Virus record (IMG/VR): IMGVR_UViG_3300042879_004465 | Location: 1 to 60,595 of that record | DNA length: 60,595 bases | Reading direction: 5' to 3' (one strand) | Source of the DNA: a virus | Shown: positions 1 to 60,595 of the stretch, in pieces | Position numbering within the stretch: position 1 is the first letter of the stretch | Layout of the letters: each line of letters begins with the position of its first letter | Notes under the pieces: model-generated | Told to the model about the DNA's origin: nothing | The model's database searches: none | What the model saw: only the letters and a program-made list of their open reading frames with translations | Translations under genes and position numbers: made by a program

Positions 1-2
1 AT

Positions 3-3000
3 CAAGGAGATAATATTAGTGATATACCACAAGCATTTGATGTTCCAAACATATTAAAAGATGAAGAATATTTGGGATTCTTTTCTCCTCAAAAAATATC
101 TTTAGGATTGGCTGGTGGTTATATTATAGATGCATCTGGAAAATTGATTCCAGTTGGTTTTGGAAATATTAGTTTAGCTACAGCCCCACAACATCTTTCA
201 ATAGGGTCAATATATGATGGAGGATTTGATGATATACCACCAGAATTAAAAGATCCCGGCGATGTGCCAGATGGAAATGTTTTAAAAGTAGAAGTAGGCG
301 GTCTTGATTATGCTGTTGCAATGGTAGAATATCTAAGAGGCCATTGTCCGCAATATACGGACAAAGAATTTCCACCCTCTGTTGGGGGGGATTGTAATGG
401 CGATAATTTTTATGTAAATTCACCATTCAGTTATTGTGCTCCAAATTATCCTTTTGGATTTATTGAAGATGGTAGCAGCGAAGGAAGCGGATCTGGTTTG
501 GAGCCAGTCGGACCACGCGCATTTGAAACTAGACCGAGTAATGCTTTTAGATTAGTTGCGTGGGGAAGCCCGATTGGCGTATTTTCTTTGGCTTCTACGC
601 AAGTTTCCGTTTCCGATTCGCCAGACTATTGCCAGGATATAAATCCAGATGATAAAATTTATCCCGGAACAAATGCATGGAATATATGGACAGATTTTTC
701 TGTAGGCATTAAACATACAGTTGCAATAGATGATTATGGAGGACTTTTTGCAACTCCATTAAGTGATAACACTTACAATCAATCAAGTAAAGGTATGGGG
801 CAAAGTGAACTTATTCCTGTTGAAAATTTTAATGGTCCTCCTGTTAATTGGAACGGAAGAATTAATTATTTCCCACACATTCCAAGACCGGGTTATGTAA
901 AAGAAGAAGAGTGGAATCAACAATTTTACTACAATGTAACTTTACCAAATAGTTGTTATAGATTATGTGCATCAAGATGCCCGTATCTTTTAAATGATAA
1001 TGGTATTTTAATTTCTTGTAGAAAATGTGGAGGAGAACAGTCTGGACCCGGCGGGGATGGCGGCGGCGTAAATTCTGAATGCGCTGATTGTGATTTTACA
1101 TTTAAGATAAAGGGAGCTTTGCATTTTGGTCAAGGAACCCCGGAGGCAAAGGAAAATTGCCCAGATTCTCCTACTGGATGTACTTTAGAGGGATGTTACA
1201 CTTTTAACGAACTAAACACACCTTCAAATGCTAGAGAAATTAATTACGATCTTACACCACTTCTTCTTGGAAAATTTACAAATTGGAAAAACCATACAGA
1301 TCCCGGTGAAGCATTTCAAGAAAGAATGGAAACTTTTGAACCAGATCCCAGATTTCAGCCAGCTTATACTAAAGTTGCGGCTGGCCATTACAACACTTTA
1401 TGTGTTACAAATGAAAATAGAGTAGAAATATATGGAACATATGGTTTAATTGATCAGAACGGAGAAATGTTACCGGGTACAACATTTGATGTATTTGTAC
1501 CAAATGAAATAAAAGCGTTAGCTGGAAGATGGAATGTTACATATGGTGATTGTGAAATATTTTGCAAAGGAGCAACACACAGTCCAATCATAGATGCAAC
1601 TTATACAAATCCATCTTTTGGAAATAATATAGAAGAAATAAAAAGTTCTTGTGATTATAGCGTTTGTATTACCGAAGATAAATCCATACACATTTGGGGC
1701 GATGCTAGCATGGTTCCCGATGCTTTTAATATAGAAACATATAAACGGGGAAAAAAAGCATATAAACGATTAAGACTTCCAAACGCAATTGAAATTGTTT
1801 CTTTTGCAGTGGGCGCAAACTCTTTTTATGTGCATTATCGTCAGCAAATAGCAATAGGACAAAATACATACAATTCGTATAGAACTTATTCATACACAAG
1901 ATATGGAATTGAAGATTTCGGAACCGAAGTTCCTGCACACCTATTCTCAGCAGTTATGCAAGATATTGGAGCGGGCTATGCACACGCAATGGCATTGGTG
2001 TCTACTGGACTAGAAGCAAAAACTTGGAAAGCTGGGGATTTTGCAGAAGATACTTTAAAATATCAATTTGCAAATTTTGAAAGTTTACCATTCTATTTTA
2101 GAAGACAAGCCTTCTTTCATGCTGTTCCTGGCTCTTGGGATTATTCTAAATTTTTATATGGTGGGGTATGCTGCAGAACACTAGAAGGGGGAGATTTTTC
2201 AAATAATCCTGATAATTTAACACAAAGAAACCCTGTTACAGTAGCAGATAGATGTTCTGCTTTGGCGTATAATATTTATAGAGCAGATGAAGAAAACCAA
2301 GGATTCGATCCAAGATTTTCATTCAGTGGACATCCGGAATTATTTTGGATGCGGCCTGATTGGAGAAGATTTACTTACCAATCATCAACAGTTCAAAATG
2401 AAGTTAGCATTAAGGGTTCTGAAATTTCATGCGTTCCAGATGCAGGAATAAATGTTCCTGCCCAACAAGGAGGAATTGGAGCTATATCATTTTATCAGAG
2501 ATCCTGTTTAGGGGATTATGGAGATTGTTGGGGGGAAGGAAGACCACAGGCAGATAGACCCCCGCCATCAGAAATAAGAAGTATACCTTCTTGTGTTCCT
2601 TCTGGGAACTGTGGGACAAGTAGGTGGAACAATCCTGCTGCATTGCCAGGAAATGCTATACAGACCGCTATACCAGTGCCTGTAAAAGTTAGTTTCAGAT
2701 CTACAAAAGATGTTCTTCAGGCATCATTTGTAAGATTTGATGCTCCATCAAGAGGATGTATGAGAGAAGTCGCAAGAAGTCTTTCGTATTTTAAATATGC
2801 AGAAAGACATTATTATTTTGGTTACGATGATACTACAGGGGTATATGGAATTTATAATAATCCAGATTTCTTGAGAGAAATAGCTCCTTTAGTTTATAAC
2901 CCAGAAAAGGATTATGTTTGTGTCGATGCCGATGGTGATGGTATCTTTCAAAGATTTCCTTTAGTAGGGGAAGGCGAAGAAGATCCATGTCTGGGCTTTA

Positions 3001-4571
3001 CTGCTCCATATCCAGTTGGCTGCACACTATGTGGATTTGGAGGCGGAAACGGACCAAACGGGGAAGGGTTGTGCGGTTCCAGTGCTTATTTAAGTTTATT
3101 CAATTATGCATTAAGTGGTCCAAATTATGGGTCCGAAAATGCTGTTGAATGGCCAATATTTTCAATAACAGATCCTGGGTTAGTTGCAATGGATCTAAAA
3201 TTTCAAAGTCAAATTTGTGATGTAGAAGACGGGCCCCAAGGATGTTCTCTTTGCGGTGGAGGGGCGGGTGGACCAAATAGAAATCCACTTTCAGCTGTAG
3301 TAGGGTATGGTGCAGTGGCATTCGTTGCATGTGGTTTTGAGTGCGGTCCCATAGTAAATGAACAATCAGGCGAGATTGTAGATGGTTATTGTGTAGTGAG
3401 GGGGGGCGAAAAAATTAAACCAGGAGGTGCAATATATTATAATAGAGGATTTAAAGCAATTTCGCCCAGCCGTGCATTGCTGTGGGGAGTAGATCAACAA
3501 ATTAGTTATACGATTCCTCCGGAAAATGATACAAATTATCAAAACACTAAAAAAACTTTTATAGATGTTTTAAATGATAGCGAGTATACGCATAAAACGG
3601 AACCTTGGTTTTTTTCCAATTCTCCAAAATGGAAACCAATGTTTTATTATAGTCCTTTGATTGAAGGCTCTAGCAACACGAATGATCCGGAAGTCATTGC
3701 ATTGTCGAAATATAATTTATTGAAGTGTTCACAAGACGGCCCACAAGATGCTATAAAATGTTTAAGCAATGCTATAGATGCAAATGCTGACTGTGGTGGC
3801 TGTGATATCACTAGTGGTGACCCATTTTTAGAAGATGGAGTTTTTGTAGAAGAAATTGAATTCGATACATTAGAAAATCCAATTAGAGAACATATTTTAG
3901 GCAAATTTACATCTAATACGGAATTAGGAGTTAGACAAATATCAAAGGGAGTATTCAAATATGAAATTTCTGCTACTAAAAAAAATCCCGATTTAAATGT
4001 AAAATTTGGTGCCAGACTTTATAAAGTGGATCAATTTGGAACTGAAACTTTGTTATTAAATGATTCTGATTATTCGCCATCTGTTGATAGAGAATTTATA
4101 CAATCTGTAATAGAAGACCCGGGCGATCCCAATTCAGAACCACCCATACCACCAACAGTAACAATCCAAGAAACCCCCACTTTTGGTCGTTATATTTTTA
4201 ATCAATATGTTACAATGCCAATAGAAGTTAATGAAACTGATAAATTGAGATTTGAATTATACGCAAAGGTATTTGAATTGGGAGATACGGTAGAAGGTGG
4301 ATCAAATAGATTACTTGTAAGATACGGTACTGTAACGGATGTTCCGGAGGCATTAGGAGACGAAGCCAGATACGTGGTTGGGGATGAAGTATCTTTTGTT
4401 GAATATAGTAAATTTTCAATAGTATTGGAAAATCCTCCCTGCTTTGGTGGTGGGGATGATACTCCAAATGCTCCACCAAGCAATGTAAAAAAGGTAGTAA
4501 CCGACCAAGGACAAGTAGTATATCAGGCTGGAAATATAACATGTCTTATATTGGATTGTTGTGGTGCGTAA
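3..4571 (+). CDS. Giant Cys-rich adhesin-like protein with RCC1-like repeats (5' partial)
   Basis: The reading frame is open from the first full codon of the window, so the gene starts upstream. A TTG at 72 is not needed as a start. More than 1,500 residues are visible. Five segments resemble RCC1-type beta-propeller blades (pattern VAAGHxxTLxVTxxxRVxxWG), near 700-745, 1369-1420, 1631-1690, 1797-1850 and 1961-2030. Cys-x-x-Cys-Gly motifs followed by glycine-rich stretches recur near 1017, 3021 and 3243, with a CGGC near 3790. No transmembrane segment or known catalytic motif is visible. The size, repeats and position beside other fibre-type genes suggest a virion surface or host-binding protein. 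The RCC1 resemblance is seen by eye; the structural role is inferred. Confidence 0.55.
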   Translation, partial: QGDNISDIPQAFDVPNILKDEEYLGFFSPQKISLGLAGGYIIDASGKLIPVGFGNISLATAPQHLSIGSIYDGGFDDIPPELKDPGDVPDGNVLKVEVGGLDYAVAMVEYLRGHCPQYTDKEFPPSVGGDCNGDNFYVNSPFSYCAPNYPFGFIEDGSSEGSGSGLEPVGPRAFETRPSNAFRLVAWGSPIGVFSLASTQVSVSDSPDYCQDINPDDKIYPGTNAWNIWTDFSVGIKHTVAIDDYGGLFATPLSDNTYNQSSKGMGQSELIPVENFNGPPVNWNGRINYFPHIPRPGYVKEEEWNQQFYYNVTLPNSCYRLCASRCPYLLNDNGILISCRKCGGEQSGPGGDGGGVNSECADCDFTFKIKGALHFGQGTPEAKENCPDSPTGCTLEGCYTFNELNTPSNAREINYDLTPLLLGKFTNWKNHTDPGEAFQERMETFEPDPRFQPAYTKVAAGHYNTLCVTNENRVEIYGTYGLIDQNGEMLPGTTFDVFVPNEIKALAGRWNVTYGDCEIFCKGATHSPIIDATYTNPSFGNNIEEIKSSCDYSVCITEDKSIHIWGDASMVPDAFNIETYKRGKKAYKRLRLPNAIEIVSFAVGANSFYVHYRQQIAIGQNTYNSYRTYSYTRYGIEDFGTEVPAHLFSAVMQDIGAGYAHAMALVSTGLEAKTWKAGDFAEDTLKYQFANFESLPFYFRRQAFFHAVPGSWDYSKFLYGGVCCRTLEGGDFSNNPDNLTQRNPVTVADRCSALAYNIYRADEENQGFDPRFSFSGHPELFWMRPDWRRFTYQSSTVQNEVSIKGSEISCVPDAGINVPAQQGGIGAISFYQRSCLGDYGDCWGEGRPQADRPPPSEIRSIPSCVPSGNCGTSRWNNPAALPGNAIQTAIPVPVKVSFRSTKDVLQASFVRFDAPSRGCMREVARSLSYFKYAERHYYFGYDDTTGVYGIYNNPDFLREIAPLVYNPEKDYVCVDADGDGIFQRFPLVGEGEEDPCLGFTAPYPVGCTLCGFGGGNGPNGEGLCGSSAYLSLFNYALSGPNYGSENAVEWPIFSITDPGLVAMDLKFQSQICDVEDGPQGCSLCGGGAGGPNRNPLSAVVGYGAVAFVACGFECGPIVNEQSGEIVDGYCVVRGGEKIKPGGAIYYNRGFKAISPSRALLWGVDQQISYTIPPENDTNYQNTKKTFIDVLNDSEYTHKTEPWFFSNSPKWKPMFYYSPLIEGSSNTNDPEVIALSKYNLLKCSQDGPQDAIKCLSNAIDANADCGGCDITSGDPFLEDGVFVEEIEFDTLENPIREHILGKFTSNTELGVRQISKGVFKYEISATKKNPDLNVKFGARLYKVDQFGTETLLLNDSDYSPSVDREFIQSVIEDPGDPNSEPPIPPTVTIQETPTFGRYIFNQYVTMPIEVNETDKLRFELYAKVFELGDTVEGGSNRLLVRYGTVTDVPEALGDEARYVVGDEVSFVEYSKFSIVLENPPCFGGGDDTPNAPPSNVKKVVTDQGQVVYQAGNITCLILDCCGA

Positions 4572-4598
4572 ATTTAAAATAAATAAAATAGGTGACAT

Positions 4599-5207
4599 AT
4601 GAAACATATTAATGATATACCAATGATGTTTAATACAACTGGTTCAACATCAACATCAAAATCCGAAAACCATTTTTTAAAAATTGGAAAACAAGACCAA
4701 TTAATTTTAAATACTTTGGATTATGGAATTTATAATAAAATTTTAAAATTTAATTTAAATATAAATTTTAATAAATTGTTAATGCTAAAGTTAAATAAAA
4801 TAGGTTCGGGTGATATAATTGATTTTATTACCAGATATACTGGATTAAAAAAATTAATAGTATGGATAACAAATGGAAATTGCGGGTGTGAAGCTCGTAG
4901 AGTAAAGTTTAATTCGTTGTTTAGTTTTTATTGGCCATCTATAAAATTCAGAAAAGTTTATATAGAAGATTTGCATTCTTTGAAATATAAAGATATAAAA
5001 AATTATAAAAAATATTTATCAAGAAAAGCGCAAGAAATGGATTTACCTAATATAAATCTTGATCCAGCTGATATTTTAAATTTACCAAAAGTACCGGATA
5101 AACCAAAACAACCAGAAACACCAGTTAACAAAACGCCAACCAAACCATTAACAGAACCAAAAATAAAAAAGTCTTGTGGTTGTTCAAAAAGAAAACTAAA
5201 TACTTGA
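4599..5207 (+). CDS. Hypothetical protein with phage 'TGxKK...CGC' motif and Pro-rich tail
   Basis: A 202-residue protein starting 28 bases after the adhesin-like gene, with an AGGTGA ribosome-binding site at 4590-4595. The middle holds TRYTGLKK followed by NCGCEARRVKFNSLF. From memory this resembles a small motif (TGIKK...CGCxxRxxxLNxLF) common in uncharacterised proteins of T4-like phages. The C-terminal third is rich in Pro, Lys and Thr and ends with a second CGC cluster (KSCGCSKRK). The paired CGC motifs could bind metal. It probably shares a transcript with the upstream gene. Function unknown. Confidence 0.6.
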   Translation: MKHINDIPMMFNTTGSTSTSKSENHFLKIGKQDQLILNTLDYGIYNKILKFNLNINFNKLLMLKLNKIGSGDIIDFITRYTGLKKLIVWITNGNCGCEARRVKFNSLFSFYWPSIKFRKVYIEDLHSLKYKDIKNYKKYLSRKAQEMDLPNINLDPADILNLPKVPDKPKQPETPVNKTPTKPLTEPKIKKSCGCSKRKLNT

Positions 5208-5237
5208 TAATCTTTAAAAAGGAGATATATTTTAATT

Positions 5238-5519
5238 ATGAAAACAGGTTTATTAAAATTTAAATACGGCGAAGAAATTATTTGTGAATACGAAAAAAAG
5301 GAAACCCATACACATATTAAAAATATGACTGCTATGATTGCTGTAGAAAATCATAATTGGCAACTGGTAACTTGGCTTCCTTACGCAAAGATTAGAGAAG
5401 GCATAGACATACCAAATTCTGAAATTTTATTTTTAAGTGATTTGAGTGAAGACATGGAAGAATATTATATTAAATGGAAAGAAGCTTTGGAAAAAAAGAG
5501 AGAAATAAGTTTTAAGTAA
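5238..5519 (+). CDS. Small Sm-like (LSm-fold) phage protein
   Basis: A 93-residue protein preceded by a strong AAGGAG at about 5219-5224, some 13 bases before ATG. It begins LLKFKYGEEIICEYE, then has a WLPYAKI segment, an acidic DLSEDMEEYY stretch and a C-terminal helix. The same order occurs in the N-terminal half of the 204-residue protein at 37694-38308 (VVKFTTGEEVVAIVQE). The pair looks like the Sm-like family known from cyanophages. Sm folds often bind RNA, but no RNA-binding evidence exists here. Paralogy is seen in the sequence; the fold is inferred from family memory. Confidence 0.55.
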   Translation: MKTGLLKFKYGEEIICEYEKKETHTHIKNMTAMIAVENHNWQLVTWLPYAKIREGIDIPNSEILFLSDLSEDMEEYYIKWKEALEKKREISFK

Positions 5520-5529
5520 AATATTTTCT

Positions 5530-5536
5530 CTAAATA
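5530..5536 (+). promoter_or_regulatory. Late promoter box CTAAATA
   Basis: CTAAATA ends eight bases before the ATG at 5545. Gene-55-type sigma factors of T4-like phages recognise TATAAATA or CTAAATA at about -10, so the transcript would start only a few bases before the gene. Confidence 0.55.
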
Positions 5537-5544
5537 TTTTTATA

Positions 5545-5826
5545 ATGTTTAGAGGAAAATATAAAAAATTAGACGCATCGGGCCTAAAAAAACAGTATCT
5601 CGCAGGAGATACTGTTTTATTTGAAGGAAATATTTACAAGGCAATAAAACAAACTGAACTTTCTCCCTTTAGAGATAAACAAAGTTGGCAATTGACAGGT
5701 TCAAATGTGATATATTCTTCGAATACCCCTCCTATATCGCCTACAACGGGACAATATTGGGAAAAAGATGGAAAGGTTTATGTCTACCACTATGATGGCA
5801 ATAATTATTCTTGGGCAGAGTTTTGA
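5545..5826 (+). CDS. Small protein with carbohydrate-binding-module-like motif
   Basis: A 93-residue protein. Residues 18-50 (YLAGDTVLFEGNIYKA followed by a conserved-looking W) resemble the CBM5/12 pattern of a strand, G-D-x-V, an aromatic Y-x-A and a Trp. Such modules occur on phage fibres and decoration proteins. A second half (GQYWEKDGKVYVYHYDG) is Tyr-rich and may be a further small beta domain. The last 22 bases overlap the convergent gene ending at 5805. A near-perfect terminator hairpin lies inside the coding region at 5585-5618. A virion decoration or fibre-tip role is a guess. Confidence 0.55.
   Translation: MFRGKYKKLDASGLKKQYLAGDTVLFEGNIYKAIKQTELSPFRDKQSWQLTGSNVIYSSNTPPISPTTGQYWEKDGKVYVYHYDGNNYSWAEF
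5585..5618 (-). terminator. Intrinsic terminator for leftward genes, inside a convergent gene
   Basis: A perfect 13-bp stem (5589-5601 with 5606-5618) closes a four-base loop. Read leftward it is followed by a run of seven T. It lies about 190 bases past the end of the leftward gene at 5805, so it can terminate that operon although it is within the coding sequence of the rightward 5545-5826 gene. Confidence 0.65.
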
Positions 5827-7118
5827 ATAACTATTTTTAAAATATTAACAACTTTTTTTTCCACTTTTAAATATATTACTTTAGGTGCGCTCAATTCTTT
5901 GATGTATATAAAAGAGCAACCATCGAAGCCGGGAACACCATTTAAAAAGAAGTATTCTGTCAGAGGGAGCGAACATTCATAGTCCAAATAAGGTGAAATT
6001 TTAGAAGAAACTAAAGAAGAATCCGATAAATCAAATTTTAAAATTGTGCTAATCCCAACACTATTGTAATAAACTTCTGATGTATTAGAGCCATCAACTA
6101 GGGTAACAGTAGCAAGCGATGTTGTAGATACTCCTTCTACTCCAGTACCAACAAAAACTCTTATTGTTTCTAACTTTATGTTGGAATAGTGATCGATGCT
6201 TAAAGAAAGACCGTTGTACGCATATGGATTAAAAAGATTTTCCGTATTGTTTATTCTCGCTGCACCATACCAATTAAAAGTGTGGGTCGGGTCATTTAAT
6301 TCTCTGCAATATTTTTGATAATAATTTTGATTGTTGTATATATCAATTATAGCTCCGGAAGAATTTAACTTGTTTATAATTCCATTTTGAATTTTAGACG
6401 TTGTTAAGGTAGTTAAATCCGGAACCCCACGCATATAAATGTTTATGTTGCTAGGGACAAAATATAAATTTTCATTTAAAATTGTTTCGCTTGGGTCTAT
6501 GTAAATTATTTCTGAATTATCATTTAATTTTATTGAAGACTTTATTTTTAATCTTCCGGAATTTAAAGATGCGCTTGATACTTCTAAAAATTCTTCAAAT
6601 CCATAATCGCTACCATATACTCCCAAAAAATTTAAATTTAATGGATCTTCTTTATTTAACTTTGCTTGAAAATATTGTGCTGTCACTCCACTAATTGCTG
6701 TTAAAACTGGCGGAGAACTAAAATTATAACTTTGATAAAAACCATCGGTAATAGAAGTAGAAAAAGTTACTCCTATTGCATCTATATAAGTATTGTAATT
6801 TCCCGTAACTCCATTTAAAGTATAAATTCCTGCAAAAGATTTTTGTTCTCCGGTTTCTTCTATGTAATAAGTTCCTCCTCCAATTGCGAATGTATTTCCA
6901 ATTGAAAGATTTCCAAAAAATTGTTTTAAAAACTTTAAATCAGAAGAATTGGAAGAAGAAGAATAATCTATAAAAAAACTAGAACCAGATTTTAAAATAT
7001 TTGGGCTTGTTTCCAATAAGCCTTTGGTAAAACAGGGATCTAATGTAGCTCCAGTAAAATTTGTGGCAAATAAACTTATATTTTTAACAACAGTTAAAGA
7101 TTTATTTGTATCTGTCAT
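5805..7118 (-). CDS. Putative fibre or virion surface protein
   Basis: A 437-residue protein rich in Ser, Asn, Thr, Tyr and Gly with few charged residues, as in beta-rich phage fibre proteins. No known domain was recognised. It follows the 306-residue gene one base downstream of that gene's stop, so the two form a leftward late operon from the promoter at 8060-8066. Its 3' end overlaps the convergent 5545-5826 gene by 22 bases. A structural role rests on composition and neighbours only. Confidence 0.5.
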   Translation of the reverse strand: MTDTNKSLTVVKNISLFATNFTGATLDPCFTKGLLETSPNILKSGSSFFIDYSSSSNSSDLKFLKQFFGNLSIGNTFAIGGGTYYIEETGEQKSFAGIYTLNGVTGNYNTYIDAIGVTFSTSITDGFYQSYNFSSPPVLTAISGVTAQYFQAKLNKEDPLNLNFLGVYGSDYGFEEFLEVSSASLNSGRLKIKSSIKLNDNSEIIYIDPSETILNENLYFVPSNINIYMRGVPDLTTLTTSKIQNGIINKLNSSGAIIDIYNNQNYYQKYCRELNDPTHTFNWYGAARINNTENLFNPYAYNGLSLSIDHYSNIKLETIRVFVGTGVEGVSTTSLATVTLVDGSNTSEVYYNSVGISTILKFDLSDSSLVSSKISPYLDYECSLPLTEYFFLNGVPGFDGCSFIYIKELSAPKVIYLKVEKKVVNILKIVIQNSAQE

Positions 7119-7119
7119 A

Positions 7120-8040
7120 TTATGAAGCGAAATAACTTATTGATTGTGTCGAGGTTTTAGCTCTCACGTAAACAACGTTCAAATTGCCTACGTTTAAAAA
7201 CAGCTGTTCGCCGGGATCTAGATTATATCCCAAATTTGTTGCTAGATTGCTGTCTCCTACGTATATTATATCTGTGTTTGAGGAAGATGCCTTCAAATTT
7301 ATTCCGGCATAGCAAGTAAACCCGCTATTCAATTGAACAGATGCGGTAGTTAGGGTTCTTATTCCTGCGGTAACTCCGCTAGGTCTTACCAAGCCAAATA
7401 CAGATAAAGCATCATAAATGTCATCTACTTTTGCATAAATTGCAGTAATTCCATTTACGATATTTGTATCGTTAATCGCAGCAGTTCCAGATACAGCAAC
7501 GGTGAACGGATAAGCTCCGGTAAATCCTTGAACTCTAAGAGACCCCGTAGCTCCAGAATTTTCAACTGCAATTGTTGGATTAATGTATGCAGTGACCGTG
7601 ATATCTTGTACTGACACTCTGAGAGCATTTCCCGAAACCCCCAAAGCGGCTCCGCCCGAGCCAACCAAGGTTGCTGGTATCCAAGTATTACCGCCAAACC
7701 CATATACAGCCATACTGTCTCTCGTATAGCTTCTAGCAATGCCTCCTGTGATCGCTAGGGGAGCTCCGCTGACTCCTTGTACGCTTACGGTGCCTTGGAC
7801 GAATACTGCATCTCCTGCGCTGTTTCCCACAACAATAACTGGATCCGTAAAATTTACAATATTCGCAGTCACGCCAGTTGATAGGATGACCGGGAGTGGG
7901 GTCGATGAAGAAACCAAAGAGGCACTTGAGGTATTGCCGTAGGCAACTTTAAATACCTGATACTGTGCTCCGCCGATCTCGTTGGTGGCGATGTTTGCCG
8001 TATTGCCCGATGCTACATTAATTACAATGTTACTTGCCAT
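7120..8040 (-). CDS. Putative fibre/decoration protein with beta-repeat body
   Basis: A 306-residue protein made of short Val/Thr/Gly/Ala-rich beta-like repeats (VQGTVSVQGVSGAPLAI, LRVQGFTGAYPFTVAVSG). Its C-terminal module (IYVGDSNLATNLGYNLDPG then VYVRAKTSTQSISYF) resembles the terminal domain of many small phage virion proteins (YVG...G..L.PGE......N...VYV). ATG at 8040 has a TGGAG ribosome-binding site and a late box (8060-8066) 19 bases upstream. It is cotranscribed with the 437-residue gene. A surface role is likely; the exact location in the virion is unknown. Confidence 0.55.
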   Translation of the reverse strand: MASNIVINVASGNTANIATNEIGGAQYQVFKVAYGNTSSASLVSSSTPLPVILSTGVTANIVNFTDPVIVVGNSAGDAVFVQGTVSVQGVSGAPLAITGGIARSYTRDSMAVYGFGGNTWIPATLVGSGGAALGVSGNALRVSVQDITVTAYINPTIAVENSGATGSLRVQGFTGAYPFTVAVSGTAAINDTNIVNGITAIYAKVDDIYDALSVFGLVRPSGVTAGIRTLTTASVQLNSGFTCYAGINLKASSSNTDIIYVGDSNLATNLGYNLDPGEQLFLNVGNLNVVYVRAKTSTQSISYFAS

Positions 8041-8059
8041 TTTTTCTCCAAGTCTATGA

Positions 8060-8066
8060 TATTTAG
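8060..8066 (-). promoter_or_regulatory. Late promoter box CTAAATA (leftward)
   Basis: CTAAATA on the minus strand, 19 bases before the ATG at 8040. It lies back to back with the early-type promoter of gp33 (8080-8107). Confidence 0.6.
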
Positions 8067-8079
8067 GCTTAACTAACTA

Positions 8080-8107
8080 TTGATAAATTTTTAAAATATG
8101 CTATAAT
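8080..8107 (+). promoter_or_regulatory. Sigma-70-like promoter of gp33, near-leaderless
   Basis: TTGATA (8080-8085), 16-base spacer, TATAAT (8102-8107). An ATG at 8108 directly abuts the -10 box and a second in-frame ATG at 8114 lies six bases after it, at the expected transcription start. Confidence 0.65.
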
Positions 8108-8350
8108 ATGACTATGTATTTAGACGATAAAGCCAAAACATCGTTTTCTTCTAAAATTTTAGAAAGAGTTCAAAAAACAAAATTGTCCTATATGGATTGT
8201 GTTATTGAATTGGCGGAAGAATTGGGAATTGAACCATCTACTGCTGGCAAACTTCTCACCAAACCAATAATTGAAAAAATTCAAGAGGAAGCAAAAGACA
8301 AGCATTTTTTGAAAAAGGGGAAAGCAAAAAAGCTTCCACTTGATGATTGA
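8108..8350 (+). CDS. gp33: Late promoter transcription accessory protein gp33
   Basis: An 80-residue homologue of T4 gp33, the co-activator that links host RNA polymerase carrying gp55 to the gp45 sliding clamp for late transcription. It shows the family core KLSYMDCVIELAEELGIEP then a TKPIIEKIQEEAK segment. It is shorter than T4 gp33 (112 residues), as in cyanophages. ATG at 8108 touches the -10 box. The ATG at 8114 (protein starting MYLDD) fits the predicted transcript start better and may be the real start. It sits just before gp32, close to the T4 order. Confidence 0.8.
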   Translation: MTMYLDDKAKTSFSSKILERVQKTKLSYMDCVIELAEELGIEPSTAGKLLTKPIIEKIQEEAKDKHFLKKGKAKKLPLDD

Positions 8351-8375
8351 CTGTCTGGGATAAATATGTTAGAAT
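8347..8375 (+). promoter_or_regulatory. Sigma-70-like promoter of gp32
   Basis: TTGACT (8347-8352), 17-base spacer, TAGAAT (8370-8375). Transcription should begin near 8382, the first base of the upstream hairpin in the gp32 leader. Confidence 0.6.
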
Positions 8376-8381
8376 ATAACC

Positions 8382-8426
8382 ATCAGGGTAGGTCCCTGAT
8401 ATAACAAGGTCTGGGTAGGCCCCAGA
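8382..8426 (+). promoter_or_regulatory. Tandem leader hairpins of gp32, possible autoregulatory operator
   Basis: Two perfect hairpins lie in tandem. The first has a 7-bp stem 8382-8388/8394-8400 and loop TAGGT; the second has a 6-bp stem 8410-8415/8421-8426 and loop TAGGC. The loops and the GGG...CCC closing pairs match. They end 15 bases before the gp32 ATG and just before its AAAGG. T4 gp32 represses its own mRNA through a 5' leader structure, so this is a likely equivalent; regulation is inferred. Confidence 0.55.
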
Positions 8427-8441
8427 GAAAGAAAGGTAAAA

Positions 8442-9305
8442 ATGAGTTCATTTTCAGATTTTAAGAAGCGTAGCAAGAATTCGGTTCAGGACCTCAGCAA
8501 GAAGCTGGAGAGTCTCAACAGCAAGGAAAGCTACAAGGATGAGCGGTTCTGGAAGCCGTCTCTGGACGCATCCAAGAACGGGTATGCCGTAATCCGTTTC
8601 CTGCCAGCAGTGGAGGGAGAGGATGTTCCTTTCATCAAGTTCTATACACACGCCTTCCGTGGCAAGGGTGGTTGGTTCATCGAGAACTGCCGCACTACTC
8701 TTGGAGAGAAGTGCCCGGTCTGCGAAGCCAATACTGAGCTTTGGAACAGCGGGCTTGAGGAGGACAAGGATATTGCCAGAAATCGTAAGCGCAAGCTTAA
8801 CTACATCAGCAACATTTTGGTGATCAGCGATCCTTCCAACCCGGATAACGAGGGTAAGGTTTTCTTGTTCAAGTATGGAACCAAGATTTTTGAGAAGGTT
8901 CAGGCGCTAATGAGTCCTGAGTTCAAGGACGAGACCCCGGTTGATCCTTTCAACTTCTGGGAAGGCGCCGACTTCAAGCTCAAGATTCGCAATGTCGGTG
9001 GTTATGTAAACTACGACAGAAGCGAGTTTTCGGCTCCGGCTCCTCTGTTTGGAGGAGATGACAAGAAGCTTGAGTTGCTTTGGAAAAAGCAGTATCCTCT
9101 TGGAGAGTTCCTTAGTCCCGCCACGTTCAAGTCTTACGAGGAGCTCAAGGAGCGCTTCAAGAAGACTGTTGGTGAGGATATTCGCGAGCAGTTTGACGAA
9201 AACTCCGAGAGAACCGTAGAGGACGACTCAACGGTGGAGCAGGTTCCATCGGAAGATGTGGACACTCTGGATTACTTTAAGTCTCTTAAAAATAAACAGG
9301 ACTGA
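8442..9305 (+). CDS. gp32: Single-stranded DNA-binding protein gp32
   Basis: A 287-residue homologue of T4 gp32, which coats ssDNA during replication, recombination and repair. The zinc site is visible as H70, C83, C91 and C94 (ENCRTTLGEKCPVCEAN). The N-terminus is basic, as needed for cooperative self-binding, and the C-terminus is acidic, as used for partner binding. AAAGG stands just before ATG. Codon use differs from the neighbours: lysine is almost always AAG and leucine often CTC or CTT, as expected of a highly expressed gene. It is followed at once by a strong bidirectional terminator. Confidence 0.92.
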   Translation: MSSFSDFKKRSKNSVQDLSKKLESLNSKESYKDERFWKPSLDASKNGYAVIRFLPAVEGEDVPFIKFYTHAFRGKGGWFIENCRTTLGEKCPVCEANTELWNSGLEEDKDIARNRKRKLNYISNILVISDPSNPDNEGKVFLFKYGTKIFEKVQALMSPEFKDETPVDPFNFWEGADFKLKIRNVGGYVNYDRSEFSAPAPLFGGDDKKLELLWKKQYPLGEFLSPATFKSYEELKERFKKTVGEDIREQFDENSERTVEDDSTVEQVPSEDVDTLDYFKSLKNKQD

Positions 9306-9332
9306 AAAAACCCCCCGAAAGGGGGGTTTTTT
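9305..9332. terminator. Bidirectional intrinsic terminator after gp32
   Basis: Six A, a 6-bp C/G stem (9311-9316 with 9321-9326) with a GAAA loop, then six T. The flanking A and T runs make it work in both directions. It overlaps the gp32 stop codon by one base and the stop of the convergent leftward gene at 9331. Confidence 0.92.
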
Positions 9333-9945
9333 ATTTTCTCCAATGTGGAGTGTCAGTTATCTGATTGGCAGTTAAATTAAATAAAGATTGTGTAGTTGGT
9401 ACAGTATAGTGGGGGTCATCAAAATCTCTTTTTTTATTCATTGAAGCTGTAAATTTTAATGAACTTTCTATTTGTTTAAAAGCAGGCTCAAGCATTTCTA
9501 TTGTTTTCATAGAAATTTTTTTGTCGGTTGCTTTTTCTACCTGATTTTGAAGTTTTGATAATTGATTATTTTTTTCTGTCAACGCAGCTCCATTTAGTTT
9601 GTTTGGATTTTCCTGTAAAGAAGGAGCTTTAGGTGGATTTATTTTTGTTTGTGCATTTGTATCGACCACCACATTGCTTGAATTTTTTGCTGCATTTGCA
9701 TTAAAATTTGTAGTTAAAGTTGGCGCAATGACCGGAGAAATTTCAGGGGATATAGGCTTACTTTCCATTATGGAAGGAGTCTGCACGGCTTCTACTGATG
9801 TTGGTATTCTTAATAATTCTGGGGCTTCCAATTTAGGAGCTTTATTTTCCGAGACTTCTGTTTTCATTGGGGTAGCAGAGACATTGATTGTCTCTGCTGG
9901 ATTATTATCTAATCCTAAAATTGAATTTTTGTTTGAGTTTTCCAT
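9331..9945 (-). CDS. Hypothetical low-complexity protein in baseplate-hub operon
   Basis: A 204-residue protein. The first 110 residues are rich in Pro, Ser, Asn and Thr and look disordered. Residues 120-165 are predicted helical (KNNQLSKLQNQVEKATDKK) and a short C-terminal part ends in DTPHWRK. No known family was recognised. It is the last gene of the leftward operon gp4-gp54-gp26-small-ORF and shares a TAATG overlap with the preceding gene. It could be a tail-assembly factor or tape-measure accessory; this is unsupported beyond context. Confidence 0.55.
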   Translation of the reverse strand: MENSNKNSILGLDNNPAETINVSATPMKTEVSENKAPKLEAPELLRIPTSVEAVQTPSIMESKPISPEISPVIAPTLTTNFNANAAKNSSNVVVDTNAQTKINPPKAPSLQENPNKLNGAALTEKNNQLSKLQNQVEKATDKKISMKTIEMLEPAFKQIESSLKFTASMNKKRDFDDPHYTVPTTQSLFNLTANQITDTPHWRK

Positions 9946-10133
9946 TAGTATCTACTCTGCATTATTTGCTGCTGTTTTTCGGTTGTTTCTTGCTCTATAT
10001 GATCATTTAACATGTTAATATAAATTTCGTATTCCCAAGGATACATGTTTTCTATTTCTGTCACGGAAAGTCTTTGGGTATTCGTAAGTAAAAATAAAAT
10101 TTTGTAATAATCTACTAAATTAAAATAATTCAC
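9945..10133 (-). CDS. Small baseplate-assembly protein (gp51-like or chaperone-like)
   Basis: A 62-residue protein with a GTG start, between gp26 and the low-complexity gene. The pattern NMYPWEYEIYINMLNDHIEQ resembles short T4-like tail-assembly proteins that contain a 'YPxExxIYxxLL' motif. In T4-like phages a small hub-assembly factor (gp51) or chaperone lies near gp26. Similarity is weak and from memory, so the symbol is withheld. Confidence 0.45.
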   Translation of the reverse strand: MNYFNLVDYYKILFLLTNTQRLSVTEIENMYPWEYEIYINMLNDHIEQETTEKQQQIMQSRY

Positions 10134-10135
10134 AC

Positions 10136-10807
10136 TTAGATAAAAAAACGCAAAAAACCCTCGATTTCCACTTTTTCTCCATTTATTTCATTTACATAAT
10201 ACAGGCTTGGAGAAGAATTTAAAAATGTTTTTAAAAGTTTTTCGTCTTTTATTGATATCTCATTTACTATTTGTTGTATTTCCTCTACTTTCAGGACTTT
10301 TAAATCGTATTTATTCCCATTGATTATCAAAGATTTTATTGATTTTTTTATCAATTCATTTTCGTTTATGGTACTAATATCAAAATAATCTTTAGCCTTT
10401 AATTGTTCTGCTTCTATGATTATGCCATTGCTTAAAGATATTTGTTCCTCAAGTAATCCGTTTTTCAATGTTATTTCGTTGATATTCACAGAAAACGATA
10501 TATTTTTTTCCCCTAGAAGATTTAACTTAATTTGTTCTTCTACGCTTTTTGATCTAAGTTGAAGAAATAAAAACTCTAGATCCGGAATGTAAAGATTTTC
10601 TGGATCTTTAATATTTGAACAGTTTTTTAAAATTTGACAAATATTTTTTACTATTTGTCCTACGTTATTTTCTTGTGAAATTATAGATATTAATTTTTGA
10701 TCTTTTATTTTAAAAGGACTGAAACTAATTTCTTTGCCAGAAACTGGAAGTTTCGTGGAATACTGAGGTTGAATTTGATTTATTTGATTTAAAATTTCTT
10801 GTAACAT
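10136..10807 (-). CDS. gp26: Baseplate hub protein gp26
   Basis: A 223-residue homologue of T4 gp26, a baseplate hub assembly component. The key features are KEISFSPFKIKDQK near residue 25 and LEFLFLQLRSKSVEEQI near 90, which match the T4 pattern (PFKVKDEK...EYLFLQIRAKSVGE). The rest is alternating beta and helix with no membrane segments. It lies in a leftward operon one base after the gp54-like gene. Length is close to T4 gp26 (208 residues). Confidence 0.75.
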   Translation of the reverse strand: MLQEILNQINQIQPQYSTKLPVSGKEISFSPFKIKDQKLISIISQENNVGQIVKNICQILKNCSNIKDPENLYIPDLEFLFLQLRSKSVEEQIKLNLLGEKNISFSVNINEITLKNGLLEEQISLSNGIIIEAEQLKAKDYFDISTINENELIKKSIKSLIINGNKYDLKVLKVEEIQQIVNEISIKDEKLLKTFLNSSPSLYYVNEINGEKVEIEGFLRFFI

Positions 10808-10808
10808 T

Positions 10809-11390
10809 TTAATTTGTCGCTAATTTAAAATTATATTCCCTGAATGCAAATCTTACAATTATTTTTAGGTATTCGTTATTTGATGTAGCAGATAATTGAA
10901 TTGGGGCTATTTCAACCGGATATGTTTCTTGAAAGGTATAAGTTCCTGTAATTGTTCCGTTTAAATCTAAAATGTCTACTTTTATAGAACTGTTTTCTGC
11001 ATAATTTCTATAAAAGTCACTTACCCAAACCTTTATGTTTCCATCATTTTGGTAATATATACTTTTCATCCAATCATTTACATTTTCTAAAAGTTTTAAA
11101 TTTCCAAACACGGGAAAGGTAATCAAAACTCCATCTCTGTATGCCAATCCTCTTGCTACGGTTCTTCCTAATCCAGGGCCCGCTAAAGCATCTGCTTGAG
11201 TTGTCATAGTTATGACAGGAAGAAGAATGTTTTCCGCAATGTAAGAATTGGGAGTACCTTCCGATCCAATAGATTCTCCGATTGGAAAATACTTTGAGTT
11301 TTTTATTGTTACCAAAAATCTATTTGATCTTTGGAGACCCCCGTTATTTGCTATTCTGTTTTTTAATGCACCAATTGAAATGTCAGCCAT
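10809..11390 (-). CDS. gp54: Tail-tube-fold protein, probably baseplate tube initiator gp54
   Basis: A 193-residue protein of the gp19/gp54 tail-tube type. It begins RIANNGGLQRSNRFLVTI, has a middle VLITFPVFGNLKLLENVNDWMK, then VDILDLNGTITGTYTFQETYP and ends in a beta-strand pair (YLKIIVRFAFREYNF). In T4, gp54 starts tail-tube growth on the baseplate together with gp48, and a gp48-like gene lies 450 bases away. T4 gp54 is longer (320 residues). Its ATG overlaps the gp4 stop by eight bases. It could instead be another gp19 paralogue. Confidence 0.65.
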   Translation of the reverse strand: MADISIGALKNRIANNGGLQRSNRFLVTIKNSKYFPIGESIGSEGTPNSYIAENILLPVITMTTQADALAGPGLGRTVARGLAYRDGVLITFPVFGNLKLLENVNDWMKSIYYQNDGNIKVWVSDFYRNYAENSSIKVDILDLNGTITGTYTFQETYPVEIAPIQLSATSNNEYLKIIVRFAFREYNFKLATN

Positions 11391-11799
11391 TGAATATGTC
11401 CTTTTCTGTTAAAATTTTAAATTCCATTCCGTGTTTGATGCAAAAATTTTTTGCGGCTTGCCATTTGGCTGAGTTTATTAGAAATAAAATTTTTTCTTTT
11501 TTTGATGCAGATTCTTTTAAATTTACTTGTTTGTTTGGCTTTACTTCAATCAATATACTTTTTTTTTCTTGATTTTTTTCTAATTGAATTAAAAAGTCCG
11601 GTATGTATCTATGCACTTTCTTATCAATCGGATGCACGTATGGAATTTCTATTTCTTCAAATGACCACTTTTTAACTGATGTGTTTTCATCCAAAAACTT
11701 GCAAACTCTTCTTTCCCATAGAGATCGGCATAAAAGTTCAGTTTTTGAGCCCACATACTTATTTGGATTTTTTGGGGTAAATCTGGTTTTATAGGCCAT
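11383..11799 (-). CDS. gp4: Head completion protein gp4
   Basis: A 138-residue homologue of T4 gp4 (150 residues), which completes filled heads before tail joining and has a TnsA-like nuclease fold. It begins MAYKTRFTPKNPNKY, followed by ELLCRSLWERRVCKFLDEN, VKKWSFEEIEIPY, RYIPDFLIQ and a conserved IEVKPNKQ strand. D and E-x-K residues of the nuclease fold are present. I chose ATG at 11799 over an in-frame TTG at 11805 because homologues start MAYK. Late box 11809-11815 lies nine bases upstream. Confidence 0.82.
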   Translation of the reverse strand: MAYKTRFTPKNPNKYVGSKTELLCRSLWERRVCKFLDENTSVKKWSFEEIEIPYVHPIDKKVHRYIPDFLIQLEKNQEKKSILIEVKPNKQVNLKESASKKEKILFLINSAKWQAAKNFCIKHGMEFKILTEKDIFNG

Positions 11800-11808
11800 T
11801 TGCAAAAA

Positions 11809-11815
11809 TATTTAG
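11809..11815 (-). promoter_or_regulatory. Late promoter box CTAAATA (leftward)
   Basis: CTAAATA on the minus strand, nine bases before the gp4 ATG. It drives gp4, gp54-like, gp26 and two small genes. The divergent box at 11828-11834 is only 12 bases away. Confidence 0.65.
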
Positions 11816-11827
11816 GTAATTTTCTTC

Positions 11828-11834
11828 CTAAATA
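11828..11834 (+). promoter_or_regulatory. Late promoter box CTAAATA
   Basis: CTAAATA ten bases before the gp48 ATG at 11845. It is divergent from the gp4 late box within a 45-base intergenic region. Confidence 0.65.
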
Positions 11835-11844
11835 ATTTTATAAA

Positions 11845-12621
11845 ATGCCAATAGAATTAGCATATCCTTTAGTATACAATGAAGAAGTGCCGTTTGCTGT
11901 AATTTTTTCTTGTGCTCCATATTCCGTATTGGCAGCGGATAGAACTAGATCTGGCATAGCAGATAGAAGAGTATTAGCAATATCATTGCCATTTAATAGC
12001 GAACCAAAAATGTCATTAGAACATACTTTTGCGGAGGGAACTAATCCAGTGGGCCCGGTTCTTAGTTTGGCAGGATTAAAAAACACTGCCGGTGGTTATG
12101 ATGCTTTAATGGAACGACTGGCTGCTCCTGCTGCAGCTTTTTACGAGGCTACTTTTACAACGGATACATATAGAAGATTTAGCAACGTGACCGAAGCAAC
12201 AATGACCAGCGAAGCTCGTAGGGCATTTTCTTTTAAATTTTTGTTTGTACCAAAAAGCGCCGATGAATCTGAAGTAGTAGATGCTATAGTAAATAATTTT
12301 AAAAATTTTTCATACCCCCAAAAAATTGAAGATCTACCGGAAAGAACTCTTCCTCAAAATTTATGGACTATAGAGGGATTTTCTACCGTAGCCGATACAG
12401 AATATCTCACAAACAGTTGGCTAGGAAATCCGCTTCCTTGTGTATTAAAATCAATGGAAGTGGACAAAGGCGATCCAAGTGATCCGGTTTTAAAAGTTTT
12501 GCCTAATACAAGAGCACTGACAACACTCTTGCAGCTTACATTTATAGAATTTGAAACGGGAACACACGATCTACTTAATAATGTTCTTTTATCTAAATCA
12601 GAAATAGCGGCGGGGAAATAA
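11845..12621 (+). CDS. gp48: Baseplate tail-tube cap protein gp48
   Basis: A 258-residue protein matching the gp48 type, which sits on the baseplate hub and nucleates the tail tube. The central motif is FSFKFLFVPKSADESEVVDAI then FKNFSYPQ, equivalent to the F-x-F-x-L-x-P-K...I...F...YP pattern of gp48 homologues. A C-terminal TTLLQLTFIEFET strand follows. It is shorter than T4 gp48 (364 residues). It is followed after two bases by gp53. Confidence 0.72.
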   Translation: MPIELAYPLVYNEEVPFAVIFSCAPYSVLAADRTRSGIADRRVLAISLPFNSEPKMSLEHTFAEGTNPVGPVLSLAGLKNTAGGYDALMERLAAPAAAFYEATFTTDTYRRFSNVTEATMTSEARRAFSFKFLFVPKSADESEVVDAIVNNFKNFSYPQKIEDLPERTLPQNLWTIEGFSTVADTEYLTNSWLGNPLPCVLKSMEVDKGDPSDPVLKVLPNTRALTTLLQLTFIEFETGTHDLLNNVLLSKSEIAAGK

Positions 12622-12623
12622 TA

Positions 12624-13547
12624 ATGCAATATTTTAGTAATTTTCCAAAAGTGAATGAAACAATAAATGGAAAGTCAAAAAATTTAGTTAATATTTTATG
12701 CGCCCCGGATATATTTCCCGAAGAAAGCGAGACGGCTTTTACTTCAAATGAAGTTGCTATTGGAGTGGGAGATTTGGCTCATAGTATTTATGAAGATGCC
12801 AATAATTTTTGGGCTATAATGTATGCCAATGATTCGATAAATCCTTGGACAATTGGGTTGGAAGATGAAAGCGAGTTTAAACAAAACAATGCAAATTATT
12901 TTGGATATTTTGCAAAATACACAACCGCTCCTAAGCTAGATCCAAATTGTTATGTTGAATTTAAATCAGGAGATATAATTGTACCAGTCGTGAACGGGCT
13001 TGGATATACCGCTGCGCAGGATGTATTTGCCGATTACAATTTACTGGGAACTAGTTCTTCAGCTTTTCCTGCTTGGGTAGTTGATAACTTTTTTGAGGAC
13101 ACGAAAAAAGCAAAAATAACACCGGTAATTAACATTGGAGGAACTGCGAGTACGGATGAATATCCTCCGGTTGGCAGCGGTTTTTTTGTGCTAAGAAAAG
13201 GAAATACTGGATATTATCCTATAGAAAATAGCTACAATCCTACCCAAAGAACAGTAGATGGGTTAACTTCTTATCAATACACAAAATCCCCGGCTACTTT
13301 TCAAAAAATAAATGAACCAAGTAAAGTATTGTCTCCCGCGACTATTATAGCCAGAACCGTAGGAAATTTGGATACTTTGCTTACAGTGGCGTCCGCAAAT
13401 GCGCCATTAAGTGCGGGGCTTTCTGCTTATACCGAATATAATATCACTACTACAGATTTGGCATTTACAAAACAACAAGCAGCAAAAAGTTCTTTGACAT
13501 ATGTTAAGGAAAATTATTTAAGATTAATATTACAAAGTGTAACATAA
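12624..13547 (+). CDS. gp53: Baseplate wedge subunit gp53
   Basis: A 307-residue protein. The N-terminus (QYFSNFPKVNETING) and the NFWAIMYANDSINPW segment near residue 62 match the gp53 pattern 'YF..FP...Y.......NI' plus the LysM-like 'YW.I...N.I.DP'. T4 gp53 has 196 residues, so about 110 residues are extra, in a region from 100 to 230 that looks beta-rich. gp53 joins wedges into the baseplate ring. It is tightly packed between gp48 and the hub-like gene. Confidence 0.7.
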   Translation: MQYFSNFPKVNETINGKSKNLVNILCAPDIFPEESETAFTSNEVAIGVGDLAHSIYEDANNFWAIMYANDSINPWTIGLEDESEFKQNNANYFGYFAKYTTAPKLDPNCYVEFKSGDIIVPVVNGLGYTAAQDVFADYNLLGTSSSAFPAWVVDNFFEDTKKAKITPVINIGGTASTDEYPPVGSGFFVLRKGNTGYYPIENSYNPTQRTVDGLTSYQYTKSPATFQKINEPSKVLSPATIIARTVGNLDTLLTVASANAPLSAGLSAYTEYNITTTDLAFTKQQAAKSSLTYVKENYLRLILQSVT

Positions 13548-13548
13548 T

Positions 13549-15861
13549 ATGGCAAATCCAATTTCTACTGTAATTACTTCTATTTTATTGAAATCCGATA
13601 GAGATTCCGAATTTGATTTAGAAATTTTTAATAAAAATTCTTTATGTCAATTCGAAAGAATGGAATTGGAAGAAAGCGTAAACAACGTTTTTCCTACTGG
13701 CGCTCTTATAATTAGAGACACTAGTGATATAATAACTTATATTTCTCAGAAAAAAATAAAAAGTTTTGAAATCGGATTCGAAAACGGAGAAAGATACAAA
13801 TGGTACATAACTTCGTTGACGTATGCAAACAACGCTGCATCGGAAATTGACCAAAGCTTTGTTGTAATTTATTTCACAAATTCTATATTTTTTGAATCTC
13901 AAAGAGCTTCTTTTTATGATGAAAAAAATATAGTAGTCAATGAGAATGGAGAGGAACAAGTAGGAGAATCAATACCTTTATTTGGAATTCCTTATCCTTT
14001 CATGACAACACCTGAGCATATAATAAGAACTTATGGAGAAAGAGCGGTTTTTAGCCCTCAGCTTACTCCGCCCAAAAATTCTAATACTCCTTCCGGGCAG
14101 AACATAGGGTGTGGTGTAAATTTATTCATAAAAAATACACAAAAACCCACTAATTATGTTTTGTTCAGACCAAGAATTTCTGACGCACAAAGGTTTGAAC
14201 AATATCAAACAAATATAATTTCTTATTTAAATTATATTTTTACTTATGCAATAGATCAAGAAGCAAAAAAACCATATTTTATGTTTTGGACGGACTTCGG
14301 AAATTGTTTAAATTACAAATATTTTAATTTAACAAAAGATTTAGAATCAGGGGAATTTGGCGTTGATCTTCCGGATACAGATAACGGAAAAATTGAAGTT
14401 TTTTCTGTCTACGCTTCTGATAATACAGATCAACAAGTAGAGGTTGAAGGAGAATTAGTTTCTAGTAAAAAAATATATGTTTTAGTTACAAATCCTGCAT
14501 ATTCAATTAATGAAAAAAATTATTACTACTTAAGAAGTTCTCCGATATACTTGGAAAATCAAGCACACGAACTTGCGGGATCTACGAGTAGCGCAGAAAG
14601 ATTAATGTCTCCATTTTTAAGTGAATCCGCAAACACTACTTTGACGACAGTTACTTCATATACCACTAATGACTCTGGAGAGGATTATTTATTAAGAACA
14701 TCGAATTTAAAAGATTCAAATTTAGTTCAATTGCAAGATGGCGGCTATTACGGTTATGCAAAAGATTTTACCATGCATAATAATCCAATAACTGTTACAG
14801 ATGCTGTTGGGTCGTATGAAAATTTGTTGAACTACATGAAGTGTACCCCTTTGGCACTTAGGGATTCATTTGCTCCCAGTGGGGCCCAAACCCCATTATA
14901 TCCTTTTAATGACAACAAATATATATGGCAGTTTCAATATGATATAACCACTACTCACCCAAATATGGGAACAAGCGGAGGAGGTGGCGTCATTTCAAAT
15001 GATTTTTATCAAGAAATTAATAGCGTATTACAAACTCCTGTAGAAGGAAATGGATCTGATGTAGGTTCCATGTTAATTGACGGTATTTTAAAAGATGTTG
15101 CTTTCAATAAAGTCATGGAGGCAAAGTACACTGCAATGAAAGAACAAGATGAATATGATAATTACAGAAGAGTTCTTTTGGAAAAAGCAGAAAAAGAAAA
15201 TTTTATTTCCAATGTATTGTGCTGCATGGGACAAGATCTTACTTCTAATAAAGAAGAATGGTTTTTTGCAAAAATAACTGGTTACATCAAAGATTACAGA
15301 ACAATAGTAGCAGGCAATACTGTGTTGTTACGCAGACAAAATGATACCGCATGGCTTTATTCTTGGGAACGCCTTGAGCCCGGTCCACTATTTTATGGAC
15401 TAAGCGGAGCAAGCGGGGACGTGATAAGAGCTCAGGCATCATATCATAATATGCTACATGGATGGACTACAAATCCTTGTTATGGCTCTACTGGAGATCC
15501 GACTGCAGGGCAAATAGAAAGTTTAGCAAGCGGAAGCGGGTTCATTGGGATGGAAACATGGGCCATAAATTTAAATGAAAGATTAAATGACATCGAAGGA
15601 TCGACTTTATTCGAAAATTACCTCGGCCCCGGATATAATAAATCAAATTTGACAGACAGTGAATTTAAATATAAACCAATAGGATACAAAGAGCCTAATT
15701 ATGATGATTCAATCAAAGGAGAGGCCAGTCATCCCGTGAAAATGTACAAAATACCAACTAACACTTTAAGGCAAATGGGAGGGCTTTCTCCTGTGCCATC
15801 GTTTGAAGGAATCTACACTTATTACTTTATTGCGGAAAATGCCGTGGATGGGAGCTGCTAA
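13549..15861 (+). CDS. Large baseplate hub-like structural protein
   Basis: A 770-residue protein. Its N-terminus (DLEIFNKNSLCQFERMELEE then FPTGALIIRD) has the beta-barrel look of hub proteins such as T4 gp27 or P2 gpD. A helical region (KVMEAKYTAMKEQDEYDNY) near residue 525 precedes a part with EEWFFAKITGYIKDY and NTVLLRRQNDTAWLYSW. T4 places gene 5 after gene 53, but no lysozyme domain is visible. A hub role is inferred from position and N-terminal pattern. TAATG couples it to the next gene. Confidence 0.45.
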   Translation: MANPISTVITSILLKSDRDSEFDLEIFNKNSLCQFERMELEESVNNVFPTGALIIRDTSDIITYISQKKIKSFEIGFENGERYKWYITSLTYANNAASEIDQSFVVIYFTNSIFFESQRASFYDEKNIVVNENGEEQVGESIPLFGIPYPFMTTPEHIIRTYGERAVFSPQLTPPKNSNTPSGQNIGCGVNLFIKNTQKPTNYVLFRPRISDAQRFEQYQTNIISYLNYIFTYAIDQEAKKPYFMFWTDFGNCLNYKYFNLTKDLESGEFGVDLPDTDNGKIEVFSVYASDNTDQQVEVEGELVSSKKIYVLVTNPAYSINEKNYYYLRSSPIYLENQAHELAGSTSSAERLMSPFLSESANTTLTTVTSYTTNDSGEDYLLRTSNLKDSNLVQLQDGGYYGYAKDFTMHNNPITVTDAVGSYENLLNYMKCTPLALRDSFAPSGAQTPLYPFNDNKYIWQFQYDITTTHPNMGTSGGGGVISNDFYQEINSVLQTPVEGNGSDVGSMLIDGILKDVAFNKVMEAKYTAMKEQDEYDNYRRVLLEKAEKENFISNVLCCMGQDLTSNKEEWFFAKITGYIKDYRTIVAGNTVLLRRQNDTAWLYSWERLEPGPLFYGLSGASGDVIRAQASYHNMLHGWTTNPCYGSTGDPTAGQIESLASGSGFIGMETWAINLNERLNDIEGSTLFENYLGPGYNKSNLTDSEFKYKPIGYKEPNYDDSIKGEASHPVKMYKIPTNTLRQMGGLSPVPSFEGIYTYYFIAENAVDGSC

Positions 15862-16655
15862 TGTCCAAAAAAATTACAATACTGGGAACAAATGTTCTCA
15901 AGGTTCAAACTGGAAATGCCGTATCAAATAGATTTGAATATATTTGCGCCAATCCAGAAATAACAAGTGGAAATTTGGAAGCTCCAGGTAGTTTGGATGA
16001 TTGTTATGCTTTCTTTCCTGAAATTTTAAATATAGCGAAAGCTTTGGGTGTAGGAAATAGTTATAGTGTTCCAGCTTTTTTTGGAATAAGCGGCGCTTCA
16101 TCTGGTATTTTTCCTTGCGGGCTGTCTGGAAGTTCTGGGATATCCGGAGGAGTTTCCGGTGGAATGCCTTTGATATTCAAGGAACCAGATAAGGAATGTC
16201 TAAAAATAGAAGATCTTTTGGGAAAAGAATGGATGGGATGTTTTTGGCCAGATCCTCTTGCAAACTTTAGTTGTGATTGTCCAGTTTATGGGGATATGTA
16301 TGAAAATTATTTAAAGTATAGATTGGGTTCTGCTACTTTCTGGAATACTCCATTGCAAGTTCCTATATGGAGGCAGGAATTTATAGAGTCGGTAAAAAGT
16401 TTAATAGAAATAACAGTAACTGGAAGTCTTTCGTATAGACCGGGAGATATCGTTTATATAAAAATTGACAATTTAACCGGATTGGCCTCAGGAGATCCAG
16501 AAATGGAAATGGACAAAAGCGCAAGAACAGGTTTTTATTATATAATGAGAGCAAAAAATGTTATTAAAAATGATGGTGGCCATACAACGATTTTATCGCT
16601 TACGCGATTTACAGAGGAAAATTTTTATCCAGATGTAGTGGTTTCTGAGGAATAA
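15861..16655 (+). CDS. Baseplate hub-associated protein
   Basis: A 264-residue protein, translationally coupled (TAATG) to the 770-residue gene and followed by gp25. Residues 75-105 are a Gly/Ser-rich linker (SGASSGIFPCGLSGSSG). The C-terminal third (SYRPGDIVYIKI...SARTGFYYIMRAKNVIKN then TTILSLTRF) resembles the end of gpD/gp27-type hub domains, where a G-x-Y-I...H...G-x-x-x-T-x-L-x-L-x-R stretch is common. The two genes may therefore be a split hub. No enzymatic motif was seen. Confidence 0.45.
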   Translation: MSKKITILGTNVLKVQTGNAVSNRFEYICANPEITSGNLEAPGSLDDCYAFFPEILNIAKALGVGNSYSVPAFFGISGASSGIFPCGLSGSSGISGGVSGGMPLIFKEPDKECLKIEDLLGKEWMGCFWPDPLANFSCDCPVYGDMYENYLKYRLGSATFWNTPLQVPIWRQEFIESVKSLIEITVTGSLSYRPGDIVYIKIDNLTGLASGDPEMEMDKSARTGFYYIMRAKNVIKNDGGHTTILSLTRFTEENFYPDVVVSEE

Positions 16656-16658
16656 TCT

Positions 16659-16666
16659 TATAAATA
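16659..16666 (+). promoter_or_regulatory. Late promoter box TATAAATA
   Basis: An exact T4-type late box, nine bases before the gp25 ATG at 16676. Confidence 0.6.
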
Positions 16667-16675
16667 TTCTTGACT

Positions 16676-17071
16676 ATGGAAAAAAAAGATTTTGACATTT
16701 TGCTTTCACCAATAAAAACTGCCAATCAAAAAAAGGATATTTCTTTTTTTATCGGAGTTTCATCGGTAGGACAAAAAATTCAAAATTTACTTTATACTGT
16801 GAAGGGGAATAGAGCCTTCATGTCAACTTTTGGTACAAATCTCCAAATATCCTTAAGTACATACAATAGCGGAAAAAGAGCAATTCTTCTCAGTTCCTTG
16901 AAATCAAGTATAGAAAATAAAATTAAAACATTAAAAAATGTGAATATTTCAATGAAAAATAGTTACGTGGCTTCAAATTATGTTGATGTCAAGGTTGTAT
17001 TTGATTACATGAGTCAAGATGGATTGAAGAAAAATAACCAAGTTACAGTCTCAATAAATATGAATACATGA
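16676..17071 (+). CDS. gp25: Baseplate wedge protein gp25
   Basis: A 131-residue homologue of T4 gp25 (132 residues), the lysozyme-like-fold wedge protein that starts sheath assembly. It begins MEKKDFDILLSP. RAFMSTFGTNLQISLSTYN corresponds to the conserved 'R...P.fG..l...lF' region, and the C-terminus is VDVKVVFDYMSQDGLK. I chose ATG at 16676 over an upstream TTG because of length and the promoter. It overlaps gp6 by four bases (ATGA). Confidence 0.75.
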   Translation: MEKKDFDILLSPIKTANQKKDISFFIGVSSVGQKIQNLLYTVKGNRAFMSTFGTNLQISLSTYNSGKRAILLSSLKSSIENKIKTLKNVNISMKNSYVASNYVDVKVVFDYMSQDGLKKNNQVTVSINMNT

Positions 17072-18183
17072 GCAATTACGATTATAACAATTTGAATGTT
17101 GGAAGTTTGGATTACGCTACCATTAAATCCAACCTGATATCATTCTTTAAAAGATATCCACAACTTGCAAATTTTGATTTTGACAACGAAGCATCTTCTA
17201 TAAATTTATTTTTAGATATTTTGGCTGCTAATACTGCATATAATGGTTACTATTTACATTCGGTTTTGACCAATTCCTTCCCATCGACGGCCACTTCCAA
17301 AAAAGCCATGATGATGAATGCTAGTTTGTACGGAGCATTCATCGAAAATACTATTTCTGCAAGATGTGTGGCTACTTTAAAAAATACAAGCTCTTCTGAA
17401 GTTCCTGCTTTGAGCACTTTTACAGGGACAAGAACAAATGGAAGCCCTTGTTTTTTTTATAATACGGAAGCTATTCCCGTTACGGAGGGTGATAACACCG
17501 TCGCAGTAGAAATGATTTCGGGTAAAGGGGTATATGGATTTGCTCAATTTGATCCTGAAAAATTATATCTGGAATTGCCTTTAAACTACGATCCTACGGC
17601 AATATTGTTCTTGAACAGAGAAGTAGTGGGGTCTACTTATACAGATGTCTCTTGGACCCAAGTAAATAATTTTAGCAATCAAGTTGTTGAGAGTCTTGGA
17701 GGAAAAGTATTCACCGTTTTAAACGGAAAAGATGGATACTACGTTACTACAAATATTCCCGGGGCAATAGCTCCTAGCAATTCTGTTACAATAAAAGCAG
17801 TAGACTCGGATGGTAGTTTATCAAATTCAGCTACAATACTGAGATCAAGAGATTATTCTGGAGTTACTGTAGTGTCTCATACTACTCCCTCCGGGGGAAG
17901 AGACAATGCAACAAAAGATTACATAAAAACCTTTATACCTTACGCATCAAATACAAAAGATCGTTTGGTAACTCAATCTGATTACTTGGATGGGATATAT
18001 CAATATATATTGAGCAATGGAGTAACTACAATACAAAAAGAAGATATATCTGTCACATCTCCATCGGTAGGACAAATAAAAATTTATGTTAATGGACTTT
18101 CTTCTGCTTTGAGAGAAAATTTGATGGTAAATTATTTGGCTACAAGAAAAATGGTTGGAATTTCTCTGACATACGGTCAATAA
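17068..18183 (+). CDS. gp6: Baseplate wedge protein gp6, short form
   Basis: A 371-residue gp6/gpJ-type protein. The N-terminal pattern (LDYATIKSNLISFFKRYPQLANFDF then NLFLDILAANTAYNGYYLHS) is diagnostic of T4 gp6. Middle parts carry the gpJ-like beta region, and the C-terminus (AYLVTQSDYLDGIYQYILSN-type, here RLVTQSDYLDG) is the conserved 'd+vtr.DY...i' motif. T4 gp6 has 660 residues, so this is a compact version nearer to P2 gpJ. gp6 dimers tie the wedges together around the hub. Confidence 0.82.
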   Translation: MSNYDYNNLNVGSLDYATIKSNLISFFKRYPQLANFDFDNEASSINLFLDILAANTAYNGYYLHSVLTNSFPSTATSKKAMMMNASLYGAFIENTISARCVATLKNTSSSEVPALSTFTGTRTNGSPCFFYNTEAIPVTEGDNTVAVEMISGKGVYGFAQFDPEKLYLELPLNYDPTAILFLNREVVGSTYTDVSWTQVNNFSNQVVESLGGKVFTVLNGKDGYYVTTNIPGAIAPSNSVTIKAVDSDGSLSNSATILRSRDYSGVTVVSHTTPSGGRDNATKDYIKTFIPYASNTKDRLVTQSDYLDGIYQYILSNGVTTIQKEDISVTSPSVGQIKIYVNGLSSALRENLMVNYLATRKMVGISLTYGQ

Positions 18184-18184
18184 C

Positions 18185-18805
18185 ATGCTAGTATTTTTCA
18201 ATAATAGTCCCGGAGCATCGACACCAGATTCTGTTGTCACGGGCATAAATCGCATTGTCGAACAAACATTATTGACTCTGCGATCTTTAAATCTTCCGGA
18301 AAAAAACTGGGATGGAGACAAAATCCAAGTTAAAAAACAATTGCCTAAATGGGTTCAAAACACTTATGATGAATATCCATCAAGAGCTCCGGTAGTAGAT
18401 TTTTTTATTAACTATTATCGTTGGATGTTTGATCTTGAAGAGGGATATGGATGTGGATTTTATCTAGAAAATTTAAGAAATTTATCAAATGTTCCTGATA
18501 AATTTTTACAAGGATATGCCGATATTTTATTTGCCGGGGAGTTGGATTTGGATGTGTACCCAGAATTAAAAAATAATTTTAGAAAATGTTTATTAACATA
18601 TCATAGAGATTATGTGAAAATAAAGGGTACGCCCGATGGAATGCGATTTATTTTAAAATCATTATTTGGAGCAACGGTAGCAGAAGTTAGCACTCAATAT
18701 GCCACTAACATCAAAATAATTACTGATATGGATTCAAATTATCAAAATTTATTTAAGTTAATAGCTTGTCCATTTTCATTTAATGTATCATTTGTTTCAC
18801 CATGA
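18185..18805 (+). CDS. Minimal gp7 / tail protein I-like wedge protein
   Basis: A 206-residue protein. Its core (NVPDKFLQGYADILFAGEL then YHRDYVKIKGTPDGMRFIL, KSLFG) matches the 'Y..KGt..g.r.llr.lFG' motif of phage tail protein I (P2 gpI) and of the central part of T4 gp7. T4 gp7 has 1,032 residues, so the outer arms would be missing. It directly follows gp6, as gpI follows gpJ in P2-type phages. Family assignment is good; calling it the gp7 equivalent is inference. Confidence 0.65.
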   Translation: MLVFFNNSPGASTPDSVVTGINRIVEQTLLTLRSLNLPEKNWDGDKIQVKKQLPKWVQNTYDEYPSRAPVVDFFINYYRWMFDLEEGYGCGFYLENLRNLSNVPDKFLQGYADILFAGELDLDVYPELKNNFRKCLLTYHRDYVKIKGTPDGMRFILKSLFGATVAEVSTQYATNIKIITDMDSNYQNLFKLIACPFSFNVSFVSP

Positions 18806-19269
18806 TTAATTTTTTTGAAAAATGCATGAACTTTGCCATGTCTTTGGCATCCAAGGGATTCACTGGGAAAAAAGTTTTGCCAGAGGCAAAAAAACTAAGA
18901 GCGTTGTCCTGTTTTGGAAATGAAGATATATCCCCTTGTCCCCATTTACTAAAAAGCAAACATTTTAAAACTCATTATTGCGGTGCCTGTGGATGCGGGG
19001 ACAAACCCCATACCCAGTTGACAATAGATGGGGAAAAATACGGAAAATTAGATTATCCTTATTTGATTTGTCCATTGAGCATGCCCGGATTTTCCAATTA
19101 TTCTCCAGCAAGCCCAAAAGAAGTGGCAGAAAACACAAGAAAGTCTCAGATAGAAATTTATGATATTATGAGACTTCAAAATATAAAAGTAACTTCTCCA
19201 GAACCAACTGAGGAAGAATATCAAATTTTTCAAAAATTATCAAAATTAGGCAAATCCCCATCAGCCTAA
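18802..19269 (+). CDS. Conserved Cys-rich putative zinc-binding protein
   Basis: A 155-residue protein with conserved-looking metal ligands: C37, C46, H48, C60, C63, C65, H70 and C90 (THYCGACGCGDKPHTQ, LICPLSMPGFSNY). Similar proteins of unknown function occur near baseplate and neck genes in large T4-like environmental phages, as far as I remember. The N-terminal 25 residues form a helix. It overlaps the gp7-like gene by four bases and ends just before the gp13 late promoter. Confidence 0.6.
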   Translation: MINFFEKCMNFAMSLASKGFTGKKVLPEAKKLRALSCFGNEDISPCPHLLKSKHFKTHYCGACGCGDKPHTQLTIDGEKYGKLDYPYLICPLSMPGFSNYSPASPKEVAENTRKSQIEIYDIMRLQNIKVTSPEPTEEEYQIFQKLSKLGKSPSA

Positions 19270-19272
19270 ATA
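19266..19272 (+). promoter_or_regulatory. Late promoter box CTAAATA
   Basis: CTAAATA overlapping the stop codon of the preceding gene, nine bases before the gp13 ATG. Confidence 0.62.
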
Positions 19273-19281
19273 ATTTTTGAA

Positions 19282-20082
19282 ATGGAACCAACAAACAAAG
19301 ACGAATTTATAGCCTATTGCAGAAGAGCTTTAGGGGAACCCGTAATTCAGGTAAACGTCGGGGCAACCCAAGCGGACGATCGTCTTACGGACTGCTTAAA
19401 TTATCTCACAGAAAAACATTTTGATTTCGTTCATAGGGCATTATTTTCTTATCAAATAACACAAAATGACATAACTCGCCAATATATTGATACGGCTACT
19501 CTCGGAGATGCTTTAGGTGCAACAGGCGGGTGGCCGAATGGCACCGATATATTGACAATTAGCAAGGTATATCCAATTACCTCGACCGTTGGAGATTACA
19601 TCTTTGACTTAAGATATCAATTGTCCATGCAGGATTTCTTTGGCATTTTCTTCAACCAAGGAATTGCCCCATACGGAGCTCTTGCAAATTATGAAATGGC
19701 AAGAAGCTATTTGTCTACAATTGAGTATACTTTTGCGTATCCTTGCTCTTATACATTCTCAAAGGCAACTCAGCGCCTTTTCTTGGAACTTTCAAAGGAC
19801 AGATTAAAGGTGGGAAACTATATTTTGCTTGAGGCTTATGTCGGTATCGACGTAGATCAATATCCAAGAATTTGGAGAGATAGAATATTCAAAAGATATT
19901 ACATTGCCATGTTGAAAAAACAATGGGCTCAGAATTTAATGAAATTTGCAAATGTACCATTGACGGGAGGAGCATCAATAAATGCGCCTGCTCTCATGGC
20001 AGATGCTTTAAGGGAAATACAAGAAATAGAAGATAAAATAACTCAAATGTACGAGCCGCCTCCTGACATGCAAATAGGATAA
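19282..20082 (+). CDS. gp13: Neck protein gp13
   Basis: A 266-residue homologue of T4 gp13 (309 residues), which with gp14 closes the filled head and forms the tail-joining neck. It begins TNKDEFIAYCRRALGEPVIQVNVGATQADDRLTDCL across residues 3-38, the typical gp13 start. It has EAYVGIDVDQYPRIWRDRI then MLKKQWAQNLMKF, matching the conserved 'd....v.nd.w...y..A..K.qWG.NL.KF' segment. It is followed after one base by gp14. Confidence 0.88.
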   Translation: MEPTNKDEFIAYCRRALGEPVIQVNVGATQADDRLTDCLNYLTEKHFDFVHRALFSYQITQNDITRQYIDTATLGDALGATGGWPNGTDILTISKVYPITSTVGDYIFDLRYQLSMQDFFGIFFNQGIAPYGALANYEMARSYLSTIEYTFAYPCSYTFSKATQRLFLELSKDRLKVGNYILLEAYVGIDVDQYPRIWRDRIFKRYYIAMLKKQWAQNLMKFANVPLTGGASINAPALMADALREIQEIEDKITQMYEPPPDMQIG

Positions 20083-20083
20083 G

Positions 20084-20989
20084 ATGACAACTAATCCATA
20101 TTTTAATCAAGACGATCCTGGGCAACAAACCCTAATTGAGGATATCACGGTTGAGCTGATTCAAGGAACCGGGAGAGATATAGTATATGTTCCCCGTCAA
20201 TTCGTCAACATTGATAAAATATTTGGAGAAGACATTGCATCTAATTTCAGTGATTCTTATGTTATAGAAGCTTATGTAGAATCTTTCAGGGGATTTGACG
20301 GAACCGATATTGTTAATCAATTCGGCATCGAAGTAAAAGATAAACTTACTTTGGTTATGTCGAAAAGAAGATTTGAGGAGGAAATTACTGCATCAGTTCC
20401 TACGATAACAAGGCCAAGAGAAGGGGATTTAATATACTTTCCTTTGTCAAAAAGCCTTTTTGAGATAAACTTCGTAGAGCATGAAAATCCGTTTTATCCA
20501 ATTGGCAAAAGATATACTTACATGTTGACTTGTGAAATGTTTACATACAGTATGGAGAGAATTGCTACCGGAAACACGGCAATAGACGAAGTATACGATA
20601 CTTCATACAGAACTTTTTACGACATGCTTCTTCCCGGGCCGAGTGGCGCAACATATTTCCACGAAGGCCAATATGTACAACAAACAGGAGGTTCTGGCGG
20701 ATTGGGTCTCATATCCAACTGGAATGGAAACGCAAATGTTCTCACCATCAACATTCTTTCCGGAACATTCAGCCCAGCATTCGCTTTCCAAGTTCTGGGA
20801 GACACCGGAGGGGTATATCCAACTGTCGGTGCTACTTTCACTTCAATCGTGGCGAATCCCAACAAGTATCCTTCATACGGCACAAGCAAGACCCTCAAAG
20901 GAAACAACGAAGACATCGAGCAAGAAAGATTCTCCGACAACGTTGTGTCCTTCGATGAAAACGATCCATTCTCGGAGGGCAACTACTGA
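20084..20989 (+). CDS. gp14: Neck protein gp14
   Basis: A 301-residue homologue of T4 gp14 (256 residues). Features are a G-x-D-I-V-Y-V-P-R start near residue 30, IFGEDIASNF, a FRGFDGTDIVNQFG strand, SKRRFEEEI, then PREGDLIYFPLSKSLFEI and a FEIxxVExExPFYxxGxxYxYxLxC-type stretch. The C-terminal 100 residues are Gly-rich and may be an extra beta module. It overlaps gp15 by one base (TGATG). gp13, gp14 and gp15 appear to be one late operon. Confidence 0.88.
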   Translation: MTTNPYFNQDDPGQQTLIEDITVELIQGTGRDIVYVPRQFVNIDKIFGEDIASNFSDSYVIEAYVESFRGFDGTDIVNQFGIEVKDKLTLVMSKRRFEEEITASVPTITRPREGDLIYFPLSKSLFEINFVEHENPFYPIGKRYTYMLTCEMFTYSMERIATGNTAIDEVYDTSYRTFYDMLLPGPSGATYFHEGQYVQQTGGSGGLGLISNWNGNANVLTINILSGTFSPAFAFQVLGDTGGVYPTVGATFTSIVANPNKYPSYGTSKTLKGNNEDIEQERFSDNVVSFDENDPFSEGNY

Positions 20990-22479
20990 TGTTTGGATCA
21001 TATTACTATGGGGAATATTTAAGAAAAGTTGTAATAGGGTTTGGAACTTTATTCAATAATATTTACGTGGAAACTCCCGACAACGGAGTTAACAAGCAAG
21101 TTCGTGTTCCATTGACTTATGCCCCGAAAGAAAAATTTATAAGAAGATTGCTTGAAGAGTCTTCTATTTCCACTGATACAAAGGTAGGAATACGATTACC
21201 TCAACTAAGCTTTGCGATAAGCCAAGTTGCTGTCGATTCTTCAAGAAGAAGAAACAAGGTCAACAGAGAGATTTATGGAGTAGATGGTTTTTTAGGAAAA
21301 CAAACTTTTGTAGAAGTTCCAATAAACATAAATTTTAACTTGTTTATGTACACCCGTCACATAAACAATACTTTGCAGATAACTGAACAAATTATTCCAT
21401 ACTTTAATCCAGAGTTTAACATAAAAATAAACTTTGGAAACAATAGAGATGATATTACAATTCCTTTGGTGATGATCAATGGAATAAACATCAATGAAAA
21501 ATACGATGGAAATTTTGGAGACAGAAGAATAAACATTTCTAGCATTGGTTTTGTCGCAAAAGCGTACATGTTTAGTCCAGCACAGCCAGTCAGTTTAATT
21601 CCAATAGTAGAAAATTTTGATTTGGATGTTGATGTTGATGTTGATGTTTTTCCTGAGCCACCGCCTAGTCAGTCTTTCCCCAATCCTCCGAGTGGACTGT
21701 CCGTTCTTAGTTTCACAGGAACGGGTGCTACACTTGGATGGACGGACGATGCTGGATCTTTCGGTGAAGATGGCTTCAAGATTTACTACTATGAGGCAGG
21801 AAGCGTTCCTCCAGTCGTTTCTGATTTCTTGCTCATCAGCGGAAACACCTACGTACTCGGAGCAACTGCCCCTGCATTGGAAGGCATTGGGAATGTATCT
21901 CAATTCATTGGAAGTTTGAACCAAGGAGAAACGTATTCTTTCGTTGTTACTTCTTACATAGATGCAGGAAGTTCCGGATATGCAGGACCAGTAAGCATTT
22001 TTACGCCGGGGCCTCCAGCTACTCCAACAGCATTGTTCGTGTCGAGCTTTACTGGCACCGGAGCCACTTTGGGTTGGGTAGATCAAGCATCGGTGCCAAC
22101 AGAAACCCAATTCAAGATTTATTATTACGAAACCGGAAGTGTTCCTCCAGTTTCATCGGACTTCTTGCTCATCAGCGGAAACACCTACGTACTCGGAGCG
22201 ACTTATCCGGCTCAGGCTGGAACGGGCAGCGTAACAGGTTTCATAGGGAACCTAAACGACGGGGAAACATATTCGTTCGTAGTTACTTCGTTCAACGCCG
22301 TGGGAAGTTCCGGATACGCAGGACCAGTAAGCATCTTTACCCCGGGCCCGCCGGATACTCCAACAGGATTAAGAATCGTAAGCTTCACTGGCACGGGAGC
22401 AACTCTGGCTTGGATTGATTCGGAGAGTGCTCCAATTGAAACTGAATTCGTAATTTACGTATACAATCATCTATATTAA
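20989..22479 (+). CDS. gp15: Tail completion protein gp15 fused to fibronectin-III repeats
   Basis: A 496-residue protein. Residues 1-200 match T4 gp15, the terminator that caps the sheath and joins tail to head (MFGSYYYGEYLRKVVIGFG, VRVPLTYAPKEKF, ITEQIIPYFNPEFN). A DV-repeat and Pro linker (211-228) leads to fibronectin-III repeats at about 231-340 and 343-452. A third begins at 456 but stops after 41 residues (EFVIYVYNHLY), half-way through the fold. Repeats 1 and 2 share a 38-base identical DNA stretch. FN3 on virion proteins is thought to aid surface binding. The third repeat is broken; see the next gene. Confidence 0.85.
   Translation: MFGSYYYGEYLRKVVIGFGTLFNNIYVETPDNGVNKQVRVPLTYAPKEKFIRRLLEESSISTDTKVGIRLPQLSFAISQVAVDSSRRRNKVNREIYGVDGFLGKQTFVEVPININFNLFMYTRHINNTLQITEQIIPYFNPEFNIKINFGNNRDDITIPLVMINGININEKYDGNFGDRRINISSIGFVAKAYMFSPAQPVSLIPIVENFDLDVDVDVDVFPEPPPSQSFPNPPSGLSVLSFTGTGATLGWTDDAGSFGEDGFKIYYYEAGSVPPVVSDFLLISGNTYVLGATAPALEGIGNVSQFIGSLNQGETYSFVVTSYIDAGSSGYAGPVSIFTPGPPATPTALFVSSFTGTGATLGWVDQASVPTETQFKIYYYETGSVPPVSSDFLLISGNTYVLGATYPAQAGTGSVTGFIGNLNDGETYSFVVTSFNAVGSSGYAGPVSIFTPGPPDTPTGLRIVSFTGTGATLAWIDSESAPIETEFVIYVYNHLY
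21826..22199 (+). repeat. FN3-coding direct repeat
   Basis: Two exact 38-base copies (21826-21863 and 22162-22199) lie at the same place in FN3 repeats 1 and 2 of gp15, 336 bases apart. That spacing equals one whole FN3 unit, so this is a recent tandem duplication or homogenisation. Confidence 0.9.
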
Positions 22480-22488
22480 AGGCAAAAT

Positions 22489-23883
22489 ATGTCACACATC
22501 GTAAACTACAATAAAAATACACACGATTTATATTTGTATAACGCAGATCCTATCATAGATCGACAAAATCCTTTGAATAATACTTATGAAATGCCGATAG
22601 GATTTAATCCAAATTTTTGGTTAAATCAAGATGAATTTGGCTTTACTGCTTTTAATTTAGATTTTACTGGAGTTGCATTAAGATTTAGAGGTGGGAGTAG
22701 ATGGCAATCAGAAAATAACGCTCCAAATATTGTGCAATTTCATGGATTATCTGGCTTCGGTTTTGGGCAGAGTAATAATGCAGCATTGATGCTTGATGTA
22801 TTTAATAATGGTCTTCCTATAGGAAATTTTTCTATAGTTGAAAATTATAATTTTTGGAACAATATAGGAATACCTGCAGTTTTAATTAGCCCACAACATG
22901 TTTTAGCCGGTGGGCACATGTTTTTAAGCGAGGCTGCTTTTTCGGTTCCAGAATATGATCCAAATCCTTGGAGAGGAACTACTTTTGCAGAATTTGTATT
23001 TTTAGGGACAAATGGAGTAACCTACTCTAGAATTGGTAGATTAAAAATAGCTTTTGGTTCTATGCTTGGGTTCGGACCGCAACCACAACTTGAGGAAACG
23101 GTTGAGCCTTTTTATACTTATAATATTTTTCCTGAATTGGGATTAAATGAGGAAAATTTTTCTCTACTGGCAGGAGACATGCATTTAATTGAGTTGGATA
23201 CTCCTTTTACGGAAGAAGAATTGCAATTTGTTAAAATTTATAAAATAATAAATTATGCATCTTCCCAACTCTCATCTAACAGTAGTTTTACTATAACTTT
23301 TAATCCTCAGAGTATAATTACAGTACGAAATGCAAATGGAACTGAAAGTTTTTTTGATGAAAATTTATTTGACACAACTTGGTCTGGTGTTCCTTTTTGG
23401 GGATATGAAAATGTAGATGCTACAGGTATTATAAGTAGTCAAGCAAATATTTCTGGTTTTACTCCTGTATATGGAGATAGTTTAGCCGTACTTTTAAAAT
23501 ATCATCCGGGATTACAAGAATTGTGTTTTTATAAATTTATTAATGGAGATGGTCGGTGGACGATATCAAGAGGCTCTAAAAACGATCCAGAAAGTGCCGC
23601 ATATAAAGAATCCAAAATTTGGAATGCAGTCAAAAATTATATACAGCAAACTTGTGGGTATACCATAACATTAATAGATAACTTTACAGAAACTGATAAT
23701 ATTGAAATTGATGGATTGGTATACACAAAAGGAGTTACGCTTTCTGCAAATGCAGGCATAGGCGGAATGACATATTTTTACGGAGGGCTGACTTCCGGGA
23801 ACACTTATTCATTCTTAGTAACTGCCAGAAATGCAATAGGATATTCCGGTTACGCCGGTCCTACAGGATTCAGAACTCCTTAA
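22489..23883 (+). CDS. Trypsin-like (S1-fold) virion protein ending in half an FN3 domain
   Basis: A 464-residue protein. Residues 130-340 show an S1 serine-protease layout: ISPQHVLAGGHM (candidate H143), LLAGDMHLIELDTPF (D230) and VYGDSLAVLLKY (S331). A helix with CGYTITLID (389-397) follows, as seen after such domains in other phage and bacterial proteins. The Ser motif reads GDSLA rather than GDSGG, so activity is uncertain. The last 55 residues (SGNTYSFLVTARNAIGYSG, YAGP) equal the second half of the FN3 repeats of gp15. It lies between gp15 and gp16, with AAAGG before its ATG. It could process or decorate the virion, or be an inactive binding domain. Confidence 0.6.
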   Translation: MSHIVNYNKNTHDLYLYNADPIIDRQNPLNNTYEMPIGFNPNFWLNQDEFGFTAFNLDFTGVALRFRGGSRWQSENNAPNIVQFHGLSGFGFGQSNNAALMLDVFNNGLPIGNFSIVENYNFWNNIGIPAVLISPQHVLAGGHMFLSEAAFSVPEYDPNPWRGTTFAEFVFLGTNGVTYSRIGRLKIAFGSMLGFGPQPQLEETVEPFYTYNIFPELGLNEENFSLLAGDMHLIELDTPFTEEELQFVKIYKIINYASSQLSSNSSFTITFNPQSIITVRNANGTESFFDENLFDTTWSGVPFWGYENVDATGIISSQANISGFTPVYGDSLAVLLKYHPGLQELCFYKFINGDGRWTISRGSKNDPESAAYKESKIWNAVKNYIQQTCGYTITLIDNFTETDNIEIDGLVYTKGVTLSANAGIGGMTYFYGGLTSGNTYSFLVTARNAIGYSGYAGPTGFRTP

Positions 23884-23895
23884 TGGAATTAAATA

Positions 23896-24342
23896 ATGGA
23901 AGACGTGAATAAAAATCTTGAATCGTTTTTTGAAATAGAATCCTCGAATCAAAAAATAGAAACCACAAAAACAGCAGGAACGACATCTTCTGCAACTCAG
24001 GATTACGAGTTCGCAAGAAACAACCTAAGATCCCTAATTTCAAACGGATCTCTTGGATTGGAAGGAATAATGAAGGTTGCCTTGGAATCCGACAGTCCAA
24101 GGGCATACGAAGTCTTGGCAAATACGATCAAGACTTTGGCTGAGATAAACGTGAACTTGATGGATGTTTCCGCCAAGTTTGCAGAGACCAACAAAGTGAA
24201 CGTAAAGAACACCACGAACAATTCCATATTCGTTGGGACAACCAAAGATTTGCAGAAATTGCTAAAGAAAGAAAACAATTTTGTTGAAGGTGAATTAAAT
24301 GAACAACCAGCAAAGCGGCTATCGAGCCAACCCGAATCTTAA
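23896..24342 (+). CDS. gp16: Terminase small subunit gp16
   Basis: A 148-residue homologue of T4 gp16 (164 residues), which forms rings that regulate the packaging motor. DYEFARNNLRSLISNGSLGLEGIMKVA (residues 36-62) followed by SPRAYEVLANTIKTLAEINVNLMD is the characteristic helical core 'D...vR.nl..li..g...l......A..s..pRayEVl...i...'. It overlaps gp17 by 44 bases, as in T4. Confidence 0.85.
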   Translation: MEDVNKNLESFFEIESSNQKIETTKTAGTTSSATQDYEFARNNLRSLISNGSLGLEGIMKVALESDSPRAYEVLANTIKTLAEINVNLMDVSAKFAETNKVNVKNTTNNSIFVGTTKDLQKLLKKENNFVEGELNEQPAKRLSSQPES

Positions 24343-25960
24343 AGCTCCGGGAATAAATCTAAACTATACCCAAGAGCAACTTGAAGATTACATAAAGTCT
24401 GCAAAAGATCCGGTTCACTTCATAGAGAAACACGTAAAAATTGTCACTCTGAACTCTGGTCTTTCTCCGTTTCTTTTGTATGATTACCAAAAAAGATTCA
24501 TAAACGAGATTCACAACAACAGGTTCGTAATCTCTAAATTTCCTCGTCAAAGCGGAAAATCCAGCTGCGTGCTCGGATACATAAATCACTACATAAATTT
24601 TCAACCAGACGTGAAAGTGGCGATTCTCGCAAACAAGCAAAAGACGGCAACCGATCTATTCTCAAGATTGCAAATTGCATACGAAAATCTTCCTCAATAT
24701 TTGCAGCAGGGAGTATTGGAATGGAACAAGACTTCCTTGAAACTTGAGAACGGATCTTCCGTTGTCTGTGCTGCAACATCTGCATCAGCAATCCGCGGTG
24801 GTTCTTACAATCTTTTGCTTTTGGACGAGTTTGCATATCTTCCGCAGAACATCGCAGAAGAATTCTATGCATCTACTTATCCGACAATTTCTTCGGGTAC
24901 AACCTCAAAAATCGTAATAGTATCGACGCCACATGGGCTGAACCACTATTACAATCTGTGGGTGAACGCAAAAAGACAGCCCGGCCATCCATTGAAGAAC
25001 AAGTTTGTCCCGGTGGAGATCAGTTGGAGAGAAGTTCCGATGTATCCGGGCGGGCCTTTAAGAGGGGAAGATTGGAAGCAAGAAACAATAGCAAATACAA
25101 GCGAGGAACAATTCAATCAAGAATTTGAATGTTCTTTCATCGGGTCTTCGAATACTCTTGTGTCCTCCTCTAAACTCAATATTCTTGCCCCGAATGACCC
25201 AGTCGAGCAGACAATGGATGGTATCAGAATTTTTGAGCAACCGGATGAGAACAAGACATATTTCTTGTTGGCCGACGTTTCAAGGGGTCAAGGAAACGAC
25301 TACTCCGCTTTTACGGTCGTAGAAGGCTCACAGATGCCCTATAACGTCGTTGCGACCTACCAGAACAATACCATAAGCCCCTTTGCCTATCCGACCGTTA
25401 TAAAGACAATAGCGGAAAAATACAACAATGCCTATGTCATGGTTGAGGTGAATGATGTAGGGGGCCAAGTATGTTCCATTCTTTACAACGATCTTCAATA
25501 CGAGAACATGTTGATGACCCAAACTAGAGGAGTCAAAGGTCAAGTTTTGTCCCAAGGATTCGCCAGAGGAAAGTCCGAAATGGGCATTCGAACCACTGCC
25601 CAAACCAAAAAAATTGGCTGTGCCGTATTGAAGAGATTGGTGGAAGAAGACAAACTTCTGCTGAATGACGACAGAATCATAAGAGAGCTGATGTCTTTCG
25701 TATCAAAATCAAATAGTTTCCGGGCAGAGGATAGCCAAACGGACGACTTGGTAATGTGTTTGGTATTCTTTTCTTGGTTAACGAGACAGGAATATTTTAC
25801 GGATTTGATAGAAACAGCAAAAAATAAATATTCGCAGAACGATTCAATTTCTCCAGAAGATGACAACGTATTATTCATGATGGGAAACAAAGAAAAAAAT
25901 TCAGATGAAATCCCTCCAGATGGCTTATCGGACGGAAATTGCGTATGGTTTTCGGGCTAA
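24299..25960 (+). CDS. gp17: Terminase large subunit gp17
   Basis: A 553-residue homologue of T4 gp17 (610 residues), the DNA-packaging ATPase and nuclease. The ATPase has Walker A FPRQSGKSS (82-89) and Walker B LLLLDE (172-177). The C-terminal nuclease domain begins near LLADVSRGQGNDYS, with the first catalytic Asp, and has a later VEVNDVGG and DDLVMCLVF. AAGG before ATG. The nearest late boxes at its 3' end belong to the next gene. Confidence 0.95.
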   Translation: MNNQQSGYRANPNLKAPGINLNYTQEQLEDYIKSAKDPVHFIEKHVKIVTLNSGLSPFLLYDYQKRFINEIHNNRFVISKFPRQSGKSSCVLGYINHYINFQPDVKVAILANKQKTATDLFSRLQIAYENLPQYLQQGVLEWNKTSLKLENGSSVVCAATSASAIRGGSYNLLLLDEFAYLPQNIAEEFYASTYPTISSGTTSKIVIVSTPHGLNHYYNLWVNAKRQPGHPLKNKFVPVEISWREVPMYPGGPLRGEDWKQETIANTSEEQFNQEFECSFIGSSNTLVSSSKLNILAPNDPVEQTMDGIRIFEQPDENKTYFLLADVSRGQGNDYSAFTVVEGSQMPYNVVATYQNNTISPFAYPTVIKTIAEKYNNAYVMVEVNDVGGQVCSILYNDLQYENMLMTQTRGVKGQVLSQGFARGKSEMGIRTTAQTKKIGCAVLKRLVEEDKLLLNDDRIIRELMSFVSKSNSFRAEDSQTDDLVMCLVFFSWLTRQEYFTDLIETAKNKYSQNDSISPEDDNVLFMMGNKEKNSDEIPPDGLSDGNCVWFSG

Positions 25961-25974
25961 ATAACTTCTAAATA
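25957..25974 (+). promoter_or_regulatory. Two late promoter boxes CTAAATA
   Basis: CTAAATA at 25957-25963 overlaps the gp17 stop, and a second copy lies at 25968-25974, 18 bases before the ATG of the first sheath gene. Two boxes 11 bases apart suggest strong or staggered initiation. Confidence 0.65.
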
Positions 25975-25992
25975 TCATAGAAAGACAAAAAT

Positions 25993-27981
25993 ATGGGATT
26001 AGAACCTCCACAAATCACTTTAGGCAACGGGACACTTAACGCTTTTAATTTTTTTCCAACTCCAGCGCAAGTTACCGAACCGAGCCAAGATAGAAATAAA
26101 AGATTTGTCTGTGGATTTGTGATGGGGTCTGCTAATCCTAGTAGTGGTAGCGGAACGGGGTGTGGTTTGTTTGCAGCAATTAATAAAATTAGTGACCCAT
26201 TTGGCAGCGGTGACGTTGCTGGACTTAATATACTTGCTTCTACTACAGAATTTTTTAACCCACATACTCTTGGGGGAGTCATAATTAATGCATATGTAAT
26301 TGATTCTATATCTTCCTTAAAAACAATACTTAATAAAATTAATAACAATATAAATTTAGGTTTGTGGAACATCGATCCTTCAAGAACAGTTTCGCCCGGG
26401 CCGAATCCAACAAATCAAGCCCTTTATACCTCTTTGACTGAAAATTTATATTTTGGCGCGTATACAGGAAAAAACAATGTAGATCCAAATCAGGATGGAT
26501 TTGCAGATCAAACAGCTGATTGGATGGGAAATGGAATAACCGCAGCTTTTGGATTTTCTTCTGTTTCTACTCCTGACACCGATTTAGCGCAAATAATAGG
26601 AAACGATGGAGCAGCCTCAAGGGCCGGAGTAGAATTATATGCTTTGCTTCATTTTTTAAAATACGGAGGAGTGGCTGTTATTGCGCCTAGATATCATGAA
26701 TTATCCCTTATAAAAGACGGTTTTAGATATCCTAGTAGTTCTGGCTTTCCTTTAGATCCAGAACGTAACAACATTGGCGCTCTATTCAATAATAGAGGAT
26801 TAGATGCAATCGTTACTTTAGAAGGCGGATCAATGTTAACTGGGGTAGGGCTCACCGGAAATCAAACAAATGATGCAATGATTTATGGTGGAGCATATTA
26901 CGAAGGGGCCGGAGCGCTAGGTCAAGTATACAACAGAACGCAAGGATTATTGCCGGAGCATTTGGGAAATACTTTTGCCGGTCTTGTTTATAAAGGAAAC
27001 ATATTTTCTTCCATAGTGACCGATATACTTTCACCATCTTATCTGCAGATCTTCCATGCCGGGCTTTCCGGAACATCTTTTGGATATCAACAAGAATTCG
27101 GAGCTGATCCAGCTACAGTAGGAGTCTTTAGACATCCATCAACCGATGGTCGGCCTTTCAATTTCAGAAAAAAAACTACTAGTATTTCATATCCCGGAAA
27201 TCCAAATGCATCAGTGACTGGTCTAACAGGAGGCATACTCAATTCAAATCAATTGAACAGTTTGGTATGCGTCGGCGGAAGAACCCTGACAAAAACTTGG
27301 TGGACAACTACAGGAACTCCACAGGGAGCAGTAGTGGGCGGAGGCGCAGACGGATCATATTGGATTCCGAAATTGGATGTAATTGAATTTGCCGGGTCAA
27401 TGAATACCGCTCTGCAGCAAACTACCGGAAACTACATGCTTTCTTCGAACATCGGAGGATCCATTCCCGTCTCAGACGGTGTTCCCAATATGGCTCAATT
27501 AATAACAAGCACTAGATATTCCTCTACGTCTTTTGAATTGTTGGAGGATTTAGCCGCAAAAAGAATAAACACAATTTGCTCTAATTCGCCTACCCATTTC
27601 CCGACAGACTATGTCGGCGCAACCGGTGCAATAGGAACACCAAATACCACTCTATTGAATAGAAGATATGCTCAAGCCATACATGGCTATGCATATCAAA
27701 CGGCTTTCAGAGTTTTGGACGAAATAGTAGGCACTAACGTAGTAAACAATTCGGCAACACGCGCACAAGTGGTAACCGCAATTACTGATGCTTATAACAG
27801 TTCTAATTTCAATTCATATCTTAGAGAAAATTATGTAATTACATGCGATACTACCAACAACAGCAATAACTCAACAATGCTTACTGTAGGCATTACCGTT
27901 AAGCCCGCTGTTTTCACCATAAATAGCCCAACAGGAGGGCAGCTAATATCTGACTTCAATATTATCATAACTCTATCATAA
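25993..27981 (+). CDS. gp18: Tail sheath protein gp18, copy A
   Basis: A 662-residue protein, the length of T4 gp18 (659). Sheath-type features are YGGVAVIAPRYHEL near residue 225, LPEHLGNTF, NRRYAQAIHGYAYQ near 555 and a C-terminal ITCDTTNNSNNS plus LTVGITVKPAVF strand. The C-terminal motif matches the sheath domain that links neighbouring subunits. The paralogue at 28066-30048 shares the whole architecture. Position between gp17 and the tail-tube genes is as in T4. A terminator separates it from copy B. Confidence 0.78.
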   Translation: MGLEPPQITLGNGTLNAFNFFPTPAQVTEPSQDRNKRFVCGFVMGSANPSSGSGTGCGLFAAINKISDPFGSGDVAGLNILASTTEFFNPHTLGGVIINAYVIDSISSLKTILNKINNNINLGLWNIDPSRTVSPGPNPTNQALYTSLTENLYFGAYTGKNNVDPNQDGFADQTADWMGNGITAAFGFSSVSTPDTDLAQIIGNDGAASRAGVELYALLHFLKYGGVAVIAPRYHELSLIKDGFRYPSSSGFPLDPERNNIGALFNNRGLDAIVTLEGGSMLTGVGLTGNQTNDAMIYGGAYYEGAGALGQVYNRTQGLLPEHLGNTFAGLVYKGNIFSSIVTDILSPSYLQIFHAGLSGTSFGYQQEFGADPATVGVFRHPSTDGRPFNFRKKTTSISYPGNPNASVTGLTGGILNSNQLNSLVCVGGRTLTKTWWTTTGTPQGAVVGGGADGSYWIPKLDVIEFAGSMNTALQQTTGNYMLSSNIGGSIPVSDGVPNMAQLITSTRYSSTSFELLEDLAAKRINTICSNSPTHFPTDYVGATGAIGTPNTTLLNRRYAQAIHGYAYQTAFRVLDEIVGTNVVNNSATRAQVVTAITDAYNSSNFNSYLRENYVITCDTTNNSNNSTMLTVGITVKPAVFTINSPTGGQLISDFNIIITLS

Positions 27982-28000
27982 TAATTTTTTAATTAAATTT

Positions 28001-28033
28001 ATCTCCCTCAATTTTTGGGGGAGATATTTTTTT
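28001..28033 (+). terminator. Intrinsic terminator between the two sheath genes
   Basis: A 7-bp stem (28001-28007 with 28019-28025), then a T-rich run. It ends the transcript of sheath A before a fresh late promoter for sheath B, so the two copies can be expressed at different levels. Confidence 0.75.
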
Positions 28034-28046
28034 AAAAATAAACGTC

Positions 28047-28053
28047 CTAAATA
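28047..28053 (+). promoter_or_regulatory. Late promoter box CTAAATA
   Basis: CTAAATA 12 bases before the ATG of sheath copy B. Confidence 0.65.
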
Positions 28054-28065
28054 TTAGAAGAAACT

Positions 28066-30048
28066 ATGGGAATTAGCGATATAGACCCCGGCACAAATTC
28101 AAATGCCATTCCATCGGCATTTGATCATTTTCCTATGCCTGAAGGTGCCCCTCCTTTAAATCAAACTGGAGAAAATAAATTAGTTTGCGGTTTTGTATTA
28201 GGAACTAGTACCACCACTGGAACAACGGGATGTGGTTTATATGCAATTTTAAGAGCTGCATACGACAACTTAGTAAATACTGCTGCTATTGCTAGCGGCG
28301 ATTCAAATAATAATTTATTTTTTAACAATCTAGACTGTTTTGCATTGCCCCCCGGAGAACTTCAAACAAAAAATCCAATTTTTATTATTTCTGATCTCTT
28401 TACATTAAGAAGTTCAATGAATGAACTACATAATAATATCAATTATTTGATATTCAGAGTTGATTATAATAGAGTGGATCCGAGCGGCAATTCTACATTT
28501 CCGCTTCAAGGGCAATTTTTAGCAGCTACCAATCCTAATTCAGTAAGACAATACAATTTTTATACAAATTATTTGTTTTATGGATCTTATACCGGAGCAG
28601 AAAACGTAAATCCCGGACAACCATTTCTAGGAACAGACCTGCCACTTGGGGATCTCATGGGTAATGGGATAACCGCCGCGTTTTCTTTTGCGAATCCAAA
28701 AGGCGATGGAGTTTTTAATCTCGGAGATGGATTTATATCAAGAGCAGGCTTAGAATTATTTGCTCTTTATAATTACTTAAAATATGGAGGAATTGCGGTA
28801 ATAGCATCCTCATATGAAGATTTATACAAGATTAAAGATAAAGAAATATTAAGTCCTGATTATTTGGATCCTGAACAGGTTGGGACAAGATACTCAATAG
28901 TACCAAATGGACTAGATTGCATATTGACGCTAGATAATACTTCCATGTTGACTGGCGTAAATAACACCAATAATTCAAACGATGATGGAATGGTCTATGG
29001 AGGAGCTTATTATGGAGCAAATACAACAGACGGCTTGACAATTTATAATTTAACTCAAGGTTTGTTGCCGGAATATCTAGGAAATAGTTTTTGCGGAAAT
29101 GGTTTTAGGGGAAATATATTTTCTTCCATTCTTGAACAAGAAAAAAATCCAGATACGTTGATGATTTTTCATGCGGGACTTTCGGGAGTTTCTTTTGCAT
29201 ATTCTCAAGACTTTTTGGATCAACCAGAACTTGGATTTCGGCATCCATCTACGGACGGAATTCAATTTTTATACAGACAAAGAGTTACGAATAGCAATTT
29301 TAATTCAAACCCCGGACTTACTCTTGGTACTTTAAATACAAATCAATTGCAACGCCTCTGTTGTGTCCCAGGCGTGAATAATTATAGATTTTACTGGACA
29401 GTAGATGGCGTACAAAATGGTACGGTAGTTGGAGGAGGGCCGGATGGAACTCTTTGGGTTCCTTGCTTGCACGTCGTTGAATTTGTGGGGCTTTTGAATT
29501 GGGTAAAGGACGTTCCATTTTCTGGTCAAATTTTTGAATCAAATATAGGTCAAGAATACAGAGTTCCAATTGTAGGATTTTTGCCTTTACCACCAAATCA
29601 AAAAGTTTCAAGTACTCAATATTCTGTATCGGGAACCGAATATAATACTCTCATTCCGAAAAGATTGAATGTATTGAGTCAGCAGGGATATTTTCCGACA
29701 GACTTGGTTGGAGCAACGGGCTCTTCGTTCGTGATAAGAAACAGAAGAAATGCTGAAACTCTTTATTCATTCGCGTACAAAAAAGCACTTGAAGTGGTCA
29801 ATCTTTTCATAGGGTCCAATTTCATAAATAATACGGAAACCAGAAACAGAGTAATAGAGGACATACAGATAGAATATGAAACAGTTTCCCTTAACAGGTA
29901 TTTGAGAAATCCTTATACAATAATATGCAACACAAGCAATAATACGCCAGGAAGTAGCAAATTGACAGTAGAAGTAACGATAACGCCAAAAATAACTCAA
30001 TTTCCGGGGGGCGGAATTCCCCTGAGATTCAAGTTAACAGGAGGATAA
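28066..30048 (+). CDS. gp18: Tail sheath protein gp18, copy B
   Basis: A 660-residue paralogue of the preceding gene. Shared blocks include MGNGITAAFSF, YLKYGGIAVIAS, LTGVNNTNNSNDDGMVYGGAYY, LTQGLLPEYLGNSF, IFHAGLSGVSF, FRHPSTDG, DLVGATGSS and ICNTSNNTPGS. The copies differ in the N-terminal insertion loops. Both look intact and full length, so neither is a pseudogene. Copy B has its own late promoter and is followed closely by two tail-tube genes. Whether both are in one virion or are alternatives is unknown. Confidence 0.78.
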   Translation: MGISDIDPGTNSNAIPSAFDHFPMPEGAPPLNQTGENKLVCGFVLGTSTTTGTTGCGLYAILRAAYDNLVNTAAIASGDSNNNLFFNNLDCFALPPGELQTKNPIFIISDLFTLRSSMNELHNNINYLIFRVDYNRVDPSGNSTFPLQGQFLAATNPNSVRQYNFYTNYLFYGSYTGAENVNPGQPFLGTDLPLGDLMGNGITAAFSFANPKGDGVFNLGDGFISRAGLELFALYNYLKYGGIAVIASSYEDLYKIKDKEILSPDYLDPEQVGTRYSIVPNGLDCILTLDNTSMLTGVNNTNNSNDDGMVYGGAYYGANTTDGLTIYNLTQGLLPEYLGNSFCGNGFRGNIFSSILEQEKNPDTLMIFHAGLSGVSFAYSQDFLDQPELGFRHPSTDGIQFLYRQRVTNSNFNSNPGLTLGTLNTNQLQRLCCVPGVNNYRFYWTVDGVQNGTVVGGGPDGTLWVPCLHVVEFVGLLNWVKDVPFSGQIFESNIGQEYRVPIVGFLPLPPNQKVSSTQYSVSGTEYNTLIPKRLNVLSQQGYFPTDLVGATGSSFVIRNRRNAETLYSFAYKKALEVVNLFIGSNFINNTETRNRVIEDIQIEYETVSLNRYLRNPYTIICNTSNNTPGSSKLTVEVTITPKITQFPGGGIPLRFKLTGG

Positions 30049-30049
30049 A

Positions 30050-30604
30050 ATGTCACAAACCATAGGAAATTTTAAATCCGGATTCAATGGAGGCACAAGA
30101 GCCAACAGGTTTAGCGTCGATATAACTTGGCCAGAAGGCGTGGGCAATTTATCGCCCGATACATTAGAATACCATGCGATTGCGGCGAAACTTCCGGAAG
30201 CAGAATTAGGAAGTATAGCAATTCCTTATAGAGGTCGTGTGGCATATTTTGCAGGAGACAGAGAGTACAAACCTTGGACGGTTACTATTTTGGACGATAC
30301 GGGAAGTAATGCTTCTTGGCTTGCATTTCACAAATGGACAAATTTATTAAGCGACAACGAAACCAACAAAGTAGATGATCCGAAGTATGTTAATACACAT
30401 AAAAGTATAATTTTCAAGCAATTACACGATCCAACTGTTTCAGATAGCACAGGGCATGAACCGATTCGTGTAATAACATTAACAAACGCTTGGCCGTCTG
30501 AAGTTGGACAAATTGCTTTGGACATGGGAGAAGGCGGCAATTTAGTTTCATATTCTGTAACTTTTTCTTATGATTATTATACTATAACAACAGGTCTTCA
30601 ATAA
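30050..30604 (+). CDS. gp19: Tail tube protein gp19, copy A
   Basis: A 184-residue tail-tube protein (T4 gp19 has 163). It begins SGFNGGTRANRFSVDITWPEG, has YFAGDREYKPWTVTILDD near residue 65, the helix NASWLAFHKWTNLL, and ends with a VSYSVTFSYDYYTI strand. These are typical of gp19 families in cyanophage-like viruses. A GGAGG site precedes ATG and the gene is two bases from sheath B. Subunits stack as hexamers to form the DNA conduit. Confidence 0.85.
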   Translation: MSQTIGNFKSGFNGGTRANRFSVDITWPEGVGNLSPDTLEYHAIAAKLPEAELGSIAIPYRGRVAYFAGDREYKPWTVTILDDTGSNASWLAFHKWTNLLSDNETNKVDDPKYVNTHKSIIFKQLHDPTVSDSTGHEPIRVITLTNAWPSEVGQIALDMGEGGNLVSYSVTFSYDYYTITTGLQ

Positions 30605-30616
30605 TAAAGGAAAAAA

Positions 30617-31174
30617 ATGGATCTAGGAGCATTTAAATCAAATTTTTCTGGAGGAACTAGGGCAAATAGATTTTTAATTAGTGGAGGAATTGGCGGAAAT
30701 GCCGAATCACAAAAATTTCATACTTTTCATGTGCGGTCTACCTTTATTCCCCCAATTACGAATTTTGTTCTTAGCGTAGATGCTTATGGAAGAAAATTAA
30801 ATATTCCCGGAGACCGACAATATGCTCCTTGGCAATTAACAATTTATGATGATGTTGAAAGTGGAAATGAACAAAGCAATAATCCAAAGGAACTATGGAG
30901 ACTTTTTTCAAATTGGCATAATAACATCAATAGACACTCAAATAACACAACAGCCATAGCCGCACCATATACAAATTATAAAAATACTTGGACAATAGAA
31001 CACTTGGATTTAAATGGAAACACGAATTCTTTGAAAAAATTTATATTAAGAGGATGTTGGCCAAAATCTATCAGTGATATAGATTTTAATATGACTAGAA
31101 GAAATTTTTTAAATACTTTTTCCGTAATAATGCTATATGATGAAGTGGAAGTTGTTGGTGCTGGAGTATCATAA
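30617..31174 (+). CDS. gp19: Tail tube protein gp19, copy B
   Basis: A 185-residue paralogue of copy A, 12 bases downstream with AAAGG before ATG. Parallel blocks are KSNFSGGTRANRFLI, NIPGDRQYAPWQLTIYDD, ELWRLFSNWHNNI and LNTFSVIMLYDEVEV. Residues outside these blocks have diverged. It could form a distinct part of the tube or replace copy A at an end. Together with the doubled sheath, the whole contractile pair is duplicated. Confidence 0.8.
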   Translation: MDLGAFKSNFSGGTRANRFLISGGIGGNAESQKFHTFHVRSTFIPPITNFVLSVDAYGRKLNIPGDRQYAPWQLTIYDDVESGNEQSNNPKELWRLFSNWHNNINRHSNNTTAIAAPYTNYKNTWTIEHLDLNGNTNSLKKFILRGCWPKSISDIDFNMTRRNFLNTFSVIMLYDEVEVVGAGVS

Positions 31175-31193
31175 GGATCCTAATAAAAATACT

Positions 31194-31200
31194 CTAAATA
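31194..31200 (+). promoter_or_regulatory. Late promoter box CTAAATA
   Basis: CTAAATA 15 bases before the gp20 ATG at 31216. Confidence 0.65.
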
Positions 31201-31215
31201 TTGTGAAAGATTAAT

Positions 31216-32787
31216 ATGTCAATAGAAATGTTTGGATTCGAATTCGGCAAAAGAAAATCAGAGGAAACTCTGAGGTCTGAGTTATTGACTGGACCAAAGC
31301 GATTAATTGCCAAAGAAGAATTTGACGGGACAGTAGCGGTAGAAGCTGGTGGCGTATTCGGCACTTATATCGATTACTCCACCGTATTGAAAGATGAAAA
31401 TGCCAACATAATTCAATACAGAAACATGTCTCTTTATCCGGAAGTGGACGCGGCAATAGATGAGATCGTCAATGCATCTATTGTGTGGGGGACCGACAGA
31501 AAACCAATAAAGCTAGATCTTACGGAAGTTCCTCTGTCCGACCAAGTGAAGAGAAAGGTAATTTATAGCTACGAGAGAATCCTCAAGATGATGGATTTCA
31601 ACTCAAAAGCGTATGAAGTTTATCGTCGTTGGTACGTTGACAGCAAACTTTTTTATTATATCATCATAGATGAAAAAAATCCAAGAGACGGAATACAGGA
31701 ACTGATTCCCTTGGATCCACTGAAGACCAAAAAAATCAAAAACATCCAGAAAGAACCCGCCGGGATCAATGCTGGTATGGTTCCTTTGATCAAAAACGTA
31801 GAGGAATTCTATGTCTATTCAAACACGGACAAAGATTCTTACCTGACCACCCCAAATCAAGGAGTCAGAATTTCAAAGGATGCAATTGGTTATGTTCACT
31901 CAGGCATCATAGATCTTAACACGAAGAGAGTAATTGGGTATCTTCACAAGGCAATCCGCCCCGTCAACATGCTTAGGCAGCTGGAAGATGCGCTCATGGT
32001 CTACCGCGTTGCAAGAGCACCAGAACGCAGAGCGTTTTACGTTGACGTTGGCCAGCTTCCGAAACAAAAAGCAGAGCAATATTTAAGAGACATGATGTCT
32101 CGATTCAGAAACAAGATAGTTTATAATCAAGGAACAGGTGAAATTAAAGATGATAAAAACCATTTGTCGATTCTTGAGGATTATTGGATTCCCCGTAGGG
32201 AAGGCTCCAGAGGAACCGAAATTTCGGTGCTGCCGGGGGGCCAAGCAATGTCCCAGATTGAAGACGTCGAATACTTCAAAAAGAAGTTGTACTCGGCACT
32301 CAACGTGCCGACGAGTAGATTAGACAACAATAGCGGTTTTAATATGGGCAGAACCACGGAGATCTCAAGAGAAGAACTTAAATTCTATAAGTTTATTGAA
32401 AGACTTCGTCACCAGTTTGCCCAAATTTTCATGCATCTCCTGAAAGTAGAACTTCTATTGACGGGAACTCTTACGGAAGATGACTGGAACTCAATCAAGT
32501 ATTACATTCAGTTCAAGTTCAATACCGACAATTATTTCTGGGATTTGAAAGAAGCAGAAATTTTATCGGAAAGATTGAAAATGGTTGGCGTGGCAGAATC
32601 TTTTGTCGGAAAATATTTCTCACAAAATTACATCAAAAAGAACATCTTGCGGTTCACCGATGAAGAAAACAAGTTGATGAATAGTGAAATGCAAGAAGAT
32701 GCCATGAAAATGCAGGCACAACAAATGGCTGCTGCTCAGGCGCAGCAAGCTGCAGGAATTCCTCCAGAAGAAGGGGCTCCCCAGTAA
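31216..32787 (+). CDS. gp20: Portal vertex protein gp20
   Basis: A 523-residue homologue of T4 gp20 (524 residues), the dodecameric portal and packaging channel. Diagnostic parts are YPEVDAAIDEIVNASIVW, YEVYRRWYVDSKLFYYIII, YVHSGI, AIRPVNMLRQLEDALMVYR then RAPERRAFYVDVGQLPK, and RLDNNSGFNMGRTTEISREE. The last 30 residues are Gln/Ala-rich. It leads a head-gene cluster with the same order as T4: 20, 68-like, 67, 21, 22, 23. Confidence 0.95.
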   Translation: MSIEMFGFEFGKRKSEETLRSELLTGPKRLIAKEEFDGTVAVEAGGVFGTYIDYSTVLKDENANIIQYRNMSLYPEVDAAIDEIVNASIVWGTDRKPIKLDLTEVPLSDQVKRKVIYSYERILKMMDFNSKAYEVYRRWYVDSKLFYYIIIDEKNPRDGIQELIPLDPLKTKKIKNIQKEPAGINAGMVPLIKNVEEFYVYSNTDKDSYLTTPNQGVRISKDAIGYVHSGIIDLNTKRVIGYLHKAIRPVNMLRQLEDALMVYRVARAPERRAFYVDVGQLPKQKAEQYLRDMMSRFRNKIVYNQGTGEIKDDKNHLSILEDYWIPRREGSRGTEISVLPGGQAMSQIEDVEYFKKKLYSALNVPTSRLDNNSGFNMGRTTEISREELKFYKFIERLRHQFAQIFMHLLKVELLLTGTLTEDDWNSIKYYIQFKFNTDNYFWDLKEAEILSERLKMVGVAESFVGKYFSQNYIKKNILRFTDEENKLMNSEMQEDAMKMQAQQMAAAQAQQAAGIPPEEGAPQ

Positions 32788-33212
32788 TGCTGTCACCTCT
32801 GAGAGTTCAAAAATTAGTAGAAAATTTGGCAGAGGGCGAAGAAGATCTATTCAAACTAGGTCTTTTGAACGAATTGAATATAAGAAAGCAGGATCTGTGC
32901 AGGCAGCTATCTTCTGCAATTTTCGAACAATTCAATAAAATTAATGAATCTTCGGAATTCGTTGAAAACAAAAATGTTCAAAAATTAATAAAACTTTCAG
33001 AAGAAGCAAAAAAGAATAAATCAATAAAAATTGAATTTAAAAATGCTTCGATTATAAATATTTCAGAATCGGATTTTGCGTCAATAAAACTTTTGTTCGA
33101 CAACTTAAACGACAAAAACAAAGTAATATTGGCCAAAAATTTGTTTGAGGAACCAAGTTATTTTAAGCGAACCTTGGAGTTCGCAAAACAGATCAAAGGA
33201 TTAATCACATGA
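32787..33212 (+). CDS. Possible prohead core protein (gp68 position)
   Basis: A 141-residue, mostly helical, charged protein with no recognised domain. Its ATG shares a base with the gp20 stop (TAATG), and its end overlaps the gp67-like gene by four bases. T4 has gp67 and gp68 (141 residues) between gp20 and gp21, both minor prohead core proteins. Location and length fit gp68, but the order relative to gp67 is swapped and sequence similarity is not evident. Confidence 0.45.
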   Translation: MLSPLRVQKLVENLAEGEEDLFKLGLLNELNIRKQDLCRQLSSAIFEQFNKINESSEFVENKNVQKLIKLSEEAKKNKSIKIEFKNASIINISESDFASIKLLFDNLNDKNKVILAKNLFEEPSYFKRTLEFAKQIKGLIT

Positions 33213-33499
33213 GCGACAAATTCACCCTAATCGAATCCATCGTAAACGAAAATGCAGTTGACTTTCGCGAGATCGTCAACAAGGTTTTGTTGGAAAAACT
33301 CGCAACCAAGTTAGATGACCAATACAAGGTTGCCGCAAAGAACATGTTTGTTCTCTCCGAAGAGGAAGAAGCCGAAGAAGAGCTTGAATCAGAGGAAGAG
33401 GAAACAGAGGAAGAAACCGAGGAAGAAATGGAAGAAGTCCCTGAACAGGCTCCTGCCCCCGGTGGTTCCCGCGTAAGACAAAGCTACGGAGCATACTGA
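33209..33499 (+). CDS. gp67: Prohead core protein gp67-like
   Basis: A 96-residue protein that starts FTLIESIVNENAVDFREIVNKVL and AAKNMFVLSEEEE, then an uninterrupted acidic tail of Glu with a few Thr and Met (residues 50-78). T4 gp67 (80 residues) has the same plan: a helical start, A-R-N-F then a long Asp/Glu run. gp67 is scaffold core material processed by gp21. It lies two bases before gp21. Confidence 0.75.
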   Translation: MSDKFTLIESIVNENAVDFREIVNKVLLEKLATKLDDQYKVAAKNMFVLSEEEEAEEELESEEEETEEETEEEMEEVPEQAPAPGGSRVRQSYGAY

Positions 33500-33501
33500 T
33501 C

Positions 33502-34146
33502 ATGAAACTCATCACCGAACTGGTAGAAGACGTAAAGTACATTCAAGAAGACTCCGGTAACGGTGGTAAGGATTATTACATTGAGGGAGTCTTTCTTCAG
33601 AGCGAAGTAAAAAATCGCAATGGAAGAGTTTATCCCACTCCCACTTTGGTAAAAGAGTGCCGTAGATACATCAAAGAATATGTCGATAAGGGCAGAGCCT
33701 TGGGTGAATTGAACCATCCAACTGGCCCAACCGTCAATTTGGATCGCGTCTCCCACATGGTAAAGTCGCTCAACGAATCAGGTAGAGACATGATTGGACG
33801 TGCCAAGGTCCTAGGCACCCCGATGGGAAATATCGTCAAAAATTTGATCAACGAAGGTGCCAAACTTGGCGTGTCCAGTCGTGGCATGGGATCTTTGGCG
33901 GCAAGAAACGGATATCAAGAAGTCCAAGAAGATTTCATGCTTGCTGCAATTGACATCGTAGCCGATCCTTCTGCCCCGAATGCTTTCGTCAACGGAATCA
34001 TGGAAGGCAAGGAATGGGTATGGGACAATGGTATTTTGAAGTCCCAAGAAATTGAAAAATACCAAAGAACCATTGCCAAGAGTTCTTCCAGAAACTTGGA
34101 AAGAAACATGATCAAGGTATTTGAGCACTTCTTAAGAAGCATATGA
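33502..34146 (+). CDS. gp21: Prohead maturation protease gp21
   Basis: A 214-residue homologue of T4 gp21 (212 residues), the serine protease that cleaves scaffold and capsid before packaging. The active-site regions are GELNHPTGP (H72), KLGVSSRGMG (S125/S126) and DIVADPSAPNAF (D151-D155). The conserved NRNGRVYPT and LDRVSH motifs are present. It overlaps the next gene by four bases (ATGA). Confidence 0.92.
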   Translation: MKLITELVEDVKYIQEDSGNGGKDYYIEGVFLQSEVKNRNGRVYPTPTLVKECRRYIKEYVDKGRALGELNHPTGPTVNLDRVSHMVKSLNESGRDMIGRAKVLGTPMGNIVKNLINEGAKLGVSSRGMGSLAARNGYQEVQEDFMLAAIDIVADPSAPNAFVNGIMEGKEWVWDNGILKSQEIEKYQRTIAKSSSRNLERNMIKVFEHFLRSI

Positions 34147-34625
34147 GAAAAGACTCTCAAAAATTAATTCAATATATTTACGAGCGCATCGATGATGGCG
34201 CTGATGTCGTTTCTACGTCCAGAACAACCAATACCCCTAAAAAAGCCGTTTCTTCTGCTCCCCCGAGAGAAAGAAATAAAAACATACTGATTGATCCAAA
34301 ATTAATGGGTAAAGAGTTTGGCGCAGGCATCGGAAAAGAAGAAGTGGCAACTGCTCTTTCATATACCACAATTCCATATAAAACTTTTGCGGCAGTCGGT
34401 GGATTGGGCGGCGGATTGTTAACGGCGGCAAAACAAGTATTGAACGCGCCCAAAAGAGCAGAACAAGAAGTCAAGGCACAACAAGAAGCCATAAGAAACA
34501 TGACAGGCGTTGAAAATTATTACAAAAATTTGGGAATCAAGCCAATACCGATGCACCAAAAAGGCGAAAGTTCTTTGGATACTTTGAAATCTCTTTTGGG
34601 TCTTCCGGTTTCCAAGAAAAAGTAA
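34143..34625 (+). CDS. Hypothetical head-region protein with hydrophobic Gly-rich segment
   Basis: A 160-residue protein translationally coupled to gp21. Residues 72-95 (TIPYKTFAAVGGLGGGLLTA) are hydrophobic and Gly-rich, resembling a membrane-active or buried helix. A basic helix (APKRAEQEVKAQQEAIRN) follows and the end is basic (PVSKKK). T4 has no gene between 21 and 22. It could be a minor prohead component or a membrane anchor for prohead assembly. No family was recognised. Confidence 0.5.
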   Translation: MRKDSQKLIQYIYERIDDGADVVSTSRTTNTPKKAVSSAPPRERNKNILIDPKLMGKEFGAGIGKEEVATALSYTTIPYKTFAAVGGLGGGLLTAAKQVLNAPKRAEQEVKAQQEAIRNMTGVENYYKNLGIKPIPMHQKGESSLDTLKSLLGLPVSKKK

Positions 34626-34668
34626 TTTTGGTGGGTAAATATTTATTTCAATCAAATTAAAAAATTAA

Positions 34669-34675
34669 CTAAATA
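34669..34675 (+). promoter_or_regulatory. Late promoter box CTAAATA
   Basis: CTAAATA 21 bases before the gp22 ATG; an AAAGGA lies between them. Confidence 0.65.
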
Positions 34676-34696
34676 CTAAAGCATAAAGGATCTTAA

Positions 34697-35671
34697 ATGA
34701 GCGACAAACTGACAAACGAATACCTAATGAATGTTATTAAGGAAAACGTTGCTCCTGCCGTACACGACGTAAATGGCAAGGGCGCGTTCGCCGTAAATGG
34801 TGCAACCCCAATGAAGGTTGAACCAGTAGCACAACCCGGAACCGCCATGGCCAATCAAGCATCGCTGGCTCCCCGTGGTATGGCTCCCCAAACCATGGCT
34901 CCAGTTGCCAAAGAAGAAGAGGAAGAAGAAGAGGAAATGGCCGAAGCAGTAGAATTCGAACAAAGCCTCCGTTCTCTCCTTGGCGAAGTAAATCTTTCAG
35001 AAGAATTCTTCGTTCAAGTCAAGACTCTCTTTGAGGCAGCAGTTGACCAAAAATTGAAGGCTGTCGCGGAGGAAATCGCCCCTGCCCTTCAAGAAGAATT
35101 CGAAAACAAGCTTGGAACCATCACCGTAAACCTCACCGAGAAGATCGATGATTATCTAGATTACGTAGTTGAGGAATGGATGCAGGACAACAAGCTTGCC
35201 GTAGAAACCGGAATCAAGTCCACCTTGGCAGAAAACTTCATCGTCGGCCTCAAGAAACTTTTTGAGATGCACTATGTTGACGTTCCTGCCGAGAAGTACA
35301 ACGTTCTTGATGGTCTGTATGAGCAAGCCAACTCGCTCCAAGGAGACCTCAATGAAGTTCTACGCGAAAACATCGAACTAAAGAAGCAACTTCTCGTTTC
35401 AGAGTGCGCCGGAATCTTTGTCGCTGAGACAAAGGATTTGGCTGATACTCAAGTTGAGAAGCTTGCATCACTGATCGAAAACATTGAATTTGTCAATGTT
35501 GACGATTATCGTACCAAACTTTTAACCCTCAAGGAGCATTATCTTGGCGGAAAAGCAGTAATTTCGGAACAGCCAGAAGCCGAAGCTACATTCAGCAAAG
35601 CCAACTCTGTACCAACCACTCTAATCGAGAGCTACAGCAGCACTTTGTCAAGACTGGCTAGAAAACTTTAA
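34697..35671 (+). CDS. gp22: Prohead scaffold protein gp22
   Basis: A 324-residue acidic, helical protein in the gp22 position, between protease and capsid. The N-terminal 75 residues are Ala/Pro-rich with an EEEEEEEMAEAVEFE acidic block. The central region (EVNLSEEFFVQVKTLFEAAV) and a later KKLFEMHYVDVPAEKYNVL segment are typical of gp22 scaffolds of T4-like phages. T4 gp22 has 269 residues. gp22 forms the core around which gp23 assembles and is then degraded by gp21. Confidence 0.85.
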   Translation: MSDKLTNEYLMNVIKENVAPAVHDVNGKGAFAVNGATPMKVEPVAQPGTAMANQASLAPRGMAPQTMAPVAKEEEEEEEEMAEAVEFEQSLRSLLGEVNLSEEFFVQVKTLFEAAVDQKLKAVAEEIAPALQEEFENKLGTITVNLTEKIDDYLDYVVEEWMQDNKLAVETGIKSTLAENFIVGLKKLFEMHYVDVPAEKYNVLDGLYEQANSLQGDLNEVLRENIELKKQLLVSECAGIFVAETKDLADTQVEKLASLIENIEFVNVDDYRTKLLTLKEHYLGGKAVISEQPEAEATFSKANSVPTTLIESYSSTLSRLARKL

Positions 35672-35674
35672 TCA

Positions 35675-35681
35675 CTAAATA
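35675..35681 (+). promoter_or_regulatory. Late promoter box CTAAATA
   Basis: CTAAATA 29 bases before the gp23 ATG, with AGGAGA at 35694-35699. It allows the capsid gene to be transcribed apart from gp22. Confidence 0.68.
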
Positions 35682-35710
35682 ATTAAAATTCACAGGAGAA
35701 AAACACTAAA

Positions 35711-37141
35711 ATGAGCTTTCAAGACAACACCCCATACGACATTCTAACCGAAAAGTGGGACCCCGTCCTCAAGCATGAGGCACTCCCTTCAATCGGCAAC
35801 GAATGGAAGACAAAAGTTACCGCAGTCCTTCTTGAGAACCAAGAACAGGCCATGCGCGATCAGTATCTCACCGAGAACAGCATGACCACCGGAAGCGACA
35901 TCGGCAGCGCAGTTGCATCGACCGCAGCAGGCGGCGTCCGTGGTTATGATCCGATCCTCATCAGCTTGGTTCGTCGCGCCATGCCCAATCTCATGGCATA
36001 CGACATCTGCGGCGTTCAGCCAATGACCGCACCGACCGGTTTGATCTTCGCCATGCGCTCCAAGTATGGTCCCGGATCAGCCAATGCCATCACCAACGAA
36101 GCCATGTTCCAAGAGCCCGATGCTCGCTTCTCAGGTGCAAGCGGTACTTCAGGCGGCTTCACTGCTGCTGGTGGTACTTCACCTTCCACCATCGGCGTAA
36201 ATCCGACCTCCTCAAGCGCAGGATTTGCTAACGCCAAGAACTCAACTGCTTTCAACAGTGCTCGCGCAATGTTGACCAGCGCTGGTGAAGGTCTATCGTT
36301 TGGTGCTGCTTCAACTGCCACTAACGTTCTTAATCAGATGTCATTCACGATTGACCGTGTTGCAGTAGCAGCAGGCACCCGTGCTCTGTCATCCGGTTAC
36401 ACCGTTGAATTGGCACAAGACCTCAAGGCTGTTCACGGTCTCGATGCTGAAGCTGAACTTGCCAACCTTCTCAGCACAGAAATTCTTGCTGAAATCAACC
36501 GCGAAGTCGTCCGCACAATCTACTGGGTTGCCCGTGATGGTTCGCAACAAAGCGACATCACAGCCAAAGGCACCTATAACCTCGACTTGGATTCAGACGG
36601 TCGTTGGTCAGCCGAGCGCTTCCGTGGCTTGGTATTCCAAATCGAGCGTGAGTGCAATGCAATCGCCAAGGAAACCCGTCGTGGTAAGGGCAACTTCGTC
36701 ATCGTCTCAAGCGATGTCGCCAGCGCCCTCGCAATGTCAGGCTTCCTCAACCTCTCACCAGCCCTCAACACCCAATTGGCTGTTGATGACACTGGCAGCA
36801 CCTTTGCTGGTTTGCTCAATGGCAAGCTTCGCGTCTACATTGATCCGTATTCTCAATTAGGCGTAAACTTCTTCTGCGCAGGCTATAAGGGCGAATCACC
36901 GTATGATGCAGGTATCTTCTACTGCCCATACGTCCCCCTGCAAATGATGAGAGCAATCACTCCCGATACCTTCCAGCCCCGCATCGCCTTCAAGACCCGC
37001 TACGGCATGGTAGCTAACCCCTACGTCTTGAAGACCGATGGTACTCCCTATGGTTCAGACTTCTCAACCCAGTCTGGCGCCAATCAGTACTACCGTCTCA
37101 CCAGCGTAACTGGTCTCCACGGTAACACCTACGGAGCATAA
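35711..37141 (+). CDS. gp23: Major capsid protein gp23
   Basis: A 476-residue homologue of T4 gp23 (521 residues). Diagnostic stretches are LVRRAMPNLMAYDICGVQPM, TGLIFAMRSKYG, GEGLSFG, AELANLLSTEILAEINREV and NFVIVSSDVASAL, then GVNFFCAGYKGESPYDAGIFY and FQPRIAFKTRYG. The N-terminal 60 residues would be removed by gp21. Codons are strikingly rich in C/G at third positions (CTC, ATC, CGC) compared with the flanking genes, as expected for the most abundant virion protein. A strong terminator follows. Confidence 0.96.
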   Translation: MSFQDNTPYDILTEKWDPVLKHEALPSIGNEWKTKVTAVLLENQEQAMRDQYLTENSMTTGSDIGSAVASTAAGGVRGYDPILISLVRRAMPNLMAYDICGVQPMTAPTGLIFAMRSKYGPGSANAITNEAMFQEPDARFSGASGTSGGFTAAGGTSPSTIGVNPTSSSAGFANAKNSTAFNSARAMLTSAGEGLSFGAASTATNVLNQMSFTIDRVAVAAGTRALSSGYTVELAQDLKAVHGLDAEAELANLLSTEILAEINREVVRTIYWVARDGSQQSDITAKGTYNLDLDSDGRWSAERFRGLVFQIERECNAIAKETRRGKGNFVIVSSDVASALAMSGFLNLSPALNTQLAVDDTGSTFAGLLNGKLRVYIDPYSQLGVNFFCAGYKGESPYDAGIFYCPYVPLQMMRAITPDTFQPRIAFKTRYGMVANPYVLKTDGTPYGSDFSTQSGANQYYRLTSVTGLHGNTYGA

Positions 37142-37164
37142 TCCTAGGTAGCTGAGTAGTCACT

Positions 37165-37197
37165 AAAAAACCCTCGGGCCAAAAGCCCGAGGGTTTT
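37165..37197. terminator. Strong bidirectional terminator after gp23
   Basis: A run of A, a 9-bp GC-rich stem (37171-37179 with 37185-37193), five-base loop, and TTTT. It separates the rightward head genes from the leftward gp3 operon and can serve both. Confidence 0.93.
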
Positions 37198-37220
37198 CAT
37201 TTGTTTAAATGTTTTTTGGA

Positions 37221-37697
37221 TTATTCGAATGCGTAGTAAGAATAAGAGAAAGTAGCTGTAGCTTTCAAAGGAGCCGAATCGTTTGAATCGGATCGGAAAG
37301 GAATTCCGCTAAGGGCAACCGGAACAACATAATAGAAAGCAATGTTCATGTTGGGAAAATAATTTGATCCAAGAATTGTAAGATTTGCGCTGGTCGCCCA
37401 TTGATTGTATGGAACATTGCTAACGTCATCTGATATATTTCCGATTTGCTTCATCCAATCAAAAATGCTTTTCCAATTCTCCAAATTTTCGTCAATCAAA
37501 AACTCAACTCTCAAAGGTTCAAACGTAAAAGTATTGACTGCCACTGGGATTTGAATGCCCAGAATGGTAGGCTGGGGCTGGGTGTTCAATTGAATTCCCG
37601 GAAGAGCAACAGTCTGGCAAAACAATTTTATGTTTTCGCTGCCTTTGTTTATGCTGAAGTTGTAATAGTTTGTCTGTAATTGATTGATATTTGTCAT
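37221..37697 (-). CDS. gp3: Tail completion protein gp3 (tube terminator)
   Basis: A 158-residue protein of the gp3/gp19 tail-tube fold. The pattern FTFEPLRVEFLIDENLENWKSIFDWM matches T4 gp3 (176 residues), where a F-x-P-L-x-V-x-F-L-V-D-E-N...I..WM segment is typical. An N-terminal ENIKLFCQTVALPGI strand pair also fits. gp3 caps the tail tube before gp15 joins. In cyanophages gp3 also lies beside gp23, on the uvsW side. Its start overlaps the Sm-like gene by four bases. Confidence 0.75.
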   Translation of the reverse strand: MTNINQLQTNYYNFSINKGSENIKLFCQTVALPGIQLNTQPQPTILGIQIPVAVNTFTFEPLRVEFLIDENLENWKSIFDWMKQIGNISDDVSNVPYNQWATSANLTILGSNYFPNMNIAFYYVVPVALSGIPFRSDSNDSAPLKATATFSYSYYAFE

Positions 37698-38308
37698 TTG
37701 AGATAATCTTCCGGATTATCCGACCAACTTCTCGGATCAGATGCTTCTTCTTCTGGATTGTACGGCAATTTCAATTCTTCTATTTTGGACTTGCGTTTCT
37801 TTGATTTTTTGGGCTCTATTTCTTTTTCCCATTCCTTTTCAAGTTCTTCCGCTTCATCTTCGTCCAGTTCTGCATTTTCAGCAAGATGATCGTCAAACAT
37901 GTCTTGCAAAAATTCTACGAACTCTGGATCTGAAAACATGTTCCAAGCGAGTTCCATAGTGTCTGGTTCTTCTATTTCTGCGGCCATTATTTCTTCACTC
38001 ATTCCATTCATAAATTTTATGTAAGCATCGTACATTCTTTGTATGTCCTCTACCGGACTTGAAATGTACATGATGTACTGCTTCAATATTGTTATTTGCT
38101 TGTCTTGCACATTTCCTAGGTAAGAAGTCAATCTGACGCATTCCACGACATGACCTTCTTCATTGGAAGTGCTGTAAACTACGATTTTAGCCGGGTCCGT
38201 CAGAACCACTTCATTTTCTTTTTCTTGTACTATGGCGACTACTTCTTCGCCAGTTGTAAACTTGACTACTTTGACGGACGATGAAGCTTGGTGATTTGTT
38301 TCTTCCAT
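37694..38308 (-). CDS. Sm-like domain protein with acidic/basic tail
   Basis: A 204-residue protein. Residues 10-100 (VVKFTTGEEVVAIVQE, LTSYLGNV, ITILKQYIMYIS) follow the same pattern as the 93-residue protein at 5238-5519, giving two Sm-like paralogues. The C-terminal half is acidic (LDEDEAEELEKEWEKE) and then basic (KKSKKRKSK). A perfect AAGGAGG precedes ATG and an ATAAATA late box lies 16 bases upstream. A gene of this type between gp3 and uvsW is common in cyanophages. RNA binding is possible but unproven. Confidence 0.6.
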   Translation of the reverse strand: MEETNHQASSSVKVVKFTTGEEVVAIVQEKENEVVLTDPAKIVVYSTSNEEGHVVECVRLTSYLGNVQDKQITILKQYIMYISSPVEDIQRMYDAYIKFMNGMSEEIMAAEIEEPDTMELAWNMFSDPEFVEFLQDMFDDHLAENAELDEDEAEELEKEWEKEIEPKKSKKRKSKIEELKLPYNPEEEASDPRSWSDNPEDYLK

Positions 38309-38324
38309 GCTTCCTCCTTACTAA

Positions 38325-38331
38325 TATTTAT
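38325..38331 (-). promoter_or_regulatory. Possible late promoter box ATAAATA (leftward)
   Basis: ATAAATA on the minus strand, 16 bases before the Sm-like gene ATG at 38308. It matches the T4 late core but lacks the leading C of most boxes here. Confidence 0.45.
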
Positions 38332-38343
38332 TTTTAACAAGTT

Positions 38344-39840
38344 TTATAATTTTATCTTGAATGCTTTGTAGTCAAATTTTTCTTTTTCGTATATCTTGAC
38401 TCTTTGTTCAAAATGCTTGAATACGTGATTCTTGTGCTTTTTCCAAGAAAGATCATCTACTAGATCGAATACTTTCAATGTTTGTTTTCTTTCGGATGTT
38501 CTTAGACCGCGTCCTATGCTTTGAAGCAATCTTATTACTGATTTAGTAGGAGAAGCAAAGATGATATTGTCAAGATGAACGATGTTGATCCCGGTGCTCG
38601 TAGTGCCAAAAGAAGCAACGAGAATGGCATTCTTTTCTCTGTCGATGATTTTCCTAATAGTTTCTCTATTTTCTGCGTCAGTTTTCCCCGAAATGAAATA
38701 TACGTTTTTATCGGGATGTCGTTTTTGAATGAGATCATAAAGTGGTTTTCCGTGCTTTTCTACGTAATTGAACAATACCAAAGTATTGCCTTCGGTTTCC
38801 CCGCAAAGTTTGGATATGAACTCGTTTCTGTCTAAATTTTCTACGAGTAACCCCATTTCTTCCTGATACTTCAATTTTTTGCAGCTATTCCGCATTTCGT
38901 CCGGATAATCCAAAATTATGCAGTCTATGGCCAATTTTGCCAAGACTCCCTTACCTATTAGCCCCTTCGTCGTTATAAACTGAATGGAGGGCCCTAGCGT
39001 GCCCTCTATTGAGAGCTTATGCGCCAAGGTCTGATCGAGCGTCCCGGTCGTTCCGAGCCTAAACCAAGCCTCTGTGAGCTTTTTACCGATGTTTACGAGA
39101 GAGTCGGCCTTGACCAAATGACACTCGTCAAAAATTACGGCATCAAACTGGTCAAACCAAGTTTTTGGAAGTTTGTATACCGATTGCCATGTAGAAACGA
39201 CCAATGGCTTATTGGTGTCCTTTTCTTTACCCGCAGTAATTTTATGCAAAAATTTGGTTACTGACCAATTTTTGTTTTTTCTAGAATAATCAAAAAAGTC
39301 TGCTTCCATTTGCTGGACCAGACCTACCGTGGGAACCAATAACAAAATTTTTTTGGGAGCCTTTAAGCAGTATCGCAATAAAAATCGAATTATCAAATAT
39401 ATGATTAATGATTTTCCGCTTCCAGTAGGAGATACTATTACAGATCTGCAGCTTTTTAAAGCATGTATGACCGCCTTTTTTTGGTGGTCATGTGGATTTA
39501 CTTCTTGGTTTTTTACGGTGACGTTCAATGTTTTGAAAAAACTGTCAAAAATGGTTTCATCCATTTCTACGGTTTTTGTATCTTTTTCGTCAAAAATTAA
39601 ATAATAGTTTCTTTCGTCACAAAATTTTTGAAGATACGTCTTCAATCCTCTTGGAAGAGTGGAGCTGTTTATTTCGTATAATTTTATTTTGCCATCCCAA
39701 ATACGAGATTTGTATAATGGCATGTATTCTGCGCCAGGAACTTTAAAAGAAAAATAAGATCGTAATTCTCTTTTTACAGAATCTTCACAATCAATTTTAT
39801 ACTTAGTGTTGTCTTCCGCAGACGCAATTACAGTGTACAC
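38344..39840 (-). CDS. uvsW: RNA-DNA and DNA helicase UvsW
   Basis: A 498-residue homologue of T4 UvsW, the superfamily-2 helicase that unwinds R-loops and branched DNA and shifts the phage from origin- to recombination-driven replication. The N-terminal domain has YKIDCEDSVKRELRSYFSF. Motifs are SPTGSGKS (137-144), DECH (238-241), GTTGTLDQ and the C-terminal QSIGRGLRTSERK. It starts with GTG at 39840, ten bases after the uvsY stop. It shares the leftward early transcript with uvsY. Confidence 0.93.
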   Translation of the reverse strand: MYTVIASAEDNTKYKIDCEDSVKRELRSYFSFKVPGAEYMPLYKSRIWDGKIKLYEINSSTLPRGLKTYLQKFCDERNYYLIFDEKDTKTVEMDETIFDSFFKTLNVTVKNQEVNPHDHQKKAVIHALKSCRSVIVSPTGSGKSLIIYLIIRFLLRYCLKAPKKILLLVPTVGLVQQMEADFFDYSRKNKNWSVTKFLHKITAGKEKDTNKPLVVSTWQSVYKLPKTWFDQFDAVIFDECHLVKADSLVNIGKKLTEAWFRLGTTGTLDQTLAHKLSIEGTLGPSIQFITTKGLIGKGVLAKLAIDCIILDYPDEMRNSCKKLKYQEEMGLLVENLDRNEFISKLCGETEGNTLVLFNYVEKHGKPLYDLIQKRHPDKNVYFISGKTDAENRETIRKIIDREKNAILVASFGTTSTGINIVHLDNIIFASPTKSVIRLLQSIGRGLRTSERKQTLKVFDLVDDLSWKKHKNHVFKHFEQRVKIYEKEKFDYKAFKIKL

Positions 39841-39850
39841 AAATTATTTA

Positions 39851-40288
39851 TCATGAAATTCCATTTACCAATTTGTTCCAATCAATAGCGGACTTGATTG
39901 CAAAATTTCTGTTGGAAAGAACTTTGATAAAATCTTCCACCATTTTTACTTTTATTTCTGCAGTGTTGATGTCGTTTTTAATTTTTAAAAGAGTGGGGTC
40001 AGCATCCATGAAACGATCTATGTCGGTTTTCATTATCTTTAGCTCAAATGGTTCTTCGCCCCATTTTTCCAACTCTTCTTGGCTTGCCTTGCCGTTATAT
40101 ACCATCCACTTTCTCAATTCCATTACGGACAGTGCATTTCTTAATTTTTGTAGTTCGGTCTTAAGATCTGCATGTATTGAAAGATACTTTCCATGCACTG
40201 AAGGAGTTCTTAAAGACTCTTTAGCTAACTCTGTAGAGTCTATTAAAGAATCCTTTTTAATTTCCTGTTTAAGGTCTTCTAGATTCAT
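39851..40288 (-). CDS. uvsY: Recombination mediator UvsY
   Basis: A 145-residue homologue of T4 UvsY (137 residues), which loads the UvsX recombinase on gp32-coated ssDNA. It begins MNLEDLKQEIKKDSLIDSTEL, closely parallel to the T4 start, and ends with a VEDFIKVLSNRNFAIKSAIDW helix like T4 'F....IKSRGFAIKH'. Its ATG lies nine bases after the -10 box of the leftward promoter, leaving almost no leader. No Shine-Dalgarno sequence is visible. Confidence 0.9.
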   Translation of the reverse strand: MNLEDLKQEIKKDSLIDSTELAKESLRTPSVHGKYLSIHADLKTELQKLRNALSVMELRKWMVYNGKASQEELEKWGEEPFELKIMKTDIDRFMDADPTLLKIKNDINTAEIKVKMVEDFIKVLSNRNFAIKSAIDWNKLVNGIS

Positions 40289-40297
40289 TATAAGTAT

Positions 40298-40326
40298 ACT
40301 ATAGAGTATCTTTAAGGGGTTGTCAA
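40298..40326 (-). promoter_or_regulatory. Consensus sigma-70-like promoter of uvsY-uvsW
   Basis: On the minus strand: TTGACA (40321-40326), 17-base spacer, TATAGT (40298-40303). The start should be near 40291, two or three bases before the uvsY ATG. It is divergent from the glycan-island promoter. Confidence 0.72.
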
Positions 40327-40340
40327 GAAATACTTGACAA
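40320..40340. promoter_or_regulatory. Inverted repeat joining two divergent -35 boxes
   Basis: A perfect 8-bp inverted repeat (40320-40327 and 40333-40340) with spacer AAATA. Each arm contains one TTGACA -35 box, for uvsY leftward and the glycan island rightward. It may be an operator or only two facing -35 boxes. Confidence 0.7.
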
Positions 40341-40361
40341 CTTTGTGAAAAAGTGTATAAT
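40334..40361 (+). promoter_or_regulatory. Perfect sigma-70-like promoter of the glycan island
   Basis: TTGACA (40334-40339), 16-base spacer, TATAAT (40356-40361). Both hexamers match consensus. The start would be near 40368, with a leader of about 22 bases before the ATG at 40390. Confidence 0.78.
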
Positions 40362-40389
40362 AGTGTAAAATCTTTTTAAAGTCGAAAAT

Positions 40390-41067
40390 ATGATTATAGA
40401 TTTAAGAAAAATTCAAACGGTATGGATTAATCTTGACGGCGCAACCGGAAATGCTCAAATTATGGAGCACAGATTCGGCATTCATAATTTTGAAAAAACA
40501 TACCGAAAATCGGCAAGACAAATAGCTCCGCCTCACGGAACACCGGATACAATTAAGCATTACGTAGGCTGTGCTCAATCTCATATTGATATTTTGGAGG
40601 ACACAAATTATTCGTGTCCTCTTTTAATTCTTGAAGATGATGCCGAGTTTACTCAAGACTTTCATCCTATGATTGAAGTTCCCGACAATACGGATGCGGT
40701 GTATCTAGGAGTATCTTCCGGTAATCCTCATTATTTGTCCAAGAGAGTAAACAAATATTTTCTTAGAATTGGAAAAATTTTGGCTACTCATGCTATTTTG
40801 TATTTGAATCCCGATTACAGAAAAGCGGTTGCAGACATTGCAAAAGTGTTTGCTTACAGATTAAAAATTCCATTTGACAATGGCTGTGCATTGATTCAGG
40901 AGAGATTCAATGTAATTACTCCCAACACTCCATTCTTTGTACAGGCAAACCAAAGACAAAGCGCAAATCAATGGGAAGCGGTGACATCAAAGCCCTTGGT
41001 TGACAAGAATAGCGATTTTCCTGTCAGAGAAGAAAACGTACAGCTAGGAATACAGGTGCCAGTATGA
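40390..41067 (+). CDS. GT25-type glycosyltransferase
   Basis: A 225-residue protein. WINLDG near residue 13, VGCAQSHIDIL (58-68) and LLILEDDAEF (77-86) are the three landmarks of glycosyltransferase family 25 (LPS/collagen galactosyltransferase type: 'NLd', 'GC..SH', 'LEDD'). The EDD would bind metal and nucleotide sugar. It is the first gene of the island, directly behind the consensus promoter. It overlaps the next gene by four bases (ATGA). Confidence 0.72.
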   Translation: MIIDLRKIQTVWINLDGATGNAQIMEHRFGIHNFEKTYRKSARQIAPPHGTPDTIKHYVGCAQSHIDILEDTNYSCPLLILEDDAEFTQDFHPMIEVPDNTDAVYLGVSSGNPHYLSKRVNKYFLRIGKILATHAILYLNPDYRKAVADIAKVFAYRLKIPFDNGCALIQERFNVITPNTPFFVQANQRQSANQWEAVTSKPLVDKNSDFPVREENVQLGIQVPV

Positions 41068-41852
41068 TTGGAATGACAAATTTAGGAAATAATGGTAGAT
41101 TTGGAAATCAAATGTTTCAGTATGCCACGCTATACGCGCTTGGTAAAGAACTAAACTATGAAATTGGAATTCCGTATTTAAATAAAAGTAATGATGACTA
41201 TTTTAATTTTTGTCTACCAGAGTGTTTTTCATTATCGGCAAAAGATTTAAAGGGCCATTATTTTTCATCTTATTATCAAGAACCTCACTTTTCTTATGAT
41301 ACTAATATTAAAAATATTCCTGATAATACAAATTTAAAAGGATATTTTCAAAGTGAAAAATATTTTAAAAATTGCAAAAATGATTTAATGTTTAAAGAAT
41401 TTAATTTTAATAACGAAATTAAAATAAAAACAAAAAAATTATTAAACGGAAGAGACTCAGAATTAATATCAGTACACATTAGACTGGGAGACTATTTAAA
41501 ATTTCAAGATTCTCATCCAATATGTTCTACTGACTACTATAAAACAGCAATCCAAATGCTACCAAGCGATGCAAATATTATGCTTTTTAGCGACGATTAT
41601 AGTTTGGCATTACCATTTTTTAAAGATTTGGGAATAAAAGTTTTTGCATGTGGTACAAATAATAAATTTATAGATATGTGTTTAATGACACAATGTGAAT
41701 ATCATATAATTGCAAATAGTTCATTTAGCTGGTGGGGTTCTTGGTTAAGCAATAGCAAAAAAACAATAGCACCAAAGCAATGGTTCGGTACAGCACCACA
41801 TATGCCAAAAATTTGGAATGATGTTTATGCAGAAGATTGGATTGTAATATGA
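41064..41852 (+). CDS. GT11-type fucosyltransferase
   Basis: A 262-residue protein. GNNGRFGNQMFQYATLYALG at the N-terminus, VHIRLGDYL (the HxRxGD motif), the MLFSDDYSLA stretch and ANSSFSWWGSWLS near the C-terminus are the full signature of family 11, which contains alpha-1,2-fucosyltransferases. The donor would be GDP-fucose or a related GDP-sugar. No GDP-fucose synthesis genes are seen in this window. ATGA overlaps on both sides place it within the operon. Confidence 0.86.
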   Translation: MIGMTNLGNNGRFGNQMFQYATLYALGKELNYEIGIPYLNKSNDDYFNFCLPECFSLSAKDLKGHYFSSYYQEPHFSYDTNIKNIPDNTNLKGYFQSEKYFKNCKNDLMFKEFNFNNEIKIKTKKLLNGRDSELISVHIRLGDYLKFQDSHPICSTDYYKTAIQMLPSDANIMLFSDDYSLALPFFKDLGIKVFACGTNNKFIDMCLMTQCEYHIIANSSFSWWGSWLSNSKKTIAPKQWFGTAPHMPKIWNDVYAEDWIVI

Positions 41853-42787
41853 TTACAGTTAGATGTCCTGTAAGAATATCTTTGGTAGGCGGGTCCAGCG
41901 ATCTTGATGCTTATGTAGATAAGCATGGAAAGGGATCTGTTATTTCATTTACTCCAAAAATTTATACTTATGTTTCTATTTACAGGGATAAAATTGGACG
42001 TAACACCATTGATCAAAAGTATATTGTAAATTATTCTCAGCGAGAAGAAGTAAATACAATAAAAGAAATTAAAAATGAACTTGTAAGATTATTTTTTGAA
42101 AAAGAAAGAGTCTATCCTTGTTCAATCCATATGACTAGCGATGTATTTTCTCATGGCTCCGGGCTTGCTGTATCTTCTTCGTATTCTTGTTGTTTGGTAA
42201 AAGCTATTTCCGAGTTAAACAAGACATATCTTTCTGATATTGAGTGTACGGCGAAAGCGCACATTTTAGAAAAATTAATAAATCCGCTTTTGGGGCAACA
42301 AGATGTTTTCGGATGTGGAATTGGTGGATTTAAAAAAATAGAATTTACTCAAAATAGTCTTCCAAAGTATACATTTTTACCGACATCTTTTTTTAATTAT
42401 TATGTTCCATATCTGGTATTTACAGGTCTTACTAGAAACTCTACTAGTATTTTAAAAAATGTTAATGTTCCAGATACCGATACTTTTAATCCTTTGGTAT
42501 TTGAATCAGAACAAATGATATTAAACGGAAACTATGAAAAGTTTTTGCGATTGATAAAGGCTGGCTGGGAAGAAAAAAAAAGAACATCAAAGAGTGTTTT
42601 AGAAGAGCAATCATTGAAAGACTTGGATGAGTATTTGGATAAATATCCTGGTTGCGTAGCACACAAGCTATGTGGTGCTGGCAATGGAGGATTTTTTTTA
42701 GCTTTCTTTGAAGCACAAAATCTTCCAACACATCATAAATTTATTAAAGTAGAATTGAGCAATAGCGGTATTGAAAAAATATTATGA
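41849..42787 (+). CDS. GHMP sugar kinase, HddA-like (heptose 7-phosphate kinase)
   Basis: A 312-residue protein. ITVRCPVRISLVGGSSDLDAY and the GHMP motif HGSGLAVSSSYS, with CGAGNGGFF near the C-terminus, give a clear GHMP fold. The N-terminal form (R-x-P-x-R-I-x-x-x-G-G-x-x-D) is that of D-glycero-D-manno-heptose 7-phosphate kinase HddA. The substrate is inferred from that and from the next gene, a GmhA-like isomerase. I chose ATG at 41849 (ATGA overlap with the preceding stop) over a TTG at 41837. Confidence 0.78.
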   Translation: MITVRCPVRISLVGGSSDLDAYVDKHGKGSVISFTPKIYTYVSIYRDKIGRNTIDQKYIVNYSQREEVNTIKEIKNELVRLFFEKERVYPCSIHMTSDVFSHGSGLAVSSSYSCCLVKAISELNKTYLSDIECTAKAHILEKLINPLLGQQDVFGCGIGGFKKIEFTQNSLPKYTFLPTSFFNYYVPYLVFTGLTRNSTSILKNVNVPDTDTFNPLVFESEQMILNGNYEKFLRLIKAGWEEKKRTSKSVLEEQSLKDLDEYLDKYPGCVAHKLCGAGNGGFFLAFFEAQNLPTHHKFIKVELSNSGIEKIL

Positions 42788-43296
42788 ATAATTTTATAAA
42801 TAAAATAGACTCAGCTCTTAAAAATTTAAATTTTATTGATTTGGATTATTTAAAAAAAATAGTATTAGACACCAAATCGGAAATTATTATATTAGGAAAC
42901 GGTGGCAGCAACGCTATTTCGTCTCATATAGCCGAAGACTATACAAAAGCGTTAAAGAAAAAAGCAATTGCATTTACAGACGGTGCTAGGCTAACATGCT
43001 ATTCTAATGATTATGGGTATGAGAATGCATTTAAACAATATCTATCAGAATTTTCCACAAAAGATAGTCTTGTAATTTTAATAAGCTCTTCTGGAAATTC
43101 TCAAAATATTTTAAATTGTGCTGAATATTGCCTTGAAAACAAAATTAAATACATTATTTTTTCAGGTTTTAAACAAAATAATTGTTTAATAACAAAATAT
43201 GCAGACCAATCATTGTTAAATTTTTGGGTAAATTCCGACGATTACGGTGTTGTTGAATGTATTCACGAAATTATTTTACACTCGGTAATATCATGA
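42784..43296 (+). CDS. gmhA: SIS-domain phosphosugar isomerase, GmhA-like
   Basis: A 170-residue protein with GNGGSNAISSHIAED (sugar-phosphate loop), TDGARLTCYSNDYGYENAF, LISSSGNSQN and a C-terminal ECIHEIILH helix. This is the pattern of sedoheptulose 7-phosphate isomerase GmhA, which makes D-glycero-D-manno-heptose 7-phosphate, the first step of activated-heptose synthesis. Family length is about 190 residues. It overlaps the kinase by four bases and the next gene by four. Confidence 0.82.
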   Translation: MNNFINKIDSALKNLNFIDLDYLKKIVLDTKSEIIILGNGGSNAISSHIAEDYTKALKKKAIAFTDGARLTCYSNDYGYENAFKQYLSEFSTKDSLVILISSSGNSQNILNCAEYCLENKIKYIIFSGFKQNNCLITKYADQSLLNFWVNSDDYGVVECIHEIILHSVIS

Positions 43297-44009
43297 TTTA
43301 CTGCTTCGATTTGGATGAGACTCTTTGTACTAAAGCTATTGATGGTGATTACGCTACTGCAATGCCAATAGAAGAGGCTATAGAAAAAGTAAACATTCTT
43401 TGGATATTAGGAAATAAAATTTTAATATTTACTGGCCGAGGATCTAGCAGTGGTAAAGATTGGGTGGAATTGACAAAACAACAATTAAAAAATTGGGGTG
43501 TAAAATATGACGAATTAATAATGAATCGCAAGCCTACTTACGATGTAATAATAGATGACAAAGCAATAAATGCTGTTGACTGGCGAAATACTTTTTGCAA
43601 AACTCGCGGAGTTGTCGCTGGAGCATTCGATCTAATACATCCGGGATATTGTAAGTTATTTAAATTTTGCAAAGAACATTGTACTCATCTTACTGTTTTA
43701 TTACATGATGATCCATCTATAGAGAGAAAAAAAATGAGTCCAGTTCACAATCTCGGAGAAAGAACGGAAATTTTAAAGTCCATTAGATACGTTGATGACG
43801 TAATTGCATATACCGATGAGCAGGATCTTGCTATAAAATTAGAACTTGGATATTACAATGTCAGATTTTTGGGAGATGATTATAGAACAAAACCATATAC
43901 TGCGGATTATCTTCCTATTAAGATCATCTATACAGATAGATCGCACGGTTATTCTACGACGCAGTTAAAGAAAAAAATAGCTGATTCATACAAGGAGTTT
44001 ATGGGATGA
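43293..44009 (+). CDS. HAD phosphatase-nucleotidyltransferase fusion
   Basis: A 238-residue two-domain protein. Residues 1-100 are a HAD phosphatase (CFDLDETLC with D6 and D8, then ILIFTGRG and VIIDDKA). Residues 105-238 are a small nucleotidyltransferase (GVVAGAFDLIHPGYCKLF, LLHDDPS, ERTEILKSIRYVDDV, DRSHGYSTTQLKKKI). The HxGH motif reads HPGY, which I recall as a variant in related phage and bacterial proteins. With the preceding kinase and isomerase it could do the phosphatase and nucleotidyl-transfer steps of heptose activation. I chose ATG at 43293 by the ATGA overlap. Confidence 0.78.
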   Translation: MIYCFDLDETLCTKAIDGDYATAMPIEEAIEKVNILWILGNKILIFTGRGSSSGKDWVELTKQQLKNWGVKYDELIMNRKPTYDVIIDDKAINAVDWRNTFCKTRGVVAGAFDLIHPGYCKLFKFCKEHCTHLTVLLHDDPSIERKKMSPVHNLGERTEILKSIRYVDDVIAYTDEQDLAIKLELGYYNVRFLGDDYRTKPYTADYLPIKIIYTDRSHGYSTTQLKKKIADSYKEFMG

Positions 44010-44902
44010 AAATAATCGTAACTGGCGGATGTGGTTTTATAGGTAGTCATTTAGTAGATATGCTGGTGGAAAAAGAACATCAAGTTATTGTGATTGATGA
44101 CTGTTCTGCTGACAATGAAAAGTTTTATTACAACCAAAAAGCAGAATACTATAAAAACTCTATCTGCGAAATGGATTTTTTAGATAAAGTAACCAAAAAT
44201 TGTGATTTTATATTTCATCTGGCCGCGGAATCTCGGCTGCAAAATTCAATATTAAATCCGAGACGAGCGGTAGATGTTAATATTGGTGGAACTATTAATC
44301 TGCTTGAGTGTTGCAAAAAACATAAAATAAAAGGAATTATATTTTCGTCTACCTCATGTGTGTATGGATTAACAAATTGTCTACCGATTAAGGAAGATCT
44401 ACCAGAAGATTGTCTGAATCCATATGCGTCTACAAAATACGCAGCAGAGCTATTGATAAAAAACTATGTAAAACTGTTTAATATTAATGCTTGTATTTTT
44501 AGATATTTCAATGTTTTCGGTGAACGTTCTCCTGCACATGGACCTTATGCGTTGGTGACAGGCATTTTTTTGAAACAAAAAGCAAACAACCAACCACTGA
44601 CGGTTGTCGGGACAGGCTTGCAAGAAAGAGATTTTATTTACGTAAAAGATGTTGCACTAGCAAACATATTGGCCATGGAACATTGGGATATTGATAATAT
44701 AAAATCTGGAAATGTATTCAATATCGGTTCGGGTTCGGCTATAAAGATTATAGATCTTGCAAAATCCATATCGGATAACATTCAATTTATACCACCAAGA
44801 CAAGGTGAGGCTGAAAATAATCTATGTTCAATAGAAAAAATTCAAAAAGAAATTGATTGGAAACCAACTATAAATATTTTAAAGTGGCTTGAAAGTCGGT
44901 GA
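44006..44902 (+). CDS. NAD-dependent sugar-nucleotide epimerase/dehydratase (GalE-like)
   Basis: A 298-residue extended short-chain dehydrogenase. The NAD loop is VTGGCGFIGSHL (5-16), the Thr/Ser region is FSSTSCVYG, and the catalytic Y-x-x-x-K is NPYASTKYAAEL. RYFNVFGERSP and ERDFIYVKDVA are typical of UDP-glucose/GlcNAc 4-epimerase relatives. The substrate may be UDP-hexose or an activated heptose. The C-terminus is short (about 20 residues less than GalE). It overlaps the preceding gene by four bases. Confidence 0.82.
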   Translation: MKIIVTGGCGFIGSHLVDMLVEKEHQVIVIDDCSADNEKFYYNQKAEYYKNSICEMDFLDKVTKNCDFIFHLAAESRLQNSILNPRRAVDVNIGGTINLLECCKKHKIKGIIFSSTSCVYGLTNCLPIKEDLPEDCLNPYASTKYAAELLIKNYVKLFNINACIFRYFNVFGERSPAHGPYALVTGIFLKQKANNQPLTVVGTGLQERDFIYVKDVALANILAMEHWDIDNIKSGNVFNIGSGSAIKIIDLAKSISDNIQFIPPRQGEAENNLCSIEKIQKEIDWKPTINILKWLESR

Positions 44903-44908
44903 ATTATT

Positions 44909-45706
44909 ATGTGCAATTTAACATCAATTATTCCGGTTAAAATTGATTCAGAACAAAGAAAAAAAAATATAGATATAACCTTGAGGTATTTGCTTCAAAA
45001 TACCGATTCCAAAATAATAATCACTGAATGTGATGATCATCCCAAATTTGATGTAAAACACTATAATTCAGATCGTATAAAATATAAGTTTGAAAAAATT
45101 CAAAACAATTTTTTTCATCGAACTCGTTTAATAAATCAAATGTTAAATGAAGTTGATACTCCGGTTGTAGCCAATTATGATGCTGATGTTATTTTACCAA
45201 AAACTTCATACGAAATATCGGAAAAATTAATTTTAACAAAACAAGCTGATGTGATCTATCCGTATGGCTTCAACTGTGCTGGACAAAGAAGAATATTTCC
45301 AGATACAAAAGGTTTAAACAAATTTTATCACACACTAAATCTTGATGATTTGGAGCTTGACCAAAGAAGCCCTTGGCTCAGTAGATACGGACATGTTCAA
45401 TTTTTTAATACTGAGTGCTATATAAAAGGTTTTATGGAGAATGAAAACTACAAGCATTGGTGTCCTGAAGATGATGAACGTGCAATTCGATTTCAAAAAT
45501 TGGGATATAAAGTTATTTGGTTAGACAGCTTGGTATATCACCAAGAACATCCACCTTCTACGCAATCACAGCCATCTAATCTGCATGAAATTTATAAACT
45601 TCACAATTACTTAATACAAGGAAACAAAGAGTCAATAGAAACATACTACAGAAGCCAAGAATATTTAAAAAAGTATGATTCTTATAAAAAATTATGCACA
45701 GCTTAA
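44909..45706 (+). CDS. GT2-like glycosyltransferase
   Basis: A 265-residue GT-A protein. LTSIIPVKIDS at the start and VVANYDADVILP (the D-x-D metal site) are typical of family 2. CPEDDERAIRFQKLGYKVIW then LVYHQEHPPS near residue 200 resembles the second domain of chondroitin-polymerase or galactosyltransferase types. The acceptor is unknown. It overlaps the next glycosyltransferase gene by 13 bases. Confidence 0.7.
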   Translation: MCNLTSIIPVKIDSEQRKKNIDITLRYLLQNTDSKIIITECDDHPKFDVKHYNSDRIKYKFEKIQNNFFHRTRLINQMLNEVDTPVVANYDADVILPKTSYEISEKLILTKQADVIYPYGFNCAGQRRIFPDTKGLNKFYHTLNLDDLELDQRSPWLSRYGHVQFFNTECYIKGFMENENYKHWCPEDDERAIRFQKLGYKVIWLDSLVYHQEHPPSTQSQPSNLHEIYKLHNYLIQGNKESIETYYRSQEYLKKYDSYKKLCTA

Positions 45707-46494
45707 TATTAACAATACACAATAAAGAGTTTTTGCTTCCGCGTGTGCTAGAGGGCATTAAGAATAATACTACAGGATCTTACGAGCTAATTGTGGTATT
45801 GGATGGTTGTTCGGATAGGTCTAGTCAAATAGTATACGATTATCATAATAAGTTTGATAAAATAAGAATATTTGAAACACCGAATGTATTTGAGACAAAG
45901 TCAAATAACGTTGGCCTAAAAAATAGCTCAGGCAAATATTGCACAATTATTCAAGACGATATGATTATAAATGAGTATGCTTGGAATGAAAGAATGGTAA
46001 AACCATTTTCTTTTGGTGATGTATTTGCAGTCACTTCTCGTACAGCTCATAATTGGCAGTTTAATCCTCACACACTCCATTTAAATCTGCCTAATGAATT
46101 GGACCATTGCTGGTGCGATGTTTTGAATCACGTAGATCACGCACATAGAGGAAACACTCCAAGAGAAGAATTTGCAATAAGAAGCTCGGTGAATCGTGGT
46201 CCACTGATGATTCTTCATGAGGATTTACAAAAATTAAATTACCTTGATGAGGAATTTAGTCCGCAAGACATGGATGATCATGATTTTTGCTATAGAGCTA
46301 AAAAAATCTTAAATAAAGTGTGTGGTTGTTATTGGGTAGACATAATAACACAAGATTCTTGGGGAGGAACTAGAGTTTCTGGTTCACCGGCGGCATGGTT
46401 ATTAAAAGCTCATCACAAAAATACAAAAATATTTTATAATAGACATAAGGATTTAATTCATTCACCTCAAGCGATAGAAAGTAGAAAATTATGA
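45694..46494 (+). CDS. GT2 glycosyltransferase
   Basis: A 266-residue protein with SLILTIHNKEFLLPRVLEGI, ELIVVLDGCSDRS and an IIQDDMIIN metal site, the standard family 2 layout. NRGPLMILHEDLQKLNYLDE then MDDHDFCYRAKK is the acceptor-side motif. The start overlaps the preceding gene by 13 bases and no Shine-Dalgarno sequence is clear. Donor and acceptor are unknown. Confidence 0.78.
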   Translation: MHSLILTIHNKEFLLPRVLEGIKNNTTGSYELIVVLDGCSDRSSQIVYDYHNKFDKIRIFETPNVFETKSNNVGLKNSSGKYCTIIQDDMIINEYAWNERMVKPFSFGDVFAVTSRTAHNWQFNPHTLHLNLPNELDHCWCDVLNHVDHAHRGNTPREEFAIRSSVNRGPLMILHEDLQKLNYLDEEFSPQDMDDHDFCYRAKKILNKVCGCYWVDIITQDSWGGTRVSGSPAAWLLKAHHKNTKIFYNRHKDLIHSPQAIESRKL

Positions 46495-47099
46495 TAAATC
46501 AAGTCAAAGAAGCAATTTCAGACGAAAGATGGATGCAGACACAACCTGGAGAAAAAGCAGGACATATTATTGATCCAATAGAAATTTCATATAAAAAATA
46601 TAAAATTGCATATAGTTATTATTTTCAATATTTAAATATTGAAAATTTAGATTTAAAACAAAAAAGTGTAATAGAAATAGGCTGTGCTAGAATTTCTTCT
46701 TTATTTTTTTGTAATAACTATTCGACTTCATATGTAATAGAGCCCACATATTACCCAGAAGCCGATCAGTATTATGAAGGAAAAAATATTATCAAAATAC
46801 ACGATAAAGCAGAAAAATGTAATTTTCCAAAAACCGATGAAGTATGGTTGTTTAATGTTTTAGACCACGTTCAAGATCCAGATTTAATTATTAATAAAGC
46901 AAAACAAAATGCTAAAATTATTAGGTTTTTTGAACCTATTGATTGTGGTACTAATTTGGAGCATCCTTTTAGTTTTACTTTAAACGATTACAAAAAATAT
47001 TTTGGTGATTGTGTAAAACTTTATAGTTGTCCAAACAAAGAACACCCTTCCAAGATGTTTCATGGCTCCGATTGCGCTTACGGAGTTTATTATGTCTAA
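46491..47099 (+). CDS. Methyltransferase-like protein, copy 1
   Basis: A 202-residue protein that looks like a small class I SAM methyltransferase. There is an EIGCARISSLFF stretch where motif I (usually E-x-G-x-G-x-G) should be, YVIEPTYYPE as motif II, and DEVWLFNVLDHVQDPDLII with FFEPID as post-motifs. The missing glycines in motif I make SAM binding uncertain. It has a tandem paralogue directly downstream. It may methylate a sugar or be a non-catalytic remnant. Confidence 0.6.
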   Translation: MINQVKEAISDERWMQTQPGEKAGHIIDPIEISYKKYKIAYSYYFQYLNIENLDLKQKSVIEIGCARISSLFFCNNYSTSYVIEPTYYPEADQYYEGKNIIKIHDKAEKCNFPKTDEVWLFNVLDHVQDPDLIINKAKQNAKIIRFFEPIDCGTNLEHPFSFTLNDYKKYFGDCVKLYSCPNKEHPSKMFHGSDCAYGVYYV

Positions 47100-47679
47100 A
47101 AAATCAATTGACGATCAAAGATGGAACGAAGCTCAACAGGCCGAGAAGCCACACCATATAGCAGATTCTTTGAGCCATTCATATACACACTATGATAAAA
47201 TTTATGATATGTATTTTCAATATTTAAATATTGAAAAACAAAATCTTAAACAAAAATCTATTGCTGAAATAGGACCAGCACGAATACCTGGTTTGTTTTT
47301 TTGTAAAAATTATTCTAAATCATATGTGATTGAGCCAACTTATTATCCAGAAACAGATGAATATTATCGGGGAAAAAATATTGTTAGAATTTTTGAAAAA
47401 GCAGAAAATTGTAAATTTCCACAAACTGATGAAATTTGGCTACTAAATTTATTACAACACGTACAAGACCCAGATAAACTAATAGCACTATGCAAAAAAA
47501 ATGCAAAGACTATTAAATTTTTTGAACCAATAGATTATCCAATTAGCGTTGAACATCCTTTTACTTTTTCTTTTGAAGATTATGTTGAATATTTTGGAAA
47601 TAGTGTAAAGAGATATACTCCAGTGCCGGGATTCCATCAAGCAAATTGTGTGTATGGTGTATATGAAAACAATTGGTAA
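47092..47679 (+). CDS. Methyltransferase-like protein, copy 2
   Basis: A 195-residue paralogue of the preceding gene, overlapping it by eight bases. Matching blocks are DDQRWNEAQQAEKPHHIADS, YFQYLNIEKQNLKQKS, EIGPARIPGLFF, YVIEPTYYPE, LLNLLQHVQDPDKLI and FFEPIDYP. I chose ATG at 47092 over an upstream in-frame start at 47062 because the paralogue aligns from there. As in copy 1, motif I lacks the usual Gly pattern. Confidence 0.6.
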   Translation: MSKKSIDDQRWNEAQQAEKPHHIADSLSHSYTHYDKIYDMYFQYLNIEKQNLKQKSIAEIGPARIPGLFFCKNYSKSYVIEPTYYPETDEYYRGKNIVRIFEKAENCKFPQTDEIWLLNLLQHVQDPDKLIALCKKNAKTIKFFEPIDYPISVEHPFTFSFEDYVEYFGNSVKRYTPVPGFHQANCVYGVYENNW

Positions 47680-47717
47680 ACAAAAAATATTTACTTAAAT
47701 ATGGTTTGGGTGTATAA

Positions 47718-48419
47718 ATGAAAAATTTAAAAAATATTACTTTAGTGTCAATAAATTGTGTTAATCCACGCGAGTCTTATAAAGCATTAAAATATTGTTC
47801 GAAGTTTTTTAATTTTTATGACACTATTTTATTTACAGATGATAAAAGTAACTATGAAGGAGTAAATGTAAAAAAAATACCAAAATTAACATGGGAAACA
47901 TATAACGATTTTGTGTTGCATTTAGATTCTTATATTAAAAGCGAATATGTTTTAATAATTCAAGACGATGGTCACATAGTTAATCCTGATTTGTGGACGG
48001 ATGAATTTTTAAAATATGATTACATAGGAGCTCCTTGGCCAAGCGAAATTGACTGGATTGAAAAACAACTTCCCACACAACAAGAATACATGAAAAAATA
48101 TTTTCCAAAAAATAGAGTTGGAAATGGTGGATTTTCTTTACGAAGCAAAAAATTTTTACAATTTTCTAATCAGTATATTTCTTGTGAAGGCGTAGGAGAA
48201 GATAGTTTTTTATGCACACGGATCTATGAAGAGGCTATAGAGTATGGAATCAAATTTGCTCCATTTGATTTGGCTGTACATTTTTCATATGAAAATCCTT
48301 GTATAGAATTTGGTTTTACTTGGAATTCTAGAATATACTTTGATAAAACAAAGCATTTTGGCTGGCATGGAAAAAACTTCATAAATACACATGAATTACT
48401 TTCTTTAAAGGATACATAA
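47718..48419 (+). CDS. DUF5672-type glycosyltransferase-like protein
   Basis: A 233-residue protein. YVLIIQDDGHIVN (GT-A D-x-D), YDYIGAPWP near residue 100, and NRVGNGGFSLRSKKFL are the hallmark of DUF5672, a family linked to glycosyltransferases. VGEDSFLC follows as the acceptor-side acidic motif. A 38-base gap and a weak TTAAATA precede it, so it may begin a second transcript within the island. Confidence 0.72.
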   Translation: MKNLKNITLVSINCVNPRESYKALKYCSKFFNFYDTILFTDDKSNYEGVNVKKIPKLTWETYNDFVLHLDSYIKSEYVLIIQDDGHIVNPDLWTDEFLKYDYIGAPWPSEIDWIEKQLPTQQEYMKKYFPKNRVGNGGFSLRSKKFLQFSNQYISCEGVGEDSFLCTRIYEEAIEYGIKFAPFDLAVHFSYENPCIEFGFTWNSRIYFDKTKHFGWHGKNFINTHELLSLKDT

Positions 48420-48420
48420 T

Positions 48421-49410
48421 ATGGTGATTTTGATTACTGGGTGTGCTGGTTTACTTGGTGCCAATTATACTCGCCATTGCCTGAATAATGGACACACTGT
48501 AATAGGAATAGATGATTTTTCTGGCGGCTATAAGAGTTTTCTTCCGTCTCATTCATCATTCACCTTTTATGAATTGAATATCCTTGATCAAGATAAATTA
48601 ACAGACATTTATAAAAAGCATTTACCGGAATGTACATATCATTTTGCAGCTTATGCTGCAGAAGGTTTGTCTCCTTTTATTAGAAATTTTAATTATACCA
48701 ATAACATCATTTGCTCTGCAAATGTCATTAATTGTTGTGTAAATTTTAATAGTAAATTAATTTTCACTTCTAGTATGGCCGTCTACGGCAAACAACCAGC
48801 TCCATTCACTGAAGACTTATTGCCAGTTCCGATAGACCCATACGGAATTGCAAAGTATGCTGTTGAACTTGACATAAAGCAAGCGCATGAACAATTTGGT
48901 CTGAGATACAATATTATTAGACCACATAATGTTCTTGGTATGTATCAAAATATTTGGGATAGATATAGAAATGTAATAGGAATATTTATTAGAAAAGCTA
49001 TAAATGGAATTCCTTTATTGGTATATGGTGATGGAGAACAAACACGCGCATTTTCTGATATAAACTACTATATGGATCCATTTGATTCATTGATGTGCAA
49101 AAATGATGGTGAGTTGTTTAATATAGGAGCAGACAAATATTATTCCATTAATGAAGCTGCAGATATAGTTAAACAAGTTGCAAAAAAATATAACTATAAT
49201 GTCTCCATAAAATATGTGGAACCAAGGCATGAAGTCAAGCATGCCTATTGTGATCATACAAAGGCAAAGCAATATTTAAACTTTGAAGACAAAACAGATT
49301 TGCATGATTTGATAGAAAAAATGTTTGGATGGGCAATAAAAGAACCAAACAGAGATCTAAAAATTATGAAATATGAAATAGAAAAAAACATGTATAGTTA
49401 CTGGAAGTGA
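48421..49410 (+). CDS. NAD-dependent sugar-nucleotide epimerase
   Basis: A 329-residue extended short-chain dehydrogenase with LITGCAGLLGANY, FTSSMAVYGKQ, DPYGIAKYAVEL (catalytic Y-x-x-x-K), IIRPHNVLG and a GDGEQTRAFSDINYY stretch. It looks closest to UDP-glucose 4-epimerase or uronate-epimerase relatives. It sits one base after the DUF5672 gene. Together with the epimerases at 44006 and 51651 the island has three such enzymes. Confidence 0.8.
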   Translation: MVILITGCAGLLGANYTRHCLNNGHTVIGIDDFSGGYKSFLPSHSSFTFYELNILDQDKLTDIYKKHLPECTYHFAAYAAEGLSPFIRNFNYTNNIICSANVINCCVNFNSKLIFTSSMAVYGKQPAPFTEDLLPVPIDPYGIAKYAVELDIKQAHEQFGLRYNIIRPHNVLGMYQNIWDRYRNVIGIFIRKAINGIPLLVYGDGEQTRAFSDINYYMDPFDSLMCKNDGELFNIGADKYYSINEAADIVKQVAKKYNYNVSIKYVEPRHEVKHAYCDHTKAKQYLNFEDKTDLHDLIEKMFGWAIKEPNRDLKIMKYEIEKNMYSYWK

Positions 49411-49431
49411 TAAATAAAATATTGGTTTATT

Positions 49432-50127
49432 ATGCAAATTGAAATTTTTATCCGTCATTGTTTTTATTCCCCAAACTCAGCAATACCTAATCGGCATCGC
49501 CCGGATTGGTTTGACAAAGAAAAAATATTTAAAAATTTTAAAAAAGAAGCCAACAAACCAAATTGCAATTATACAATTATATACGACAATCACTTTGGCC
49601 CCCGCAATCAAACTTTTCTGAAAGACGAGACAAATGTGGTTGATATAAACTGTGGTACTGAGGCAAGTAGTTTTATTTTTATGTTGAATTATGTTAGAGA
49701 AAAGAATTATAATCCAGAAACTATAATATATTTTGTAGAGGACGATTATCTCCATAGACCAGATTGGGATGTAGCAATGCGAGAAGCATTTGGGTTGCCA
49801 ATTCATTACGTATCTTTATATGACCATTTGGACAAGTATCTATATTATCCTGATTTATTTTCTAAAATTTATTGTACTTCCAGATGTCATTGGAGAACAG
49901 TACCATCTACATGCAATACATATGCGGTTAAATTCAAACAATTGATGGAAGATTATCATACAAACGAAGTGTATAGTGTATATTCTAATAATGGTGTTTC
50001 ACGTGATCATGAAAAATTTGTAGACTTAGGACGACAAGGAAAAGTATTGGTAACTCCGATGCCTGGTTATGCGACTCACTGCGATCACTTACAATCGCCC
50101 ACGCTTGACTGGAAACAGTACATATGA
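49432..50127 (+). CDS. Putative GT-A glycosyltransferase
   Basis: A 231-residue protein. IIYFVEDDYLHRPDW near residue 100 carries an EDD metal site. YVSLYDHLDKY, RCHWRTVPSTCNTYAV, and GYATHCDHL follow. I recall this block set in uncharacterised viral and bacterial glycosyltransferase-like proteins. The donor and product are unknown. It overlaps the next gene by four bases. Confidence 0.55.
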   Translation: MQIEIFIRHCFYSPNSAIPNRHRPDWFDKEKIFKNFKKEANKPNCNYTIIYDNHFGPRNQTFLKDETNVVDINCGTEASSFIFMLNYVREKNYNPETIIYFVEDDYLHRPDWDVAMREAFGLPIHYVSLYDHLDKYLYYPDLFSKIYCTSRCHWRTVPSTCNTYAVKFKQLMEDYHTNEVYSVYSNNGVSRDHEKFVDLGRQGKVLVTPMPGYATHCDHLQSPTLDWKQYI

Positions 50128-50951
50128 AAGATTGTGTTGTTTATTTGGCAGGCAATAGCGAAGATAATATCAAAGATTTTTATAAAAGTTTATCGTTGTT
50201 GTACGAAAATTATCTTAAAACATTTCAATGTGATGTTGTTGTATTTCACGAAAAAGAATTTATTTCAAAGTTACCCGATTTAATAAAGACGTTTTCAAAT
50301 ATCTCATTTAAATTCTTTGAAATACAATTTAACACTCCAAAGTATCCACCAAATATAATGGAAAATATTCCTGAATATTTTCCGCACCCGACTCATGGCA
50401 GCGGACCCATTGCATGGGGGCATCCCGGGTTTAGTCTAGGATATAGACATATGTGCAATTTTTTTAGTGGAGAGCTATATCAGCAAGTTGGATTGAATGA
50501 CTACGATTATTATATGAGGCTAGACACCGACTCTTATATTTTAAAAAAAGTTACATATAATGTTTTTGATATGATGCGTCATCATGATGCCATATATGGT
50601 TTTATAGGAGCCGCAGTGCAAATTGACAATTCAAAAGTTGTTGAAGGTCTGTGGGAATATTGTAAAAAATTTTCAGATTTAAGTGAGCATGTAAAAGATA
50701 AATTAAAAATTTTAAACATACCTTCTGGAAAAATGTATTACAATAATTTTGAAATAGGAAAAATATCTTGGTTTAAAGGATCTTCTTATAGAGCTTTTTA
50801 CGAGTATATAAAAGAGTCAGGAGGAATTTATACTAAAAGATGGGGCGATGCTCCTATTAGATATTTGGGCATTAATTTATTATTGGATGATTGTAAATTA
50901 ATAGATATAAATAATATCGCATACCAACATGGAGCCATTTATAATTTATGA
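50124..50951 (+). CDS. GT15-type alpha-1,2-mannosyltransferase
   Basis: A 275-residue protein matching yeast Kre2/Mnt1 family 15. Landmarks are GFSLGYRHMCNFFSGELY near residue 103, YYMRLDTDSYI near 131, YNNFEIGKISWFKGSSYRAF near 206 and a GGIYTKRWGDAPIRYLGINL block near 232. Family 15 enzymes transfer mannose from GDP-mannose in fungal Golgi and lack signal anchors only in rare bacterial or viral forms. No signal anchor is seen here. A fungal-type enzyme in a phage is unusual. Recognition is strong; specificity is inferred from the family. Confidence 0.82.
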   Translation: MKDCVVYLAGNSEDNIKDFYKSLSLLYENYLKTFQCDVVVFHEKEFISKLPDLIKTFSNISFKFFEIQFNTPKYPPNIMENIPEYFPHPTHGSGPIAWGHPGFSLGYRHMCNFFSGELYQQVGLNDYDYYMRLDTDSYILKKVTYNVFDMMRHHDAIYGFIGAAVQIDNSKVVEGLWEYCKKFSDLSEHVKDKLKILNIPSGKMYYNNFEIGKISWFKGSSYRAFYEYIKESGGIYTKRWGDAPIRYLGINLLLDDCKLIDINNIAYQHGAIYNL

Positions 50952-51637
50952 ATAATTTTTGTTTACTTATGTATTGCAATGAAAAATATAAATTATTTCA
51001 AGAAAAAACTTCAAGATCATTAATAGAGAGTGGTATTATAAATAAAAGTTTTATTAAAGATGAAAATGATTTAAAACAAACAATTTTCTACGAAGAACAT
51101 AAAAAAATATTATCTGTTCCAAGAGGAGCAGGATATTGCTTGTGGAAACCATATTATATTTTGGAAACCTTATTATTATTACAAGATAATGAAATATTAT
51201 TTTATTTGGATAGTGGGGACTGTATAATAAACATTTTAGAATTTAAAGAAAAAATTGATAAATTAATTTTTGACAAAGACTATTTGTTTTTTGATGGAGG
51301 ATTTTTACAAAAAGAATATACTAGATATGATTGTTTTTATATGATGAATTGTTTAAATTCAAATTACACAGATAGAATTCAGTTAGAAGCTGGTGTTTTA
51401 TTTTTAAAAAATACACCATTTATTAAAAATTTTGTAAAAGAATGGTTGTATTATTGTTCCAATTATCAAATAATAAGTGATGAACAAAATATATACGGAA
51501 ACAATTTTCCAGAATTTAAAGATCATAGACATGATCAGAGTATTCTGACTAATCTTGTAGAAAAATATAAATTATCTAGTATTCCAATGGAAAATTCTGT
51601 TAGACAAGACAATATAAAATGTAATTATTATAAGTAA
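50948..51637 (+). CDS. Unclassified glycosyltransferase-like protein
   Basis: A 229-residue protein. VPRGAGYCLWKPYYILETL near residue 56, LFYLDSGDCI (D-x-G metal-site-like) and HRHDQSILTNLV near the C-terminus match a glycosyltransferase-like family that I recall from giant viruses, phages and bacterial glycan clusters ('RG.GYW.WKPY...Y.D.G....HR.DQS'). It overlaps the GT15 gene by four bases. Catalytic role and donor are unknown. Confidence 0.55.
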   Translation: MNNFCLLMYCNEKYKLFQEKTSRSLIESGIINKSFIKDENDLKQTIFYEEHKKILSVPRGAGYCLWKPYYILETLLLLQDNEILFYLDSGDCIINILEFKEKIDKLIFDKDYLFFDGGFLQKEYTRYDCFYMMNCLNSNYTDRIQLEAGVLFLKNTPFIKNFVKEWLYYCSNYQIISDEQNIYGNNFPEFKDHRHDQSILTNLVEKYKLSSIPMENSVRQDNIKCNYYK

Positions 51638-51650
51638 AAAAGGAAAATTT

Positions 51651-52628
51651 ATGAAAACAGCGTTAGTTTTAGGAGCAGGCGGATTTATTGGTGGGCATCT
51701 TGTAACTCGCTTGAAAAATAGAGGATATTGGGTTCGCGGCGTAGACATTAAAGAACACGAATATAAAAAATCAGAGGCAGACGAATTTTTATTATTGGAT
51801 TTGCGAGACTCTATTAATGTTGAAGCAGCACTAAAATTGAATAATGAAACTTTTGATGAAATATATCAACTAGCAGCCGATATGGGTGGCGCCGGTTATA
51901 TTTTTACAGGTGAACATGATGCAGACGTTATGCACAATTCAGCTATTATTAATTTAAATGTTGCTAACAGTGCAGTACAATACAAAAAAATGCCAAAGAT
52001 TTTTTATTCTTCATCGGCATGCATGTATCCTGAATATAATCAATTAGATCCCAATAACCCAAAGTGTAGTGAAGAATCGGCTTATCCGGCTGCACCTGAC
52101 AGCGAATATGGATGGGAAAAGCTGTTCAGTGAACGTGTGTATTTGGCGTATAATAGAAATTATAAGTTACCCGTTCGCATTGGTCGTTTTCACAATATTT
52201 TTGGTCCTTATGGATCTTGGAATAACGGAAAAGAAAAAGCCCCGGCAGCAGTTTGTCGAAAAGTTGCGTCAGCAGAAGAAGGTGGATCGATTGAAATTTG
52301 GGGAGACGGAAAACAAACAAGATCATTTTTATATATTGATGAGTGTTTAGACACTATTGAAAAGTTTATGAAATCAGACTTTTTGGGACCAATGAACATT
52401 GGCTCTGAAGAAATGGTTTCAATCAATGAACTTGCAAACCGAGTGATGTCAATTGCAAATAAAAATGTTACAATTCAAAATAAACCCGGACCAGAGGGAG
52501 TTCGCGGAAGAAATTCTGATAATACTCTAATGCGAGAAAAATTAAATTGGGCTCCAAGCGCTCCGTTGAATGAAGGGTTAAAAAAGACCTATGAGTGGAT
52601 CAATAGTATGGTAAATCCATCTACTTGA
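51651..52628 (+). CDS. GDP-mannose 3,5-epimerase-like SDR
   Basis: A 325-residue protein. VLGAGGFIGGHL (NAD loop), LAADMGGAGYIF, YSSSACMYPE, ESAYPAAPDSEYGWEKLF (Y-x-x-x-K), RIGRFHNIFGPYGSW and EKAPAAVCRK are the near-complete signature of plant-type GDP-mannose 3,5-epimerase, which makes GDP-L-galactose or GDP-L-gulose from GDP-mannose. With heptose-activating genes upstream it might instead act on GDP-heptose. AAAAGGAAA precedes ATG. It is the last gene of the island. Confidence 0.85.
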   Translation: MKTALVLGAGGFIGGHLVTRLKNRGYWVRGVDIKEHEYKKSEADEFLLLDLRDSINVEAALKLNNETFDEIYQLAADMGGAGYIFTGEHDADVMHNSAIINLNVANSAVQYKKMPKIFYSSSACMYPEYNQLDPNNPKCSEESAYPAAPDSEYGWEKLFSERVYLAYNRNYKLPVRIGRFHNIFGPYGSWNNGKEKAPAAVCRKVASAEEGGSIEIWGDGKQTRSFLYIDECLDTIEKFMKSDFLGPMNIGSEEMVSINELANRVMSIANKNVTIQNKPGPEGVRGRNSDNTLMREKLNWAPSAPLNEGLKKTYEWINSMVNPST

Positions 52629-52653
52629 TTTTTATATCAACTTATGGTATAAT
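52625..52653 (+). promoter_or_regulatory. Sigma-70-like promoter of gp55, leaderless
   Basis: TTGATT (52625-52630), 17-base spacer, TATAAT (52648-52653). Six bases separate the -10 box from the gp55 ATG at 52660, so the transcript would begin at or next to the start codon. Confidence 0.7.
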
Positions 52654-52659
52654 CATCAC

Positions 52660-53208
52660 ATGGCAAAGTCAAAACCGAAGAAACCCAAGAAGAAAAAAGA
52701 CAAGGATGGCGATTATGTAGATAACGCCCGTCTGTACCAAGAATTAGTAGACGCGGGAAAAAAGAAGCCTAAGTTACCCGATTACATAGGCGATGCGATT
52801 TTAAAGATAGCCAGTAGATTATCTTACCGTCCCAACTTTGCCAATTACAGCTACCGCGAGGAGATGGTCTCCGACGCGGTTTTAAATTGCATTACGTATA
52901 TCGATAACTTTGATCCGGACGTTTCAAAGTCTCCGTTCGGATATCTTACTCAGATTTGCTGGTTCTCTTTTGTAAGAATCATAAACAAGGAAAAGAAGGA
53001 AAAGTACGTACAGTACAAGCTTGCAGAAAGCAAGAACGATCCTGAATTCCACAAATGGTTCAACGAAAAGTTTTCCGGAGTAGAGAACGGCTTCAAGGAT
53101 GCTTTTGGAATCGGTGAAGCCGAGGTAGAAAAGATGGACAAGCAACTTGCTGGCAAGAGAAAAGGCCGCAAGAAAAAGACACCAGATGGAGGTTCCTTGA
53201 ATGTGTAA
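52660..53208 (+). CDS. gp55: Late sigma factor gp55
   Basis: A 182-residue homologue of T4 gp55 (185 residues), the divergent sigma that recognises late promoters. After a Lys-rich start, residues 40-55 (LPDYIGDAILKIASRL), 66-95 (YREEMVSDAVLNCITYIDNF with FDPDVSKSPFGYLTQICWFS) and the FVRIINKEKKEK helix match T4 gp55 region 2. It heads the replication operon and overlaps gp47 by eight bases. Confidence 0.9.
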   Translation: MAKSKPKKPKKKKDKDGDYVDNARLYQELVDAGKKKPKLPDYIGDAILKIASRLSYRPNFANYSYREEMVSDAVLNCITYIDNFDPDVSKSPFGYLTQICWFSFVRIINKEKKEKYVQYKLAESKNDPEFHKWFNEKFSGVENGFKDAFGIGEAEVEKMDKQLAGKRKGRKKKTPDGGSLNV

Positions 53209-54259
53209 GGCAGTCATTCTGAATGACACTCATTTCGGATTCAAGGGAGACTCGACAACGGTAAACGAATATTTCATCAGGTTCTTTGAGAACCAGCTTT
53301 TTCCTTATATCGAGGAAAATAAAATACAATATGTGTTTCATTTGGGTGATTTGTTCGACCGTAGAAAATACATCAACTTCAGAACGCTCAATCAAGTAAG
53401 AGAGCGGGTTCTGGATGTGTTTGAAAAATTGGGGACAGAGAATCACATCATCTGCGGAAACCATGATACTTTTTTTCGCAATAACAACTCACTGAATTCT
53501 CTTACCGAACTTCTTTCCAAATACAAGAACTGGAAAGTCTATTCGGAACCTACTCTGGTAAACTTCGGTCCAGAGGACAAGTATTGCGCCGCATTGTTGC
53601 CTTGGATCAACCCAGAGAATGAACAAAAGTCCGCTGAGTTCATCAAAGATGTTCCTTGCTCGATTTTGATGGGACATCTTGAGCTTGCTGGTTTCCAGAG
53701 CATTCGTGGGGTGTTTATAGATGCTGGATATGACCCGAGCCACTTTGCCAAGTTTGAATATGTATTGACCGGGCATTATCACGTATCCTCCCGTAGAGAC
53801 AATATTTACTATCTGGGAACCCAATATCAAATGTCTTTTTCCGACGTTTGGGAGAAGAAGGGATTCCATGTATTTGATTTTGAAACAAGAGAACTTCAGT
53901 TTATCGAGAATCCGGAGAAGATATTCTTCACTATAGATTATAATGAAGACGAAAAGATAAATTTAAACTTTGAAACATATAAAAATTCGTTCGTCAAGAT
54001 ATTCGTGAAGAAAAGAACGAAGAACAATTTGTTTGAAAAGTTCATCGATAAATTCTATGAGGTCGGGGTTGCGGAGCTTGCAATCGCGGAAGAAACTCAA
54101 CAGGAAAAGACAGAACTGGACATAGATATAGAAAAAGATACTCTGCAGCTTCTGTATGAGGAAGTCAATCTTATTGAAGAAAAGGTTGACAAAAATATGT
54201 TGCATGATATAATTACTACGACTTATCAAACTGCCTTGGCAGGGGATATAGATGATTGA
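53201..54259 (+). CDS. gp47: Recombination nuclease subunit gp47 (Mre11/SbcD-like)
   Basis: A 352-residue homologue of T4 gp47 (339 residues), the nuclease half of the gp46-gp47 complex that resects DNA ends. The phosphoesterase motifs are LNDTHFG (D9, H11), HLGDLFDRR, CGNHDTF, MGHLE and TGHYHVSS. The C-terminal 90 residues form a mixed helix region for gp46 binding. It overlaps gp55 and gp46 by eight bases each, so the three are translationally coupled. Confidence 0.94.
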   Translation: MCKAVILNDTHFGFKGDSTTVNEYFIRFFENQLFPYIEENKIQYVFHLGDLFDRRKYINFRTLNQVRERVLDVFEKLGTENHIICGNHDTFFRNNNSLNSLTELLSKYKNWKVYSEPTLVNFGPEDKYCAALLPWINPENEQKSAEFIKDVPCSILMGHLELAGFQSIRGVFIDAGYDPSHFAKFEYVLTGHYHVSSRRDNIYYLGTQYQMSFSDVWEKKGFHVFDFETRELQFIENPEKIFFTIDYNEDEKINLNFETYKNSFVKIFVKKRTKNNLFEKFIDKFYEVGVAELAIAEETQQEKTELDIDIEKDTLQLLYEEVNLIEEKVDKNMLHDIITTTYQTALAGDIDD

Positions 54260-55973
54260 GTTCAAAAAAGTAAGATTTAAAAATTTTGGTTCTTTCGGCA
54301 ACAACTTCAGCGAAATAGATCTAGATACCAAGAAGCTCTCTTTGGTAACGGGGATAAACGGCCACGGAAAGTCATTTGCTTTTCTTGATTCCTTGTGCTT
54401 TGGTCTTTTCGGGAAGCCTTTCAGGCCAATCAATATTCCTCAGTTGACCAATGCAGTGAATGGCAAGAACTGCTTGGTAGAGATTGAATTCAACAAAGGA
54501 AAGACCCAATACCTTGTTCGTAGGGGATTGAGTCCTAAATTATTTGAAATATTCAAGAATGGCGAAATGATTGACCAGAACGCCAAGTCCAAAGACTACC
54601 AAGAAATGCTTGAGCAAACAATCTTGGGATTCAGCTATGCCGCTTTCAAGCAAGTGGTCATCTTGGGCAAGAGCTCTTTCATTCCATTCATGCAGTTGAC
54701 TCCGGCAGAGCGAAGAAAGATCATCGAAGGGCTTTTGGACCTCGACATCATTGCCGCAATGGGAACGGTCGTGAAGTGCAAGCTCTCCGAACTGAAGAGC
54801 GAGATACAGACTACCAACGGAATGCTCACCATTGCGAAGGAAAAGCTTAAGTCCCAGCAAGAAATATTAAGGCAAGTTCAGCAAAATCACGAAGAGTTGG
54901 TCGAAAAGAACAAAGCAAAGATAGTAGATCTGGAATCCAAGAAGACAGAGGTTGATGCCAAGAATTCCTCTCTTTTAGATGATATCAAGAAGATAAAGGA
55001 AACGATCAACGAAAAGGAAAAAGAAATTCAAAAATTGAATTCATTGAAGATTCTTGAGACAAAGATGAAAACTCAATATGAATCTTTGATGGAAGAAATT
55101 GCAAACACAGAAGGCAAATCATCGTGTTCCTGCTGTGGCCAAGAACTCAGTGAAAAGGCAAAGTGCAATATTTTGAATGATAAGTATGTAAAGCGTGATG
55201 AATTTGAGACGGCGTTGAAAGAAATTTCTCTTAAGCTTGAAGCTTTATCTGGAATGGAGGAAAAAAGAGAAGAACTAAATTCAACGTTGAAAAGATGGAA
55301 CATTGATCAAAGTGTATTTTCAAAAGAAAAACAAATTCTTCAGAACAGAATTGATGAGATGAATGAAGAAATTGAAGATCTTGAGAAAAAACATCTAGAC
55401 AACAACAAAATTTATGATAAAATTAACGAAACGAAAAAAGAAATACTTGAAAAATCTGAAACATACGAAAAGGCAGTCAAGGAGCAGATACATTATGATG
55501 TTGTGTATGATATGCTGCGCGATAGCGGCCTGAAGAGCAAGATAATCAAGCATTACGTTCCTATAATTAACAATTACGTGAACAAGTATCTTGAAAGACT
55601 CAATCTTTATGTCGATTTCAACCTTAACGAGGAATTTAAGGAAACCATCAAATCCAGATATAGAGATGAATTCTCTTATTCTTCTTTCTCTGAAGGAGAG
55701 AAGCAGAGAATCGATTTAGCCATTCTGTTGACTTGGAGAGAAATTGCCAAGATGAAGAATAGTCTAAATTGCAATCTTTTGATATTCGATGAAATTTTAG
55801 ATTCATCTTTGGATGGACAAGGAACCGAGACTTTCTTGAAAATACTCTCAAAGATGAAAAACAAATGCTCAGTATTCATTATTTCACACAAAAGCGATCA
55901 GTTAATAGATAAGTTTGACCAAGGAATCCAAGTAGAAAAGAAAAACAACTTTTCAAAGATTAAAATTGTATAA
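54252..55973 (+). CDS. gp46: Recombination nuclease subunit gp46 (Rad50/SbcC-like)
   Basis: A 573-residue homologue of T4 gp46 (560 residues), the ATPase half of the complex. Walker A is GINGHGKSF (34-42). A long coiled coil (about 185-430) is broken by a zinc hook CSCCGQEL near residue 290. The signature SFSEGEKQRIDLAI and Walker B LLIFDEILDSSLDG lie near the C-terminus. A small basic gene follows after three bases. Confidence 0.94.
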   Translation: MIEFKKVRFKNFGSFGNNFSEIDLDTKKLSLVTGINGHGKSFAFLDSLCFGLFGKPFRPINIPQLTNAVNGKNCLVEIEFNKGKTQYLVRRGLSPKLFEIFKNGEMIDQNAKSKDYQEMLEQTILGFSYAAFKQVVILGKSSFIPFMQLTPAERRKIIEGLLDLDIIAAMGTVVKCKLSELKSEIQTTNGMLTIAKEKLKSQQEILRQVQQNHEELVEKNKAKIVDLESKKTEVDAKNSSLLDDIKKIKETINEKEKEIQKLNSLKILETKMKTQYESLMEEIANTEGKSSCSCCGQELSEKAKCNILNDKYVKRDEFETALKEISLKLEALSGMEEKREELNSTLKRWNIDQSVFSKEKQILQNRIDEMNEEIEDLEKKHLDNNKIYDKINETKKEILEKSETYEKAVKEQIHYDVVYDMLRDSGLKSKIIKHYVPIINNYVNKYLERLNLYVDFNLNEEFKETIKSRYRDEFSYSSFSEGEKQRIDLAILLTWREIAKMKNSLNCNLLIFDEILDSSLDGQGTETFLKILSKMKNKCSVFIISHKSDQLIDKFDQGIQVEKKNNFSKIKIV

Positions 55974-55976
55974 GCC

Positions 55977-56162
55977 ATGAATGAAGAAAATTTTCAAAAG
56001 TTTACTAACCGCTCAAAGAAGAACAAGTTCAAGAATGAAAATGGACGCAAGCGAAACAAGCGCGAACGTCGTAATGACAGGTATCGAGGAAAACAGATCA
56101 TAGAAGGCTTGATTTCTGATGGCGATTCAGTGTATAATAGGAACAATGATGACAAAAACTAA
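55977..56162 (+). CDS. Small basic hypothetical protein overlapping gp45 start
   Basis: A 61-residue, very basic protein (KKNKFKNENGRKRNKRERR) between gp46 and gp45, starting three bases after the gp46 stop. It overlaps gp45 by 17 bases in another frame and covers the gp45 promoter-like region. T4 has small genes 45.1 and 45.2 in this place. A nucleic-acid-binding role is possible. It may also be only a spacer; no ribosome-binding site is clear. Confidence 0.45.
   Translation: MNEENFQKFTNRSKKNKFKNENGRKRNKRERRNDRYRGKQIIEGLISDGDSVYNRNNDDKN
56109..56138 (+). promoter_or_regulatory. Sigma-70-like promoter before gp45
   Basis: TTGATT (56109-56114), 18-base spacer, TATAAT (56133-56138). ATG codons follow at seven and ten bases, so the transcript would be almost leaderless. 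It would allow clamp expression apart from gp55-46. Confidence 0.5.
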
Positions 56163-56811
56163 AATCAAACTGTCGCGCAACACTCTTTCGGTTTTCAAGA
56201 ACTTTGCTTCGATCAATTCTAATTTGTTGATCAAGCCCGGAAACATGATCAAGACAATTGCTCCGAGTCAATGTCTCTTGGCAGAAGCCAAGGTAGAGGA
56301 GGATTTTCCCGTGGAGGTGGCCATCTGGGATCTTGGTCAGTTCCTCGGAGTGGTAAGTCTTTTCGATGAGCCTGAGTTTGAGTTCAATGATTCGTATGTT
56401 TCGATTCAATCGAACAACTCCTCTGTGAAGTACTTCTACGCATCGGCATCTTTGCTCACTGTTCCGAAGAAGAATCTGTCGGTCCCTAAGTTCACCCAAG
56501 AGTTTGAATTGACCCACAGTACTTTCTCCGAGCTCACCAAGGCAGCATCGGTTCTTCAGGTTTCGGACGTTGAGATCAAGGGAGAGAATGGAGTCATTTC
56601 CATGACAGTCTCCAAGAAGAATGATCCAAGTTCAAACTCTTACTCAGTTGAAGTGGGAGAGTGCAACGATGACTTCTCTTATGGTCTTGACATGGGGAAC
56701 CTAAAGCTTCTTCACGGAGACTATACGGTGTCTTTGTCCGACAGCATCGTTAGCAAGTTTTCTCACTCAAGCATTGGCCTGAACTACTACATCGCAGTAG
56801 AAAAGAACTGA
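56146..56811 (+). CDS. gp45: Sliding clamp gp45
   Basis: A 221-residue homologue of T4 gp45 (228 residues), the trimeric clamp for DNA polymerase and late transcription. It begins KIKLSRNTLSVFKNFASINSN, parallel to T4 'KLSKDTTALLKNFATINSG', has VEVAIWDLGQFLGVVSLFD near 50 and the C-terminal LDMGNLKLLHGDYTV. Starts at 56146 or 56149 are equally possible; AGGA lies at 56139-56142. Longer upstream forms lack similarity to T4. AAG-rich codons suggest high expression. Confidence 0.9.
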   Translation: MMTKTKIKLSRNTLSVFKNFASINSNLLIKPGNMIKTIAPSQCLLAEAKVEEDFPVEVAIWDLGQFLGVVSLFDEPEFEFNDSYVSIQSNNSSVKYFYASASLLTVPKKNLSVPKFTQEFELTHSTFSELTKAASVLQVSDVEIKGENGVISMTVSKKNDPSSNSYSVEVGECNDDFSYGLDMGNLKLLHGDYTVSLSDSIVSKFSHSSIGLNYYIAVEKN

Positions 56812-56818
56812 GGAATAA

Positions 56819-57769
56819 ATGATCTCAACAGAGATTACCGACTTGATTTGGGTCGAGAAGTACAGACCCAAGTCCATTTCCGATTGCATTCTTACCAAGG
56901 AATTGCAGGGCATTTTTTCCGGCATTGCCAAGAGCGGAAAGATGATCAATCTAATGCTTTCCGGCAAACCCGGAACGGGAAAGACCACGATTGCAAGAGC
57001 TCTTTGCCAAGACTTGGGGCTGGATCACATTGTCATCAACTGCTCCGAACAGAATGGCATTGATACTCTTCGGACCACAATCAGGTCTTTCGCTTCGACC
57101 AAATCTTTGCATGGAGGCAAGAAGGTAATCATTCTAGACGAGTTTGATTACGCAAATCCCCAGTCCATGCAGCCTGCGCTCAGAGGGGCAATTGAGGAGT
57201 TTGCTCCCAATTGTAACTTTGTTCTGACTTGCAACTACAAGAGCAGAATTATCGATCCTCTGCACAGCAGATGCACGGTTATTGACTTCAATTTTCCTCC
57301 CGAGGAGCGTTCCGATATTGCCAAGAAGATGATGGCAAGATGCGAAACTATTCTCAAGCAGGAAAAAATTCAGTACCAGACTGAAGTAATTGCCAACTTG
57401 ATTGTCAAGTACTTCCCCGACTTTCGCAGGGTCATAAATGAGTTGCAGAAGTACTCGGCTGCAGGAAAGATTGATATCGGAATTCTGGCCAACAAGCAGG
57501 ATGAAAATGTCAAGGAATTGGTAGAACACATGCGGAAGAAGGACTTTGCCTCATGCCGCAAGTGGATAGCTACAAGCCCCGAGACTGGGTCTCCAGACTT
57601 CTTTAGAAAGCTCTACGATGCCTTATACCAAGCTCTAAAGAAGCCATCGGTCCCGGGCATGGTTCTAATCGTTGCTGAGTACCAGTACAAGGCTGCTTTT
57701 GTGGCAGACCAAGAAATCAACAACATGGCAATGGTTTGCCAATTGATGATGGATTGTGAGTTCGAATAA
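56819..57769 (+). CDS. gp44: Clamp loader large subunit gp44
   Basis: A 316-residue homologue of T4 gp44 (319 residues), the AAA+ ATPase of the clamp loader. Motifs are IWVEKYRPKSISD, Walker A SGKPGTGKTT (48-57), Walker B IILDEFDYA and the arginine finger LHSRCTVIDF. GAGGA precedes ATG. The stop overlaps the gp62 start (TAATG), which helps fix the 4:1 subunit ratio in related phages. Confidence 0.95.
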   Translation: MISTEITDLIWVEKYRPKSISDCILTKELQGIFSGIAKSGKMINLMLSGKPGTGKTTIARALCQDLGLDHIVINCSEQNGIDTLRTTIRSFASTKSLHGGKKVIILDEFDYANPQSMQPALRGAIEEFAPNCNFVLTCNYKSRIIDPLHSRCTVIDFNFPPEERSDIAKKMMARCETILKQEKIQYQTEVIANLIVKYFPDFRRVINELQKYSAAGKIDIGILANKQDENVKELVEHMRKKDFASCRKWIATSPETGSPDFFRKLYDALYQALKKPSVPGMVLIVAEYQYKAAFVADQEINNMAMVCQLMMDCEFE

Positions 57770-58149
57770 TGCAATTAAAAGATTTTTTAAACACAATAAA
57801 CAATTCCAAGGAAAATGTCATTGATTCCGATCAAAAGGTGGAAAAATTGTATCCGCCTTTTGTCGTAAATAGGTGCTTTTCTTACTTTCCTGACACAATT
57901 TTTATCGTTAATCAGATCAATTGCCTTGGGAATGCAGACAAAAAACTGCAGTATGACTATCTTCTTTACTCTATCCGACCTAGGAAAAGGTTTGCCCCTT
58001 GGCAGAAAAAGATAGACGACCAAGATGTAGATCTCGTAAAGCAGGCTTATGGCGTTTCCGAGAAGAAAGCCTTGGAAATGATGGATCTTTTGGACTCGGA
58101 AAAACTTGAAAAAATACGGAATTCTCAATTTACTGGTGGACATAAATAA
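57769..58149 (+). CDS. gp62: Clamp loader small subunit gp62
   Basis: A 126-residue protein in the gp62 position. FVVNRCFSYFPDTIFIVNQIN then KLQYDYLLYSIRPRKRFAPW is the known core (T4 'N..LSy..Dt.l..n.mN....K..qy.yL...v.k..r...W'). It is shorter than T4 gp62 (187 residues). It ends with a QAYGVSEKKALEMMDLL helix, as in cyanophages. Translation is coupled to gp44 by TAATG. Confidence 0.85.
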   Translation: MQLKDFLNTINNSKENVIDSDQKVEKLYPPFVVNRCFSYFPDTIFIVNQINCLGNADKKLQYDYLLYSIRPRKRFAPWQKKIDDQDVDLVKQAYGVSEKKALEMMDLLDSEKLEKIRNSQFTGGHK

Positions 58150-58170
58150 TAGTGTTCGCCAGGAGTTGAA

Positions 58171-58596
58171 ATGTCACATTCAAATGAAGATTTATTCAAA
58201 GGCGTGGGAGTTCCCATTCGCCTCACCAAAAAAGAGAATTATCTGGTAATAAAGGAAACTCTGGAAAGAATCGGAGTTAGCCCCAAAAACAAGAAGGTTC
58301 TATATCAATCTTGCCATATACTGCACAAGAATGATCATTACATAATTGCGCACTTCAAGGAGCTTTTTAAACTCGACAATCTTAAGTCAGATGTGTCAGA
58401 AGAAGATTTGCTCAGAAGAAATGCAATTGTAAATTTGCTTCAGGACTGGGATTTGATTGAAGTTCTGAGTCCGGAAAAGATCAAAAACAAGATGCCGATA
58501 AATGGCATTAAAATTTTAAGATACGAAGAAAGAGATGACTGGGACCTGATCCCAAAATTTAATACAGGAACATTGAGAAAATTCTTCTCGGAGTGA
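58171..58596 (+). CDS. regA: Translational repressor RegA
   Basis: A 141-residue homologue of T4 RegA (122 residues), which binds early mRNAs at their start sites to shut off translation. YLVIKETLERIGVS, KVLYQSCHILHKNDHYIIAHF, RRNAIVNLLQDWDLIEV and DLIPKFNTGT match T4 closely. CAGGAG precedes ATG. RegA binding relies on sequence near the start codon, which fits a phage with very short leaders. About 12 extra N-terminal residues are present. Confidence 0.93.
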   Translation: MSHSNEDLFKGVGVPIRLTKKENYLVIKETLERIGVSPKNKKVLYQSCHILHKNDHYIIAHFKELFKLDNLKSDVSEEDLLRRNAIVNLLQDWDLIEVLSPEKIKNKMPINGIKILRYEERDDWDLIPKFNTGTLRKFFSE

Positions 58597-58599
58597 ATA

Positions 58600-59907
58600 A
58601 TGAACAATATTACTTTATGCATGATCGTAAAAAATGAATCGCACATCATTAAGGATTGCATTCAGTCCGTATCGAAATACATTGATAATTATGTAATTTG
58701 CGATACGGGATCTACCGACAACACAAAGCAAATTATCAAGGAATATTTTGATTCTGTCAATATTCCCGGAGAGATCCACGACCACGAATGGGAAAACTTC
58801 GGGGCGAATAGAACAAAGGCCCTTGACATGTGCAGAGGCAAGAGCAAGTGGATCATCATGATCGATGCCGACGATTACATCGAAGGCGACATGCCAACTG
58901 ATTTCAACGATGAAATCGACGGATACACAGTAAATATTCGTAGAGGAAATTTTGAATGGAAGAGAGCACAGATCTTCAATCTTGCTCGCAAAAATTGGCA
59001 CTATGTAGAGCCTATTCACGAATATCCATTCTGCGAGCAGCCAATGAATGTCCAACACTTGCAAGGGAATTACGCCTTCCAAGTCAGAACTGCTGGATAT
59101 AGAACGATTTCATGTGCTACGCAGCAAGAGAAGTATTGGAAAGACTATGAGTTGCTCAAAAAGGCAATGGAAACAGATCCTACTTCACAGAGAAAGCAAT
59201 TCTATTTGGCACAATCGGCGTTCGATTCTCACAGATGGGACATTGCGGAACAGGAATACCAAAAGAGAGTTGAAATGGGAGGCTGGAATGAAGAAATGTT
59301 CTTCGCGCAACTTCGCGTTGGAATCTGCAGAGAAATGCAGCAAAAGCCAGTCGAACAGATCGCAGACGCATTCCTCAAGTCATGGGAAATGCGGCCTATC
59401 AGGGCGGAGCCTCTTTATCATCTTTCTTGCATTTATAGAAAGTATGGCCGTCCTGCTGCAGCATTTATAGTAGCCTTCCAAGCTTTGTCTCTTCCAAAGC
59501 CAGAGGGAGACATTCTATTCGTTGACAACGACCCGTATAAATGGGGCATCTTGGATGAGATCGTCTCCACTGCACATGCAGTAGGAAAGTTTCATCTGGG
59601 GTTACAAGCAGCCGATAGATTATTGAATGAAAATTTGCTACCACCCGAGCAGATTGAAAGAGTCCAGAAGAATAGACAATCTTATTACAATAAGGTAATG
59701 GAAATTCAAATGGCTATGGCGGAGCAAAACAAAAAACAAGCAGAAGCACAAGCAAAGCTCCACATTCCCCCTGTTCCAGCAACCACATTGAATGTTCCAT
59801 CGGTCATTCCTAACGTTTTTGCCCCAAAAGCAGTATACGGGCAAGAATCGAGATCTCCGGTAGCAGTTCAAACCAAAAAATTAAGCAAAAAGAAGAGAAG
59901 AAAATAA
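58600..59907 (+). CDS. GT2 glycosyltransferase with TPR-like helical region
   Basis: A 435-residue protein. Residues 1-95 are a family 2 domain (LCMIVKNESHIIKDCI, ICDTGSTDNT, MIDADDYIEGD). Residues 150-340 are helical repeats with TPR character (YLAQSAFDSHRWDIAEQEYQ then EPLYHLSCIYRKYGRPAAAF). The C-terminus is a Gln/Ala helix then a basic KKLSKKKRRK end. It follows RegA after three bases with GGAG before ATG, so it appears to be expressed early with the replication genes rather than with the glycan island. Confidence 0.82.
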   Translation: MNNITLCMIVKNESHIIKDCIQSVSKYIDNYVICDTGSTDNTKQIIKEYFDSVNIPGEIHDHEWENFGANRTKALDMCRGKSKWIIMIDADDYIEGDMPTDFNDEIDGYTVNIRRGNFEWKRAQIFNLARKNWHYVEPIHEYPFCEQPMNVQHLQGNYAFQVRTAGYRTISCATQQEKYWKDYELLKKAMETDPTSQRKQFYLAQSAFDSHRWDIAEQEYQKRVEMGGWNEEMFFAQLRVGICREMQQKPVEQIADAFLKSWEMRPIRAEPLYHLSCIYRKYGRPAAAFIVAFQALSLPKPEGDILFVDNDPYKWGILDEIVSTAHAVGKFHLGLQAADRLLNENLLPPEQIERVQKNRQSYYNKVMEIQMAMAEQNKKQAEAQAKLHIPPVPATTLNVPSVIPNVFAPKAVYGQESRSPVAVQTKKLSKKKRRK

Positions 59908-59923
59908 CATCATCTAGTATGGG

Positions 59924-59930
59924 CTAAATA
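59924..59930 (+). promoter_or_regulatory. Late promoter box CTAAATA within an inverted repeat
   Basis: CTAAATA 22 bases before the ATG at 59953. It is partly inside a 7-bp inverted repeat (59922-59928 with 59944-59950). Confidence 0.6.
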
Positions 59931-59952
59931 TTATACTTGCAAGTTTAGCCAT

Positions 59953-60595
59953 ATGCCAGATAATTCCAGCTCACTTAAACTTATAAAATCACATCCCGAT
60001 CTTTTATTGGGGTGTGATTATTTTATAGTTGAGTCGGCAAAAAATCCAAAAATTATAAAAATTGGATCTGGCATCAGTCAACTTTTCATCAAGAATAGTG
60101 ATGGAGAAGAATATTTACTTCAAGGCAATTTTTCAAAAATTGCAGAAATGTTCTCCATCAATGATTTGTACAATCATGCCAAAGGAAAAATTTACAAGAT
60201 AAAAGAGCCGTTTGGCAATTTATTTCAAAATGCCTTGATCAAAGAAGTTGCTCCTACTACTTTTTCAGAACAATATGAAGTAGGAAGAGGAGTAAGCGAA
60301 CACTATTTTGTACAAAAATCTGATAACAAAGTAATAAAATTTTATGGAAATTCGAACCAAATTAAAAATTTGTTCGAAGAGGTTATTCCTTTTGTCGATC
60401 CAGCAAAAGAACCTCAAAAATTGCAAATTGTAGAAAAAGTAATAGTAAAAGAATCTACTCCTATTATAGGACCGCTTGGCCCACAAGGAGAAAAAGGAGA
60501 AAAAGGAGATGAAGGACCACAAGGTATTCAAGGACCTAAAGGAGATCCCGGTGAAGTTGGTCCGATGGGCCCTAGCGGTGATAAAGGAGATATTG
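59953..60595 (+). CDS. Collagen-like fibre protein (3' partial)
   Basis: The frame is open from ATG 59953 to the window end (214 codons). Residues 1-165 are a mixed alpha/beta head with no recognised domain (LLLGCDYFIVESAKNP, GSGISQLFIKNSDGEEY). From about residue 173 a collagen-like Gly-x-y region starts (GPLGPQGEKGEKGDEGPQG) and runs at least 14 triplets to the edge. Such regions form trimeric stalks in phage tail fibres and neck whiskers. The late box fits a virion protein. Confidence 0.75.
   Translation, partial: MPDNSSSLKLIKSHPDLLLGCDYFIVESAKNPKIIKIGSGISQLFIKNSDGEEYLLQGNFSKIAEMFSINDLYNHAKGKIYKIKEPFGNLFQNALIKEVAPTTFSEQYEVGRGVSEHYFVQKSDNKVIKFYGNSNQIKNLFEEVIPFVDPAKEPQKLQIVEKVIVKESTPIIGPLGPQGEKGEKGDEGPQGIQGPKGDPGEVGPMGPSGDKGDI

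Follow-up and report, generated by a model that had tools for sequence, protein, structure and literature searches.

A covarying pentaloop hairpin in the gp32 leaders of uncultured T4-type phages, a candidate operator of gp32 translation

Repression of gp32 synthesis by gp32 itself through an RNA structure at the 5' end of its mRNA is established for the phages T4 and RB69 (PMC535899, PMC3014915). Whether the gp32 proteins of T4-type phages without the T4 pseudoknot bind their own leaders remains to be seen according to the first report (PMC535899), and more study of gp32 control in diverse relatives is called for in the second (PMC3014915). The gene 32 operator of T4 and RB69 is a structured RNA in the leader of the gene that it controls, 5' of an unstructured A-rich ribosome-binding region, and the element described here has the same general layout. 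The T4/RB69 operator is built from a pseudoknot and UUAA(A) repeats, whereas the present element is a simple hairpin, single or double, with a pentaloop of specific sequence.

Small hairpins recognized by proteins are also known from other phages. The boxB of lambda and the coat operator of MS2 each have a small loop of specific sequence on a short GC-rich stem, as does the element at gp32, and the boxB loop is a pentaloop with one freely variable base; the loop sequences, the proteins, and the roles differ, and the likeness is one of analogy only. The operator of the DNA polymerase gp43 in T4 and RB69 also has the form of a hairpin. The protein that reads it is a DNA-binding replication protein from this group of phages (PMC535899), but the operator belongs to a different gene. 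The STAXI motif is a tandem RNA or single-stranded DNA motif that lies near genes of single-stranded DNA-binding proteins; unlike the present element, it is made of pseudoknots in repeated copies, often with UUCG tetraloops, and accompanies DNA-manipulating genes of several kinds; gp32 does not appear in the main text of that paper (Weinberg et al. 2010, PMC2864571). In the open-access literature, no description of hairpins in the gp32 leaders of the phages considered here was found.

The window, which is the whole stretch of 60,595 nucleotides that was analyzed (IMG/VR virus record IMGVR_UViG_3300042879_004465), encodes on its plus strand a T4-type gp32 single-stranded DNA-binding protein of 287 aa (8442-9305; Pfam PF08804, E 5e-49), which matches the solved gp32 chains 2a1k, 2atq, 8gme, and 1gpc. 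Upstream of it lies a gp33-like late coactivator gene (8108-8350; Pfam PF16805), the stop codon of which is overlapped by the -35 box of a predicted sigma70-type promoter of gp32 (TTGACT-17-TAGAAT, plus strand, 8347-8375), recognized by 10 of 12 consensus matches only. An mRNA start at about 8382 is a reasonable consensus prediction, and in most relatives a TTGAC/TATAAT-like promoter is likewise present upstream of the hairpin. Since a consensus scan places a strong terminator-like hairpin directly 3' of gp32 (plus strand, 9305-9332), the promoter-driven transcript probably carries gp32 alone. Three further observations concern the surroundings: a sigma70-like promoter with 11 of 12 consensus matches (8080-8107) is located directly upstream of the gp33-like gene; GC3 is 0.624 in gp32 (8442-9305) versus 0.189-0.259 in three neighboring genes, which reflects either strong codon bias or foreign origin; and the window contains a gene for a RegA-family translational repressor (58216-58569; PF01818, E 5.1e-34).

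Two hairpins occupy the 5' leader of this gp32-family gene (8382-8426; start codon at 8442), and the sequence is as given in the preliminary description, which had reported two look-alike hairpins with UAGGU and UAGGC loops closed by GGG-CCC. Hairpin 1 (hp1, 8382-8400), at the predicted 5' end of the mRNA, has a 7-bp stem (8382-8388 paired with 8394-8400) and the loop UAGGU (8389-8393). A single-stranded linker of 9 nt (8401-8409) leads to hairpin 2 (hp2, 8410-8426), the clade-constant hairpin that adjoins the ribosome-binding site, with a 6-bp stem (8410-8415 paired with 8421-8426) and the loop UAGGC (8416-8420). Both hairpins are on the plus strand and sit within a 27-nt direct repeat that is 74% identical. 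Directly 3' of hp2, on the same strand, are GAAAG (8427-8431), an A-rich GRAAAG-like flank that is common in relatives, and a Shine-Dalgarno-like AAAGG (8432-8436) that was noted by inspection 5 nt ahead of the start codon. The MFE and centroid folds of 8382-8480 both contain hp1 and hp2, and these are the only strict-motif hairpins on either strand of the 60.6-kb window. The single-sequence fold energy of the leader is unremarkable (-21.9 versus a shuffled mean of -16.66 kcal/mol for 8382-8480; z -1.74; 9 of 200 shuffles as good), and the case that the hairpins are more than chance therefore comes from comparison, that is, from covariation, clade-wide presence, and specificity for gp32. The fold also includes a weak 6-bp hairpin (8439-8454) formed between the start-codon region and the first codons.

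The hairpins had been described as different from the T4 pseudoknot, and the leader bears this out. In a complement search of 8382-8480, neither loop had a 4-nt Watson-Crick partner beyond the hairpins themselves, and UUAA does not occur in 8401-8460, where the tract is A-rich. Among 62 distinct relatives, 14 have a 4-nt loop complement within 35 nt, with no conserved partner, and 12 have UUAA within 30 nt 3' of the hairpin; a pseudoknot reading was rejected because the complement search gave the loops no conserved partner. The element shares its place and its probable role with the T4/RB69 operator and is missing two of its features; it would therefore act in a like manner without necessarily belonging to that type, and as far as can be told there is no homology of structure. 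The whole window gave no match to Rfam 15 at the gathering score, and the best sub-threshold matches in 8340-8470 had E values of 1.5 and 1.7.

The hairpin is widespread among related loci. A first search with the gp32 protein yielded 80 IMG/VR loci, of which 78 have their leader; the other two (L037 and L073) were left out of all leader counts. A GG[U/G]AGN[U/C]CC hairpin of at least 4 bp is present upstream of gp32 in 78 of these 78 leaders. A second protein-seeded search, starting from a deep branch, brought in leaders with and without the hairpin. Over both protein searches, and with the GG/CC closing not demanded, at least one hairpin with a [U/G]-A-G-N-[U/C] (KAGNY) loop occurs in 120 of 158 gp32 leaders, and every one of the 38 hairpin-less leaders comes from the second search. 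The tandem arrangement emphasized in the preliminary description is found in the window and in 63 of the 120 hairpin-bearing leaders, which have two canonical hairpins, but it is not obligatory, as the rest have one. Every finder was restricted to loops containing [TG]AG and to stems no shorter than 4 or 5 bp; GG/CC closing pairs were demanded in the alignments A1-A3 and relaxed in A4-A5, the hp2 and hp1 covariation alignments. A set of 203 leaders, from which one of 53 nt (L152) was dropped, mixes protein-found and hairpin-found leaders, and leaders found by the hairpin pattern itself were used for gene linkage only and excluded from covariation.

In a 128-row FastTree tree of gp32, for which identical rows were merged as in all trees and alignments, the 82 distinct hairpin rows fall into one group of 83 rows with a support of 0.995. 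The sole row without a hairpin in this clade, L394, is nested inside it and looks like a single loss; its leader (upstream of 1501) has a different, longer inverted repeat. An independent 76-row IQ-TREE tree (45 hairpin rows and 31 others) requires two changes because it places the long-branched RB69 and Vibrio phage rows within the hairpin clade; this placement is read as a long-branch artefact but still counts as evidence that the split may not be perfectly clean. The clade is known here from metagenomic contigs alone, mostly fragments, and in a genome collection of 84,980 species none of the 8 stretches that match the patterns used is a gp32 relative. No psbA-family gene was found in 30 records, which are fragments.

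Among cultured phages, the strict hairpin was found at none of 22 named-phage gp32 loci, and the element is absent from gp32 in the 20 genomes that were scanned whole (3.73 Mb). A covariance-model scan of these genomes returned 11 weak matches in 7 of them; the best (E 0.003), in Stenotrophomonas phage Moby, is flanked by a capsid decoration gene on one side and a hypothetical gene on the other, away from gp32, and is taken as chance. Cultured cyanophages (S-PM2, Syn30, P-SSM4, and others) have the same gene in the same place behind a sigma70-like promoter, but by inspection most of their gp32 leaders have short unstructured AUCCAA/AAUACG-like repeats before the AUG and no KAGNY hairpins. Such repeats often occur just before the gp32 start in outgroup contigs and cultured cyanophages (L082-L103, L397-L433) and are possibly a gp32-binding tract in place of the hairpins. 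S-PM2, alone among the cultured cyanophage leaders, has by inspection a near-version of the hairpin, in which the loop is GAGUU and a G bulges from the stem. A separate structure is seen in S-PM2-type gp32 leaders (L270-L349, e.g., L292, L317, and L337), where an inverted repeat with covarying arms extends across the gp32 promoter: its 5' arm consists of the -35 box and the next bases (TTGACxxx), and the 3' arm, xxxGTC[A/G], begins 40-44 nt further on. In 58 distinct leaders of this type TTGAC is present in 51 and the 3' arm in 38, and the four variable positions of the arms are matched in 107 of 152 cases versus a shuffled mean of 62.3 and a maximum of 79 (2000 shuffles), the observed value being inflated because the best arm was picked per leader. 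This repeat can form only in read-through RNA or in DNA.

The preliminary description had proposed that the stems should covary around fixed UAGG loops in relatives. The first part proved strongly positive for hp2, for hp1, and on a gp32 tree. In the hp2 alignment of 51 distinct rows, 96.4% of cells are paired, five of the six pairs show double changes, and there are 71 double-changed cells versus a shuffled mean of 15.8; covariation is 0.588 versus 0.071-0.217 when the partners are slid by 1 to 3 columns. The hp1 alignment of 41 distinct rows is similar (97.6% paired; 42 double-changed cells versus 9.7 shuffled; covariation 0.557 versus 0.016-0.164 with slid partners). On a 91-taxon gp32 tree, from which the group L063-L067 was omitted with its hp2 stem of only 4 bp, pairs 2-6 counted from the loop underwent 5, 9, 16, 2, and 2 double changes on the same branch, of which 5, 9, 16, 2, and 1 lead to a standard pair (33 of 34 in total), versus means of 0.64, 1.48, 3.87, 0.07, and 0.24 under random placement weighted by branch length. 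The compensatory changes of a structured RNA are thus found beyond what relatedness gives. As to the loop, UAGG is not fixed: the relatives have KAGNY, with A rare at the last place and A, U, G or, once, C at the fourth. Loop changes on the same tree number 11 at base 1, 13 at base 4, and 8 at base 5, with none at A2 or G3; these two bases are demanded by the finder, and their constancy is informative only because 82 of the 83 distinct clade rows pass it. The loop-closing G-C pair of hp2 is invariant. A stem kept as structure and a loop kept as sequence are the signature of an RNA hairpin read by a ligand, not of a DNA palindrome.

The element is also nearly confined to one gene. A covariance model (R1, 41 rows) searched against 29 element-bearing records (1.18 Mb) gave 49 matches with E values no higher than 1. 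Forty of them, among which are all 39 with E < 0.01, are on the gp32 strand and no more than 120 nt upstream of that gene; the remaining 9 have E values of 0.126 to 0.953, and gp32 leaders hold every match with E < 0.1. In another 14 records (0.88 Mb, with contigs as long as 126 kb) there was one strong match each, with a tandem partner in two and one extra match at E 0.949; these strong matches are the gp32 ones according to the gene-linkage scan rather than by coordinates mapped singly. A gene-blind scan of viral contigs for the 17-base hairpin CCRAGGTAGATCCTYGG found at least 120 stretches, and among the 120 matches listed 109 are located a short way upstream of gp32, on its strand; the 15-mer CACGGTAGTTCCGTG gave 25 stretches, 17 of them at gp32. 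The matches elsewhere (11 among the 120 listed and 8 of the 25, respectively) look, by inspection, mostly like chance occurrences within genes. On this evidence the hairpins are almost certainly a gp32-specific structured RNA element. Its exclusivity makes a regulon-wide regulator unlikely, since the element would then be expected at other genes too, but does not identify the ligand.

The layout of the leaders gives further information on how the element may act. The start-proximal hairpin is the constant one, and the 5' hairpin is missing in many relatives; the spacing between two canonical hairpins is 6-14 nt. In 45 distinct leaders of the first search, the end of hp2 lies 8-27 nt from the start codon, whereas the T4 structure is assigned to a region 67 nt upstream (PMC3014915). 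In 7 of these 45 leaders, a recognizable Shine-Dalgarno sequence is missing between hairpin and AUG, and occlusion of that motif therefore cannot be the whole story. Position frequencies in 62 distinct contexts show that A-G is common on the 5' side and that the 3' flank is G-R-A-A-A-G-like.

We favor, with somewhat more confidence than doubt, the reading that the element acts in cis as a translational operator on the gp32 mRNA and is read by gp32 itself for autoregulation. Because the element occurs only at gp32, and because the gp32 of T4 and RB69 represses its own synthesis from a structured leader, gp32 is the most likely ligand and translation the most likely step. The two hairpins of the window would then be one cis-acting element, here duplicated, of which a phage protein, most likely gp32, would recognize the pentaloop on its short GC-rich stem. 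Bound at the start-proximal hairpin, gp32 may extend cooperatively along the A-rich single-stranded stretch of 8-27 nt that leads to the AUG, and ribosome loading would be blocked once gp32 exceeds its single-stranded DNA targets; a second hairpin, where present, could add affinity or cooperativity. Residues of gp32 were compared between 21 proteins of the hairpin clade and 21 others. Four of the seven clade-marking residues are basic (K28, K32, K75, and R248 in the numbering of the window gp32), and these are basic in at least 19 of the 21 clade proteins and rarely in the 21 others. They hint weakly at candidate RNA contacts, and shared ancestry alone could explain the pattern. Against the operator reading count the leaders without a recognizable Shine-Dalgarno sequence, the lone hairpin in nearly half of the hairpin-bearing leaders, the hairpin-less L394 within the clade, the 20 cultured phages whose gp32 lacks the element, and the fact that the finders in part impose the loop motif, although all clade leaders except one passed them.

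The conserved loop needs some ligand, and the same operator might have another reader, a RegA-like phage regulator or a host RNA-binding protein that controls translation or decay of the gp32 mRNA. This reading is unlikely. RegA-family genes are present in 11 of 30 records, including the window, but RegA and general host factors have many target mRNAs, as is known for T4 (PMC3014915), whereas the hairpin occurs at gp32 only. The T4-type nuclease RegB, which cuts GGAG, was found in none of 14 records of the set, which are fragments, with a positive RB69 control; the loops of the window and most hp2 loops read GGUAG, few hp2 loops read GGAG, and on both grounds a RegB target was rejected.

That the hairpins shield the gp32 mRNA from 5'-end-dependent decay with no dedicated ligand, as 5' stabilizers, appears quite improbable. 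It agrees with the start of hp1 at the predicted +1 in the window and with several relatives (e.g., L002 and L007) in which the 5' hairpin keeps its stem while the loop departs from the motif. However, a stabilizer requires a stem and not an A-G loop that is constant throughout the clade, and many lone hairpins begin 13-17 nt after the -10 box, several nucleotides from the predicted 5' end and beside the AUG. The role in mRNA protection put forward in the preliminary description is therefore a poor fit to both the loop and the lone hairpins.

There is little probability that the element is instead a translation aid, a structured standby or ribosome-loading site that raises gp32 synthesis. Although hp2 is immediately 5' of the ribosome-binding site, some leaders have no recognizable Shine-Dalgarno sequence, and the codon bias of gp32, with the GC3 contrast to its three neighbors noted above, is that of a highly expressed gene, such an aid would be expected at the other highly expressed genes of these phages and was not found there. 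Direct pairing with rRNA is unlikely, given the free variation of the stem sequence and of the fourth loop base, and on the same ground we rejected mimicry of the rRNA or Shine-Dalgarno sequence by loop and stem (GAGGUAGAUCC, which we take to resemble the complement of the 16S 3' end).

It is very improbable that the hairpins act at the level of DNA, as a pair of palindromic operators (+1 to +45) for a transcription repressor: the sequences are palindromic and at a promoter, but the arms change by compensatory pairs with no fixed half-site, and the asymmetric loop is always on the mRNA strand, with no strict reverse-strand match in 104 loci. Chance hairpins, for which only the fold energy of the window leader within its shuffle range would speak, are refuted by the covariation, with the clade-wide presence also against them, and their probability is negligible.

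Taken together with the operator reading, the data allow a broader proposal, which we advance tentatively and hold at somewhat less than an even chance. The KAGNY hairpin, single or in tandem, would be a new family of sequence-specific RNA operators read by an otherwise sequence-indifferent T4-type single-stranded DNA-binding protein; it would have replaced autoregulation through a pseudoknot and single-stranded RNA repeats in one large clade of uncultured aquatic phages, the gp32 of which would have gained basic residues for reading it. Being nearly exclusive to gp32, the hairpin itself can serve to mark this uncultured clade, and for the question of gp32 control without the T4 pseudoknot the element is a compact substrate with built-in controls, namely compensatory stem pairs, two invariant loop bases, and single and tandem forms. 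If gp32 reads the hairpin, one more small hairpin-protein pair would join those known from phages, and the system would show how a sequence-indifferent single-stranded DNA-binding protein acquires a specific RNA target.

Follow-up and report, generated by a model that had tools for sequence, protein, structure and literature searches.

T4-type phage genes that are split by inserted endonuclease ORFs yield polypeptides whose reassembly has been shown or inferred, examples being Aeh1 nrdA/mobE, phage 25 gene 43 and T4 topoisomerase 39/60 (PMC2988022). At the protein level, a fibronectin type III (FN3) monobody divided in its CD loop regains its fold when the two peptides are combined and still binds its target, as recounted in PMC11666773 (citing Dutta et al. 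2005), where the laboratory-split domain is also described as having markedly lower stability than the intact one. T4 gp15 assembles as a hexameric ring (six copies) in the neck, in contact with the fibritin collar (PMC3004832).

The locus described here resembles the T4-type genes split by homing endonucleases in that an inserted ORF divides a coding region into two polypeptides, but, unlike them, it has an insert for which searches of Pfam, PHROGs and NCBIfam return no nuclease and which does not stand alone but continues in frame into the second half; the divided gene, moreover, is a structural (neck) gene cut within an accessory FN3 module. The cut appears to fall after strand C and to separate strands ABC from the remaining strands, as in the laboratory-split FN3, whose fragments fold together without a covalent link according to PMC11666773. 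Unlike that engineered system, as it is presented there, the arrangement reported here would be natural and would carry a large cargo on the second fragment.

gp15 and its C-terminal FN3 tail

The window, i.e. the whole stretch of DNA that was analyzed, is a 60.6-kb virus record (60,595 nucleotides) of a T4-like phage from environmental DNA. PHROG matches reveal a T4-type gene order with a head-tail adaptor, a head-closure protein (gp14-like), gp15, ORF2 and the small and large terminase subunits, followed downstream by tail tube, portal, prohead protease, scaffold and major head protein, in this order. The neighbor order head-tail adaptor, gp14, gp15, gp16, gp17, likewise based on PHROGs, is T4-type and fits that of the T4 tail sheath stabilizer gp15. 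All features of the locus given below are on the plus strand.

The gp15 gene (20989–22479) encodes 496 residues ending in EFVIYVYNHLY. In Pfam the protein matches T4-gp15_tss (PF16724) with 172 bits and fn3 with 42.2 bits over the whole protein, the latter in two stretches; it is a T4-type tail-sheath terminator carrying a new C-terminal tail. The core, corresponding to the T4-like stabilizer/terminator domain (20989–21600; PF16724, PHROG 227), is 75% identical to gp15 of two relatives, L017 and L018. It is followed by a linker (21601–21678) with a PEPPP hinge, at which the gp15 proteins of relatives stop with a short acidic tail; GATGTT repeats at 21627–21650 encode DVDVDVDV in this linker, immediately ahead of the FN3 array. 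The tail itself consists of two complete modules, FN3-1 (21679–22014) and FN3-2 (22015–22347), which share 75% amino acid identity in the alignment and score 25.0 and 21.6 bits against PF00041, i.e. at and below the cut-off of 25 bits, respectively, and of the first 40 residues of a third (FN3-3a, 22348–22467; strands A, B and C, with the strand-B Trp at W475), delimited by alignment with FN3-1 and FN3-2 and by the score of the joined domain; HLY and a TAA stop follow. Two complete FN3 modules and half of a third is also what an earlier, sequence-only reading of this DNA had proposed, and the PF00041 scores and the terminal EFVIYVYNHLY bear it out.

Two IMG/VR contigs from two other metagenomes, L001 and L002, have the same architecture as the window; the three contigs together contain two alleles of the insert. 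Other relatives are organized differently. In L014–L018, whose gp16 is 71% identical, gp15 comprises 215–226 residues with a short acidic tail and is directly followed by the terminase small subunit gene (gp16; 23896–24342 in the window, PHROG 445). More generally, relatives with 64–75% identical gp15 stop before any FN3, with gp16 as the next gene where it was read, and further, more distant T4-like contigs also have a gp15 without FN3. The gp15 tail is comparable to the FN3/Ig-like modules of phage tail proteins, which are accessory β-sandwich modules appended to a virion protein; unlike them it has no counterpart among the matches listed: a gp15 homologue occurs in 1,974 phage records, and every listed match stops short of the FN3 tail and of 80% coverage of the query. 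The FN3 pair alone, used as query in the phage record collection, gave no match and no split module was found. A search for an uninterrupted FN3-3 with peptides from both halves recovered only L001, L002 and a distant FN3 in the contig L003; the longer, uninterrupted gp15 implied by the sequence-only reading was thus not encountered, and the relatives instead have no FN3 tail at all. With FN3 and insert both missing from these relatives, the two appear to be specific to this lineage. Since no uninterrupted third FN3 was found, the state before insertion is a reconstruction in which we infer that the tail came first and the insert second; both could instead have arrived together. L003, a contig of another virus, contains a 1531-aa ORF (1815–6410) in which one FN3 is seemingly interrupted before strand F by another FN3-like module and in which the C-terminal segment seems Hint/intein-like.

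One FN3 module in two halves

The last 66 residues of ORF2 correspond to the second half of the module (FN3-3b, 23683–23880; strands C', E, F and G, with the tyrosine-corner Tyr at ORF2 residue 440) and are in frame with the insert. Scored singly against PF00041, FN3-3a has no match and FN3-3b reaches 13.2 bits; joined, they reach 25.3 bits (E 1.8e-5, model positions 1–80), to be compared with 25.0 bits for FN3-1 and 21.6 bits for FN3-2, the two intact modules. In tblastn a single HSP spans the joined 106 residues of FN3-3 against FN3-2 (51% identity, E 3e-27), and FN3-1, FN3-2 and the joined FN3-3 align end to end, the sole gap being one of 5 residues at the junction. The two halves are complementary, with zero overlap and only these 5 residues missing, and the hallmark core residues are distributed over separate polypeptides, the strand-B Trp in gp15 and the tyrosine corner in ORF2. 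Because the joined score matches those of the intact modules and the single scores do not, we regard FN3-3a and FN3-3b as one domain and not as a chance resemblance. The proposal that the next gene ends with the missing half of the module is therefore upheld: by PF00041 the third module is complete in neither protein, ORF2 included, and only when the halves are joined, and the same arrangement in L001 and L002 comes with matching, not unrelated, halves.

Judged from the alignment with the FN3 fold, the break probably lies just after strand C, in the C–C' (CD) loop. A six-frame profile search starts its match to FN3-3b about 10 residues earlier, within GYTITLIDN of the insert, which suggests that the last residues of the insert may imitate strand C.

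That an ORF was inserted into the third FN3, as the sequence-only reading had supposed, is supported by the complementary halves, by the AT-rich insert and by the strong divergence of its two alleles where the flanks are nearly identical, and we hold the insertion itself, as read from these sequence features, to be highly probable. The same reading had offered recombination of FN3 modules as an alternative, in which ORF2 existed beforehand as a gene of its own that ended in an FN3, and an exchange within FN3 truncated both genes. The FN3 modules of gp15 are indeed tandem repeats that are 75% identical, and within FN3-3b L002 has the state of the window at three neighboring synonymous sites where L001 differs, a patch that looks like a short exchange tract (or, conceivably, an assembly chimera), so that exchange within FN3 may occur. 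However, it would take a coincidence for two truncations to meet at the same loop without any overlap and with only 5 residues missing, and FN3-3a and FN3-3b have diverged from FN3-2 to a similar extent (62% in a hand count, 50% in tblastn). Recombination is accordingly less likely than insertion, and we consider it quite improbable.

The junction (22468–22488) is identical to the base in all three contigs. It comprises HLY, the TAA stop (22477–22479) and a Shine-Dalgarno-like AAAGG (22478–22482) that overlaps the stop and lies 6 nt upstream of the ORF2 ATG. An assembly artefact behind the split was considered and is judged unlikely, because the three contigs have the same junctions. The genes share their reading frame, separated by TAA and 9 nt, with 1500 nt between the two starts in both alleles, and reading through the TAA gives an uninterrupted frame of 511 residues from FN3-3a to FN3-3b. 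These features would suit a single chain produced by stop read-through, splicing or ribosome bypassing, in which the trypsin-like domain sits in an FN3 loop. Such a chain is very improbable in our estimation: TAA is normally an efficient terminator, the Shine-Dalgarno-like AAAGG precedes a proper ATG, and Rfam gave no credible match to a self-splicing intron (group I/II) or structured RNA at either the gathering or a relaxed threshold. A U4atac match in the same search (E 0.97) was rejected as noise.

The inserted ORF and its two alleles

ORF2 (22489–23883) encodes 464 residues ending in SGNTYSFLVTARNAIGYSGYAGPTGFRTP. The inserted part (22489–23682) is AT-rich (GC3 0.19) and foreign-looking in its composition. 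The sequence-only reading had called the protein trypsin-like, a description that is weakly supported. ORF2 has no match in Pfam or NCBIfam, including the S1 family models PF00089 and PF13365, and no significant one in PHROGs; a PDB sequence search with the ORF2 profile gave no match, a search for relatives in IMG/VR, phage records and GTDB genomes returned none beyond L001 and L002, and a scan for the motif GFNPNFW yielded, outside these two contigs, nothing but chance matches. Profile–profile alignment (hhalign) of ORF2 against an S1 profile, built from ten S1 proteases and bovine trypsin, gives a weak match (E 3e-4, probability 39.5%). A permissive alignment covers insert residues ~111–395 over 221 columns, ends at the helix-like KNYIQQT and places the conserved GGH, DMxLxExDTPF and GDS on or beside the S1 His, Asp and Ser, with the His about one residue off. 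Its score was reached by 0 of 300 column shuffles and by 3 of 200 block shuffles. The candidate triad, conserved in both alleles, consists of His143 (22915–22917), Asp230 (23176–23178) and Ser331 (23479–23481), the last in GDSL where the S1 motif is GDSGGP. ORF2 may thus be termed weakly trypsin-like, and we keep the label protease as weakly supported because the Pfam trypsin models have no match. Classical S1 proteases seem rare in phages: bovine trypsin matched 2 of 50,697 phage records at E 1, one of them weakly. AlphaFold is uninformative both for ORF2, modeled with its single homologue as input, and for the read-through chain, with pLDDT values of 28 and 30, probably owing to the lack of sequences.

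From 15905 to 28518 (12.6 kb), L001 and L002 are 97–98% identical to the window by blastn, and the sole stretch that cannot be aligned at the DNA level is 22627–23668, within the insert. The identity profile drops from the first codons of ORF2 and returns at the first codon of FN3-3b. The insert proteins of the two alleles share 44% amino acid identity (dS 1.26, dN 0.55), and dS in the flanking genes is 0.033 for gp15 and 0.198 for gp17. Near-identical flanks around a diverged insert show that the flanks have a recent common history and the insert does not, and the occurrence of different inserts between the same FN3 halves marks the trypsin-like part as a swappable cassette inside one FN3. 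In both alleles the ORF2 frame stays open into FN3-3b.

These comparisons bear on whether the halves still function as protein. After a genuine insertion they might no longer pair and persist as passive remnants, ORF2 being free-standing with an inherited C-terminal tail; an isolated half FN3 would be expected to be unstable, and in a population sample as small and recent as this one remnants have perhaps not yet decayed. Against this, all differences from L001 within the module are synonymous (synonymous/non-synonymous 1/0 in FN3-3a and 4/0 in FN3-3b, with 7/0 in FN3-1 and FN3-2 together), the neutral chance for FN3-3b being ~(50/198)^4 = 0.004 by our own rough estimate, and FN3-3b keeps its frame after both inserts, which share only 44% identity. 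The synonymous changes provide modest evidence that FN3-3b is under selection at the protein level and not decaying, and we consider the remnant explanation unlikely.

Separately, a patch of gp17 (25122–25241) is ~80% identical to L001 between flanks of 97–99%, with mostly synonymous differences, and is probably a recombination tract.

A possible split-FN3 tether on the neck

By analogy with the position of the T4 gp15 ring in the neck, the FN3 tail at the C-terminus could project from it. Taking this position together with the precedents of split FN3 and split T4-type genes, we judge it most likely that FN3-3a and FN3-3b pair and tether ORF2 to gp15. Granted the insertion, pairing is likely on these analogies; the whole proposal, that an ORF was inserted in the C–C' loop of FN3-3 and that the halves reassemble non-covalently and attach the trypsin-like protein to the gp15 ring, we regard as moderately probable.

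In this proposal, for which we infer the order of events, the pairing and the location on the virion, the gp15 of an ancestor phage, which forms the hexameric tail terminator of the neck, would have been extended at its C-terminus by three FN3 modules. A trypsin-like ORF would then have landed in the C–C' loop of the third module, giving gp15 a stop there and fusing the 3' end of ORF2 in frame to the rest of FN3-3, which would leave strands A–C on gp15 and strands C'–G on the ORF2 protein. Both proteins would be made side by side from one message, with the stop overlapping the ribosome-binding site and a gap of 9 nt, and the two halves would fold together non-covalently, forming a clamp through which the neck could bear as many as six copies of the trypsin-like protein. 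In other members of this phage population, the same two halves enclose a strongly diverged allele. More tentatively, and with somewhat less than even expectation, we suggest that this natural clamp may act as plug and socket for exchangeable protease-like cargo on the neck ring, with the cargo swapped by phage populations and plug and socket kept constant.

If the halves do pair, the split-FN3 tether of laboratory engineering would have a natural counterpart, used for attaching exchangeable cargo to a virion. The case would then illustrate how a phage can acquire a new virion protein when an accessory module takes up an insertion and the essential neck protein is left unharmed, and a ready-made protein tether would be on offer. 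The locus also carries gene splitting in T4-type phages beyond enzymes, which homing endonucleases have split, to a structural gene, for which the splitting ORF has no nuclease match.

Two further observations concern other parts of the window. At the tail-sheath position there are two successive ORFs of ~660 residues (25993–27981 and 28066–30048), neither with a PHROG match and the first also without a Pfam match. Near the beginning of the window, a 1499-aa ORF (72–4571) contains RCC1-like repeats, which are unusual in a phage; it matches PF25390 with E 4e-7, below the cut-off of that model, and PF13540 just above its cut-off.

Follow-up and report, generated by a model that had tools for sequence, protein, structure and literature searches.

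Heptose genes in phages have precedents. Heptose-related LPS genes were reported in 2020 for the cyanophage SynMITS9220M01 (PMC7378029) and viral heptose enzymes in 2024 (Tang et al. 2024), and PMC11461863 covers viruses more generally and describes the phosphatase as absent in viruses; phage heptose genes, which an earlier note on the present DNA had considered notable, had thus been reported before. Three layouts of the nucleotidyltransferase have been published (PMC11573728): alone, with a kinase, or with an isomerase plus a kinase.

Several described systems overlap with the locus analysed here. The C. jejuni heptose system has the isomerase and kinase families and the reaction logic in common with it, whereas its phosphatase and nucleotidyltransferase come from other families, and in our locus these two are fused. 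Systems for ADP-beta-heptose and viral systems of the HldE type likewise have a phage-encoded nucleotidyltransferase of the cytidylyltransferase superfamily. Phage P-SSM2 shares the HAD family, but encodes an HldE-type PfkB kinase (148 bits) and an HldE-type transferase (106 bits, HPGH), where our locus has a GHMP kinase and HPGY. Phages RB69 and HY126 carry a homologous HAD bisphosphatase (AfhF) and apparently the same four-step logic, but their isomerase is of the KdsD/GutQ type, their kinase is APH-like and joined in one protein with a PF00483 transferase, and the set serves DNA arabinosylation; the DNA of RB69 is arabinosylated (PMC6024577, PMC13390438). To judge from these sequences, the four-step logic seems to exist among phages in no fewer than three versions with a common HAD family, those of RB69/HY126, of P-SSM2 and of the type found here.

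A T4-like phage and its glycan cassette

The window (the whole stretch of DNA analysed, the 60,595-base virus record IMGVR_UViG_3300042879_004465) belongs to a T4-like virus whose hosts are aquatic bacteria. Its terminase shares about 51% identity with those of Pelagibacter phage HTVC008M and cyanophages, and it encodes a portal, a major head protein, a clamp, a clamp loader and a UvsW-like helicase. A glycan cassette occupies positions 40390–52628 approximately, with the helicase gene on one side and a block of genes for replication on the other, and includes a run of five genes, with the fourth encoding two domains:

41064..41852, + strand, GT11-like glycosyltransferase, overlapping the kinase start (PF01531, E 1e-23)
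41849..42787, + strand, HddA/WcbL-like sugar kinase of the GHMP family, 312 aa, predicted to act as an aldose 7-phosphate 1-kinase (GHMP_kinases_N; HddA model 73.6 bits)
42784..43296, + strand, SIS-domain isomerase, GmhA-like with an altered zinc site, 170 aa (SIS_2; gmhA model 70.1 bits; Foldseek GmhA)
43293..43592, + strand, N-terminal half of the fusion, a HAD phosphatase domain of EcbF/PHROG 1238 type (PHROG 1238; AfhF 9iqw, 33% identity)
43593..44009, + strand, C-terminal half of the fusion, a cytidylyltransferase-like nucleotidyltransferase domain with an HPGY motif (PF01467, CTP_transf_like; TagD 1coz best structure)
44006..44902, + strand, following module gene, for an SDR nucleotide-sugar epimerase/dehydratase (Epimerase PF01370, E 1.7e-55)

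The three ORFs encoding kinase, isomerase and fusion are complete and lie where the earlier note had placed them. They are real genes, chance being excluded because the module recurs in about 30 other contigs. Translational coupling, which the note had proposed for these three, is plausible for all five genes, from the GT11-like gene through the SDR epimerase, because each start codon overlaps the preceding stop as ATGA at the four junctions (41849, 42784, 43293, and 44006).

Full-length fusions were found in 29 IMG/VR contigs (L001–L028 and L065), some of them near-duplicates, and the order kinase-isomerase-fusion was present in 26 of these; of the remaining three, L022 is truncated, and L026 and L027 have a kinase that is divergent. 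Cyanophage SynMITS9220M01 (MT408532) likewise shares the order kinase, isomerase, fusion, and epimerase, but its fusion is annotated as hypothetical and the window proteins are only about 45–48% identical to their counterparts. Across the contigs compared, the SDR epimerase adjoins or sits close to the fusion gene in most cases, and the GT11-like gene is frequent near the module with a variable placement. Elsewhere in the window, two tandem paralogues (46491–47099 and 47062–47679) share 57% identity, the former of the two weakly matching a methyltransferase, and a phage-borne GT15-type glycosyltransferase (Glycolipid 2-alpha-mannosyltransferase family, E 3e-35) is encoded at 50124–50951.

Kinase and isomerase

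Assignment of the kinase to the HddA/WcbL family, as originally proposed, was borne out by several analyses. The HddA model (73.6 bits) covers almost the entire protein without reaching its curated equivalog cut-off of 600, and a profile built from 29 relatives matched HddA/WcbL in the PDB at E 1e-41 or lower, compared with about 1e-26 for L-fucokinase. In WcbL, mutation of any one of R13, D22, Q162, and D163 abolishes activity (PMC4691232); their equivalents in the window kinase (R9, D18, Q151, and D152) are invariant in 29 sequences. HddA-type kinases yield an alpha 1,7-bisphosphate (PMC10680097), and the presence of a GHMP kinase in the module predicts an alpha anomer as product. This expectation leaves without support the connection drawn in the earlier note with innate immune signalling and the LPS core, as the ADP-heptose precursor of LPS is a beta anomer and the known ALPK1 agonists are beta-heptoses (PMC11573728); nothing was found that would link the phage to a mammalian host.

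For the isomerase, the proposed GmhA type held for the fold and the best family match, whereas the metal site differed. Its structure was predicted with high confidence (pLDDT 96), with GmhA as the top fold match in Foldseek and as the best match among SIS proteins, while the score with the gmhA model (70.1 bits) is far under the curated equivalog cut-off. The zinc ligands of GmhA (H64, E68, Q175, and H183 in B. pseudomallei numbering) are reported to be completely conserved among orthologues, and a Q175E mutant has been described as inactive (PMC5705639). The corresponding positions in the module isomerases are H48, D52, E158, and H166, invariant in 31 sequences, so that two of the four ligands are replaced in 31 out of 31 (E to D52, Q to E158).

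These invariant changes, together with the diverged scores of every enzyme, would fit a four-step logic acting on another sugar, be it one of a different length (hexose, octose) or an uncommon epimer of heptose, in which case the zinc site would reflect a different ketose phosphate and the product would be another NDP-aldose. We consider this unlikely, given that the kinase keeps the equivalents of WcbL Q162 and D163 and that isomerase and kinase each match heptose enzymes best, independently.

The phosphatase-nucleotidyltransferase fusion and its partners

The fusion ORF ends at 44009, and its likely start is the ATG at 43293 (238 aa) rather than that at 43257, because most homologues begin there. 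The presence of a HAD phosphatase and a nucleotidyltransferase in a single ORF, recognised in the earlier note, stood (a PHROG 1238/EcbF-type HAD followed by PF01467), while the particular families it had suggested for both domains did not. The structural model of the two-domain protein (pLDDT 86.5) is good within domains, with an uncertain domain arrangement (pTM 0.64). Such a fusion lies outside the three layouts of heptose nucleotidyltransferases described in PMC11573728, and literature searches on AfhF, EcbF/BcbF and CDP-heptose in phage found no paper on such enzymes.

In the HAD domain, the motif residues D6, D8, T47, K80, D88, and D89 are invariant among module fusions. It is not of the suggested GmhB type: no GmhB model was listed at E up to 1, the best matches being EcbF-BcbF, PHROG 1238 and AfhF. 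Its closest solved relative is AfhF of phage HY126 (PDB 9iqw, 33% identity), named D-arabinose 1,5-diphosphate phosphatase, which would be the corresponding step for a different sugar and from which we infer an aldose bisphosphate phosphatase. In PHROGs and in many phage annotations, members of this HAD family (PHROG 1238; L069:7086-7430 of P-SSM2, RB69p051, and others) are labelled as 'phosphoheptose isomerase'. The family, which matches 383 phage records, has HAD motifs and no SIS domain, and the SIS profile of the module gave no match in P-SSM2.

The similarity to AfhF, and the high frequency of the HAD family among RB69-like phages, would also be expected of a pentose route comparable to that of DNA-arabinosylating phages, leading from ribulose 5-phosphate through arabinose 5-phosphate, the 1,5-bisphosphate and arabinose 1-phosphate to NDP-arabinose. 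We regard such a route as quite improbable, as the KdsD/GutQ-type isomerase and the APH-like kinase/PF00483 transferase of arabinose phages are unrelated to the window enzymes, and the complete SynMITS9220M01 genome lacks a TS-family base hydroxylase. The families of isomerase and kinase would separate heptose-type from pentose-type clusters, because those of HY126 and RB69 have a KdsD/GutQ isomerase and no GHMP kinase was found in them. DNA arabinosylation itself, raised by the AfhF match, was downgraded on account of the different isomerase and kinase families and of the absence of TS-family hydroxylases from the complete cyanophage genome; its hallmarks, namely an isomerase of the KdsD type, an APH-like kinase joined with a PF00483 transferase and a TS homologue for base hydroxylation, were not found in the window, which is itself a fragment.

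The nucleotidyltransferase domain belongs to neither of the types suggested in the earlier note, being cytidylyltransferase-like (PF01467) and not of the PF00483 type as in HddC, and TagD-like rather than HldE-like. The glycerol-3-phosphate cytidylyltransferase TagD is the closest solved structure, and its residues H14, K46, and R113 align with H116, K147, and R216 of the fusion, which also keeps the STT. In contrast to the HxGH of TagD, whose second His is essential (PMC8262930), every module nucleotidyltransferase has HPGY, and the window enzyme stands in a sugar-pathway context. The motif around STT reads RSHGYSTT in the window, with R216 and H218 invariant, and begins with Arg like the RTEGISTT of TagD; the (F/L)xxGxSTT motif ascribed to heptose nucleotidyltransferases in PMC11461863 is absent from the fusion. 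All module enzymes score far under the curated equivalog cut-offs and are, because of this, distant relatives of the characterised families.

The same domain was found joined to other partners. In the 595-kb jumbo phage LR756511 (L068:5992-7368), it is fused to a GHMP kinase (458 aa), a layout resembling HldE with an unrelated kinase family, and in a 7.3-kb contig filed as Pacearchaeota (L089:5910-6842) it is fused to a SIS isomerase (310 aa), with a GHMP kinase close by. Both were placed in the tree among the phage HAD-nucleotidyltransferase proteins, with strong support for the latter and moderate support for the former. As the nucleotidyltransferase is thus fused to each of three partners (HAD, kinase, and isomerase), there is strong sequence evidence that the four activities would act in series in one pathway from a ketose phosphate to an NDP-aldose, and the single pathway envisaged in the earlier note is supported by these fusions and by the conserved gene order.

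Standalone HPGY nucleotidyltransferases of 132–140 aa are encoded at L076:6977-7399, L088:6980-7402, L091:6989-7399, and about 25 similar loci of marine Flavobacteria and Gammaproteobacteria; that of L088, from a flavobacterium, lies between trehalose-phosphate synthase/phosphatase and GH15, and that of L091, from Gammaproteobacteria, follows a LapB-like gene. In the genomes carrying them, including Ca. Arcticimaribacter and many that are incomplete, gmhA and a full-length HddA-like kinase were mostly not found, and because of this the usual substrate of the standalone family is probably other than heptose 1-phosphate. Together with the proximity to TagD, these relatives could indicate that the product of the phage domain is a CDP-polyol, for example CDP-glycerol, and that the domain has no more than a loose link with the other enzymes. 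Its fusion with HAD, kinase or isomerase, depending on the contig, and the SDR sugar epimerase that comes next, make this reading very improbable.

The predicted pathway and its sugar

What the sequences show is the set of genes with its order, the fused domains and the residues that are conserved; the series of reactions that we derive from them is a prediction, and so are the sugar, its anomer and the nucleotide. The starting compound would be a ketose phosphate, with sedoheptulose 7-phosphate as the likeliest one, which the GmhA-like isomerase would convert to the aldose 7-phosphate. The HddA-like GHMP kinase would then phosphorylate C1 in the alpha configuration, the HAD domain of the fusion would remove the C7 phosphate, and the nucleotidyltransferase domain would join the resulting sugar 1-phosphate to a nucleotide (from CTP or ATP, most likely), yielding NDP-heptose and pyrophosphate. 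The SDR enzyme next in line would probably modify the NDP-heptose, to be used by the glycosyltransferases of the cassette. A glycan would be a likelier acceptor than DNA, which we consider unlikely because no thymidylate-synthase-family protein was found in the complete SynMITS9220M01 genome nor in contigs of 171 and 178 kb, whereas in RB69 and HY126, which use a protein of this family for base hydroxylation, a second and short TS homologue lies next to the cluster.

The four-step NDP-aldose logic is very probably correct, and heptose is the somewhat favoured sugar, because the kinase keeps the active-site residues of WcbL/HddA and the isomerase resembles GmhA. Our confidence in heptose is limited by the changed zinc site and because gmhA and full HddA homologues are rare in the genomes that carry the standalone HPGY relatives. 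The inactivity of GmhA Q175E, the HPGY in place of HxGH, the pentose substrate of the nearest named HAD relative and the scores below equivalog cut-offs also count against it. As a tentative proposal, in which we place less than even confidence, the module may represent a hybrid, mainly phage route, in which a zinc-altered SIS isomerase would work with a GHMP kinase of alpha specificity and with a bifunctional HPGY phosphatase-nucleotidyltransferase, whose nucleotidyltransferase domain swaps among three partners, to give an undescribed nucleotide-heptose such as CDP- or ADP-alpha-heptose.

In conclusion, as far as can be judged with the tools used, five things are new: the joining of phosphatase and nucleotidyltransferase in one protein, the HPGY that marks it, the exchange of fusion partners, the hybrid route with a GHMP kinase and a TagD-like enzyme, and a candidate for the viral phosphatase. 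The label of 'phosphoheptose isomerase' on a HAD family can lead to overcounting of gmhA among phage auxiliary genes. The fusion would add a fourth architecture to those of heptose nucleotidyltransferases and is predicted to be a natural bifunctional enzyme, open to assay. Its HAD domain is a candidate for the phosphatase that viral heptose pathways are reported to lack (PMC11461863), and a single phage HAD family would serve different activated-sugar pathways.

Follow-up and report, generated by a model that had tools for sequence, protein, structure and literature searches.

A family GT15 glycosyltransferase gene in a sugar-enzyme cassette of a T4-like phage

The open reading frame at 50124–50951 of the DNA analysed here (the window, a virus record of 60,595 bases) is a real gene and a member of glycosyltransferase family GT15. 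To judge from profile searches, its relatives form a large and diverse branch of the family that is carried by aquatic viruses, among which T4-like phages are numerous. We propose, with a probability of about 0.7, that the phage protein is a soluble, Mn-dependent, retaining GDP-mannose transferase which would extend an oligosaccharide built by the phage; this reading is drawn from the sequence and a structural model. The features of the window are presented in table 1.

Table 1. Features of the window: the GT15 gene, its aligned motifs and the surrounding cassette (aa, amino acids).
Feature	Position	Strand	Basis or occurrence
GT15 (Glyco_transf_15) gene, soluble, 275 aa	50124..50951	+	PF01793, model, structure matches
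H42-E43, aligned to guanine-contact N172-D173 of Ktr4p	50247..50252	+	alignment
GYRHMC block, aa 106-111	50439..50456	+	alignment
DxD metal motif D134-T135-D136, at the place of fungal EPD/EPN	50523..50531	+	alignment
YNNFEI block, aa 206-211	50739..50756	+	alignment
RWGDAP block, aa 239-244	50838..50855	+	alignment
H269, aligned to Mn ligand H411 of Ktr4p	50928..50930	+	49/49 rows
GT25-like protein, weak	40390..41067	+	E 0.0036, below cut-off
GT11 family (fucosyltransferase-type)	41064..41852	+	homologue in 51/80 GT15 loci
Three genes: GHMP kinase (HddA-like), SIS isomerase (GmhA-like), HAD/cytidylyltransferase-type fusion	41837..44009	+	below equivalog cut-offs
NAD-dependent epimerase/dehydratase	44006..44902	+	family search
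Cassette protein without family	44909..45706	+	homologue in 36/80 loci
GT2 glycosyltransferase	45694..46494	+	homologue in 39/80 loci
Two overlapping phrog_3603 proteins, methyltransferase-like (weak)	46491..47679	+	PHROG
DUF5672 protein	47718..48419	+	family search
NAD-dependent epimerase/dehydratase	48421..49410	+	family search
Protein without family, overlaps GT15 start by 4 bases	49432..50127	+	homologue in 10/80 loci
GT-A fold protein, overlaps GT15 end by 4 bases	50948..51637	+	homologue in 37/80 loci; model
GDP-mannose 3,5-epimerase, two genes after GT15	51651..52628	+	2c59, E 2.7e-94

Family, fold and active site of the phage protein

The frame starts at an ATG, runs uninterrupted and occupies exactly the interval given in table 1, whose opposite strand is crowded with stops. 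The first-pass annotation had assigned the protein to GT15 on account of signature blocks, and this assignment is confirmed. The profile PF01793 (Glyco_transf_15) matches it with 122.5 bits and an E-value of 3.1e-35 over profile positions 58–323 of 325, the curated cut-off being 25 bits, and both the YNNFEI block and the stretch GGIYTKRWGDAP (aa 233–244), which carries RWGDAP, are present. A phmmer search with the protein recovered the three solved GT15 enzymes (1s4n, 5a07 and 7boo), and the viral GT15 profile matches GT15 entries of the PDB at E-values of 1.7e-45 to 2.9e-42.

The AlphaFold model, calculated from 49 aligned viral sequences, has a pLDDT of 92.9. GT15 structures rank first when it is searched with Foldseek (E 1.2e-20 to 1.5e-17; next family, 9.8e-8), and VIA-align gives Z scores of 26.8–28.3 to Kre2/Ktr4/CmsA and 15.9 to the next fold. 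The search for another glycosyltransferase family assigned none: there is no PHROGs or NCBIfam match, and other folds are far behind. The protein had also been described as devoid of a signal anchor; its best 19-residue Kyte–Doolittle mean is 0.84 and it has no hydrophobic segment. A membrane anchor is likewise absent from all 49 aligned viral GT15 rows, where this mean is at most 1.6.

The active site was mapped by alignment of the phage protein to Ktr4p, with residues counted over the 49 viral rows. In the GDP/Mn complex of Ktr4p, as described in part of PMC4546622, E262 and H411 are the Mn ligands, Y235 binds phosphate and N172-D173 contact guanine. By this alignment the Mn-, phosphate- and guanine-binding positions are kept in the phage enzyme. 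D134, which aligns with E262, and D136 are found in 49 of 49 rows, as are Y107 (Y235 of Ktr4p), M110 (M238) and the four residues R239, W240, G241 and D242, and E43, at the place of D173, is acidic throughout (Glu in 40 rows, Asp in nine). E210 aligns with E329 of Kre2p. It is Glu in 41 rows, Asp in three and Phe in five, and the Phe rows were counted against our main reading. The same holds for the position of R142 of Ktr4p, which is G10 in the window protein and Arg in 30 of the 49 rows. The yeast GT15 enzymes treated in the passages of PMC4546622 have EPD, EPN or other variants in place of a DxD, so the metal motif of the viral branch differs from theirs.

The T4-like nature of the phage, already noted in the first reading, is confirmed by the PHROG and Pfam matches of the window. 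The structural genes encode a gp23-type head protein, a gp20-type portal, a terminase and a tail sheath stabilizer; there are also a single-stranded DNA-binding protein, baseplate proteins, a clamp loader and a translation repressor, and the recombination and late genes include UvsW, UvsY and a late sigma factor. The nearest relatives of the major capsid protein belong to Synechococcus phages (54% identity). A PHROG 'beta-1,4-glycosyltransferase' (phrog_13126, E 1.7e-30) is encoded at 58600–59907, outside the main cassette and right after the translation-repressor gene.

Distribution of GT15 in viruses and cells

At least 103 distinct IMG/VR contigs carry a GT15 relative, by a hand count over two profile scans that gave the best 80 of 115 relatives and the best 80 of 118 (75 loci). 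PF01793 clears its cut-off in each of the six records taken first, one of which is the window. There are 73 distinct viral GT15 proteins, of which 49 are complete and less than 92% identical to one another, the truncated L056 being left out. Alignment A2 contains 48 of these 49 rows, without the L078 fusion, together with L002.

In the resulting tree of 52 rows, the 49 viral rows are split from the three fungal rows at 100/100; as these three are its sole eukaryotic sequences, the tree is not properly rootable. Together with the number of contigs, this split supports the idea of an unnoticed viral branch put forward in the first-pass annotation. L003 joins the window and L002 in a group with support of 98/91. 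T4-like phages occur in each of the two outer clades of the tree: the larger includes the window itself, and the smaller comprises L074, L079, L086 and their kin, L074 being 69% identical to L105, whose record has a T4 portal. Five loci (L074, L079, L083, L084 and L086) each have two GT15 genes close together.

Phage markers were searched for in subsets of the GT15-bearing records, many of which are fragments. Among the records examined, which are part of the 103 contigs, a T4-type capsid is present in six of 50 and a T4 portal in three of 19. The PHROG 2 terminase profile matches 13 of 26 records, several of them weakly, and also matches 11 of 14 control genomes. A giant-virus origin was tested with an NCLDV capsid profile, which matches none of 26 records, a weak result because the profile is silent in the controls too. 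PHROG matches were obtained for one of five proteins in one record and five of five in another. The L045 record (G027) has a terminase match in three pieces inside one 1452-aa frame (25579–29631) and a thymidylate synthase match, also in three pieces, at 16609–18729; intein or intron insertion is possible.

Among the prokaryotes covered here, the GT15 family is almost absent. No tblastn match was found in 50,697 records of cultured phages or in 72,556 plasmids. PF01793 exceeds its cut-off in none of 386 cyanobacterial genomes, where it gives two weak matches, and in none of 14 control genomes, the sole reach of this search beyond Cyanobacteriota. The viral GT15 profile matches four of the 386, two of them strongly. 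A scan of GTDB species genomes yielded 11 stretches and, among them, a single relative, from a Prochlorococcus; the patterns of the scan are present in only 39 of the 73 distinct viral proteins, so that it can miss about half. Within these genomes and this roughly half-sensitive scan, no common bacterial enzymes of the family were found.

The two strong matches are L088 (Prochlorococcus AG-449-J16; E 9.0e-24) and L089 (a cyanobacterium; E 1.1e-17). Like the phage proteins, both have an acidic DxD-type motif, and GYRHMC and RWGD are kept in L088. However, L088 is only 27% identical to the phage protein and is not recognized by PF01793, and L089 is below the cut-off. Both rows had end branches longer than 4 in an earlier tree and were dropped from the final one. 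The L088 gene lies at 7890–8744 of a single-cell genome, with GT25, GT4, GT2 and ABC transporter genes as neighbours.

The best BFVD match of the phage protein is A0A5J6VLB3 from a Megaviridae environmental sample (E 1.9e-16, TM 0.76). This giant-virus protein, from a virus of eukaryotes, shares the fold, has 536 aa and is 21% identical to the phage protein. It is conceivable, if improbable, that the family was virus-associated at its root. The oldest and most diverse branch, with the canonical DxD, would then be that of phages and giant viruses, and the Golgi enzymes of fungi would go back to an ancestor that was viral or was carried by a virus.

The first-pass annotation had also suggested a donor outside the typical phage hosts, here taken to be fungal, and this suggestion gained no positive support. 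A Golgi gene of fungal (eukaryotic) origin would have entered this phage lineage recently and lost its anchor, which would fit a published survey where PF01793, among 153 genomes, turned up in fungi only (part of PMC5225481). The phage protein is, however, only 22–27% identical to the solved fungal enzymes, DxD stands in place of EPD/EPN in all 49 viral rows, the viral contigs are many and very diverse, and the 49 viral rows are separated from the three fungal rows at 100/100 in the tree. We therefore regard such a transfer as very improbable. The passages on GT15 in PMC7185993 have no bearing on origin. A broad phage branch alters the picture of where this family occurs, since the above survey met PF01793 in fungi only.

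The cassette around the GT15 gene

The GT15 gene lies in a cassette of about 12 kb (40390–52628), which has UvsY/UvsW on one side and the late sigma factor on the other. The G+C content of the cassette is 31.3%, whereas two stretches of core genes have about 40%; this difference suggests an island that is mobile or was acquired separately. The two phrog_3603 genes at 46491–47679 look like a tandem duplication. The model of the protein encoded from 50948 has a pLDDT of 93.8 and a GT-A fold; VIA-align ranks the PBCV-1 capsid glycosyltransferase first (Z 14.5), in a tie with GT6 enzymes. The product of 51651–52628 is close to the plant-type GDP-mannose 3,5-epimerase (2c59), the next family reaching only 7.6e-22. 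Relatives of this epimerase occur in 169 phage records, with generic names among the matches listed.

The neighbourhoods of 80 viral GT15 loci were surveyed, with flanks of up to 6 kb, many of them cut by contig ends. At least one other cassette homologue lies beside GT15 in 63 of the 80 loci and at least three in 39, always on the GT15 strand (80/80). The gene order 50948 homologue–GT2–GT15 is found in 35 of 37 loci. The window departs from this common order, its 50948 gene following GT15, and the GDP-mannose 3,5-epimerase adjoins GT15 in only five of the 80 loci; both observations were counted against our main reading. In L078, a single frame (5347–6756) joins an FkbM-type methyltransferase domain to GT15, a fusion that was counted in favour of our main reading.

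None of the cassette proteins has a clear membrane segment: their highest hydropathy value is 1.64, at the N-terminus of one SDR protein, as against 2.34 and 2.77 in two membrane proteins used as controls. Since the cassette proteins look soluble, assembly of the glycan probably takes place in the cytosol. No polytopic flippase, polymerase or ligase was found among them, the window being part of a genome.

Proposed function and comparison with known systems

Mn-dependent, retaining transfer from GDP-mannose is predicted from the family and from the active-site residues, and the GDP-mannose 3,5-epimerase of the cassette fits a GDP-mannose economy. GDP-mannose, or a close GDP-manno-type sugar, would be taken from the host pool and held by the DxD motif, H269, Y107 and the acidic guanine contact. 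GT15 would then put one alpha-linked residue onto the growing oligosaccharide, as one step of a phage-encoded cytosolic assembly line that includes several glycosyltransferases, methyltransferase-like proteins and nucleotide-sugar enzymes. We infer the donor and the acceptor, as well as the linkage, which would be alpha-1,2 as in the fungal relatives. According to part of PMC9602691, marine Synechococcus and Prochlorococcus encode a GDP-mannose-making enzyme domain; they may not be the hosts of this phage.

A donor other than mannose deserves mention, because the genes at 41837–44009 are a possible phage route to nucleotide-activated heptose. The HddA-like kinase, the GmhA-like isomerase and the fusion, all in the same cassette, could supply a GDP- or CDP-activated manno-heptose to GT15. 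All three are below the equivalog cut-offs, however, and the fusion has a homologue beside GT15 in one of the 80 loci. Moreover, the nucleotidyltransferase is of the CTP type by its best model, yet GT15 keeps an acidic guanine contact. A heptose donor thus seems improbable, and mannose is preferred.

As for the acceptor, a glycan on a virion protein has nearly even odds in our estimate. The host lipopolysaccharide or its precursors are a more tentative candidate; their modification would give the infected cell an altered surface, as a defence against superinfection, for instance. This is the usual interpretation of cyanophage sugar genes (part of PMC9602691), and the position of the distant Prochlorococcus homologue L088 in a host polysaccharide locus means that a surface glycan fits as well. 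The lack of a polytopic flippase, polymerase or ligase in the cassette, as far as the part of the genome in the window shows, speaks against it.

Some other acceptor, DNA included, is unlikely. In one such scheme the cassette, GT15 contributing a step, decorates hydroxymethylated bases in the DNA of the phage. Hydroxymethylases belong to the thymidylate-synthase family, PF00303, which was found in one of 28 GT15-bearing records and in none of those of 166, 177, 197 and 197 kb; the records are classed as fragments, where absence is no proof. With 27 of 28 records devoid of a thymidylate-synthase-type gene, DNA is the less likely acceptor. Sets of phage glycosyltransferases that do glycosylate DNA exist (Pyle 2024, as cited in part of PMC12619734), but we hold the scheme to be improbable here.

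The fungal enzymes Kre2p/Mnt1p, Ktr4p and CmsA (1s4n, 5a07 and 7boo) are alpha-mannosyltransferases of GT15. They share with the phage enzyme the family model, the GT-A fold, the Mn-binding His, the phosphate-binding Tyr and RWGD. In contrast to them, the phage enzyme is shorter, has no membrane anchor, carries DxD instead of EPD/EPN and is encoded in a phage operon. The Kre2/Mnt1 Golgi subgroup is distinguished by an N-terminal signal anchor and an EPD/EPN-type metal motif, neither of which the phage protein has, and by three disulfides in the C-terminal subdomain (part of PMC4546622). Phage GT15 proteins would offer soluble, anchor-free versions of the family for biochemistry.

Among T4-like cyanophages, S-SCSM1 carries GDP-mannose and GDP-fucose genes, including a GDP-mannose 3,5-epimerase (part of PMC9602691). 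The cultured P-TIM68 has a similar cassette: it encodes GT11, GT2 and a GDP-mannose 3,5-epimerase, and both the 44909 and the 50948 protein have homologues in it. Unlike the window, its stretch has no GT15 gene by a search with the viral profile. The GT15 step is therefore variable and dispensable, which was counted against our main reading. The phage branch of GT15 points to a recurring phage unit of glycan assembly. Chloroviruses have virus-encoded capsid glycans, and the product of the cassette, if it is placed on virions, would resemble these and the glycans of mycobacteriophages. In the latter, glycosylation of the virion has been described (Freeman 2023, as cited in parts of PMC12619734 and PMC10877033).
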